This document shows positions 1 to 36,383 of a stretch of 36,383 bases of DNA, piece after piece. The stretch comes from Eubacterium sp. (GTDB taxonomy: Bacteria > Bacillota > Clostridia > Lachnospirales > Lachnospiraceae), in the NCBI GenBank assembly GCA_017614395.1, contig JAGABX010000083.1, positions 1 through 36,383 of the forward strand, read 5' to 3'. How positions within the stretch are numbered: position 1 is the stretch's first letter; the number at the start of each line of letters is the position of its first letter. The translations under genes and the position numbers were made by a program. The notes below the pieces were generated by a model. It was not told the DNA's origin, made no database searches, and saw only the letters and a list, made by a program, of their open reading frames with translations.

Positions 1-59
1 ACTGTATTCGCTCGTTTTTTTATTAATCTCATCGTTTTATCCCTCTTTATATAAAATTT

Positions 60-90
60 GACGCGTCAGAGCCAAATGACTCTGCGCGTC
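60..90 (-). terminator. Terminator-like hairpin behind tRNA-Arg
   Basis: Bases 60-65 pair with 85-90 and 67-71 pair with 80-84, leaving one bulged base (66) and an 8-base loop. Read on the minus strand, the 11-bp stem lies just after the tRNA and is followed by AAATTTTATAT, an imperfect U-tract. It probably ends or trims the tRNA transcript. The U-tract is weak, so its strength is uncertain. Confidence 0.55.
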
Positions 91-94
91 GGAA

Positions 95-166
95 TACCCC
101 CGGCGGGAATCGAACCCACAACTGCCCCTTAGGAGGGGGCTGTTATATCCATTTAACTACGGAGGC
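95..166 (-). tRNA. tRNA-Arg (anticodon CCU)
   Basis: The minus strand folds as a complete cloverleaf. The 7-bp acceptor stem is GCCTCCG with CGGGGGT, followed by discriminator A. The D-arm region is GTTAAATGGATATAAC. The anticodon stem GCCCC/GGGGC encloses the loop CTCCTAA, whose bases 34-36 are CCU. The T arm GTGGG-TTCGATT-CCCGC is canonical. No CCA is encoded, so it must be added after transcription. The gene has its own consensus promoter (244-272) and sits downstream of metK on the same strand. CCU reads AGG codons. Confidence 0.95.
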
Positions 167-171
167 GCATA

Positions 172-216
172 GGCGCGAGACATGAACTTCATTGCTAAAA
201 TGCATGTTCTCGCGCC
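172..216 (-). other. Long hairpin in the tRNA-Arg 5' leader
   Basis: GGCGCGAGA (172-180) is perfectly complementary to TCTCGCGCC (208-216). The stem continues as CATG (181-184) against CATG (203-206) after a one-base bulge. This GC-rich stem-loop ends only 5 bases before the mature tRNA 5' end and lies inside the expected transcript from the promoter at 244-272. It has no U-tract on the minus strand, so it is not a standard terminator. A role in RNase P or RNase III processing is only a guess. Confidence 0.5.
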
Positions 217-243
217 ATCTTGATCAACCTAAAACATGAACAA

Positions 244-272
244 ATTATAATCTATACGAGTCGGATTGTCAA
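244..272 (-). promoter_or_regulatory. Consensus sigma-A promoter for tRNA-Arg
   Basis: On the minus strand TTGACA (272-267) is followed by a 17-bp spacer and TATAAT (249-244), a perfect match to both hexamers. It begins about 20 bp after the metK stop codon and points at the tRNA, so the tRNA does not depend on metK transcription. Such a strong promoter is typical for stable RNA genes. Confidence 0.85.
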
Positions 273-293
273 GGATTCAAGTGGTTGGCCTCA

Positions 294-1526
294 TCAAAGA
301 TATTTTTTCAAAGCATCAACCTTGTCCAATCTCTCCCAAGGTACATCGATATCATCCCTGCCGAAATGACCGTATGCTGCTGTCTGTTTGTAGATCGGGC
401 GTCTCAGATCCAGCATTTTGATGATGCCGGCGGGGCGGAGATCAAAATTATCAAATATTATATCGACCAACTTCTCCTCAGGAAGTTTGCCTGTTCCGAA
501 CGTATCTATGCGAACCGATGTCGGCCAGGCCACTCCGATGGCGTAGGATAACTGCACCTCAGCGCGGTCGCACAATCCTGCTGCAACTATGTTTTTCGCA
601 ACATAACGCGCCGCATACGCGCCTGAGCGGTCAACCTTTGTCGGATCTTTTCCGGAAAAAGCACCGCCGCCGTGACGACCCATACCGCCGTATGTGTCAA
701 CGATGATCTTGCGACCGGTCAGTCCTGCATCACCGTTCGGTCCTCCGATTACGAACCTTCCGGTTGGATTAATATAGATACGTGTTTTATCGTCGATCAA
801 ATCCTGAGATACGACAGGATCGATCACGTATTTGCGAATGTCCTCATGTATCTGATGCTGGGAAACATCCTCACTGTGCTGCGAGGAAATAACCAGAGCA
901 TCAATGCGTTTGGGTTTTGCGTTCTCATCATATTCAATAGTTACCTGCGTCTTGCCATCCGCACGCAAATACGGAAGTGTACCGTTTTTCCTGACCTCCG
1001 ACAGTTTGCGCGCCAATAAATGCGCCAGGTACGACGGATACGGCATATAGGTTTCGGTCTCGTTCGTCGCATAACCGAACATCATGCCCTGATCACCGGC
1101 TCCGATCTTGTCAATCTCGGCATCGGTCATTCCCATATCGGTTTTATTGAATACACCATCGGCATCGGAGGACTGTTTGGTCTCGAGCGAGTTGTCAACG
1201 CCGAGAGCGATGTCCGCCGACTGTTTGTCCAGTTTGATCAGCACTTCACATGTCTTTCCGTCAAATCCTTTGGCGGGGTCATCATAGCCGATCTCACAGA
1301 TTGTTTCTCTTGCAATCTTCTCAAAATCAGCCGGACCTAAATCGGCTCCTGTTGAGATCTCTCCGATGATGCATACGAAATCAGTCGTAATTGCGGTTTC
1401 ACAGGCAACACGGCTCATCGGATCCTGTTTGTAGATAGCGTCGAGAATAGCATCAGAAATCTGATCACAGATTTTGTCCGGATGTCCTTCCGTTACGGAC
1501 TCGGACGTAAATAGAATTTTTCCCAT
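294..1526 (-). CDS. metK: S-adenosylmethionine synthetase
   Basis: This 410-residue protein is methionine adenosyltransferase, the cytosolic enzyme that makes S-adenosylmethionine from methionine and ATP. The N-terminus shows the family signature [32 protein letters not shown], the ATP-binding hexapeptide region, lies near residue 140, and the P-loop-like GGGAFSGKD lies in the last third. The length is slightly above the usual 380-400 residues, but all three domains are present. The start is supported by AAGGAG eight bases upstream. The upstream 174 bp hold a possible small ORF rather than a recognisable SAM riboswitch. SAM made here would feed the methyltransferase at 29-32 kb, and the nucleosidase at 15.2 kb removes its by-products. 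Confidence 0.98.
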
Positions 1527-1556
1527 GTTCTTTTCTCCTTTCGGCAGCGCTTGTAC

Positions 1557-1691
1557 TCACCGGAACCGGTACCCGGAATCCGTATGCACTACGTAATTCC
1601 TTTTTTCGGAACAGCTGCAGAACACCAACTGTCCCAGACACCCGCCCAGCAAGGCGAACACGTTTGAGGAATACTTTTTCAGCACTCCCAT
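1557..1691 (-). CDS. Possible 44-residue Cys-containing small protein upstream of metK
   Basis: An uninterrupted minus-strand frame begins with ATG ten bases after the GNAT stop and ends with TGA 30 bases before the metK start. The peptide begins MGVLKKYSSNVFALLGG, has a short hydrophobic stretch with three cysteines (residues 18, 25 and 27) and ends in a basic, aromatic tail (HTDSGYRFR). I do not recognise the family. There is no clear ribosome-binding site (GCCGGGTAA lies about 10 bases upstream). It could be a real small gene in the GNAT-metK unit, a leader peptide for metK, or a chance ORF. Confidence 0.3.
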   Translation of the reverse strand: MGVLKKYSSNVFALLGGCLGQLVFCSCSEKRNYVVHTDSGYRFR

Positions 1692-1700
1692 GTTATTAAG

Positions 1701-2132
1701 TTACCCGGCAATCCATCGACTCATGCCTGAACCATGGTTGCCGAAGGGGCGTGTGGAAAACCCCAGTTTTTCATAGAAGCTTTCTTTGCCCATCGCGGAC
1801 ATCAGGTTGACCATGATTGTCTCGCCATCCTCCACCTGTTCCTCCAGCCAGGATAACGTTGTCTCAATCAGGAGTCTCCCCAATCCCTGTGACTGGCACT
1901 CCGGACGTACGATCACATCGCAGATAAAATACACATAGCCTCCGTCGCCGACTACGCGTGTCATGCCGATCACGCGGTCATTTTTGTCGCGGGCAATGAT
2001 TTTGTACAGGGCATTTTGCAACGCAGTCTCAGCTCGTGCCGGACGGATCGTAATGAAATCCACGCTCGCCCGGAGATCGTTGTATTCCTCTACTGTGAGC
2101 TCGTGCGTCAGGGTAATCTCGCTTCTATCCAT
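1701..2132 (-). CDS. GNAT family N-acetyltransferase
   Basis: This is a 143-residue GCN5-related acetyltransferase that transfers an acetyl group from acetyl-CoA to an unidentified amine. The acetyl-CoA-binding motif A is visible as VIVRPECQSQGLGRLL, preceded by the beta strand GGYVYFICDV. The C-terminus ESFYEKLGFSTRPFGNHGSGM is the usual beta-alpha ending. The frame stays open upstream to a TTG at 2171 with further ATGs at 2165 and 2144. However, those codons fall inside a near-perfect promoter (-35 at 2166-2171, -10 at 2143-2148), so the first ATG that transcription from it could include is at 2132. That would make the message almost leaderless. The substrate cannot be predicted. Confidence 0.9.
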   Translation of the reverse strand: MDRSEITLTHELTVEEYNDLRASVDFITIRPARAETALQNALYKIIARDKNDRVIGMTRVVGDGGYVYFICDVIVRPECQSQGLGRLLIETTLSWLEEQVEDGETIMVNLMSAMGKESFYEKLGFSTRPFGNHGSGMSRWIAG

Positions 2133-2142
2133 AACATGAACC

Positions 2143-2171
2143 ATTGTACCCCACCCGGGTGTCATTGTCAA
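2143..2171 (-). promoter_or_regulatory. Sigma-A promoter overlapping the GNAT 5' end
   Basis: On the minus strand TTGACA (2171-2166), a 17-bp spacer and TACAAT (2148-2143) make a near-perfect promoter. Transcription would start around 2135-2137, three to five bases before the ATG at 2132. It may drive GNAT together with the downstream small ORF and metK, since no other metK promoter is evident. Confidence 0.7.
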
Positions 2172-2205
2172 GAAAAATCGGGGTAAAGTATTATTTTGCT
2201 TTAAT

Positions 2206-3015
2206 TCATTCTTCCCATTTTTCTCCTACCACATCTCGCACATAAGCAGATATGTCCGAAAAATCAATTGATATTTCACCCTCATATATCCCTATCGGGA
2301 CGATGTCCTCTAAACTGTATTGGAGTACTCGACCCTCTGAAAACAGGTACGTTGTGACACGTCTGTCTCTCAAATCCACTGTCCAGTATTCCCTGACTCC
2401 GGAATTCATGTATTTGTTTTGCTTTACGAATGCATCCTTCATCCGCGTAGATGGTGACAGAATCTCTATGATAAAATCAGGAGTTCCGACTACTCTTTTC
2501 TCATGTATTTTATCCCTGTCACACACGATCAAAAAGTCCGGTTGCACCATTGTCCGTTCATCCGAATCCAACTGGACATCCACCGGAGCGATCATCGGAA
2601 CGCAATCCCCACCTTTTTTTCGGATTTGACTGAACACCTGCGTTCCTATTGCGAGGTCAAATATCTGATGGATACTGGTCGGCGAAGCCATGTTGTAGAT
2701 CACGCCGTCAATCAATTCCACCCTCTCGTCATCAGGCCAATCCAAATAATCCTGAACTGTGTAATTGCCTTGAACTGAGTCTGACAATCGATTGATTTTG
2801 AAGCTTCTGTTAACTCCCGAATCTTGTCTCTGATAGGCCGGAGTCTCCCTTATGAAAAAGTGATCGAGCCTTTGCAGTGTGTCGTAGCGGGGCGAAGCTG
2901 TGGCGCCACCAAATACCTTCTGTACAGTTCCCAACGCCACACCGGCACCTTCTGCGATTTCACGATATGATAATTTTCGTTCCTTGCGAATACGGTTCAT
3001 TTCCTCTATCGTCAT
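2206..3015 (-). CDS. HTH-Uma2 fusion protein (DUF820/PD-(D/E)XK fold)
   Basis: The first 60 or so of 269 residues form an XRE-like helix-turn-helix (RKERKLSYREIAEGAGVALG then TVQKVFGG). Residues from about 85 onward are a Uma2 domain, a restriction-endonuclease-fold family of unknown function. Typical Uma2 features are YTVQDYLDWPDDERVELIDG, VQPDFLIVCD, PDFIIEILSPSTR (the D...ExxSP acidic core) and the YWTVDLRDRRVTTY strand. Known Uma2 proteins are predicted nucleases, but few have been tested. GAGGAG lies ten bases before the start. The HTH suggests it binds DNA at its own promoter, where three TGGATA-type half-sites occur. It is monocistronic or weakly linked to the downstream GNAT gene. Confidence 0.85.
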   Translation of the reverse strand: MTIEEMNRIRKERKLSYREIAEGAGVALGTVQKVFGGATASPRYDTLQRLDHFFIRETPAYQRQDSGVNRSFKINRLSDSVQGNYTVQDYLDWPDDERVELIDGVIYNMASPTSIHQIFDLAIGTQVFSQIRKKGGDCVPMIAPVDVQLDSDERTMVQPDFLIVCDRDKIHEKRVVGTPDFIIEILSPSTRMKDAFVKQNKYMNSGVREYWTVDLRDRRVTTYLFSEGRVLQYSLEDIVPIGIYEGEISIDFSDISAYVRDVVGEKWEE

Positions 3016-3065
3016 AACGCGACTACTCCTCTTTTTTTTGTGTTTATGTGTCTGTGTTCATATTT

Positions 3066-3113
3066 TGGATAGATAATTATCCATTTCATATCTATTGTAT
3101 TACAAAATGGATA
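3066..3113 (-). promoter_or_regulatory. HTH-Uma2 promoter with three TGGATA half-sites
   Basis: A minus-strand promoter is visible as TTGTAA (3105-3100), an 18-bp spacer and GATAAT (3081-3076). The same bases carry three copies of one hexamer in alternating orientation: TGGATA at 3066-3071, TATCCA at 3078-3083 and TGGATA at 3108-3113. The outer pair extends to a 9-bp inverted repeat (3078-3086 with 3105-3113). The layout fits autoregulation by the HTH protein encoded immediately downstream; this is inference. Confidence 0.5.
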
Positions 3114-3154
3114 TAATGTCAATCGTAAATGAATCAGAGTTAACGTTCATCTTC

Positions 3155-3183
3155 TTGAAATTTAACTGTAAATATGTTAATCT
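3155..3183 (+). promoter_or_regulatory. Promoter for the GH26 gene
   Basis: TTGAAA (3155-3160), a 17-bp spacer and TAATCT (3178-3183) precede the GH26 start by about 75 bases. The region is AT-rich and lies between divergent genes, so a promoter is expected here. Confidence 0.5.
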
Positions 3184-3258
3184 ATATGCAGAATTATGAA
3201 ACTTAAGACATGTAATGAAGGGATGCGGACTCATTAAAGCCATCGGGAGGTCATCCAT

Positions 3259-4203
3259 ATGCAAAAACCTGTCAATCCACATGCTACGTCGGCAGCAAAA
3301 AAACTTCTGAATTATCTCAGCGAGATCGCCGGGAACGCCATCATAACCGGTCAGCACACACAGACGATCCCAATGGAAGAGATTTCTTATATTGATGAAC
3401 AAACCGGGAAAACTCCGAAGCTGCGGGGATTTGAATTGCTCGCTTATTCACCGAACATAAACTATAATGATGCCTCCGAAGCATGCCTGACTGAGGTTTA
3501 TGAAAACCGTGGGACGCTGGAAACGGCGCTGAGATGGGCGACGGAATCAAATGGAATACTGACGTTTTCCTTTCATTGGTTTTCACCACTTGGAGGACGC
3601 GACAAGAGCTTCTATACCGAGCATACAGATTTTGACGCGCGACAAATCCTCATCGACGGAACGCCGGAGAGGGAGGCTTTTTATCACGACATGGATGTAA
3701 TCGCGGGATTGTTAAAACCCTTTTTGGAAAAAGACATCCCTATCCTGTGGCGTCCGTTTCACGAATCCGACGGCACCTGGTTCTGGTGGGGCGCACAGGG
3801 TACGGCGGTCGCCCGTGAGCTGTACAGGCTGATGTTCGAACACTATACACAGGTTCACCATCTCGACAATCTGCTGTGGGTGTGGAACTGCCGTCTCGCG
3901 GAGGGATGGCCCGGGGATGACTATGTCGACGTGATCTCCGTAGATATCTATTTGGACAAATACATGCCCACGGATTACCATAAAGAATATGAGGAATTGA
4001 TCTCCGCCACTTCTGAAAAAAAAGTAGCCGCCCTCGCTGAGGTCGGCTATCTGCCGGATATTGATATGCTAAAAAAATCCCACACACCGTGGGCTTATTT
4101 TATGACCTGGTCCAAGGAATTTATAATCGGTGAGCAGTATAATTCCGCAGATAATCTGCGCAAAATGTATCAGAGCGACTACGCAATCGTCGGGTCTGAC
4201 TAA
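3259..4203 (+). CDS. Glycoside hydrolase family 26, probable intracellular beta-mannanase
   Basis: This 314-residue enzyme belongs to GH26, whose members mostly cleave beta-1,4-mannan by a retaining mechanism. The acid/base glutamate is E169 in WRPFHESDGTWFWWG and the nucleophile is E261 in AALAEVG. FSFHWFSP near residue 103 and VISVDIYLD near residue 225 are other conserved active-site strands. There is no signal peptide or binding module, so the enzyme should act in the cytoplasm on imported manno-oligosaccharides or related short chains. A GGGAGG site eight bases upstream supports the ATG. The gene converges with the MFS gene and the two overlap by four bases at their stops. Other GH26 activities, such as exo-mannobiohydrolase, cannot be excluded. 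Confidence 0.9.
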   Translation: MQKPVNPHATSAAKKLLNYLSEIAGNAIITGQHTQTIPMEEISYIDEQTGKTPKLRGFELLAYSPNINYNDASEACLTEVYENRGTLETALRWATESNGILTFSFHWFSPLGGRDKSFYTEHTDFDARQILIDGTPEREAFYHDMDVIAGLLKPFLEKDIPILWRPFHESDGTWFWWGAQGTAVARELYRLMFEHYTQVHHLDNLLWVWNCRLAEGWPGDDYVDVISVDIYLDKYMPTDYHKEYEELISATSEKKVAALAEVGYLPDIDMLKKSHTPWAYFMTWSKEFIIGEQYNSADNLRKMYQSDYAIVGSD

Positions 4204-5630
4204 ACACGTTTCCTGCAGTAAACCAGTCCCCAAACAGTATTAAAAACTATACATGCTATCAACGTGAAAAAGAACACCGGATTATTCGCCGCGTCACCTT
4301 CGCGAAGCGCATACGATGAGATGGCATCCGTTCCGTCTCCGAGAATGACCAGCGAAAAAATAAACATCGCGATCATCATAAACGCCTGCTCGATGACGGC
4401 GCCCAGTCCGTAAAACCTGGCGCGTACCAGTCTCCTCTCGGTTACGATGAATCGTTCGTCCTGCAGGTATGCTTTTATCGATGAACTGCTCCCCATTGAT
4501 ACAAATACTACAGTAACTGCCACTCCGACCATATAACACGCAGTCCACGGCAGTAACATCAGGCATGATGCGGCATTAGCTGCTATGATACATATCGGTT
4601 CATAGATGCCGGGAACTACACTCTTACTCTCTGATTCCCCAGACGAACTGACATTTTGTTCATAACCGGATCCGCTCAAATCGGAATTCCTCTTTTCTAT
4701 ACCACCTCCGGCTATCGCCAAACACAACTTCCCAAATACCGGAGCCACGAGTTTGGCTACAACCACGCCGATCCCAATCATAAGATAGGAAACCATAACC
4801 AAATCATACTTGCCGATCGCCATGAAAAAGATCAGGGAATATATCGTAACAAAGTTTCTCTCCGCTCCGTACCAGAGTGTTCGCAAACTATGCATGCGAT
4901 ATTTTTCATGTTTGATGCATACGGTTAACAGGATCAATAACGCCATCCCGACGCCTACCCATATGATCATCCACAGCGTCGCCGTCTGTTTGTAAAATCG
5001 CACCGCAAATGTGAACAGCAAAACAACAGCCGCATAGGCAAACTGATCCCATCTTATGGTTTTTCTTTCGTGGATTCTGTTTCCGCTGTACGGGTTGCGT
5101 TTCCAGAGCAACAGGCACTGGACTGTCGATATCACAACCAATCCCAATACGGCAGAAATAACTGTTACCATATTGATGGAACGCAGTTGCATCACAAAGA
5201 TCAGATATCCTCCGAGCAGGAGATATCCGACATACAATGATACAGTAAAAAGCCATGCTTTTTCCGATTTCAGCGCATCCCGGGTTGCGCGGTACATCGG
5301 AGAAAAGCACGACAATCCGAGACCGGTCAGTATCGCGCCCGCATCCCAAAAATAGTTGTCACCGGTTCCGAACAGCAGCATGCCGCAACCGATGATCGCA
5401 GTGATATTCCCGATCAGCCAAACGGCGTACGGATTGATCACCCTGCCGAATCCGCTCAATAAAAATGTCCCTGCTTTTTCAAAAGCATACAACAAAACAA
5501 ACGGCAGGATAAAATCAAACTCGCCGTAATGCTGATAATACAATCCGACAAACATCAGATTGGGTATCATTACGGCTCCCTCCGCCAAAACCTCGGAGAA
5601 AGCCGCTAAAACAGTCTGAATTATTTTCAC
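4200..5630 (-). CDS. MFS-like integral membrane transporter
   Basis: This protein of about 476 residues has roughly twelve hydrophobic segments in two halves. They are joined by a charged region around NRIHERKTIRWDQ, and a low-complexity Ser/Gly/Glu loop (SDLSGSGYEQNVSSSGESESKS) lies in the second half. The organisation fits the major facilitator superfamily; I cannot assign a substrate. The open frame extends to a TTG at 5660, but the GTG at 5630 is preferred because it gives a normal N-terminus with GGAG upstream. It follows the GH3 gene by about 60 bases and is probably co-transcribed, so it could export or import the GH3 substrate or product. Its stop overlaps that of the convergent GH26 gene. 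Confidence 0.7.
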   Translation of the reverse strand: MKIIQTVLAAFSEVLAEGAVMIPNLMFVGLYYQHYGEFDFILPFVLLYAFEKAGTFLLSGFGRVINPYAVWLIGNITAIIGCGMLLFGTGDNYFWDAGAILTGLGLSCFSPMYRATRDALKSEKAWLFTVSLYVGYLLLGGYLIFVMQLRSINMVTVISAVLGLVVISTVQCLLLWKRNPYSGNRIHERKTIRWDQFAYAAVVLLFTFAVRFYKQTATLWMIIWVGVGMALLILLTVCIKHEKYRMHSLRTLWYGAERNFVTIYSLIFFMAIGKYDLVMVSYLMIGIGVVVAKLVAPVFGKLCLAIAGGGIEKRNSDLSGSGYEQNVSSSGESESKSVVPGIYEPICIIAANAASCLMLLPWTACYMVGVAVTVVFVSMGSSSSIKAYLQDERFIVTERRLVRARFYGLGAVIEQAFMMIAMFIFSLVILGDGTDAISSYALREGDAANNPVFFFTLIACIVFNTVWGLVYCRKRV

Positions 5631-5690
5631 GCTACAAAACGCTCCATTTTTCCAGGGCAAACATAGTCACAATACGCATTATGCCCGTTT

Positions 5691-7397
5691 TCACTCAACC
5701 TCATCCTCAACCAAATGGAAGAAGAAATTCTCCTTCATTATTGTATCGATAGCGCGTACAGGTTTCAACTGGTTCGGAGAAACGCCTTTCAGTATCATCA
5801 TGTCGCGGTAGAACATATATGCCTCCTGCTGCATGATCAGGAGTTTGGTCCTGCCGAGCGTGCCGTCATTAACCTTCTGACCGAAGGAAGGATTGGCCTG
5901 TCCGAGCAGGCGTTCAATCCGATCCCTGTATTCGGGAAGCTTGTCCGCAGGTATCTCCTCATCCGGCTCGATCAGCATGACATAACGTCCCGGCTTGGAA
6001 TCCGTATCGGCATAGATACTGTAATCGCGCACCAGCACACCCGTTTCGTCCTGGAATTTTGCGATCGTCCAACGCAGCGCCTCCTCGTTTGTCTTCTCTC
6101 CGGCAATAGATATCATCTGGTTCTTTCTGTAGAGGAATGATACTGTAGGCGCTTCATTATAGAATCCCTTGACACGGATGACATCCTTGATCTTGTAGCG
6201 GTAAAATCCCGACAGGTTTGTAACAACTATTTCGTAATCCTTGCCCTCCTCGAGCTGGTCAATCGTAAGCGTAGTATCCTCATCATCAGAGTCAGCCGGG
6301 ATAAACTCGTAAAATCCCCCGTCAGGCAACAGCACAAATGAATCCTCTCCGGTTCGTCTGGCAACCGCCATCAGTGATTCAGAAGCAGCATAGTTTAAAT
6401 AACTGTAGGGGATATTTTTACCGGTATACTGTCGCATCTTCAATGTATATTGTGAAAATCCGCCTGTCCCGATCGCGCCCAGCCACTGGAAATCCGGCCA
6501 TATACGCGGAACGATTTTGTCAAAACCTTTGCTAAACTCCTCCCTGAGTTCATCAGCTCTTTGGGGATCAGGATTCAACATACTCTCAAGCCTTCTCCTG
6601 GTTTCAGGCGAAACCTGAACCGCCTCACCGATCACTCCTTTTTCTATGTCATTGCACATATCCTCCCAGTTTGACTCGAGCCAGGTCATCAGGTCGACCA
6701 GAGCCGTCATGAATGCCGCTGTCATGCAGGTCACATTCCTGACCGGCAGAGCAAACCGGAGTTTCATGTATTTCATATCCATGGATTCCTCGGGGAATAC
6801 CAGCTCAGACGGTGACGTCATGAAATTCTGCAGCTGATCTGCAAACGGACGCAGAGCTGTACCGGAAATGGGACCTTTCGGAATACCGTTTTCCGTCATC
6901 ATCGGAACCGCCTCGATCGTGTTCAGGCAATACCCGTCCTTGTATGTTTTTCCGGTTGTATTGCGGTAATACTCATCCATTACTCCGAATAGTATGCTCG
7001 AGCCATATATCGCATAGTTGTCAAGTGTTGCCTGCGATACCGGGATATGCTTCGGCACACCCACGCTTCCCGAACTGAGAGCATAATGCCTGACCGGATA
7101 ACTCGTGATCAGATCCTCCTCGTCATTTTGGATCATACGTGAAATGTATGGCTCATAATCATCATAAGTAGAAAAAGGAACGCGCTTTTTGTATTCATCG
7201 ACAGAATCAATCTCTCCGAACCCGAATTTCCTGCCGTACTCGGTATTCGCGTTGTCATGCAGGATTTTCAGAAGCGTTTCCTCACTCGCCGAAACAGCCC
7301 TCTTGCTGACATCATCGAGATGCCTGAGCGCGTTCGCGCCTCTCTTTTTCATAACGCTGCAAAAAATGTGATTGGTCAGAGACTTAAAAATCGCCAT
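5691..7397 (-). CDS. GH3 auxin-responsive-promoter family acyl-adenylating enzyme
   Basis: This 568-residue protein is a bacterial member of the GH3 family of ANL-type adenylating enzymes, which in plants join carboxylic acids to amino acids through an acyl-AMP intermediate. Three nucleotide-binding motifs are visible: ALSSGSVGVPKHIPVS (P-loop-like motif 1), YAASESLMAV (motif 2) and NLSGFYRYKIKDVIRVKGF (motif 3). The C-terminal lid follows, with FLYRKNQMISIAGEKTNEEAL. The open frame extends upstream to 7427, but the ATG at 7397 has GGGGG eight bases before it and gives the usual MAIFKSLTN start. A TATAAT at 7436-7441 is a possible -10 box without a good -35. The substrate is unknown; the co-transcribed MFS protein may carry it. 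Confidence 0.9.
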   Translation of the reverse strand: MAIFKSLTNHIFCSVMKKRGANALRHLDDVSKRAVSASEETLLKILHDNANTEYGRKFGFGEIDSVDEYKKRVPFSTYDDYEPYISRMIQNDEEDLITSYPVRHYALSSGSVGVPKHIPVSQATLDNYAIYGSSILFGVMDEYYRNTTGKTYKDGYCLNTIEAVPMMTENGIPKGPISGTALRPFADQLQNFMTSPSELVFPEESMDMKYMKLRFALPVRNVTCMTAAFMTALVDLMTWLESNWEDMCNDIEKGVIGEAVQVSPETRRRLESMLNPDPQRADELREEFSKGFDKIVPRIWPDFQWLGAIGTGGFSQYTLKMRQYTGKNIPYSYLNYAASESLMAVARRTGEDSFVLLPDGGFYEFIPADSDDEDTTLTIDQLEEGKDYEIVVTNLSGFYRYKIKDVIRVKGFYNEAPTVSFLYRKNQMISIAGEKTNEEALRWTIAKFQDETGVLVRDYSIYADTDSKPGRYVMLIEPDEEIPADKLPEYRDRIERLLGQANPSFGQKVNDGTLGRTKLLIMQQEAYMFYRDMMILKGVSPNQLKPVRAIDTIMKENFFFHLVEDEVE

Positions 7398-7519
7398 TGT
7401 TCTTACCCCCTTATTATTTTTGATCAATTCATGTTATTATATACAGAACTCGCAGTACTGCTGCCTTCAAATACCTGTACAAACAAGCAATAATGTCCGA
7501 TTATTTTGTGCCGATAGTA

Positions 7520-9409
7520 CTATGTCGTTTCACCCTCATAACGCAGGCAAAGCATCGTTATATCATCCGCCTGTTCAGCATCACCCGCAAATCCGTTTAC
7601 ATCCAACAGGACATCCCTGCAGACCTCTCTGCAATAATCCTTTCCTACGCTGTGTATCTCTCCTGACAGAACCTCTCTCAGCCTGTCCTCACCATAATAC
7701 ATATCATCCGGATTAACGCTCTCCGTCACACCATCCGTATACAGATACAATGCGTCTCCCGGCTGCAGCTGAATCTCATTTTCACGATAACGCGCCATGT
7801 CAAGCGTGCCCATCAACAGTCCCGGTTTTACCTTCTGATATTCCGGTTTACCATCCCGTATCAGCAACGGTGGATTGTGTCCGGCATTGACAAATTTCAC
7901 GAGGCCGGTCGTGATATCCAAAAATCCCATCCACACGGTCAAAAACATTCCCGTGTCATTCTCCTCGCACAGTTTTTTGTTTGCCAGCGTGAAAACCGAA
8001 GCAGGCGGCTCTCCCGATTCCGCATAATTCTTGATCACGGTCTTGGCTCGCATCATGAACATCGCCGCCGGAATTCCCTTGCCGGAAACATCCGCGATCA
8101 GGAAACACAGCGTATTGCCGATCATATAAAAATCATAGAAATCCCCGCCGACATCCTTTGCTGTGTTGATCGTGGCATAAACCGCAAATCTCGTCTCGTC
8201 GGAAAAAGCAGATCCCGCCGGAGGCATGGAGGACAGCTGTATCTCTCTGGCAACCTCTAATTCCTTGTCTACTCTTTCCTTCTCCTCGCGGATATATCCA
8301 CGCAGCGAGTCAACCATGTCATTGATCCCATCAGACAATATTTTGAATTCCTTCGTGGAATAAACGTCAACTTTCTGTTCGAGATTGCCCTCAGCTATCT
8401 GCGTCATCCCGACGTCTAAACTCTTTATCGAATCAATAACATTTCTTTTTAGAATAACAAAAACAACTACAAATATAACTATGATAATAAAGATTAATAA
8501 TATTGAAAACGCAAGCAGATTTCTGAGCGCGGCATCAATCATCTCACTTATAGGCAAAACACCCACAATGGTAATCCCCGACCTCAACCCGGAAACAACC
8601 CACGAATCCTCTCCGAAAACGTCCATCCGGAATACTTTATTATTATCTGCTTCCAGCCGGTCCTGAGACAGTCCTGATTCACTGATGTTTTTCCCGAGAT
8701 ACTCCGGTTTGTAGCAACTGATAATCATGCCTTCCCTGTTGACTGTCATCATGTATCCATCCTTACCGACGGATTGAAATGACACTGACCTCGCCAGAAT
8801 ACCATCTATTATGTTCTCAACCCCGTTCCTGCTGTATTCCAACTCGAGGAACCCATCTCCGTCCGAAAACGGCATAGCGGCAAACAAGGTTTTATCAAAC
8901 GCGTCATTGGAATCCCGTTCCAAATCATTCATAACAAATGTCGTTTTGTGCTCTACCAGGGGGATCAATTCTGAGAACTGATCCTCGTCATGAATATCAA
9001 TTCCTATATATTCATTTTTTGTTGATGCTGTAATGATGCCGTTTTTATCAATAACACTTATCTCACAACTGCCATTCAAATATTTTTTTTCCTGATATGC
9101 GCGCAGTTTTTTGCTTAAATCACCCGATTCATTTTTCAGCATTTCCACAACTACCGCATCATCGGACAGTGACATGTTCACCGTTTCCTCGAGCATGGAA
9201 AAAGAGTCTTCTCTGACGTCATGCAGTTTTTTGATTATGAGTTCATGAGCCTCTGCTTTTTCATGTTCCAGAAACAAAAAACCAAGTACTAAAAAAAGCC
9301 CGGCCATTCCTATTACACCTATCAGGATCAGCCTGATTGAAATAACCGAGAACAATCGTCGGTTTTGTTTCCGCTCTTTTTTTCTTTGGTTTTTATCCTG
9401 ATTATTCAT
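7520..9409 (-). CDS. Membrane sensor PP2C phosphatase (SpoIIE/RsbU type)
   Basis: This 629-residue protein has a transmembrane helix near residues 24-46, an extracellular Cache-like sensor region to about residue 290 and a second helix near 295-318. A HAMP linker (VIDSIKSLDVGMTQIAEGNLEQKV) and a C-terminal SpoIIE domain follow. Metal-binding and core motifs of the phosphatase are DVGGDFYDFY, ADVSGKGIPAAMFM, NAGHNPPLL, LYTDGVTES and ADDITMLCLRY. Such enzymes dephosphorylate STAS-domain antagonists in partner-switching pathways. The start overlaps the STAS stop (ATGA), which points to translational coupling, and the kinase of the system is encoded upstream. The external signal is unknown. Confidence 0.93.
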   Translation of the reverse strand: MNNQDKNQRKKERKQNRRLFSVISIRLILIGVIGMAGLFLVLGFLFLEHEKAEAHELIIKKLHDVREDSFSMLEETVNMSLSDDAVVVEMLKNESGDLSKKLRAYQEKKYLNGSCEISVIDKNGIITASTKNEYIGIDIHDEDQFSELIPLVEHKTTFVMNDLERDSNDAFDKTLFAAMPFSDGDGFLELEYSRNGVENIIDGILARSVSFQSVGKDGYMMTVNREGMIISCYKPEYLGKNISESGLSQDRLEADNNKVFRMDVFGEDSWVVSGLRSGITIVGVLPISEMIDAALRNLLAFSILLIFIIIVIFVVVFVILKRNVIDSIKSLDVGMTQIAEGNLEQKVDVYSTKEFKILSDGINDMVDSLRGYIREEKERVDKELEVAREIQLSSMPPAGSAFSDETRFAVYATINTAKDVGGDFYDFYMIGNTLCFLIADVSGKGIPAAMFMMRAKTVIKNYAESGEPPASVFTLANKKLCEENDTGMFLTVWMGFLDITTGLVKFVNAGHNPPLLIRDGKPEYQKVKPGLLMGTLDMARYRENEIQLQPGDALYLYTDGVTESVNPDDMYYGEDRLREVLSGEIHSVGKDYCREVCRDVLLDVNGFAGDAEQADDITMLCLRYEGETT

Positions 9410-9714
9410 ATCCCGGAAATATCTAAAATATCTGTGAGACCGGTGTATTCAAACACCTCCATGTTGGACTCGTTAACATTTATTACCTTAACTGTTCCGT
9501 TGTTGCCGGTGACCTTTTTATATGCGTCAATTATAACACGAAATCCCGCCGATGCGATGTAGCCGAGTTCCTTCAGGTCAAATATCAGCTCCGACACTCC
9601 GCTCAGATCCTCGAGCTCTGTTTTCAACTGCGAGCTGGTTCCCGAATTCAGTTTTCCCTTCAGAAACACCGTAAGTGTTGCACCTGAGAGTTCCTTTTTA
9701 ATCTCTAATTCCAT
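9406..9714 (-). CDS. STAS-domain anti-sigma factor antagonist (second copy)
   Basis: This 102-residue protein is a single STAS domain like SpoIIAA and RsbV. LTVFLKGKLNSGTSSQLKTEL is the N-terminal strand-helix unit. The phosphorylation loop reads LGYIASAGFRVI, retaining the serine two residues before the glycine. It should be phosphorylated by the RsbW-like kinase (11086-11517) and dephosphorylated by the phosphatase whose gene overlaps its stop. It lies 18 bases after the lipid-kinase gene. Confidence 0.9.
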   Translation of the reverse strand: MELEIKKELSGATLTVFLKGKLNSGTSSQLKTELEDLSGVSELIFDLKELGYIASAGFRVIIDAYKKVTGNNGTVKVINVNESNMEVFEYTGLTDILDISGI

Positions 9715-9732
9715 GTGATTCTCCTTTCTTTT

Positions 9733-10689
9733 TCAGCGCTTTTCGATGGTTTTCATCGGTTTTTTCTTTTTGGGTTCCGCATCCTGTCCGTGGAAAAACC
9801 TGACTGCCTGTTGCCGGTTGGTGATCTCAACGCGTTTTCTGATCCCGCCGTTTTCACCATCCATTGTATACGGAACAGGTTCACTGGTTTCAATCGTAAA
9901 CTTTTTACATAAAAAGGTCTTGATCTGCGGACCGAAATCCGAAAAAATAAACGAGCCTAAAATCCTGTTTAACTCAATTGGATTTTTTGGTGTTTTGACA
10001 AATATACCCTCAAACAATCCATCATCTAACCTGACATCCGTTTTACGGAATATCTTCTGACCGCCTACGGTTTTTGCGTTTGTAACAATGCCGATGATGA
10101 CATCATCCTCCCAGGTCTCATCCTCGGTCTCAACGCGAACATGAATGCTTTTTATGGCTCCGAGTTCACTGATGCCCCTGAAAAAGTAAGCAAGCCATCC
10201 CATGAGATTTTTGGCCTGTTGCGAGGTATCATATGACACCGCGGTAAATGCTCCGAACCCGGCCACATAAACAAACGGTTCATCATCCATCGTTCCGATA
10301 TCAAATAATGATGAAACCCGGCCGGATGCTATCTCTGCTGACTTAACAATATTTCTGGGGAGCTTTAACCCGTTGCTGAAATCGTTCATTGTTCCAACCG
10401 GAATATAACCGCACGGAGGACGCAGCTCGGGTGGCAGATCCATCAATCCCTGCACTACCTCGTGAAGTGTTCCGTCACCGCCCGCACAGATCACACGGCG
10501 AAAACGCGTAGACTTTTTCCCGAGTCTGCTGTGAATGATCTGCGTGGCGTCGCCATGCTTTCCGGTTGCAAAAATATTCACATCCAAACCTGCGCGCATG
10601 AAAACCTCAATTACCTGCGACAGTTTGTTTTTGATCGCCCCGGTACCCGAATTCGGGTTATAGATAAACAACGTTTTTTCCCTTGCCAT
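9733..10689 (-). CDS. Diacylglycerol/sphingosine-kinase family lipid kinase
   Basis: This 318-residue protein belongs to the DagK/YegS family of soluble lipid kinases that phosphorylate diacylglycerol or similar lipids at the membrane using ATP. The nucleotide-binding start LFIYNPNSGTGAIKNKL and the hallmark CAGGDGTLHEVVQGLM (residues about 66-81) are intact, followed by PVGTMNDFSNGLKLP and the FDIGTMDDEPFVYVAGFGAF strand. The C-terminal RKRVEITNRQQAVRFFHGQD is typical. It sits inside the partner-switching cassette between two STAS genes, which is unusual. It may connect phospholipid turnover with the regulatory output, or may simply share the transcript. Confidence 0.9.
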   Translation of the reverse strand: MAREKTLFIYNPNSGTGAIKNKLSQVIEVFMRAGLDVNIFATGKHGDATQIIHSRLGKKSTRFRRVICAGGDGTLHEVVQGLMDLPPELRPPCGYIPVGTMNDFSNGLKLPRNIVKSAEIASGRVSSLFDIGTMDDEPFVYVAGFGAFTAVSYDTSQQAKNLMGWLAYFFRGISELGAIKSIHVRVETEDETWEDDVIIGIVTNAKTVGGQKIFRKTDVRLDDGLFEGIFVKTPKNPIELNRILGSFIFSDFGPQIKTFLCKKFTIETSEPVPYTMDGENGGIRKRVEITNRQQAVRFFHGQDAEPKKKKPMKTIEKR

Positions 10690-10767
10690 GTGTCAACCTT
10701 TCACGCCGATAACAATTATTTCCGCTCGTTTTGCATCTGCAGCACCATCCAACTGTCGATACCGACA

Positions 10768-11067
10768 TCAGACAATGTTTAACAGTTTTACAAATCCGGT
10801 AACGGAAAAGATATCCATAACCTCTTCATTAACATTTGCCAATTCCATATGATTGCCAAGCTGCTTGACTTTTTTCTGAGTGGTAAGAAATACCCGCAAT
10901 CCCGTCGATGATACATACTCTAAATCACTCAGATCCAGACGGAGATTCTCTGTCCGCTCCACGGCAGACTGCAATGCTTTTTCAAAATCATCAACATTGG
11001 TTCCGTCTATCTCACCGGACACAAATAACGTCAACATTCCGTTTTCCTGTTCTTCTCTTGTTTCCAT
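10768..11067 (-). CDS. STAS-domain anti-sigma factor antagonist (first copy)
   Basis: This 99-residue RsbV/SpoIIAA-like protein has the phospho-acceptor loop YVSSTGLRVFL, a close match to the classic serine site. It begins 18 bases after the RsbW-like kinase gene, the usual pairing of antagonist and kinase. When unphosphorylated it would bind the kinase and free its target. It is clearly different in sequence from the second STAS protein downstream, so the two probably have different affinities or partners rather than being a recent duplication. Confidence 0.92.
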   Translation of the reverse strand: METREEQENGMLTLFVSGEIDGTNVDDFEKALQSAVERTENLRLDLSDLEYVSSTGLRVFLTTQKKVKQLGNHMELANVNEEVMDIFSVTGFVKLLNIV

Positions 11068-11085
11068 ATATTCATGCCCCCTCTC

Positions 11086-11517
11086 TCACGCTTCCGAATC
11101 CACCGGCAATTCCTTGACAATGGTCAGAATATTCTGTCCTTCCTTGTACTCATAGGAAATCCCGTCAACAGTGTTTTTAACTAAAAAGATTCCGAGTCCG
11201 CCTGCTTCCCTGTCATCCAGCTCGGCTTCAGTATCAGGCGCCTCCTCAGACAGCGGATCAAATGGATGCCCGTTATCCATGAAGGTCAGATAAACCCGTA
11301 TCGGTACCGGATTTCCCTCCACACTTACCTTGATTTTTGCGCTACCAGTACCCGGATTGTAGGCATAGGAGGAAATATTCAGGAATATCTCCTCTACACA
11401 TAGCTTGATCTGACGGATCAGCTTTTTATCCTCAGTTCTTGTTTTCAGCTCTGCCGTGACAAAATCAAATACCTCCTTCAGGTTTTCGCGCACAGCATCA
11501 ATTTCCATCTCAGCCAT
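11086..11517 (-). CDS. RsbW/SpoIIAB-like anti-sigma factor serine kinase
   Basis: This 143-residue protein is a GHKL ATPase. The N box is LCVEEIFLNISSYAY, the G1 box is MDNGHPFDPL and the G2 box is GGLGIFLVKNTVD. Proteins of this type phosphorylate STAS antagonists and sequester a sigma factor or other partner. No sigma factor gene is in the window, so the final target is unknown. The ATG at 11517 is preceded by GGGAGG. The downstream neighbours are the STAS protein, the lipid kinase, the second STAS protein and the phosphatase. Confidence 0.92.
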   Translation of the reverse strand: MAEMEIDAVRENLKEVFDFVTAELKTRTEDKKLIRQIKLCVEEIFLNISSYAYNPGTGSAKIKVSVEGNPVPIRVYLTFMDNGHPFDPLSEEAPDTEAELDDREAGGLGIFLVKNTVDGISYEYKEGQNILTIVKELPVDSEA

Positions 11518-11584
11518 TGAATACCTCCCTTATCGAGCAAACAACCGAATCAATAGTTGCTTGTTTTTGTCCAACCTATTATTA

Positions 11585-12775
11585 TTACCGTTTTGCCAGT
11601 CCGAGCCGTTCCTTCATCTCTGATTTGTTCTCATACATCCTGCGATCGGCCTCTCCCAGCAGCTCCTCTACATCATACTCGCCCTCTCCACAGGCCAGAC
11701 CGCAAGCCATGGTGATACGCTCTGTTTCGTTTTTATTCAGCTCATCCATAGCGTCCTCCCACGTGGCAAGGAGAGAATCCGCCTGCTGTTTCGATGTTCC
11801 TATTCCGATAACAATAAACTCGTCACCGCCGATACGATATCCGAACACATCATCCGTCTGGATATTTTTCAAACTCTCCGCAGCCTTCATGATCAGCCTG
11901 TCACCGGCCTCGTGTCCCTGCGTATCATTAACAACCTTGAGATTATTAACATCAAAATAGAATACAGCCAGTTTTTCCGGTTTTCCGAATTTTTCACCAC
12001 GATCAATGAGATATTTGTCCTTGTTAAACAAGTCAGTCAGTTTATCATGCTCACTCTCATATATGATCTTCTCACGGAGTAAACCATTTTCAATAAAAAG
12101 CCGGATAACGTTGTAAACCGACGTCTCCCTGAAATACTCCTCATTAAAATTCATATCACGGCGCAAAAACAGAGCATATTGCTGATTACCGGTTCTCTCG
12201 CTGAGGAAGCAATAACTGCCCTCCGATAATTCAAACCGTCTGGCTCCAAGCAAGTTATTAATATAATCAGATCTTTCCGTGACATAACTCTGCAGGCGTT
12301 GATGGAATGTGCTCACACGGACCTCGTCTCCTTCACCGGTTTCCATAAAAAGCGTGGCCTCCGTTGCCTGGCACAACTCACACAAATCCGGCAGGCACGC
12401 ATCATACCCCTGTGAAATCTTCCCGAGAATTTTTTTCTGGAAATCACTGATGTCTGAAATATGCTTCGAATAATCACTGATATCCTTGAACAATGACGCG
12501 TAATCACTCACATCCGTGAACAGATGACATTGAAGACGGGTTCCGTCCTCTGATACCGTGCCCGTTTCAACACGATAGTACTTTTCGCTCTCCATGTCAG
12601 ACAATTCCCAGCAGCGTTCATCATCCATTGATGGTCTGCGCTTGAGAAATGTTTTCTTTGCATGGTCGGAAAGAATGATTCGAGGATCTGTGTAAACAAT
12701 CTCACCAGCCTCATTGATCACTATCACGCCACCCACTCGATGCTGGACAAATGATTTTATCGCTCTGTCGATCAT
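11585..12775 (-). CDS. Cytoplasmic GGDEF protein (probable diguanylate cyclase)
   Basis: This 396-residue soluble protein has a C-terminal GGDEF domain with the intact active-site motif RIGGDEF and the upstream DKLTDLFNKDKYL and YFDVNNLKVVNDTQGHEAGD signatures, consistent with cyclic-di-GMP synthesis. I see no RxxD inhibitory site at the usual place before GGDEF. The first 230 or so residues contain a PAS-like start (VGGVIVINEAGEIVYTD), a coiled segment and a GAF-like region; no known ligand is evident. The start at 12775 is chosen over the longer frame to 12805 because GGAGGG lies seven bases upstream. It leads into the partner-switching genes with a 67-base gap. Confidence 0.9.
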   Translation of the reverse strand: MIDRAIKSFVQHRVGGVIVINEAGEIVYTDPRIILSDHAKKTFLKRRPSMDDERCWELSDMESEKYYRVETGTVSEDGTRLQCHLFTDVSDYASLFKDISDYSKHISDISDFQKKILGKISQGYDACLPDLCELCQATEATLFMETGEGDEVRVSTFHQRLQSYVTERSDYINNLLGARRFELSEGSYCFLSERTGNQQYALFLRRDMNFNEEYFRETSVYNVIRLFIENGLLREKIIYESEHDKLTDLFNKDKYLIDRGEKFGKPEKLAVFYFDVNNLKVVNDTQGHEAGDRLIMKAAESLKNIQTDDVFGYRIGGDEFIVIGIGTSKQQADSLLATWEDAMDELNKNETERITMACGLACGEGEYDVEELLGEADRRMYENKSEMKERLGLAKR

Positions 12776-12874
12776 TGGCTCGCCCTCCATGATAAATCTC
12801 ACCATGATAATGAATTACAATCATAATGAACGCAATGTTTTTTTGCATCCACTGTAAACTTCATACTCCCGATA

Positions 12875-14119
12875 TCATGTACTTGATTTTGCCTTGCCGA
12901 GCATCTCTCCGAAACTCGGAGCCTTGCCATAATGCAAAACGCCTGCACGGTAAATTCGTGCGGAGATAATCCCGATTCCAATCGTGGAAACAATCAGGAT
13001 AGCCACTGAAATCGCTATCTCAAACCACGCAATATCTCCCATCGCGATGCGCGTAAACATTGCCATCGGAGATGTAAACGGAATATATGACGCCGCAACC
13101 ATTAAACCATTATTTACATCATCATTCATTCCGAAAATAACAACCATGAAGGCGGCTACGAAAATGATAGTGATCGGTGTCTGCAGACTGTTGATGTCCT
13201 CCACCTTGGTCGCCATGGAACCGATTGCTCCGAACATCATCGCGTATAACAAAAATCCCAACAGGAAAAACAGCAACATGAACAGCACCAGATTCAATGG
13301 AATATTAAACAGCGAACTTATGAAAGCATTGTCCTCCCAATAGGAAGCATTGATCTGATAACTTGCAAATGCCGTTCCGAAAATCAGGATCAACTGTGCC
13401 ATTCCCGCAACACAGGCTGCCAGGATCTTGCCGAACATCAACTCTGTCGGCTTCGCGCTGGTAATCAGCACCTCCATTGCCTTGGAACCTTTTTCGGAAG
13501 CCACATTGGTAGCAACCATCTGACCATAGAGAAGTATTACTATGTACAACGCAATGATCATAATATATGTATAGAAAAAGTTTTGCGACTGGTCTGTCCC
13601 GAGTGCCTCCGGAACACCGGAAACCTGCACGGATGAAGCCTTTTTAATATCACTTGCGGACAGTCCCGCATCCTTCATTGCCGTTTTGTAATTCAATTCC
13701 CGCATCACCTGATCCGAGTCACGTGTTCCGCCGGACGCTATGCTGATCGTTTTTACATAATAAGTATAGTTTTGCAGGTCATGGATACCGAAACCGGAGT
13801 TATATGTGCCCTCCAAAACACCTTTTTTTAAGTCATCCATACTGTTTACAATAACTATCTCGTTATCGGAGAACGCCGGTGATTCAGCAAAGGTTTCCTT
13901 CGCCAGTTCCGGATCCACATCGCCGTCAATCAATAGGGCGATTTTTACTTTTGTATCATTTTTCCCCGCTTCCTCATCCGCGGAGATTGCTTCCTTGATA
14001 CGCGGGAAAAACATAACGCCCACAATAACTACAAACAGAATGATCGTGACAACTACAAAGGCTTTGTTTTTCAGATGCCCCACCATCTCAAATCCAAATA
14101 CCGTCTTAAACTGTTTCAT
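12875..14119 (-). CDS. ABC-2 type permease, NatB-like
   Basis: This 414-residue membrane protein has an N-terminal helix (residues about 19-39), a large extracytoplasmic domain to about residue 185 and then five or six helices. It includes the conserved VASEKGSKAMEVLITSAKPTELMFGKI amphipathic segment of NatB-type exporters. These proteins work with an ABC ATPase to export sodium or small hydrophobic or peptide compounds. Its start overlaps the stop of the ATPase gene by four bases (ATGA), so the two are translated together. The actual substrate cannot be told from sequence. Confidence 0.92.
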   Translation of the reverse strand: MKQFKTVFGFEMVGHLKNKAFVVVTIILFVVIVGVMFFPRIKEAISADEEAGKNDTKVKIALLIDGDVDPELAKETFAESPAFSDNEIVIVNSMDDLKKGVLEGTYNSGFGIHDLQNYTYYVKTISIASGGTRDSDQVMRELNYKTAMKDAGLSASDIKKASSVQVSGVPEALGTDQSQNFFYTYIMIIALYIVILLYGQMVATNVASEKGSKAMEVLITSAKPTELMFGKILAACVAGMAQLILIFGTAFASYQINASYWEDNAFISSLFNIPLNLVLFMLLFFLLGFLLYAMMFGAIGSMATKVEDINSLQTPITIIFVAAFMVVIFGMNDDVNNGLMVAASYIPFTSPMAMFTRIAMGDIAWFEIAISVAILIVSTIGIGIISARIYRAGVLHYGKAPSFGEMLGKAKSST

Positions 14120-15033
14120 TCGGCGACACCCCCTCTCTCAAGTTCCTTTTCACCGCCGGTGTACTCAACAAAAATATCATTTAACGTAGGCTCGAATACG
14201 CGCATGCTGTCAAGCTCATATTTCGAGGACAGCTCCTGCATCACGCGCTTTTTCTCATCCTCTCCATCCATCTGAAAAAGTATGACACCGTCTTCCATCA
14301 GTTTGGCCCTGTCCTGATAAGCCTGCAGAATATCATCCTGCTGCGTAGACCGTATACGCAGCCGGTCACGCTTGTAGCTCCTTTTTATCTCTCGGATGTT
14401 TCCGGACAGCACAATCTCGCCTCCGTTGAGTATGGCAATGTTGTCACAAAACTCCTCCACATAATTCATCTGATGACTGGAAAACAGAACGATTTTGCCC
14501 GCATCGATCTGGCTTTTTACCACTTCCTCAAGGATCATCGCATTTACCGGATCCAGACCGGAGAAAGGCTCATCAAGAATGACGATTTCCGGGTTGTGAA
14601 CCACCGCCGTGATTATCTGGATTTTCTGCGCATTACCCTTGGACAGCGTGTCAAGTCTGGCATTTCTGTATTCAGTCATACCGAGACGTTTCAGCCACTT
14701 GTCGATCTCAGAAATCGCATCCGATTTTTTCATGCCCTTGAGACGCGCAAGATAAACCAGCTGATCAATTATCTTTTTCTTGGGATACAAACCGCGTTCC
14801 TCGGGCAGATATCCCTTGGTAACCGCCATGTGATCGATCGGTTTCCCGTCCAGCAAAATCTCTCCCGAATCAGCACCGAACACATCCATCAGAATTCTGA
14901 TAGTTGTTGTTTTCCCGGCGCCGTTACGGCCGAGAATACCCAGTGCCTGTCCGCTCTCTACCTCGAAATTCACGCCCTTCAGGACATGCTTCTCGCCGTA
15001 GCTTTTGTTCAGTTCCTTTACCTCTAGCTTCAT
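14116..15033 (-). CDS. ABC exporter ATP-binding protein, NatA-like
   Basis: This 305-residue ATPase powers the NatB-like permease. The Walker A is GRNGAGKTT (residues about 38-46), the signature motif is the variant LSKGNAQKIQ and Walker B is IVILDEPFSGLDP, followed by the switch histidine in FSSHQMNYVEEFCD. The C-terminal 90 residues form the extra DUF4162-like domain common in this subfamily (VFEPTLNDIFVEYTGG). The ATG at 15033, with AAGGAGG five bases upstream, is preferred to the longer frame to 15063. The gene lies downstream of the MTA/SAH nucleosidase, separated by a structured element. Confidence 0.95.
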   Translation of the reverse strand: MKLEVKELNKSYGEKHVLKGVNFEVESGQALGILGRNGAGKTTTIRILMDVFGADSGEILLDGKPIDHMAVTKGYLPEERGLYPKKKIIDQLVYLARLKGMKKSDAISEIDKWLKRLGMTEYRNARLDTLSKGNAQKIQIITAVVHNPEIVILDEPFSGLDPVNAMILEEVVKSQIDAGKIVLFSSHQMNYVEEFCDNIAILNGGEIVLSGNIREIKRSYKRDRLRIRSTQQDDILQAYQDRAKLMEDGVILFQMDGEDEKKRVMQELSSKYELDSMRVFEPTLNDIFVEYTGGEKELERGGVAE

Positions 15034-15113
15034 CTTCCCCTCCTTATTTATCGCCGCGTACACATCATTTGCACCAGCGTATATTTCATGGAAGCACCAT
15101 CACCAATGTCCCC

Positions 15114-15240
15114 GCGCCGGCGGCAGGAGTTTGCTCACAGCGATATGTGAGACGGAAATTCTTGCGAAGCGAATTTCCGTGGTCGAACATAGGCTGTGCC
15201 TCTTGCGAGTCGTGAGCAAAGCTCCGATTGCGTCCGGCGC
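15114..15240 (-). repeat. Nested inverted-repeat element between mtnN and the ABC genes
   Basis: This 127-bp block folds along its whole length. GCGCCGG (15114-15120) pairs with CCGGCGC (15234-15240). GGAGTTTGCTCAC (15126-15138) pairs with 15212-15225 with one bulged base. The core is a 10-bp hairpin, ACGGAAATTC (15152-15161) with GAATTTCCGT (15171-15180). A local hairpin, CTCACA (15134-15139) with TGTGAG (15146-15151), uses the same bases as the long outer stem, so two folds compete. The element touches the mtnN stop codon. It may be an intergenic repeat family or a transcript-level element; no terminator U-tract is present. Confidence 0.6.
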
Positions 15241-15962
15241 TACATTTGCTCAATTGTTCCAATAACTATTCCGGTCAAATTAACAATCGCGGCGGCTTTG
15301 AAATCGGCATACGACAACGGCGCCTCCCCGTCAGCCTTGTCCGATATCGCGCGTATCACCAGGAACGGAACGTCGTTGTCGCTGCACACCTGCGCCAGCG
15401 CAGCACCCTCCATCTCGCAGGCATACGCCTTGAAAGTGGATTCTATATATTCCTTTTTCTCATGCGACGAGACGAACTGGTCTCCCGACGCGATCGTTCC
15501 AACGACCAGACTGTACTCCGTATCCATTGATTCATATGCTCGTTTTGCCGCCTCGACAAGCTTCGTCGGAGTTACAAAATAAACCGAGTCATAATCCGGA
15601 TTGAGACCGGGCTCGTAACCGAGACCTGCCACATCCATATCATGCTGGCATAGTTTGTCACCGATAACAATGTCCCCCTGATTCAGGGATCTGTCTATCG
15701 CTCCTGCCACGCCCATGTTGATGACCAACTCAATTTCATCTCCTGCAAATTCCGATGCATGCCGAAGCATTGTGATGAAATGCTGCACGCATGCACCCAT
15801 CGCAACCTTGCCCACACGTGACACGGTAACTATCCATCGACGTCCGTCACGCTCTCCCTCATACCATGAAAACGGGCTTTCCTCTCTTTTTCTGAAATCT
15901 CCGTCATCTATGAGCGGACGAATTTCCTCCTCCATTGCTGCAATGATAAGTATTGTTTTCAT
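15240..15962 (-). CDS. mtnN: 5'-methylthioadenosine/S-adenosylhomocysteine nucleosidase
   Basis: This 240-residue enzyme hydrolyses methylthioadenosine and S-adenosylhomocysteine to adenine plus the thioribose or ribosyl-homocysteine, removing the by-products of SAM use. Family motifs are IIAAMEEEIRPLID at the N-terminus, NMGVAGAID (purine/phosphate region), GTIASGDQFV, the substrate-binding EMEGAALAQVC and FLVIRAISDKADGEA with the catalytic aspartate. The ATG at 15962 has GGAGG five bases upstream, so the longer frame to 15989 is not used. A consensus promoter lies at 16089-16118. The same genome segment carries metK and a dual DNA methyltransferase that would produce SAH. Confidence 0.95.
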   Translation of the reverse strand: MKTILIIAAMEEEIRPLIDDGDFRKREESPFSWYEGERDGRRWIVTVSRVGKVAMGACVQHFITMLRHASEFAGDEIELVINMGVAGAIDRSLNQGDIVIGDKLCQHDMDVAGLGYEPGLNPDYDSVYFVTPTKLVEAAKRAYESMDTEYSLVVGTIASGDQFVSSHEKKEYIESTFKAYACEMEGAALAQVCSDNDVPFLVIRAISDKADGEAPLSYADFKAAAIVNLTGIVIGTIEQM

Positions 15963-16088
15963 TTTTACCTCCGTTAATATGAACAGCATTTATCTGCCAT
16001 GAATCCCTGCTCAGATGTGAAAAATCTCGATAAATCGTTGTTTTACATGATTTTACGCACACTTGTCCCATCATGCAATACAGGCTTG

Positions 16089-16118
16089 ATTATACCACAG
16101 AAATGCCTGTTCTGTCAA
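16089..16118 (-). promoter_or_regulatory. Sigma-A promoter for mtnN
   Basis: On the minus strand TTGACA (16118-16113), an 18-bp spacer and TATAAT (16094-16089) are perfect hexamers, and TGG directly before TATAAT forms an extended -10. It is divergent from the GGDEF promoter some 60 bp away. The leader is about 120 bases; I see no known riboswitch in it. Confidence 0.8.
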
Positions 16119-16175
16119 ATAGAGAAAAAAAGATACATTTCGCGTAAAAAAAAGGGTGTACTATCTGAAATTTCA

Positions 16176-16184
16176 TGATATAAT
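16176..16184 (+). promoter_or_regulatory. Extended -10 promoter for the membrane GGDEF gene
   Basis: TGATATAAT is a perfect TGn-extended -10 box 54 bases before the start codon. The -35 region is weak (TGTACT with 16-bp spacing), as is usual for extended -10 promoters. Confidence 0.65.
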
Positions 16185-16238
16185 ATATGTTGTGGCTATT
16201 TACAGTTTTTTCTGAGTATCAGGAAAGGATTCGGGGAC

Positions 16239-17690
16239 ATGAGGTCTAAAAAGCGCAAGCGCACATCTCTGTATTTGGCGATTCTGACCATAATCGTCAT
16301 CGGACTTCTCATCGTGCTTCTCTACCGCATTCAGGTTAGGACTAACCGCGAGAATGCATATCAGTCATCATCCCTGATGATCGATCAGATAGAAAGCGTT
16401 ATCGAGAACAGCGACGACAAGTTGAGATCTCTGACTGCGTCACTGAAGGATGACTATGTCACCCGTTCCAAAGCCATTTCCTACATCATAGACAAAAACC
16501 CTACTATCGAAACCCAGATTACAGAGCTTGCCTGGCTGACCAATCTTTTTTCCGTTGATGAAATACATCTGTTCAATACGGATGGCAATCTTTACAGTGG
16601 CACAAAGCCAAAGTATTACGGTGAGAATCTCAGAACCAGCGAGCGGTTCGGGAAATTTGCCAAAATGCTTGACGAGTACAATTTTACCATGTGCGAGATG
16701 GTTGCGGAGGACGATGGCTCAGGTTCTCAGATGATGTACGCAGTCAGCTGGAATGACGCACACAGGCATCTTGTTATGGTAGGCATCACTCCGAGACGTC
16801 TGATGAACGAGCTCGCCATGAACCAGATCGATGTAGTCATCCGTGATCTGCCCGCCTATGAGGGCAGGGAATTTCTCGTTGCAAACGACGATGACAACGT
16901 AATTGTCGGCGCGTCAAATGAAAGCTATATCGGGAAAACCCTGGATGAGGTCGGGCTCGAGATCACCGGTGATGAAAAAATTAACATCGTATATAATCAG
17001 GTTGCTACTATCTCCGGTGAAGAGAGTTATTGCTCATTGGCAAGATACGATAATTACAAAATAGTAGTCGCTCAATACCGTTCCGTAGTGAACCAGAATA
17101 TTCTCACTCCACTGCTGCTCGTCCTTCTGTACCTGATCATTGCCGCCGCCGTGATCGTCCTGATTGTCCGCAGAATGACCAGGCGAATCATAAATGAGCA
17201 TAAGAACGCAAACACTGATGCGATGACCGGTCTCTATAACAGGCGTGCGTATGAAGACGATATCATGAGATATGAGGATGGTAATTATGAACCGACATTG
17301 GTTTATGTCTCGATGGATCTGAACGGACTGAAGCACGCAAATGACAACCTCGGTCATGAAGTGGGTGATTCACTGATCATAGGCGCGTCAGACTGTATGA
17401 AACAGTGTTTTGGGAATTACGGGAAACTCTACCGAGTGGGCGGTGATGAGTTTGTGGCGCTGATATTCGCCGATAATGACAGGCTGACAAAAATCAGACT
17501 GGATTTCTCCGAGATGATGAAGAACTGGTCAGACGAACACAATTTGGCGCTGTCCGTGTCTACAGGTTATGTGCAGGCTTGTGAACATTCGGAATTGGAT
17601 TTCAACGAAATTGCAAGATTAGCTGATGAAAGAATGTATGATGCAAAAAGCCAGTTCTACAGCAGAACCGGCATCAGCCGGAGGCTATAG
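16239..17690 (+). CDS. Membrane-anchored GGDEF protein (probable diguanylate cyclase)
   Basis: This 483-residue protein has a first transmembrane helix at residues 10-29 and an extracytoplasmic Cache-like sensor to about residue 283. A second helix (LTPLLLVLLYLIIAAAVIVLIV) follows, then a GGDEF domain with DAMTGLYNRRAYEDDI, MDLNGLKHANDNLGHEVGD and the intact catalytic loop RVGGDEFVAL. It should make cyclic-di-GMP in response to an external signal. It is transcribed alone, from an extended -10 promoter to a strong terminator. The nearby GGDEF gene at 11.6-12.8 kb and the pilus-like cluster behind it are possible parts of the same physiology; no direct link is visible. Confidence 0.93.
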   Translation: MRSKKRKRTSLYLAILTIIVIGLLIVLLYRIQVRTNRENAYQSSSLMIDQIESVIENSDDKLRSLTASLKDDYVTRSKAISYIIDKNPTIETQITELAWLTNLFSVDEIHLFNTDGNLYSGTKPKYYGENLRTSERFGKFAKMLDEYNFTMCEMVAEDDGSGSQMMYAVSWNDAHRHLVMVGITPRRLMNELAMNQIDVVIRDLPAYEGREFLVANDDDNVIVGASNESYIGKTLDEVGLEITGDEKINIVYNQVATISGEESYCSLARYDNYKIVVAQYRSVVNQNILTPLLLVLLYLIIAAAVIVLIVRRMTRRIINEHKNANTDAMTGLYNRRAYEDDIMRYEDGNYEPTLVYVSMDLNGLKHANDNLGHEVGDSLIIGASDCMKQCFGNYGKLYRVGGDEFVALIFADNDRLTKIRLDFSEMMKNWSDEHNLALSVSTGYVQACEHSELDFNEIARLADERMYDAKSQFYSRTGISRRL

Positions 17691-17700
17691 AAATAATCAA

Positions 17701-17736
17701 AACAGGCGACCCTAAAATCCGGATCGCCTGTTTTTT
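17701..17736 (+). terminator. Intrinsic terminator after the membrane GGDEF gene
   Basis: AACAGGCGA (17701-17709) pairs with TCGCCTGTT (17724-17732), with further pairs inside, followed by a run of T to 17736. It begins ten bases after the stop codon. The reverse strand has a shorter T-run, so it may also stop transcription coming from the pilus-like cluster. Confidence 0.9.
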
Positions 17737-17740
17737 GCTG

Positions 17741-17962
17741 TCAATCATCATTTTCATTTTGAAACGTAATATCTGTCAACTCATCGGAGCCTTCCACTGC
17801 GGAGCCCGTGGCTATGACATTTCCGTCAAATTTTGATTCATTAGTCGCCTTCAGGATACTGAAAACAATGCAAAATCCGGCAACAACACCTATCAGGACT
17901 ACCATAAAAAGCACGGTTGAGACAACCAGTCTGACCTTGCTTTTTTTACTTGTTACCATCAT
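17741..17962 (-). CDS. Small single-helix membrane protein
   Basis: I do not recognise this 73-residue protein. It has a basic N-terminus (MMVTSKKSKVRLV), one membrane helix at about residues 12-37 and an acidic, Ser/Thr-containing tail of about 35 residues (ATGSAVEGSDELTDI) that would face outside. AAAGGAGGG lies ten bases upstream of the first of two adjacent ATG codons. It is the last gene behind pilT, about 100 bases after that gene starts its downstream gap, and may be an accessory part of the pilus-like cluster; this is by position only. Confidence 0.6.
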   Translation of the reverse strand: MMVTSKKSKVRLVVSTVLFMVVLIGVVAGFCIVFSILKATNESKFDGNVIATGSAVEGSDELTDITFQNENDD

Positions 17963-18060
17963 TGTTTCTCAGCCCTCCTTTAAAACTGGAGTTTTATCCG
18001 GCTCCTTAATTCGTTTACACTCTGTTCCGGAAAAACATCTCTGATTCAATTCAATATGAA

Positions 18061-19125
18061 TTATGAAATACGCCTCTGTACCTGCTCCGGATTCATCGCA
18101 AACATCAGCGCGGACTCGGCTGAGATAATACCCTTTTTAAACAGATCCACAACGTACTGATCCATGGAAACCATACCGAGCGGCGCAGATGTCTGTATCA
18201 CGTTGTCTATCTGGTAGTTTTTGGAATCACGAATCATATTGCTGACCGCAGGCGTGATCTTCATGATTTCAACCGCAGGCACCATACCCCCGGCAACACG
18301 CGGAATCAGCTGCTGCGACACTATGCAATTCAACACGAGCGAAAGCTGTATGCGGATCTGCTCCTGCTGGTCCGCCGGGAACGAATCGATAATACGGTCT
18401 ATCGTATTGACAGCTCCCTTGGTATGCAGTGTCGCGATCACGAGATGTCCTGTCTCCGCCGCTGACATCGCGGTACGGATAGTTTCGGCATCACGCATCT
18501 CGCCGAGCAGGATGACGTCCGGCGCCTGCCGCAGCACAGCTCGCAAACCTGTCAGGTAACTCTCGGTATCTATCAGAACCTCTCTCTGTGAAATAATAGC
18601 TTTGTTATTTCTATGCAGGTACTCTATAGGATCCTCAAGGGTTATAATATGCGCTGATCTGGTTTTATTGATCTGGTCAATAATACATGCCTGGGTAGTG
18701 GATTTTCCGGAGCCTGCAGTACCGGAAATGATTATCATTCCGTGTTTTACCTTGGCTAACTCCATTACCGAATCCGGTATTCCCAGAGTCTGATAGGCAG
18801 GTATATCAAATGCAACAATACGAATTACACAGGACTGTGAACCACGCTGTCTGTAGGTATTGACACGGAAACGGGCAAGATGACCGATGGCAAACGAAAA
18901 GTCGTCGTCACCTTTTTCAATATAATGATCCTTGTTACGATCCGCATAACGATATATCTCATCAATGAGCACCTCTGTCATAGTCGGCATCAGGCGCTCG
19001 CCGTCCTCATAAATAGGCTGGATTTTCCCTGCCACCTTGTAACTCAGCGGACCACCTGTAATGATAAAAATATCGGATGCTTTGTTCTCTACCGCTTTGG
19101 AAAGAATTTCCTCTAATTCTCTCAT
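18061..19125 (-). CDS. pilT: PilT-type retraction/secretion ATPase
   Basis: This 354-residue hexameric ATPase is of the PilT/GspE superfamily. Walker A is GTAGSGKST (135-143), the Asp box is ITLEDPIEYLH (161-171), Walker B is VILLGEMRD (204-212) and the His box is HLVIATLHT (227-235). The C-terminal SMDQYVVDLFKKGIISAESALMFAMNPEQ is the PilT-type end. Length and ending fit PilT rather than PilB, and no PilB-like extension ATPase is in the window. AGGAGG sits eight bases before the start. It is encoded with a GspF/PilC-like platform protein and four short pilin-like proteins, so it is likely the only motor of this local system. Confidence 0.93.
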   Translation of the reverse strand: MRELEEILSKAVENKASDIFIITGGPLSYKVAGKIQPIYEDGERLMPTMTEVLIDEIYRYADRNKDHYIEKGDDDFSFAIGHLARFRVNTYRQRGSQSCVIRIVAFDIPAYQTLGIPDSVMELAKVKHGMIIISGTAGSGKSTTQACIIDQINKTRSAHIITLEDPIEYLHRNNKAIISQREVLIDTESYLTGLRAVLRQAPDVILLGEMRDAETIRTAMSAAETGHLVIATLHTKGAVNTIDRIIDSFPADQQEQIRIQLSLVLNCIVSQQLIPRVAGGMVPAVEIMKITPAVSNMIRDSKNYQIDNVIQTSAPLGMVSMDQYVVDLFKKGIISAESALMFAMNPEQVQRRIS

Positions 19126-19153
19126 GTTGGTTTCCTCCTAGATTTATTATTCA

Positions 19154-19681
19154 TTACTCATCAATCGTAACCAAACCGGGCAGTGTTTCCGAATCGGGAT
19201 CAAATACCGGGAGCGACTTATCCGGCTCCCATTTGCCCGTATAAACCTTTGTCCATTTTACAACCTGATACTCCGATGGTTTATTTTTGGAAAATCTGAT
19301 CAATACAGCACACTGCAATTCCTGGTTTTCATCTATTTTGCATGTGTATGCAGCGTATTCATCCCAGCCTACATAACCGATATCCTCTGCCACTATCCTT
19401 TTGACTCCGCTGTCTGTTTTCTCGGCCTTGTATACCTTTACTCCGTCAGGTTCCTCACCCGCTCTCAGATGCGCGAGTATCTCCTCAGCCTCTGTATCCG
19501 CATGGTAATAGTTTGTTACAGCCTCTGTCGATTTATCAGTCAGTCCCGCGTTAGCCTTTGCCGTTGACAGAGAAAGCAGGGCAAACACAACAAACATCAA
19601 CACGGCAAAGATGGTCAGTATCGAACTGCCACCTACCGTGGTAAAGGACATTTTTCGCTTTTTACGATTTTCAGTTTCCAT
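19154..19681 (-). CDS. Pilin-like single-helix protein
   Basis: This 175-residue protein has a basic N-terminus (METENRKKRKMSF), a glycine pair (VGG, residues 16-18), a hydrophobic helix to about residue 41 (SILTIFAVLMFVVFALLSLS) and a soluble C-terminal domain. The layout is that of a minor pilin. However, the residue five places after a possible Gly18 cleavage site is threonine, not the conserved glutamate, so processing by a prepilin peptidase is doubtful. The soluble part (GYVGWDEYAAYTCKIDENQELQCAVLIRF) is unfamiliar to me. It is the gene just upstream of pilT, 28 bases away, and AGGAG precedes the start. Confidence 0.75.
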   Translation of the reverse strand: METENRKKRKMSFTTVGGSSILTIFAVLMFVVFALLSLSTAKANAGLTDKSTEAVTNYYHADTEAEEILAHLRAGEEPDGVKVYKAEKTDSGVKRIVAEDIGYVGWDEYAAYTCKIDENQELQCAVLIRFSKNKPSEYQVVKWTKVYTGKWEPDKSLPVFDPDSETLPGLVTIDE

Positions 19682-19794
19682 TTATGCTGCTCCTGTTTTT
19701 ATTTACGGATCTCACAACTCCCGCCATGTCCGGCATAACGATTTCCAAATAACCTATTTTTATTACTCGCATGTTTTACAGACAATTCCCACGT

Positions 19795-20253
19795 TTATTT
19801 CGACTGACCGGCGGTCTGCCATGCGACGGTCAGTGTGTATATCGGTCCATCGTCCTGTTTTTTCTGACTGTTTTCATCGGGTATCTCCCAAACCGAAACC
19901 TTTGCCTTTTGAAATGCCGTATCCGCTGTGATCGTCTCTGTTGCCGGCGTATCCAAAACAACACGCAGACCATCCTCAGTATATGTTTTCTCTATGCTGT
20001 TGCCACCATCTGTCGGAACAACGGTTCCATCGATTTTTGCTGCGGCCTGTTCAAAATCACCGCGATAAGCCTTGCACACCTCGGCAACCTCTGTTGCTCT
20101 CGTAGCAGCCATCTCCCGAGCCGTTCCCGACTTGGACAAATTATCAGAGTACACGAACGCCTGCAGACATACCGCTGCCGCAAACGCGAACACGAGTACC
20201 ATTATCAGCTGCTCCATCAACGAGAGCGGTGCTTTGCTTCTCTGGTAATTCAT
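19795..20253 (-). CDS. Pseudopilin-like protein with degenerate cleavage site
   Basis: This 152-residue protein resembles minor pseudopilins most closely of the four. Residues 8-16 read AP-LSLMEQL: if cleavage followed Pro9, the next residues would be L, S, L, M and the conserved E5 (Glu14), followed by the hydrophobic helix IMVLVFAFAAAVCLQAF. The usual Gly at the -1 position is Pro here. The C-terminal domain ends IYTLTVAWQTAGQSK. It lies between the DUF4860-like gene and another pilin-like gene. A gap of 113 bases follows, with no gene I can support. Confidence 0.75.
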   Translation of the reverse strand: MNYQRSKAPLSLMEQLIMVLVFAFAAAVCLQAFVYSDNLSKSGTAREMAATRATEVAEVCKAYRGDFEQAAAKIDGTVVPTDGGNSIEKTYTEDGLRVVLDTPATETITADTAFQKAKVSVWEIPDENSQKKQDDGPIYTLTVAWQTAGQSK

Positions 20254-20295
20254 AACTCATTAATCCTTCCACTAATTATTGCACAGGACAAGCAT

Positions 20296-20847
20296 TCATC
20301 CTACGCCGCCACTGTCTTCGCCGGCCAAACGCTCCGACCTGGCGCCGTCCAGCTGACTCCGCACTGATACCGCGACATGGTTCTCGCGTCCCTCTGTATC
20401 AGTAGCCCTGATATTCACCAGACCGTCCTGCATATCGAACGAGAGAGCCTGGGCATCCAGAATGGCATTTCCGTCCTCCGGCTTTATATTGCTGCCGGGA
20501 ACCGCCAGGATCTCGTATACTTTTCCTTCATAAAAATATATGCGCTGGTCGTAAACATCTCCGCCCAACTCCTGATAAAGGTGGAGCGTATTCACGCCAT
20601 CGTCACTTTTCGGATTTACAAAACCACCTACTGCAACTCCCTCAACCGCATCGGACGAGCGAATCTTCGCCGCTACATATGATGTAATGATCCGGCGGTT
20701 ATACGCATCGTTATCACGGGCAACCAGTCTCTGGTAACTGTTGGCGCCCAGGGCTAAAACCGCAATCACGGTGATGGCAAATATCGCGAAAAGCACGAGG
20801 ACGAATGCGCCTTCTATATTATGTTTTTGATCGGTTTTTCGCCTCAT
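20296..20847 (-). CDS. DUF4860-type pilus-cluster membrane protein
   Basis: This 183-residue protein has a basic start, Gly13, a hydrophobic helix (AFVLVLFAIFAITVIAVLAL) and then YQRLVARDNDAYNRRIITSYVAAKIR. That pattern matches the uncharacterised DUF4860 family found beside PilT/GspF genes in Lachnospiraceae; the assignment is from memory of the family. The soluble C-terminal part is beta-rich, with VYDQRIYFYEGKVYEILA. There is no glutamate at +5 after Gly13. Its start overlaps the stop of the preceding gene (ATGA) and GGAGG lies seven bases upstream, so it is translationally coupled. Confidence 0.75.
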   Translation of the reverse strand: MRRKTDQKHNIEGAFVLVLFAIFAITVIAVLALGANSYQRLVARDNDAYNRRIITSYVAAKIRSSDAVEGVAVGGFVNPKSDDGVNTLHLYQELGGDVYDQRIYFYEGKVYEILAVPGSNIKPEDGNAILDAQALSFDMQDGLVNIRATDTEGRENHVAVSVRSQLDGARSERLAGEDSGGVG

Positions 20848-21155
20848 GAATCATCCTCCGCCAGTTCCAAAACAGTTATCTGCGGCATTATGTTGTCGCC
20901 GAATATTTCATAAAACACATTGTAACGGGTATGGTCTATCTGCAATCCGTACCGTTTCTCGATATAGTCAACAGTAGGCGGATACACGCCCTCCGTCGCA
21001 TAACAGGTCATTACAGCCTTGCGAACCGTGCTTTCCAATTGCTTCAGGCTCTCGCTCTCCTGCCTGCCGCCGAATTTCTCGGCAGCTATGACCAACAGCA
21101 CTGCGGCGCATATAGGCAGTGCTATGAGCAATAACGATTTGACTAATGATTTCAC
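20844..21155 (-). CDS. Small pilin-like protein with pilin-type N-terminal helix
   Basis: This protein of about 103 residues has an N-terminal hydrophobic helix (SLLLIALPICAAVLLVIAAEKF) followed by SLKQLESTVRKAVMTCYATEGVYPPTVDYIEKRYGLQID. That resembles the start of the globular domain of major pseudopilins such as ComGC, with the amphipathic helix, Y-x-x-x-G-x-YP and a Y/L-rich helix. The GTG at 21155 is chosen because AGGAGG lies seven bases upstream. The ATG at 21182, which overlaps the GspF stop, is an alternative that would give 112 residues. No prepilin cleavage motif is evident from either start. It may be the main structural subunit of the local system. Confidence 0.7.
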   Translation of the reverse strand: MKSLVKSLLLIALPICAAVLLVIAAEKFGGRQESESLKQLESTVRKAVMTCYATEGVYPPTVDYIEKRYGLQIDHTRYNVFYEIFGDNIMPQITVLELAEDDS

Positions 21156-21178
21156 TGCCACTCCTCCTCTTACAAAAC

Positions 21179-22225
21179 TCATCCAATTGACGACATGATA
21201 TTAACCAACGGCAGCATAACCGCTACGAGAATAATACCCACCAGTATCGAAGTGATAATGACGATAGTGGGTTCGATCTTGCCGACCTTTTTCTCGATAT
21301 CCATCTGTACGGCGTCATCCATGCGCCTGGCGATCTCAGCCATCGCGTCATCAGAAGTTCCTGATTTTGCTCCGAGATCCAAAATCCTGCAGTATGCGGA
21401 TTCAAGTATCTGCTCAGCACGAAATGACTCCGCTAACGGCTCTCCACGCTCGAGGCGCTCCAAACAACGTTTGTAACGCTCCTGAACCTTCGGCGTTGTG
21501 TCCTGGAATTTCATCGCGGTCCTGAACGAATCCTCGATATTCAGTCCGGATGCCATTCCCATTGCCATTGCGGACGCAAACCTCGACTCAGCCATACGGC
21601 GTGCCAGACCGACACTTCCGAACAACCTTTTATACAAGCGTAGAACAGCAGCGCGGCAAACACGGCTCCCTGAGAGAAGTGCCACGACAATAACAACCAC
21701 GCCGAGGATCACACAGAGAACCGGCATCATGTTGCCGAGTACATTACCAAAGGAAAGCAGCCAGCGCGCAGTACCGCTCATTGTTCCGCCGAGCTGTTCG
21801 TAAACCCGGTTGAATATGGGGAGCACTCGCACCAACAGAACCACGATGATCACTAACATCAACACCATCAGGATCACGGGATAGAGAATCGCGCTGCGGA
21901 TCTGATTGCTGATCTGCACCTGGCGTTCATAATAGTCAGCCAGTGCGCGAAATGATTGTTCCAGACGACCGGTCATCTCACCGGTATCGATCATATCCGC
22001 CACATACTGCGGAAAACAGCCTGCATCACGGACGGCCTCGGAAAACGGGCTGCCATCGCCCACGACCTCAGCCATGCGTTTCAGCATTTTTTTGTTGGAA
22101 TTTGACGGTTCATCCTCCGCCAAAAGATACAATCCGTCCTCTGTCCCGATTCCAGCGTGCAACAGCAACGCCATCTCAAGACAGAAGGCGGACACGTACT
22201 CGTTACTCAATACTCTTTTGCTCAT
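21179..22225 (-). CDS. Type II secretion/type IV pilus platform protein (GspF/PilC/ComGB-like)
   Basis: This 348-residue inner-membrane protein has two T2SSF domains. The first contains FCLEMALLLHAGIGTEDGLYLLAED and MIDTGEMTGRLEQSFRALADYYERQ. The second contains RFASAMAMGMASGLNIEDSFRTAM and LDLGAKSGTSDDAMAEIARRMDD. Three membrane helices are visible, near residues 145-165, 190-215 and the C-terminus (IEPTIVIITSILVGIILVAVMLPLVNIM). Its size matches the short Firmicute ComGB type. It would couple the PilT-type ATPase to the pilin subunits. The start at 22225 gives the usual N-terminus; the longer frame to 22288 adds 21 atypical residues. It follows the transglutaminase gene by 157 bases. Confidence 0.92.
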   Translation of the reverse strand: MSKRVLSNEYVSAFCLEMALLLHAGIGTEDGLYLLAEDEPSNSNKKMLKRMAEVVGDGSPFSEAVRDAGCFPQYVADMIDTGEMTGRLEQSFRALADYYERQVQISNQIRSAILYPVILMVLMLVIIVVLLVRVLPIFNRVYEQLGGTMSGTARWLLSFGNVLGNMMPVLCVILGVVVIVVALLSGSRVCRAAVLRLYKRLFGSVGLARRMAESRFASAMAMGMASGLNIEDSFRTAMKFQDTTPKVQERYKRCLERLERGEPLAESFRAEQILESAYCRILDLGAKSGTSDDAMAEIARRMDDAVQMDIEKKVGKIEPTIVIITSILVGIILVAVMLPLVNIMSSIG

Positions 22226-22382
22226 AACTGCAATTACCCCTGACTGTAACCGATTCACAACAATTCTCGGAAACGCTGATCTGCGCATCCTTCAGCTCTG
22301 CGAACGATTACCCTTTTGATTGTTTCATAAAACTTCTCTGGTTCAGTAATTCCATATTCTGCAAACTATCAGACGTCTCAAG

Positions 22383-23282
22383 TCAATAACTATATTTCGC
22401 CTGGTAATTCGCGGCATTGTTGATGTAATTCATAATGGACTGGCTTGACCCGCCGGTAGAGGCAAATGTCGGATCCATCAGTTTCCATTTATTACCGGCC
22501 AGGTAAATCGCGCCGGTGATCCATCCCTTTTTCTTGCTATAGACATTCACCCAGGCGTGATACTCCGAACCGGTGTAACCGATGACGAGCTTCACCGGAA
22601 CACCCTGACTGCGCATCATTGCCGTCATGGTCGCCGCGTAGTCAAAACAGATGCCCTTTTTCGCGTCATACACGTTGTCCAGCACGGGCACATAGCCGGC
22701 CTGCACGGTTTTTGCCTTGTTATTATCGTACTTGAAATACTTGATTACCCAGTTGTAAATCTTTTTCATTTTCTTCAACTCGGTATTTGCATTTTTGCAG
22801 AGCGATTCCGCCTTTTTCACGCACTTGGTACCGGCTGCGTAATCCACATACTGGTTGGGACGGATGTATGGCTGGAACTCATCACTTAGGGTCACGCTGA
22901 AATTTGCGGTGATCACATTCGCGTATTTGTTGCCGTCAACATTTTTCAGAACGCTGACCTTGTAACTTCCATTTCCATCCGTCAGAGGCAGAACCTCGTT
23001 ATTCTTTTTCCGGAGAAAATAGTTGTAGACGTTGGATGGTCCCTGTACCTGAACAGCGATCTGTTTATCTGTGTTTTCAAGGTACTGGATGTTCACGTAC
23101 CCCTTCGCCGTGTTGGAATAATCGACGATGCAGTTTTCATTTTTTTCGACTTTTTCACCGGTCGCCTCGGTCGACTCGATGATGATAGATGCCTGCGCGC
23201 GCGGCGTCCCGCCCGTCAGTGCCCAGATGCAGGCAAGCATCAGTGTCGCCGCAAACAGGCGACCAAACACTCTCCATCTCAT
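22383..23282 (-). CDS. Secreted transglutaminase-like (papain-fold) protein
   Basis: This 299-residue protein starts with a signal peptide (MRWRVFGRLFAATLMLACIW, likely cut after AQA). It continues with an immunoglobulin-like region and then a transglutaminase-core domain. The catalytic triad is visible as Cys212 in GICFDYAATM, His242 in EYHAWVNVY and Asp270 in LMDPTF. Such domains act as cysteine proteases or crosslink proteins outside the cell. The ATG at 23282 has GGAGGG seven bases upstream. It heads the pilus-like cluster from its own promoter (23417-23445), so it may process or crosslink surface pilins. Direct substrate evidence is lacking. Confidence 0.9.
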   Translation of the reverse strand: MRWRVFGRLFAATLMLACIWALTGGTPRAQASIIIESTEATGEKVEKNENCIVDYSNTAKGYVNIQYLENTDKQIAVQVQGPSNVYNYFLRKKNNEVLPLTDGNGSYKVSVLKNVDGNKYANVITANFSVTLSDEFQPYIRPNQYVDYAAGTKCVKKAESLCKNANTELKKMKKIYNWVIKYFKYDNNKAKTVQAGYVPVLDNVYDAKKGICFDYAATMTAMMRSQGVPVKLVIGYTGSEYHAWVNVYSKKKGWITGAIYLAGNKWKLMDPTFASTGGSSQSIMNYINNAANYQAKYSY

Positions 23283-23416
23283 GGCATATCCCTCCGTTTC
23301 TATCTCCATTCTCCTTATCTTCATGCCGGGTTATCCACCGTTAAATCGGTCAATGCAATAGGAAATCACCGAATTATCAGCCATATAACAGTGAAACCAC
23401 CCACCATTTCACAGAT

Positions 23417-23445
23417 ATCATAGCACAAAAAAACTGAAAAATCAA
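23417..23445 (-). promoter_or_regulatory. Promoter of the transglutaminase/pilus-like cluster
   Basis: On the minus strand TTGATT (23445-23440), a 17-bp spacer and TATGAT (23422-23417) form a good sigma-A promoter. The leader to the start at 23282 is about 130 bases. I looked for a cyclic-di-GMP riboswitch in it and found none. Confidence 0.65.
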
Positions 23446-23588
23446 CTATCTTCTTATATTTATTGGAACTTGTTTCTGACACAATTGTGAGCCACGGGCT
23501 GAATATGTCAATTTTTGGGGAAAAGTCTGTGCTTCTCCGACAATGTAAATGCCTTGCATTGCCCAAATTCTCGTTGATTGTTTGTTTA

Positions 23589-23671
23589 TTGAAGTACATT
23601 GAAGCGTTATTGAAATGACATTGAAGCAGTTGTTGAAATGATATTGAACTTGACATTGAAGAGATGTTGAA
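23589..23671 (+). repeat. Array of eight TTGAA repeats spaced 10-12 bp
   Basis: TTGAA begins at 23589, 23599, 23610, 23621, 23633, 23644, 23656 and 23667, giving spacings of 10, 11, 11, 12, 11, 12 and 11 bp. The unit is roughly NATTGAARNNN. All copies are in the same orientation and about one helical turn apart, so they line up on one face of the DNA. The last repeats interleave with the -35 and spacer of the promoter at 23650-23678. The array looks like a cooperative operator for a multimeric DNA-binding protein. Confidence 0.8.
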
Positions 23672-23678
23672 GTATAAT
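23650..23678 (+). promoter_or_regulatory. Perfect sigma-A promoter of the AlbA_2 gene
   Basis: TTGACA (23650-23655), a 17-bp spacer and TATAAT (23673-23678) match the consensus exactly. Transcription should start near 23685, some 48 bases before the ATG. Two of the TTGAA repeats lie within the spacer (23656 and 23667) and another just before the -35 (23644), so a protein bound there would probably repress. Confidence 0.85.
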
Positions 23679-23732
23679 AGAAGATGTTCAATAAAAACCA
23701 CCGTCAGGTTTATCGAAAGGAGATGTTTTTTA

Positions 23733-25175
23733 ATGTTTTTAGAAGAATTGACCGGTGAATTACACCTGGAGGACAACCATTTCGAATGCAAACAACTCCT
23801 GGATCGAGATAACATCCTCGGCTGGCTGAAAACGATAGCCGGCTTCGCCAATGCGAACGGTGGAGCACTGTTTATCGGTGTCGAGGACAAAACGAACAAA
23901 CTGATAGGATTTGAACGAAGCGACGCCGACAGCGAACGCAACTATTTCAACAATCAAATTAACGAGCATCTGACACCTCGGCCGGATATCAAAGTTGAGT
24001 TCCTGAGATATGAAATTCGAAAAAAAGAGCGTTTTATCATCCGTGTTACTGTCCCGAGTTCCCCTGTCAAGCCGGTCATCGTAAAATACAAAAACATCCC
24101 ATCCATTTTCATGCGACGTGACGGATACACTAACGGCGCAACCTACGAAGAAATAATAGAAATGAGCATACACAGCCAAAACACTCAGTACGATATACTT
24201 CTCTCAGATGTCCCTTATGATGCAAACTCATTCACCGCGCTCCGTTCATTTTACGCAGAGAATAATGGTGACAGCGAGTTGAAGGAAAAAGCGCTTCGTT
24301 CAATGGGATTCTACAACGAAAACGGGTTGCTCGCAAACGGCGCTGTGCTTTTTATGGATAATTATAATGGTGGCAAAACATCCGTCCAGTGTTCTGCTTT
24401 TTCCGGTTTTACCAAAGGAAGTGAGCGGATTGTGACAATCAACCGCTACGACGGCGACATCACGACAACCATCCGGAAGATCATGGATTTTGTCAAACAG
24501 CGTATGAATCATTCCGTAATCAAGCTTGGGGATTCCCGTAAGAATATAGATGCCTTTCCTGAACGTGCATTATTTGAAGGAGTGATAAACGCTGTTGCAC
24601 ATCGCGACTACTTTTTGGATGGAACGCAGATTCAGGTGGATTTGTTTCGGGACAGGTTGGAAATAACCTCACCCGGTGGGTTCTATCGGGGTGAGAAATT
24701 CGGAAAAACCTACGATCTGTCAGGCATCATTTCAAAACGAAGAAATGAGCTGATCACCAATGTTCTGGTCGCTTGTAATGTTATGGAAGCCGCAGGCACG
24801 GGATTTGACAAAATAACAGAGGAATACAGGGGGGTTGACAATCCTCATCGCCCATTTATTTGTTCATCCTCGGACCATTTCACGCTGGTCCTCCCGGACC
24901 TGACCTATGAAAAGGGCGTGGAAGACAGCGGTCTGCCGCAGGTTGTATTTGCGACGGTTCCAAACGGAACAGACAAGGATGAAAAAGTGCTCGCATTCTG
25001 CTATAATCAAGCCCATCGTTCCTCAGAGATTGCAGATTTTTTAGGCATGTCGGACTCATCCTACCTGAGAGGCAAGGTGCTGAGTAACCTTGTAATAAAT
25101 GGTTTCCTCGAGGCAGAAAAGAATTCACGGACAACATACTATAAAACGAATCGGGATGTGGTGGGAACAGAGTGA
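23733..25175 (+). CDS. AlbA_2/Schlafen AAA_4-type DNA-binding protein with GHKL-like domain
   Basis: This 480-residue protein starts with an AlbA_2 (formerly AAA_4 or divergent Schlafen) domain: ECKQLLDRDN, the invariant IAGFANANGGALFIGVED near residue 40 and the FMRRDGYTNGATYEEI strand. The central part contains ALFEGVINAVAHRDYF with DRLEITSPGGF, the N and G1 boxes of an HATPase_c_4 domain. The C-terminus looks like a winged helix (HRSSEIADFLGMSDSSYLRG). The ATG at 23733 has AAAGGAG upstream; an open frame to 23664 would start before the promoter's expected transcription start. Family members are often called transcriptional regulators, and some lie in defence islands. It may bind the TTGAA array in front of it. 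Its last codons recur at 33221-33250. Confidence 0.88.
   Translation: MFLEELTGELHLEDNHFECKQLLDRDNILGWLKTIAGFANANGGALFIGVEDKTNKLIGFERSDADSERNYFNNQINEHLTPRPDIKVEFLRYEIRKKERFIIRVTVPSSPVKPVIVKYKNIPSIFMRRDGYTNGATYEEIIEMSIHSQNTQYDILLSDVPYDANSFTALRSFYAENNGDSELKEKALRSMGFYNENGLLANGAVLFMDNYNGGKTSVQCSAFSGFTKGSERIVTINRYDGDITTTIRKIMDFVKQRMNHSVIKLGDSRKNIDAFPERALFEGVINAVAHRDYFLDGTQIQVDLFRDRLEITSPGGFYRGEKFGKTYDLSGIISKRRNELITNVLVACNVMEAAGTGFDKITEEYRGVDNPHRPFICSSSDHFTLVLPDLTYEKGVEDSGLPQVVFATVPNGTDKDEKVLAFCYNQAHRSSEIADFLGMSDSSYLRGKVLSNLVINGFLEAEKNSRTTYYKTNRDVVGTE
25149..25165 (+). repeat. Left copy of the 17-bp direct repeat flanking the RM module
   Basis: AATCGGGATGTGGTGGG encodes the NRDVVG end of the AlbA_2 protein. 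The same 17 bases occur at 33224-33240, 8075 bp away, and the similarity continues imperfectly through the stop codon (GAGTGA then RACCA). The two copies bracket the McrC-McrB-methyltransferase-DUF5688 module. Confidence 0.8.
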
Positions 25176-25201
25176 AACCATCAGAAACGCTATAAAAACG
25201 A

Positions 25202-26650
25202 TTAATTCCCTATATCCAGCTTGGGTGGATTAACAGTATACTCACAATATTTCAACAGACCTATGTCTTTGCGAGAGTTTATCACCAATTCAACATCAAC
25301 CGGAAACATATCCTCTTCCACGGAATCAGATGATTTAACATCCGATTGCGATTGCCCTTCTTCAGAATCAGCCGATTTAACATCCGATTGCGATTGCCCC
25401 TCTTCTGAACCATCATTCTTGTCCTTCGATCCATCGTCCTTCGGAAAAACAAACCCGCATTGATCAACATTCAGTAAAAGAGCATAACTCAACAACTGAT
25501 GGGTGTCGTTTCTGTTCACACGCGTTCTGTCCTTGTATTTCACGTCATAAACATACTTTACATCATCAAGTGATTCTTCATCCAAACTCTCATCTCTATC
25601 TCCATCTATTTGGGGTTCATATATCATAATATCGGGAATTAGTTCTTTACTGAGATGGCACTTTTCATAGAACCCTTTGTAAACACTGATATGCGCATCA
25701 AAGGGATACAACCGGAGATTCTCCGGAAGCTGTTTCCTGATTAACGATCTGACATAAAGCTCAAAAAGCCTTTCCATGTTTATCATGTAGGGTATTATTC
25801 TTATGGATTTTCCATCATCTCCCTGATCAAATGCAACAGAGCCATCCTTGTACAGGATTCTTGCCAAACCTATAGCATACTTATAGTATGCAAACAAGCC
25901 ATTGGTTTTCGCATTACCAAATAATTGGGCACTTAACGTGACATCTCTCACACCGTCAAGAATTGTTCTGCAATACCTAATCATGGATTTTATATTCGGA
26001 TACTCCACCGTACTTGAATCCATAATCCTGGAGGCTCTCTTTAATGCGGCCTTCAGAATTTGATTCTCCACTGTGTCTGTAGAAAAAGTACTGTACCTGC
26101 AATAAACCCTGTCCTCTCTGCCCTTTAATACATTGTTTCTAATGTGTTTATTAAAAAGAATCTTTCCCTTTATCTTTCCATTTAGATTCTCTTCATGGAA
26201 ATCCATCTGATTTTTAATCCTTTTTTTGCAGATTTCCTCGCACGCCCTGATAAAGGAAATCGCTAACAACATCTGACCGCCGGCGACGTGTTTTGTTGTT
26301 TCAATGAGCGGTTCTCTCTCGTAGAACTTGAACAGGGGGTCCTCTTTGTTTTTTTCTGCATATGCCGGATACTCCTCGTCCTTAAGAACAGCATCCAACA
26401 TGACAAACGGATCCACATCAAACCCGGGAACCACCTGTAGCAAATAGGGATCATCATTTTCATCCTTAATGTAGTTCTCATCACGATCCCTCAGGCGGTT
26501 CACTCCCACATATCCGGAGGTCCATAATTCACCTTTGTATTCATGAATCTCAAAATTAAACGGCTTGTTCAGGTCTATTTTTGCCATCTTTTCATCATCT
26601 ATGGCTATTTTCAACGGTTTCCAGTCTTTGTTTTGAAGAATTTCACTCAT
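25202..26650 (-). CDS. McrC-like restriction nuclease subunit
   Basis: This 482-residue protein matches the McrC family. The N-terminal half interacts with the McrB ring in known systems, and the C-terminal half is a PD-(D/E)XK nuclease. The core is visible as ELIPDIMIYE (Asp near residue 339) and YVYDVKYKDRT (DVK near 369-371), followed by HQLLSYALLLNVDQCGFVFP. After this comes an acidic Ser/Asp/Gln insert with a 14-residue tandem repeat (EEGQSQSDVKSADS) at about residues 415-445, which separates the last strand from the core. It ends 26 bases from the convergent AlbA_2 gene. It is the last gene behind the methylase and McrB genes and should cut DNA when driven by the McrB-like motor. Confidence 0.9.
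   Translation of the reverse strand: MSEILQNKDWKPLKIAIDDEKMAKIDLNKPFNFEIHEYKGELWTSGYVGVNRLRDRDENYIKDENDDPYLLQVVPGFDVDPFVMLDAVLKDEEYPAYAEKNKEDPLFKFYEREPLIETTKHVAGGQMLLAISFIRACEEICKKRIKNQMDFHEENLNGKIKGKILFNKHIRNNVLKGREDRVYCRYSTFSTDTVENQILKAALKRASRIMDSSTVEYPNIKSMIRYCRTILDGVRDVTLSAQLFGNAKTNGLFAYYKYAIGLARILYKDGSVAFDQGDDGKSIRIIPYMINMERLFELYVRSLIRKQLPENLRLYPFDAHISVYKGFYEKCHLSKELIPDIMIYEPQIDGDRDESLDEESLDDVKYVYDVKYKDRTRVNRNDTHQLLSYALLLNVDQCGFVFPKDDGSKDKNDGSEEGQSQSDVKSADSEEGQSQSDVKSSDSVEEDMFPVDVELVINSRKDIGLLKYCEYTVNPPKLDIGN
25332..25399. repeat. 42-bp tandem duplication inside mcrC
   Basis: A block of 26 identical bases starts at 25332 and again at 25374, exactly 42 bp apart, and flanking bases match with few changes. 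It encodes two copies of a 14-residue acidic Ser/Gln-rich unit and keeps the reading frame. It looks like a recent slippage event in a flexible loop. Confidence 0.85.
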
Positions 26651-26728
26651 TTTGACAATTCACCTGTTGTGTCCAATCATCATTTTTAAAAGTTAACTCA
26701 ATTTAATAATTCGAACATCATTTTCAGT

Positions 26729-29410
26729 TCAAAGTAAAGCATTCCATAAATCATCCTCGGAAATACAATCCTTCCTACCATATTTATTCAGATAATCCAT
26801 GATCGGATTCTGTCCACTCGTTTTATCTGATTTTTTTGATACGAGAATTCCGTCCTTATAATACTCTCTCAAAATCGGAAGCACCTGATATTTGAACTTG
26901 TTTTTCATCTCTGCATCATCATGTGCCAAAAACATGGTGTGCCCGACCTGAACATCATCCTTGAAAAAATCGTCACTCAAATTTGTATCAAAAACCTTTT
27001 CAACCTTCTCAAACAACTTAGTATTATTTTGAGGTTCTGTAGTGCTATTCTGTTGTTGTTGTTTTTGTTCGTATTTCTCAACAACCTTCTTGTCAGGCAA
27101 TGTAGGGAAAAATATAAATCTTCGTCTGACCGCATAATCAATGTTTCCAATTGATTTATCTGCCGTATTCATAGTGCCAATTATATAAAGATTGTCTGGC
27201 AGAACTATGTTATAATCTCCGACATTATCTGCCTTGTAGGGCGTTGCCACATTCTCATTCCGGTATTCAAGGGCATATATCAACTCTCCGAATGTTGTTG
27301 AAACATTTGCCCTGTTGATCTCGTCAATGATCAGAAATACGGGTGCTTCTCTGCCAACCTCGTTATTTTCAGCATCCGCCTTATTCCCGTTGTTTGATCC
27401 ATTGAGTTTTGATGCAAATAATGCGATTCTACCTAACAGTTTATTTATTGTCTCATATTGGATTGACGATCCTCCCGTATTAACTGTGATTCCACGTACA
27501 AAATCCTCATAGCCATATGACGGATGGAACTGAACGATATCCCAGTATGCGGGTTGAGCGGCAGGCGCCTTTCCGGACGGATCACCCTCTGCCCACTTGT
27601 ACCAATCGTCCTTAATTTTACAAGCATCAAGTTTACCCTTGTTACCTGCATCATCGAGATCAACATTATCTTGATCTACACTTTTATCAATCTGAGACAG
27701 AATAAACGCCTTCGCCCCATAGGTCTTTGACGTTCCTGGAGGACCCTGCAGTATCATTTGTCTGACATTCATTGAGTCCATTATTCCTTTGTAATCATTG
27801 CTTGACATTTTTCCAACTCCTTTCAGTGTTGCGCTGATCAACGCACCATTTATACTTTTTTGAATGTGATCGCCCTCCTTTGATGTCAATATGATTAGAT
27901 TATTCTTGTCTAGTATTTCATCGCAAAAGTCTGGATCCTTCTTATCTTTCTTTGAATCTAACCACTCTAAATCTGATTCAATAATAATAAGCAGATTATT
28001 AAGATTAGTGTCATTTGGATTACCATTAATCAAATCAATAATCCCCTGTTTATATAAACAGTAATAACCATATACCAATCTGCTTGCTATCGGAATTATT
28101 GGTGCAGCTGTAGCCGAATCTTTTGGAGTATTTCGTTTTGCCACCTCCACAGTATTAAAGGAAACAGTTTTGTTCGTGTCTCTCACGCCAACCATCAGCA
28201 TGTAATCAGCATTGTCATAATTGTATACTGGATAGTTGGATGAACTCCTTCCTTTTGAATAATACATTGATGGCGAAGAGTGAGAAGGATTATCATTGTA
28301 TACAAATCCATTTTGACTGGATTTTTCTTCTACCAAAAACGAAGCATCCTTATTAATCGGATTCTTGTTGTGTACTAGCAAAGCTGCTATATTTAAATAC
28401 AAATCGGTCATTAACTTGCTATCAGCAACTAGCCCACTTTTCCATGTTATCTCAAATAATCCCCTAATATAATCTGGTTGACTCGGCTTATTTTTTAATC
28501 TTTGTACTATATACCCAAACGGCTCTTTTTCTTCGTCTCGTGTACCACTTATTCCTTTTCTGATTTTTCTTATTCTATCAGCTATCGGCGCTTTATTGAC
28601 ACTCTCCTGCGCAGCCTTTCGGTATTTTTCAACATCAGATAAACTAATAGCTATAATACCGCTCGATGCATACATCTGAATCAACGGAATAACCTGATAA
28701 CAAATTCGCCTTTGAATTTTTGTTCTGCTGTCGTCAATAAACCAACCATGCCCTATCTCATACTCCCTTGTCAAATCCCTGTCAAATAAATGCTGCTTAA
28801 CTAAAGCATTATACTCATCATATGCCTCCAAGGCAAACCCATTAACCTTGCCCGCTGAAACGAGTTTTTCTATAACCGTCCTATCACTGAACAGAGTCTC
28901 GATGTTGAATCTTCTGAAAAAGGCATAGTCCGGCTTGTTGTTCATGAACACAGTTGATATCGTGAGAATTACAGCAACATTTGACGGAATCACCAGCGCG
29001 TCTCCTGAACGAAGCGTCACTTCACAATCTCTGTTTTCAATGGCATAGAGCAACTCGCCGAAACATGATGTGATATCTGTTTTATCAATATCATCCAGTA
29101 TTATTGCATATGTCTGATTAGGATCTTTCTTGGCACGCTTGCATAACTTTTTAAATACCCTGTCAACCGGAGAGTACTTTATCCCACCGGCTGTAGATAT
29201 TTCAATCCCCTCTACGAAAGAGTCGTAATCACAGCCTTCGTGGATCGGGAGATATTCAATCCTGCTATTACCAGAGTTTAATACTTTTCTGTATACATCG
29301 TCTGTGTAATCAGAATCCCCATTTACAACTCCGGTTTCTCGGCAGGCTATTACCCTGGCTCTGCGCGTCTTTCCGCTCGCCAGTGTACCCTGAATCAAAT
29401 AGTTTTTCAT
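26729..29410 (-). CDS. McrB-like AAA+ motor with two AAA domains
   Basis: This 893-residue protein contains two AAA+ modules. The first begins at residue 1 with Walker A GTLASGKT (8-15) and a Walker B-like IILDDIDKTD near 105. Its sensor region is ILTISTVFMNNKPDYAFFRR, lacking the McrB hallmark. The second has Walker A GPPGTSKT near 557, Walker B LIIDEINRANVSTTFGELIYALEYR near 690-715, and the McrB-specific GTMNTADKSIGNIDYAVRRRF near 745. McrB proteins hydrolyse GTP in hexameric rings and activate McrC. No separate N-terminal DNA-binding domain precedes the first AAA, so DNA recognition may lie in the 300-residue middle region. It starts 20 bases after the methylase stop and precedes mcrC by 78 bases. 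Confidence 0.9.
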   Translation of the reverse strand: MKNYLIQGTLASGKTRRARVIACRETGVVNGDSDYTDDVYRKVLNSGNSRIEYLPIHEGCDYDSFVEGIEISTAGGIKYSPVDRVFKKLCKRAKKDPNQTYAIILDDIDKTDITSCFGELLYAIENRDCEVTLRSGDALVIPSNVAVILTISTVFMNNKPDYAFFRRFNIETLFSDRTVIEKLVSAGKVNGFALEAYDEYNALVKQHLFDRDLTREYEIGHGWFIDDSRTKIQRRICYQVIPLIQMYASSGIIAISLSDVEKYRKAAQESVNKAPIADRIRKIRKGISGTRDEEKEPFGYIVQRLKNKPSQPDYIRGLFEITWKSGLVADSKLMTDLYLNIAALLVHNKNPINKDASFLVEEKSSQNGFVYNDNPSHSSPSMYYSKGRSSSNYPVYNYDNADYMLMVGVRDTNKTVSFNTVEVAKRNTPKDSATAAPIIPIASRLVYGYYCLYKQGIIDLINGNPNDTNLNNLLIIIESDLEWLDSKKDKKDPDFCDEILDKNNLIILTSKEGDHIQKSINGALISATLKGVGKMSSNDYKGIMDSMNVRQMILQGPPGTSKTYGAKAFILSQIDKSVDQDNVDLDDAGNKGKLDACKIKDDWYKWAEGDPSGKAPAAQPAYWDIVQFHPSYGYEDFVRGITVNTGGSSIQYETINKLLGRIALFASKLNGSNNGNKADAENNEVGREAPVFLIIDEINRANVSTTFGELIYALEYRNENVATPYKADNVGDYNIVLPDNLYIIGTMNTADKSIGNIDYAVRRRFIFFPTLPDKKVVEKYEQKQQQQNSTTEPQNNTKLFEKVEKVFDTNLSDDFFKDDVQVGHTMFLAHDDAEMKNKFKYQVLPILREYYKDGILVSKKSDKTSGQNPIMDYLNKYGRKDCISEDDLWNALL

Positions 29411-29430
29411 ATATCAGCCATCCCTCTGTC

Positions 29431-31818
29431 TCAACCTGCGTTTTCTTTTTCTATGCCTATATAATATATCGAATTGGCATCCACATTAATTGTGAACTTG
29501 GATTTATTCTTTACAATAGCGTAGTATTTTCTGAAATCCTCGGAAGCATAAAAATCGAGAGCCACATGATCGATATGATCCTTTGGCAACAAAATGCAGA
29601 AGGATCCATTTACCGTACATCCATCAGGTAGAATAGACGCCCTCGTATTATATGTAAAATTCGTGAAGATAATGGGTTTTGTATTGTAATACCTTGAGAG
29701 ACTAAAACCTTCTACCGAATCAACGTATTTGTCATAGCCCGGCTTGTGGACAATCGAGCCGTCATCCAACAAATTCTTGGATCTTACAACCCAGATGTTT
29801 TTCTTTTGATCTGAGAGATACTTGTTGGTCAGCTGCCTGTCTCTGTAGAAATCGAACACACCGAGCCTCAGTTTCTTGATATACCTGTCAAACCATTTAT
29901 CCCTGTACAACAGCCACATAGTATCATGATAAATGTATCCTTGCTTTACAGTTTTTTCCTCATCCTCGACATAATTTCTAATATACAATTCGCCTGTATA
30001 GTCCTTGGAAAAATGCAATGAGAGGATTTCTATGAACACCTTTTTAAAAAATTTGACACCATAATCATATATGGAAACAATGCCATATTCACTTGAATAG
30101 ATTTCCCTTGTATCATCGCAATCCGGGATCATCAAAAACACCTTTGGAATAACGAGCATGACATCTTTTGCCAAACCATTTATCTTTTTCATAAAAAGGC
30201 AAAAGATGTTATCGTTCACAAAACCAAAGCTGTTCTTGTATGCTTTCTTTTGCGCTGCTTTCATTTTGTAATAGGGGGGATTTGCAATGACTGCATCAAA
30301 CTCTTGTGGTTGATTTGATAACAGAAAGTCCTCACATATAAACTTAAAATGAAACTTGGGTGTAAGTTTCATTTCTAAAACGAATTCATCCAGCCGGGAC
30401 AAGCATTCCTGTGATATATCATAACAAACAAATTCCACCTCATCGCAATCGTCCACCAAACGAAGCATTTGAGGTATGAACGCCCCCATTCCAACGGATG
30501 GCTCGAGAATGCGAACGCTCTTTTGGGACGGCTTGTATTCCTTTATCGCATTATATACAACGATCTGTGGCGTATAGAATGAGCCGGTGTCCTTCGCATC
30601 GGAAAGTTTCCACTCGTACACAAAGGATTTGATATACGGATTATTTGTTTCCCGCTCATCTATATCATACTTTCCACACTTAACAAACTCGTCATACTCC
30701 AAGAGTATACGAATGTTTTTAGCAATCTGTCTCATGATCGCCGTCGGAACGGCCTCACCAATCGACTGCCTGATCAGCGTTTCCTTGGAATCGATGACCT
30801 CTGCTCTGTAATCATCGTCCGAAACCCACTTGAACTCTCGTGGTATGGTCATCACAGCCATCAGTTCCCTGATTGACAAAACTCTGTCGTCTCGTGGATG
30901 GATGGTGCTCTGACTTGCCAATTGATCATTTCGTGTAGTTATGCAGGGAGCTGTCTGGTCCCAGAACATTCTCCGGAACTTGTTGCCCATGTGCCCCGAT
31001 TTAAGAATTTGCCTTTTTCCGTCAACAATTTTGTAGGGCAGCATGTCCTCTGGATTGTTGAATGCAGACTCGCCTTCCTTCAAGTCATGGATCCATTCCT
31101 GCATATACTCGGGATATGTCCTAAACGAATGGAGGATGTCGTTCTCATCACGTTCACCATATTCCAAAGAGGGATAATTTCCAATCGCTTCACGTACCGT
31201 AACTTCTTTTTGCTTTAAAGGAAACAGATTTAAAGGAGTAAAGTTTTTCTCCTCCTTTAGCGTTCCGATAACAATCGTTCTCGGTCGACTCGACGGAACG
31301 CCATACTCCTTGAAATTAACGACTTTAGAATATATGTTGTATTCAGACAGCAAATGCTTGTTAATACAATTCCCAATACATAATTGCTCCTCATCCTTAT
31401 CCACACAATTAGTCTTTAAAAAGGCTTTGACATTTTCAAACACAAAGATTCTTGGTTTGATTTTCTTAATAATGTGAACAGCCTCAACAACCAGCGAATT
31501 CCTCTTGGTTTCATCGCCCTTTTTATAATTCACGGTGGACATGCCCTGGCAGGGAGGCGTGGCAACCACGACGGTCACTCTGTCAAGTCCCTCCTGCCTT
31601 TTCCACAAATCTATTTCACCATATATTTTGTTTACCGTCTCCGGATCCTGAATGTCTCCGCAGATGTATCCGCTGTCATACTTGCATTTATCGTTTGCTC
31701 TCTGAATATCAAGCCTTCTCTCTATTTTTTCATTCGTAGCAATGCATTCGAACCCCTCCATCTTGTAACCAAAGCATCCAACCCCGGCACTACTGAACAA
31801 ACTGATATATGTATTCAT
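29431..31818 (-). CDS. Fused cytosine-C5 / adenine-N6 DNA methyltransferase
   Basis: This 795-residue protein joins two complete-looking methyltransferases. Residues 1 to about 380 are a C5-cytosine enzyme: motif I YISLFSSAGVGCFGYKMEG, motif IV ATPPCQGMS with catalytic Cys90, motif VI FVFENVKAF, motif VIII SSRPRTIVIG and motif X RQSIGEAVPTAI. Residues from about 400 are a gamma-type N6-adenine enzyme: GSFYTPQIVVYNAI, motif I ILEPSVGMGAFIPQML near 440 and motif IV IANPPYYKMKA near 513. A 200-residue C-terminal part follows that should hold its target-recognition domain. The ATG at 31818 has GAGGGTG upstream; the open frame to 31863 starts at a TTG. It leads the mcrB-mcrC unit from its own promoter and presumably protects host sites from them. 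Confidence 0.92.
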   Translation of the reverse strand: MNTYISLFSSAGVGCFGYKMEGFECIATNEKIERRLDIQRANDKCKYDSGYICGDIQDPETVNKIYGEIDLWKRQEGLDRVTVVVATPPCQGMSTVNYKKGDETKRNSLVVEAVHIIKKIKPRIFVFENVKAFLKTNCVDKDEEQLCIGNCINKHLLSEYNIYSKVVNFKEYGVPSSRPRTIVIGTLKEEKNFTPLNLFPLKQKEVTVREAIGNYPSLEYGERDENDILHSFRTYPEYMQEWIHDLKEGESAFNNPEDMLPYKIVDGKRQILKSGHMGNKFRRMFWDQTAPCITTRNDQLASQSTIHPRDDRVLSIRELMAVMTIPREFKWVSDDDYRAEVIDSKETLIRQSIGEAVPTAIMRQIAKNIRILLEYDEFVKCGKYDIDERETNNPYIKSFVYEWKLSDAKDTGSFYTPQIVVYNAIKEYKPSQKSVRILEPSVGMGAFIPQMLRLVDDCDEVEFVCYDISQECLSRLDEFVLEMKLTPKFHFKFICEDFLLSNQPQEFDAVIANPPYYKMKAAQKKAYKNSFGFVNDNIFCLFMKKINGLAKDVMLVIPKVFLMIPDCDDTREIYSSEYGIVSIYDYGVKFFKKVFIEILSLHFSKDYTGELYIRNYVEDEEKTVKQGYIYHDTMWLLYRDKWFDRYIKKLRLGVFDFYRDRQLTNKYLSDQKKNIWVVRSKNLLDDGSIVHKPGYDKYVDSVEGFSLSRYYNTKPIIFTNFTYNTRASILPDGCTVNGSFCILLPKDHIDHVALDFYASEDFRKYYAIVKNKSKFTINVDANSIYYIGIEKENAG

Positions 31819-31889
31819 GTCGTTATTCACCCTCATTCTTATATCTGCAAACTGCATTGTCAAAACTCTTTTTGAAACAAGTTGAACAT

Positions 31890-31918
31890 ATTATAACATA
31901 AAACGAATGCTTATGCAA
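31890..31918 (-). promoter_or_regulatory. Promoter of the methyltransferase-mcrB-mcrC unit
   Basis: On the minus strand TTGCAT (31918-31913), a 17-bp spacer and TATAAT (31895-31890), with TGT before it as an extended -10, form a strong promoter. Two TTGAA words (31872 and 31882, 10 bp apart) cover the expected start site. A 15-bp box shared with the DUF5688 promoter overlaps the -35. Confidence 0.8.
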
Positions 31919-31930
31919 GACACATTCAGT
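31916..31930 (-). promoter_or_regulatory. Shared 15-bp box, methyltransferase copy
   Basis: The minus strand reads ACTGAATGTGTCTTG, where the last TTG is the beginning of the -35 hexamer. The identical 15 bases occupy the same place relative to the DUF5688 promoter (33111-33125), although the promoters differ elsewhere. It is a candidate regulator site common to both transcripts. Confidence 0.65.
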
Positions 31931-31968
31931 ACCATTTCTTATCATTATTTATCAAACCTATACCGCCC

Positions 31969-32985
31969 CTACACCTGGCATTGTTCAATTCTATCAGTTT
32001 CAGCATTATATTTGTACACCTGTGTTGTCAACATTTCTCCATCACCGGCAAAATGCGAATTGAGATCCTTGATTTTTCTCTTGAGAACAATCGCCCGTGT
32101 CGTGCCGACCTTGTGTAAAGTTGCGTCGTGTATACTTGTGAATACAATGAAATACTCATCCTCAAACAATTCATACAATCGCTTGGCTACGCCCGGATAG
32201 AACATCGCGATTGCACCATTCAGCCATGTGGTTGTTGTAACCGTCGGATGCTGGTTCGGCGAAAATTTCGCAACAGAGGCTACCGGTGACATAAATACAC
32301 CTTTTTCATATGTAGCATTTTCCGCCTCGTCGGGTGAAAAATATACTCTCGGCGGAGACATGACAAATGTATTGATCATCGCCTCCTCCCAAACCTCGTC
32401 AAGGTCAACATTCCATCCATTTACTATGTCAGCCGGCACTTTTATCGACATCAGATTGTTTGTCTCACCCGGTACATAATTCTGAATCAGCGCGTAGAGG
32501 ACAAACACCATGTCGCCAAACCTCTTGTAGACATGCCCCTTTAGGCTATTTCTGTTATCGTTATAATTAAGCGGTCTGATAAACAGCCTGTTCTTTACTG
32601 GTTCATATTTTCCAGTGGACAAAAGCTCGATTGTCGGAGAATCAATTTGTTCACGCACCTGTTCAAACGATTCTTCCAAGTCATGCCACACCTTGTCTAT
32701 CCCGTCATTTCGATAGGTATCAAATAATGACCCACAATGGATGCGTACCGTGAATTCATGTTCGCCCGGAAACACTATGAATAAAAAGTCACCCTTGAGA
32801 ACATCCGATTCAAGTCCATGATTGTACCGCAGATTTGTATCACGGATATTTGCTATTTCTTCCGGATCATCCGAGGTATATCCGTCCCTCAGAAATCGGA
32901 TGTCTGTCGGCGAGAAATCTTTCCTTGCATGTGAGGGAATCTCACTCATGAGGCTTTCCATAAACTCTTCATATTCCTTGTCCAT
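31969..32985 (-). CDS. DUF5688-like protein of the RM module
   Basis: This 338-residue soluble protein has no membrane helix or catalytic motif I can name. Its order of elements resembles the DUF5688 family of Lachnospiraceae. A central IKVPADIVNGWNVDLDEVWEEAMINTFVMSPPRV is followed by WLNGAIAMFYPGVAKRLYELFEDEYFIVFTSIHDATLH and a final VYKYNAETDRIEQC. The ATG at 32985 is certain from AAGGAGGAGGAG upstream, although the frame is open to 33120. Its function is unknown. It lies inside the flanking repeats of the restriction module, has its own promoter and shares the 15-bp box with the methyltransferase promoter, so it is probably a module component or regulator. The family name is a tentative assignment. 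Confidence 0.75.
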   Translation of the reverse strand: MDKEYEEFMESLMSEIPSHARKDFSPTDIRFLRDGYTSDDPEEIANIRDTNLRYNHGLESDVLKGDFLFIVFPGEHEFTVRIHCGSLFDTYRNDGIDKVWHDLEESFEQVREQIDSPTIELLSTGKYEPVKNRLFIRPLNYNDNRNSLKGHVYKRFGDMVFVLYALIQNYVPGETNNLMSIKVPADIVNGWNVDLDEVWEEAMINTFVMSPPRVYFSPDEAENATYEKGVFMSPVASVAKFSPNQHPTVTTTTWLNGAIAMFYPGVAKRLYELFEDEYFIVFTSIHDATLHKVGTTRAIVLKRKIKDLNSHFAGDGEMLTTQVYKYNAETDRIEQCQV

Positions 32986-33084
32986 GTTCGTCTCCTCCTC
33001 CTTAACAGCTTCTTGCCAGCACATCAAAATCTGAATTGTCCAACACTTTCGCATGTCGAATTGCACACATACTTCCTTGCCCAT

Positions 33085-33113
33085 ATTGTACCACAAATCG
33101 GAAATCGTTACAA
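33085..33113 (-). promoter_or_regulatory. Promoter of the DUF5688-like gene
   Basis: On the minus strand TTGTAA (33113-33108), a 17-bp spacer and TACAAT (33090-33085), with TGG as an extended -10, form a good promoter. The leader to the ATG at 32985 is about 95 bases. Confidence 0.75.
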
Positions 33114-33125
33114 GACACATTCAGT
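33111..33125 (-). promoter_or_regulatory. Shared 15-bp box, DUF5688 copy
   Basis: The sequence is identical to the box at 31916-31930 and likewise runs into the -35 TTG. A related CTGAATG occurs about 17 bp further upstream on the same strand, near 33139-33145. Confidence 0.65.
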
Positions 33126-33150
33126 CACAAAATTTAACCATTCAGACAGA

Positions 33151-33175
33151 AAAAGCGCCGCAAGACGGCGCTTTT
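33151..33175. terminator. Bidirectional terminator-like hairpin
   Basis: AAAAGCGCCG (33151-33160) pairs perfectly with CGGCGCTTTT (33166-33175) around CAAGA. The GC core flanked by A and T runs can work in both directions. On the minus strand it would stop transcription from the TPR-like gene before the DUF5688 promoter. Confidence 0.75.
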
Positions 33176-33205
33176 GTCACAAATATGGCTTTGAACTCCT
33201 ATTGA

Positions 33206-33250
33206 AGTGACCCGTTGCAAACAAATCGGGATGTGGTGGGGGTGGAGTGA
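33206..33250 (+). pseudogene. Orphan 3' end of an AlbA_2-type gene
   Basis: Reading from 33221, the codons give TNRDVVGVE and TGA, nearly the same as the TNRDVVGTE stop of the intact AlbA_2 gene. An in-frame stop at 33203 precedes it and no further homology is visible upstream, so only the tail remains. It lies at the right edge of the restriction module and carries the right copy of the 17-bp repeat (33224-33240). It could be the displaced original 3' end or the trace of a second copy. Confidence 0.6.
33224..33240 (+). repeat. Right copy of the 17-bp direct repeat flanking the RM module
   Basis: The bases AATCGGGATGTGGTGGG are identical to 25149-25165 and in the same orientation. With the left copy they enclose 8058 bp holding mcrC, mcrB, the methyltransferase and the DUF5688-like gene. 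Divergence outside the 17 bases shows it is not a very recent duplication. Confidence 0.8.
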
Positions 33251-33280
33251 GACCAGTCACGCCGAAGAAGATCTTTCCAA

Positions 33281-34186
33281 TCAGAGTTTCAGCGTTTTTG
33301 CCCAGACAAAGAACCCCAAAGTTCCCTCATACAAATACCGGTTTTCACCCACTGCAACAACTAATTCGTCTCTTCCCAGACCATACATCCCTTTTTTCAT
33401 CAGGCGATCAAACTCATCAATAACTGACTCGAGTCTGAATTCTTTGAAAAACCGCCTGGCATCTTTGTTGAGGCGAATCAGTCTTTTTAGATACTTCTCA
33501 GACGTTTCAAAATCCATTTTTTTATAATACAGAACAGCCATTGGCATTATCATCTGTATTTCATCATGCTCCGAGTATTTCTCCAAAAGTTTATTTGCAT
33601 CGTCTTCTCTTTCTAAATGCGCAGAGATATGCATCAATACATATCGCACCCCCTGATTGTCATTCTTGTTCAGCCGGATGATCTCCTCTCCTTGTTCAGC
33701 AGCCGCGCCAAGCATCCCCATGTCCTTGAGAAATGTCATATAACGCTCACATACTCGCATATATGGTCTGGTTTCCAGCGCCTGCCAATGACCGCCGATA
33801 TACTCCGGCTCCATATATCCCTGTTTTTCCATAATCTGGCCGGCTTCCTTTACAAGCGCCTTCAGTTTTCTCATAAAATCAAATGGATCTTTTGAACCGC
33901 AATCTACAACCATGTATTTTGCATCAATATTGTCCGGTTCGAGACTAAGTGCTTTTTTGGCAAGACGAAAACAGTCAGATTTGTTGTCTGACTCTTCCGC
34001 AAGCTCCATGAAATCATCGGCTGTCTTTGCGGTTTTTTCTGATAGCGGTTCCCTGGGATTATCATGCTGACTTGCTGCAAATTCAGCAAGCTTTTCGTTA
34101 ATCTCATCAATTGTCATATTAGAGGTGTCCAACTCATCAAGATAACGATGAACATCCTTCATTGCATTTTCAGTTCGAATACTCAT
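33281..34186 (-). CDS. TPR-like protein related to the ST7 family
   Basis: This 301-residue cytosolic protein is helical and TPR-like. ADDFMELAEESDNKSDCFRLAKKALSLEPDNIDAKYMVVD is a helix-turn-helix repeat. It is followed by EYIGGHWQALETRPYMRVCERYMTFL and EEIIRLNKNDNQGVRYVLMHISAHLEREDDANKLLEKY, a pattern I associate with bacterial ST7-like proteins. Those are scaffolds of unknown role. The ATG at 34186 has GGAGG six bases upstream, so the longer frame to 34294 is not used. Two copies of an ATACCGRTA word just upstream (about 34200 and 34220) may be a regulatory site. It lies immediately right of the restriction module and converges with the AlbA_2 remnant. Confidence 0.75.
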   Translation of the reverse strand: MSIRTENAMKDVHRYLDELDTSNMTIDEINEKLAEFAASQHDNPREPLSEKTAKTADDFMELAEESDNKSDCFRLAKKALSLEPDNIDAKYMVVDCGSKDPFDFMRKLKALVKEAGQIMEKQGYMEPEYIGGHWQALETRPYMRVCERYMTFLKDMGMLGAAAEQGEEIIRLNKNDNQGVRYVLMHISAHLEREDDANKLLEKYSEHDEIQMIMPMAVLYYKKMDFETSEKYLKRLIRLNKDARRFFKEFRLESVIDEFDRLMKKGMYGLGRDELVVAVGENRYLYEGTLGFFVWAKTLKL

Positions 34187-34353
34187 TTTTACCTCCTCAA
34201 TACCGATACTTTTTAAATACCGGTATGTTCCATCATAAAACTCAGCGTGTACTATCTTCCCAAAAGCCACTGGCTGTTTTATTGGAATTCCCAACCGGAA
34301 CGCATATCACCATCCCAACTCGAGCTCGTGTTAACAATACACGATATGCTATC

Positions 34354-35172
34354 TCAAAACTCCACCCTCATCCCAACACGCATCTGATCAACTATGCTCC
34401 CGAGTTCCTCCTTCAGAATAGAAAAAGCGCGTTCCTCAGTGCAATGGCCTGTGCAGATGTATTCGATACCTGTTTCCCTGACTTTTTCCGCAAACGCGCG
34501 AATCTCCTCATCCGTTTTGTTGTAAAGATGGAATCCTCCGATCATGCCATATACTTTTTTATCGGGGAAAGTTTCCCGTATTTCGTTAATGATGTTTGCC
34601 GCACCGCCGTGTGAACAGGAATTCAGGATCACGAGTCCACGATCCGTATCGAAAACGAGACTCTGTTCATGGGAGAAGTCATCAATAATCCAGCCGTTGT
34701 TCATCTGCCGAAACATCCGCTCTCGTTTTCCTAATTCTACCAGTCCCGGAGTTTTATGCGGAATCAGGTACACACCATCCATCAATTTGTAATCAGCGGA
34801 AACTATTTCTATCCGGTCGATGTATTCCCCCAATAATGTCTGCGGGATTCCGATGTATTTCCGTCCGCCCTCCTTGTCACGGTAACAGTCCGCTGCCGTT
34901 CCTTCTCTCATAAAAAGTCTGGCCTTTGTATTGTTATCTAAAAAGGCCGGCATCCCGTTTGCATGATCATAATGCGCGTGGCTGAGCACAGCGTAATCGA
35001 TATCCTTCACGTCAATGCCGAGTTTGCTCATATTCTCCAAAAACAGATCCGATGAGCCGGCGTCGAGGAGGATCTTTTTATCCGAATAATCAATTAAAAC
35101 AGAGAGACCCCACTCGCCGGGGATCCCCCTGTCAGATGTATTATCGACAATAATTGTTACACTTGTTTTCAT
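34354..35172 (-). CDS. MBL-fold metallo-hydrolase
   Basis: This 272-residue protein is a metallo-beta-lactamase-fold hydrolase. The metal site is His65, His67, Asp69 and His70 in LSHAHYDHANG, with further ligands in LNSCSHGGAANIINEI (near 187) and CTGHCTEE (near 240). The arrangement matches the subgroup annotated as dihydropterin/aminobenzene phosphate synthase-like, whose real substrates are mostly unknown. It has its own extended -10 promoter. The neighbours give no pathway, and a link to the restriction module is not shown. Confidence 0.9.
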   Translation of the reverse strand: MKTSVTIIVDNTSDRGIPGEWGLSVLIDYSDKKILLDAGSSDLFLENMSKLGIDVKDIDYAVLSHAHYDHANGMPAFLDNNTKARLFMREGTAADCYRDKEGGRKYIGIPQTLLGEYIDRIEIVSADYKLMDGVYLIPHKTPGLVELGKRERMFRQMNNGWIIDDFSHEQSLVFDTDRGLVILNSCSHGGAANIINEIRETFPDKKVYGMIGGFHLYNKTDEEIRAFAEKVRETGIEYICTGHCTEERAFSILKEELGSIVDQMRVGMRVEF

Positions 35173-35240
35173 TACAAATCTATCCCTGTTTCAGAATTCC
35201 ATTTGTTTCAACAGCCTTTCAATCCATACCTGACAGCAGG

Positions 35241-35249
35241 ATTATAACA
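35241..35249 (-). promoter_or_regulatory. Extended -10 promoter for the MBL gene
   Basis: The minus strand reads TGTTATAAT, a perfect TGn-extended -10 box, about 69 bases before the start. No convincing -35 is present at 17 bp. Confidence 0.6.
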
Positions 35250-35288
35250 AACGTAAACAGCATTTTGTTTGCCAAATTCCTATTTACC

Positions 35289-36125
35289 CTACAGCAGGTT
35301 CATCTCCCTGTCAAACGCGTCGTAATTTCCGATATCATGTGGCGAACAGTAAACGGCGAATTCGATGGTGTCGAAATATCCGTCATAGTCGTTCAGGATT
35401 TCACGGTAGGCTCTCGCTACAGTCTTCGGATCGTTCCGGAACGCGCCACAGCCGAACGCTCCGAGAATTACCACCTCGCAACCATTTGCCGCTGCTATAT
35501 CGAGAATACGCCGGCCACGCTTTTTATGAATATCCAGGAGCTCCTGTTCCGACAGTTTCGCAGGTTTGTTCCCGGCATACGGATTCATGGCATTGGACGG
35601 GTTTGCGCGCAGGTTCGGCGCCGCGCAGGTGATGATGTCGACCTGCATCCACTCATTCTCCGGTAACAGCTCCGGTACTGCCTTGTCAGATTTGAACACG
35701 GTCACGCCCGGCGTGAAAATGCAGTCCGCGTTGTAAACCGGGTTATGCATATTCCTATGCGGCTGGTAGAAGCCGTCAAAATTTATCTGCGTACTGAGAC
35801 ATGGGAACAACGTACTGACGCGGCACAGGCATTCCTCCTGCGCTGACGAGCCGCGCTCCACTCCTCCGCCGGGATTGGTCGCGGATGCGAAATTGTGGAC
35901 GCATACCTTTTTCCCGCGATAATTCATGGCCGCCTCGATGCTGCGACTGCGTGTTACGACCACGCGGGTGTCATAGTCCTTTTTCTCCGGTTTTTTCACA
36001 GACTCGGTTTCCGGATAAATCCGCTGTCCGCTTAGTGATTCACCGATAGAATTCTTCAATTTGTTGATGTTGAGATACATTTTTTTCGTATCCTCAAATA
36101 CCTGTACATTTTCTTCTCTTCCCAT
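35289..36125 (-). CDS. TIGR02452-type protein, bacterial PARG-like macrodomain
   Basis: This 278-residue protein belongs to the microbial poly(ADP-ribose) glycohydrolase-like family (TIGR02452). The signature GGG-x-x-x-x-x-x-x-QEE is present as NPGGGVERGSSAQEE (84-98), where the second glutamate is the catalytic residue in characterised bacterial PARGs. VVILGAFGCGAFRNDPKTVARAYREIL (about 215-240) is the second ADP-ribose-binding loop. It should remove ADP-ribose from proteins, nucleic acids or free polymers. The ATG at 36125 has GGAGG nine bases upstream. It has a candidate extended -10 promoter (36167-36175). No ADP-ribosyltransferase is visible in the window. Confidence 0.92.
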   Translation of the reverse strand: MGREENVQVFEDTKKMYLNINKLKNSIGESLSGQRIYPETESVKKPEKKDYDTRVVVTRSRSIEAAMNYRGKKVCVHNFASATNPGGGVERGSSAQEECLCRVSTLFPCLSTQINFDGFYQPHRNMHNPVYNADCIFTPGVTVFKSDKAVPELLPENEWMQVDIITCAAPNLRANPSNAMNPYAGNKPAKLSEQELLDIHKKRGRRILDIAAANGCEVVILGAFGCGAFRNDPKTVARAYREILNDYDGYFDTIEFAVYCSPHDIGNYDAFDREMNLL

Positions 36126-36166
36126 GGTAATTTTCCTCCTAAACAATACGTAGCTACTGTACTCTT

Positions 36167-36175
36167 ATCATATCA
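36167..36175 (-). promoter_or_regulatory. Extended -10 promoter for the PARG-like gene
   Basis: The minus strand reads TGATATGAT, a TGn-extended -10 about 42 bases before the ATG. The -35 region is poor. Confidence 0.45.
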
Positions 36176-36263
36176 CTCCCCGCTGTCAGAAACAGAAAAA
36201 GTTTTCCGAACTCCTTTTTAACACATATGCTTACTAAACAAACTTGATCATAAAACGACTCGA

Positions 36264-36383
36264 TCACGTCAGGGCGATGTAGTTTCTCACCCATCTGATA
36301 TAACACAAAATCAGCAAAATTGCAAGGGGTATTACTATATTTGTCAGCCCGATTGTTATGTAAACTACACGGAAGCAGCGGAG
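36264..36383 (-). CDS. C-terminal end of a membrane protein (runs out of the window)
   Basis: One minus-strand frame is open from the window edge to TGA at 36264-36266 and encodes 39 residues. They form a basic start (LRCFRVVYIT), a strong membrane helix (IVIPLAILLILCYI) and a short basic tail (RWVRNYIALT). The composition supports a real gene whose main part lies beyond the window. The family cannot be told. Confidence 0.5.
   Translation of the reverse strand, partial: LRCFRVVYITIGLTNIVIPLAILLILCYIRWVRNYIALT

Follow-up and report, generated by a model that had tools for sequence, protein, structure and literature searches.

A fused C5-cytosine/N6-adenine DNA methyltransferase followed by tandem-AAA McrB and McrC: a probable type II restriction-modification locus in Eubacterium sp.

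Introduction

McrBC is usually seen as a methyl-dependent restriction system, and little work has addressed its role as a cutter that methylation blocks. The N-terminal DNA-binding part of E. coli McrB is a reader fold. Amongst the relatives of McrBC, LlaI is reportedly accompanied by DNA methyltransferases (MTases) of its own.

According to the excerpts of the papers cited here, LlaI, BsuMI and LlaJI are related to McrBC and cut unmethylated DNA (PMC2614495, PMC1459862). The MTases of LlaJI cover both strands of an asymmetric site, unmethylated DNA is restricted, and R1.LlaJI had no GTPase activity in vitro (PMC1459862). BsuMI and LlaI, named alongside LlaJI as McrBC-related type II systems with MTases (PMC2614495), each have three ORFs for restriction, and their McrB-like subunits are small, at 343 and 337 aa (PMC1459862). 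The type IV system E. coli McrBC cuts RmC DNA, has no MTase of its own and uses a single-AAA McrB with an N-terminal DNA-binding part (PMC1459862, PMC2614495). McrBC genes beside MTases are already in print (PMC2614495, PMC11090510); Bell et al. (2024) recognise the association in branches whose McrB-like GTPases occur with predicted DNA MTases; the excerpted text of that paper (PMC11090510) defers the description of these branches and mentions neither a fused MTase nor tandem AAA domains nor an exchange with HNH. A bifunctional MTase is likewise in print from H. pylori (Kumar and Rao 2011, as a title cited in PMC3411764), in which adjacent N6-adenine (N6A) and C5 MTases were joined in one protein through a nucleotide insertion; PMC3411764 describes the two MTases as what is left of an MnlI-like system, the restriction endonuclease (REase) being absent.

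The locus presented here lies in a 36,383-nucleotide stretch of DNA, all of which was analyzed (the window). Its resemblance to LlaJI and BsuMI, proposed in an earlier sequence-only reading, was upheld, in that MTase, McrB-type AAA and nuclease genes follow each other in one run, as they do in LlaJI (Lactococcus pNP40, L254). Unlike the window, LlaJI has two separate C5 MTases, a nuclease annotated as LlaJI family rather than PF10117 McrC, and in R1 a single-AAA protein with its own DNA-binding N-terminal half, whereas the window McrB is tandem, with the candidate region between its AAA domains. The three restriction ORFs of BsuMI and LlaI set them apart as well. The window shares McrB AAA and McrC sequences with E. 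coli McrBC, which differs in having no MTase, and it shares the joining of two MTase types with the H. pylori protein, which differs in its origin by insertion. The PADLOC systems PDLC03277 + PDLC03488 combine the same fused MTase family with an adjoining restriction gene, but have a one-protein cutter instead of McrB and McrC. A literature search did not find the specific combination of a fused C5 + N6A MTase with McrB and McrC; since McrBC beside MTases is known, the locus adds a variant to a known kind of system.

Results

The locus is an operon-like run of three genes on the minus strand at 25202-31818, in the order MTase (795 aa), mcrB (893 aa) and mcrC (482 aa), with gaps of 20 nt and 78 nt, respectively. 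All three ORFs are uninterrupted, and the coordinates, lengths and motifs given earlier for this segment were correct when the sequence was re-checked. Its features are:

29431..31818, minus strand: fused C5-cytosine/N6-adenine DNA methyltransferase, 795 aa from ATG (PF00145, PF07669, PF02384; PADLOC PDLC03277; 87-row family tree)
30703..31818, minus strand: C5-cytosine MTase half, residues 1-372 (PF00145 at residues 4-369; PCQ, ENV and GEAVP intact)
29434..30618, minus strand: N6-adenine MTase half, residues 401-795 (PF07669/PF02384; motif I EPSVGMGAF, motif IV NPPYY)
26729..29410, minus strand: McrB-type tandem AAA protein (P0002), 893 aa (AAA_5 in two stretches; PDB McrB structures match the second AAA; tandem relatives)
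28646..29410, minus strand: first AAA domain (AAA1), residues 1-255 (Walker A GTLASGKT, Walker B ILDDID; NxxD absent)
27821..28645, minus strand: middle region, residues 256-530, candidate DNA-recognition module (most divergent part of tandem McrBs)
26732..27820, minus strand: second AAA domain (AAA2), residues 531-893, candidate motor (GPPGTSKT, IIDEINR, MNTAD, RRRF; PDB McrB match)
25202..26650, minus strand: McrC-type nuclease, 482 aa (PF10117, 1.1e-28; 49% identical in the core to McrC of locus L113)
25538..25636, minus strand: PD-(D/E)XK active site of McrC, P339-D340 ... D369-V-K371 (motif reading)

That one polypeptide carries C5 and N6A halves, as had been claimed, was borne out by intact motifs and by Pfam matches to both (DNA_methylase at 2.4e-40, residues 4-369; Eco57I at 6e-11; N6_Mtase at 7.4e-8). 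The C5 motifs are PCQ (residues 89-91, with Cys90), ENV (128-130), RPR (178-180) and GEAVP (354-358), and those of the N6A half are EPSVGMG (439-445) and NPPYY (513-517). The PADLOC type II MTase model PDLC03277 covered the protein end to end (3e-172; residues 3-790 on model positions 8-819 of 823).

A genome scan for the fused MTase, with a query itself built from fused proteins, found 239 relatives, and the analysis covered the best 80 of them. The C5 and N6A profiles cross-matched each other, and fusion was therefore judged by length and motifs rather than by labels. PCQ and (N/D)PP(Y/F/W) were found within one ORF in 79 of these best 80 of 239, the exception being a Mycoplasma relative (L180) whose N-terminus, under table 11, falls in a separate ORF; with both halves in one ORF in so many relatives, a chance or assembly joint as the origin of the fusion is out. 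Across the 87 rows of the MTase family, PCQ is kept in 86, ENV and (N/D)PP(Y/F/W) in all 87, and strict EPSxGxGxF in 76, the inspected variants being EPAxGxGxF or similar. The earlier view of a bifunctional MTase as unusual in itself was not supported, as the family is widespread, mostly adjoins a one-protein type II REase, and has a published bifunctional counterpart in H. pylori.

Across cutter types, the C5 target-recognition region (set by us at about residues 201-305) was about as conserved as the C5 core. Between the window and 18 rows labelled HNH_A in the family tree, a mean that includes two rows (L115, L116) so labelled even though their contigs end before any cutter, identity was 61% in this region (C5 cores, 63% and 57%) and 55% in the N6A C-terminal recognition region (set by us at about residues 621-795; N6A core, 41%).

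The genes beside the MTase differ between close relatives. In clade B (best 80 of 239), a one-protein restriction gene adjoins the MTase at 53 of 55 loci; these 53 include one fusion, six loci with the REase on the opposite strand and four with a gap above 100 nt. In clade A, to which the window belongs, an HNH one-protein restriction gene adjoins the MTase at 16 of 25 loci (best 80 of 239). The restriction gene of the one-protein systems mostly lies downstream of the MTase on the same strand. Best-segment identity of the MTase to that of the window was 39-43% in clade B, against 50-56% for the clade-A loci with HNH. HNH_2 was above cut-off in 6/6 clade-A enzymes scanned by Pfam (L106, L107, L112, L118, L119, L123), that of L106 being split into two ORFs. 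Of the clade-B enzymes put through the same scan (L003, L004, L126, L141, L150, L160), none had a Pfam HNH match above cut-off, and "HNH" for clade B is our own label, from sequence reading or our own profile only. No cutter was detected beside the MTase at L159 (contig edge) and L179, and none of HNH-profile or McrBC type at L294, a fused relative with 51% identity in the C5 half.

Eight of the 26 clade-A MTases, the window counted, adjoin instead a McrB with a McrC- or LlaJI-type nuclease: the window, L101, L103, L104 and L113 with PF10117 McrC, and L102, L117 and L120 with RE_LlaJI. In the window, tandem McrB and McrC take the place of the HNH-type REase, and the HNH-REase profile had no match amongst window ORFs of at least 80 aa. 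The McrB proteins of the eight loci come from three McrB lineages; five phylum McrBs (L067, L081, L084, L085, L091), missed by the motif filter, are outside the AAA tree. At L127, the second ORF of an apparent "McrB x2" was a ClpB-like protein on reading, and was discarded as a false match. A single-protein scan of the genome collection gave no match.

The McrBC-type pair that had been recognised behind the MTase is supported by Pfam (AAA_5 for McrB, PF10117 for McrC), but the presence of two McrB-type AAA domains in the single McrB chain had been overlooked. The NCBIfam McrB model matched at 7.2e-32, which is under its curated cut-off. The AAA1 Walker A is at residues 8-15, leaving no room ahead for an N-terminal DNA-binding domain, and the sequence-specific N-terminal domain present on R1.LlaJI is accordingly missing. 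AAA2 has the McrB-type Walker A, Walker B and NxxD (GPPGTSKT, IIDEINR and MNTAD). Tandem relatives were found at L113, L255 and L276, along with a split one at L056. AAA1 has kept Walker A and B and lacks NxxD in 5/5 tandem McrBs, and Ser replaces the last Gly of the AAA2 Walker A in 4/4 read; being common to all tandem McrBs read, these are family traits. Because of the same two features, motor function of the tandem McrB is not assured from its motifs.

Identity between the window and L113 is only 29% in the middle region, compared with 51% in the MTases. Pfam named no family above cut-off in it (a weak HNH_3 at 0.082, in the window only) and no reader domain for modified bases (such as SRA, EVE or YTH). 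Among 398 phylum genomes, only the window's own match spans the region, that of G029 extending to position 332 of the 548 in the model. Descent of the region from the N-terminal domain of the HNH enzymes, as a diverged copy, was not supported by sequence: hhalign, run with a two-row profile, gave probabilities of 0.2 against the clade A domain and 0.1 against the clade B enzymes. McrC, which supplies the PD-(D/E)XK nuclease and is encoded in one run with McrB, belongs to PF10117 and not PF09563, and BLASTP of the window McrC against a RE_LlaJI relative gave no significant match.

The N-terminal domain of the HNH enzyme is kept at six of the eight McrBC-type loci, all but the window and L113. 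Its tree follows the MTase tree, placing L117/L120 with L119 at 98 and L101-L104 together at 97 (all trees are quick builds). Retention of this domain and the agreement of the trees fit an exchange of the cutter at a constant site, and the sequences of these relatives suggest that the cutting machine was exchanged several times with the marking enzyme unchanged. Pfam named no family for the recognition domain, and a PDB sequence search with it gave only weak matches, to designed TPR proteins and one coat protein. Searches for viral relatives of the window McrB (P0002) and of the recognition-domain alignment found none.

A single origin of all eight McrBC-type loci was rejected, as was a single origin of the tandem pairing (window + L113) on the MTase tree (AU test, p 0.00044, quick tree). 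The end branch of L113 measures 0.85 in the 87-row MTase family tree.

Discussion

The locus is probably a type II restriction-modification (R-M) system of three genes with a LlaJI-like mode of action, the fused MTase protecting both strands of one site and McrBC cutting unmodified DNA. As judged from its motifs, the N-terminal half of the MTase would likely set m5C on one strand and the C-terminal half m6A on the other strand of one short, probably asymmetric site. At an unmodified site, the tandem McrB would assemble a nucleotide-driven AAA ring, probably of tandem chains with the full McrB signature in AAA2 only, and the PD-(D/E)XK nuclease of McrC would then cut. The sequence-only reading had also proposed that unmodified, not methylated, DNA is cut; this is the more likely mode, and the published McrBC relatives LlaI, BsuMI and LlaJI behave in this way. 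That the restriction side of the window reads the site of the MTase is something we infer only, because this McrB lacks the recognition domain of its HNH and RD-McrB relatives. The low conservation of the middle region, the motor motifs of the tandem McrB, the missing GTPase activity of R1.LlaJI and the neighbourhood of L294 also speak against the LlaJI-like reading.

The fused MTase may instead mark two different sites, or one half may be inactive in vivo, which would make this a one-mark R-M system. C5 and N6A halves do occur as adjacent separate genes (L005, L186, L297, L298), and viral contigs hold C5 halves without a partner of this N6A family (L184, L189). We nonetheless regard this as unlikely, as the motifs of both halves are kept through the 87 family rows and both recognition regions are conserved whatever the cutter.

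It is also rather improbable that mcrBC works on its own as a type IV (modification-dependent) system and merely lies behind an MTase, solitary or HNH-derived, that does no more than mark DNA and whose marks are no McrBC target. McrBC homologs are often linked to MTases expected not to make McrBC targets (PMC2614495), and McrB loci without an MTase are common: a control screen with our own profiles (C5/N6A of this MTase family) and motifs detected a C5/N6A gene beside 0/40 phylum McrB loci, several of them on contigs below 8 kb. The absence of the N-terminal domain of the HNH enzymes from the window McrB points the same way. Against this, L113, the one other locus with the three-gene order of the window among the best 80 of 239 MTase relatives, repeats that order with its 51% identical MTase, and the tandem McrBs found independently of MTases, with a McrB query, still carry MTases in 3/3 (L056, L255, L276), each being behind a pair of C5 MTases and ahead of McrC. 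Furthermore, the neighbour gene in the wider family of the MTase is usually a type II REase, and the fused MTase lies just upstream of mcrB on the same strand, whereas type IV McrBC units have no MTase. The host genome also encodes a further C5 MTase next to a piece of an Eco47II-type REase; given the site we take it to have, this MTase would probably be incompatible with a RmC-dependent enzyme like that of E. coli.

Decay of the restriction half, with the MTase alone working, would agree with the absent AAA1 NxxD and with GPPGTSKT in place of GxxxxGK(S/T) in AAA2, but is very unlikely, as both are family traits, the McrC motifs are complete and the window ORFs are uninterrupted.

Returning to the LlaJI-like type II system, we are evenly divided on a wider reading of its relatives as one family, in which the dual-mark MTase, usually with a paired recognition domain, would stay constant while the cutting engine is interchangeable, being either a one-protein HNH-type nuclease or nucleotide-driven McrBC engines of three McrB lineages, gained between three and five times. 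The engine of the window and of L113, a tandem-AAA McrB with AAA1 lacking NxxD, would build a ring in which full sites alternate with impaired ones, and would recognise the same DNA site through an unrelated module.

If this is true, these loci offer a natural comparison between closely related methylation (with a shared recognition domain at six loci) served by an NTP-driven cutter and by the plain nuclease of its kin, and make it a testable question what would be gained from a motor-driven cutter when site and mark are constant. Additionally, the tandem McrB would make unequal sites within the McrB ring genetically tractable.

Organization of the window cluster

The restriction cluster of the window consists of three genes, with gaps of 20 nt between the methyltransferase (MTase) gene and mcrB and 78 nt between mcrB and mcrC:

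29431-31818, minus strand, fused C5-cytosine/N6-adenine (C5/N6A) MTase, 795 aa
26729-29410, minus strand, mcrB, 893 aa
25202-26650, minus strand, mcrC, 482 aa

G+C content was 38-42% in 1-kb windows over the cluster, versus 43-46% in two windows on either side. The sequence-only reading had proposed a single polypeptide with both MTase activities, and Pfam agreed, placing PF00145 at residues 4-369 (2.4e-40) in the C5 half and PF07669 (6e-11) and PF02384 (7.4e-8) in the N6A half; all of the MTase motifs it listed were found in the protein. The MTase matched, end to end, the 823-aa PADLOC type II MTase model PDLC03277 (3e-172). McrC matched PF10117 and contains PD...DVK. The NCBIfam McrB model matched McrB with a score under its cut-off, and Pfam detected AAA_5 in two stretches, a tandem layout that the earlier reading had overlooked (AAA1, about residues 1-255; AAA2, residues 531-893; the stretch between them matched to no family); solved McrB structures matched AAA2.

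The fused MTase family

Profile scanning of the genome collection detected 239 MTase relatives, of which the best 80 were examined. PCQ and (N/D)PP(Y/F/W) occurred in one ORF in 79 of these best 80 of 239, which is not a census of fusion because the scan query was built from fused proteins; in the exception, L180 (Mycoplasma relative), the MTase N-terminus lies in another ORF under table 11. Split C5/N6A versions were found in Acinetobacter towneri (L005), a viral contig (L186) and two class genomes (L297 and L298).

Among 391 class genomes searched at E <= 1e-20, 16 including the window's own gave matches, and three besides the window's carried a fused protein: G680 and G492 (L295 and L296; 41-42% identity, with a one-protein restriction enzyme, REase) and G619 (L294; a single 840-aa ORF, C5 half 51%, N6A half 30%). 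At L294 (5094-10394), the fused MTase is followed by an 804-aa gene that matched no HNH, McrB or McrC profile and no Pfam family, and is a possible further cutter type. The C5 half alone was observed in viral contigs (L184, L185, L188 and L189; 54-57% identity) with no partner of the same N6A family nearby; another ORF with a DPPY motif lies upstream of the C5 gene in L184, L185 and L188. In viral contig L187, two C5 genes of this kind lie in tandem (47%).

Cutters beside the MTase

The MTase tree comprised 87 rows (the window, L003, L004, L006 and L101-L183). Clade B held 61 rows, 59 with a match to our own one-protein REase profile and two with no cutter assigned; its member L141 matched PADLOC REase model PDLC03488 over its full length. 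We use 'HNH-like' for clade B as our own reading, since none of the six enzymes scanned had a Pfam HNH match above cut-off. Within the best 80 of 239 relatives were 55 clade-B loci, with the REase on the opposite strand at six, a gap of more than 100 nt at four, and one all-in-one fusion, L137. This 1270-aa ORF (8929-12741, Alistipes MAG) was hit by the HNH-REase profile as well as by those for C5 and N6A, and is apparently a fusion of MTase and restriction enzyme.

Clade A (support 100) held 26 rows, including the window and two cut by a contig end (L115 and L116). An REase with an HNH motif was present in 16 of the 26, with HNH_2 above the Pfam cut-off in all six scanned, and McrB-type neighbours in eight, where the nuclease family was read by Pfam in each:

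L101, L103, L104: McrB and PF10117 McrC beside the MTase
L102: McrB and RE_LlaJI beside the MTase
L117, L120: stand-alone recognition domain, McrB and RE_LlaJI beside the MTase
L113, window: tandem McrB and PF10117 McrC beside the MTase

Probable repeated change of cutter

Approximately unbiased (AU) tests on quick trees of 32 MTase rows, including six selected clade-B outgroups, rejected a single clade of the eight McrBC-type MTases (p ~6e-71) and a clade of the window with L113 (p 0.00044). A tree of 56 McrB domains, from which five phylum McrBs had been dropped by a motif filter, separated the McrB-type loci into three lineages: the tandem McrBs (support 99 for AAA1 and 89 for AAA2), L101/L103/L104 (100), and, as the LlaJI lineage, L102, L059, L117, L120, L190 and R1.LlaJI (100). 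Together, the rejections and the three lineages therefore indicate at least three acquisitions, and up to five. The viral contig L190 itself carries a LlaJI-like cluster, in which two MTases match the C5 profile, the McrB belongs to the LlaJI lineage and the nuclease matches the McrC profile.

A candidate recognition domain

At the N-terminus of the clade-A HNH enzymes is a conserved domain of about 250 aa, which is also fused ahead of the AAA domain in the McrBs of L101-L104 and is a separate 248-249-aa gene in L117 (11198-11944) and L120. It matched no Pfam family. The REase N-termini of clades A and B are related (hhalign probability 98.2). The domain tree (21 rows) agreed with the MTase tree, with L117/L120 beside L119 (98) and L101-L104 together (97). 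Such agreement would be predicted for an MTase and a recognition domain that remained paired through changes of cutter. Site recognition by this domain is inferred by analogy with type IIS enzymes, whose recognition domain is N-terminal according to excerpts of PMC4081073.

The window and L113 are without this domain; no window ORF of at least 80 aa matched its profile, and their McrB middle region showed no kinship with it (probability 0.2, two-row profile). Between the two loci, the McrB middle region was only 29% identical and the McrC N-terminus only 36%.

Tandem McrB and its neighbours

AAA1 kept Walker A and B and lacked the NxxD signature in 5/5 tandem proteins examined. In 4/4 readable proteins AAA2 had Walker B, MNTAD and a Walker A of GPPGTSKT, with Ser at the usual last-Gly position; the L056 gene is split there. 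This gene (3597-6359, Ruminococcus phage NatCom_38182) is annotated as two ORFs, split inside AAA2. McrB queries gave three tandem McrBs, in L056 and the viral contigs L255 and L276, and the order two C5 MTases, tandem McrB, McrC was found in all three (by Pfam for L255 and L276). L113 is not an independent case because it was found via its MTase. None of 40 phylum-genome McrB loci had a C5 or N6A profile match, or carried both C5 motifs in any one ORF, in a narrow screen that included some short contigs. MTases also adjoin non-tandem McrBs, as MT-A70 at plasmid loci L057 and L060 and C5 at phage locus L059; plasmid locus L058 had no annotated MTase.

Genomic neighbourhood

The one same-genus genome searched had no match at E <= 1e-20, and the gene order it shares with the window ends just past a transglutaminase gene (22383-23324). 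The cluster is apparently a variable defence unit. A gene for a Schlafen/AlbA_2 and HATPase_c_4 protein (23664-25175, plus strand), convergent with mcrC, falls where the gene orders depart. Upstream of the MTase lie a DUF5688 gene (31969-33120), with no blastp relatives among ORFs of the compared loci, and, further up, a microbial-type PARG gene (35289-36146). The window also encodes a GH3-family (auxin-conjugase-like) protein (5691-7427), here in a bacterial genome, and at L102 a HamA and DEAD-box helicase (Hachiman-like) pair (6282-10322) shortly follows the MTase/McrB/RE_LlaJI cluster.

Recognition regions and proposed mechanism

With recognition-region boundaries that we set from the general layout of the two MTase classes, mean identity of the window to 18 HNH-labelled clade-A rows (two cut by a contig end) was 61% in the C5 recognition region, versus 63% and 57% in the cores; for the N6A C-terminal region it was 55%, versus 41% in its core. 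Against 59 clade-B rows, the C5 recognition region was at 50% (56% and 51% in the cores) and the N6A C-terminal region at 36% (29% in its core). For the C5 recognition and N6A C-terminal regions, identity was 77% and 69% with L101, and 54% and 54% with L113. These identities suggest one site common to these MTases.

A type IV (modification-dependent) role for the window McrBC, for which the McrB middle region may hold a modified-base reader, is argued against by its position, where most of the best 80 of 239 relatives have a type II REase. The genome also carries a second C5 MTase and an Eco47II-type REase piece, which would probably sit poorly with an RmC-dependent enzyme, given the Eco47II site. 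In that locus (G000:C13, L281 5885-7612), the ORF adjoining the second C5 MTase matches the second half of RE_Eco47II only (model 100-201/202).

McrBC beside MTases is a recognised association (PMC2614495 and PMC11090510, the latter announcing a separate paper on MTase-linked McrBC), and the joining of an N6A and a C5 MTase into one bifunctional protein is already published, judging from a title cited in PMC3411764. In the excerpts of the open-licence literature covered, we found no fused C5/N6A MTase coupled to McrBC, no recognition domain retained across HNH and McrB cutters, and no tandem McrB with a signature-less AAA1.

Most likely, by analogy, the window MTase would protect both DNA strands and McrBC would cut unmodified DNA. 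This mode is published for LlaJI, LlaI and BsuMI (excerpts of PMC2614495 and PMC1459862). On the restriction side, the McrB middle region or the McrC N-terminus may be the DNA-reading part, and the natural reading of the fused MTase is that its halves would mark opposite strands, one half placing m5C and the other m6A.
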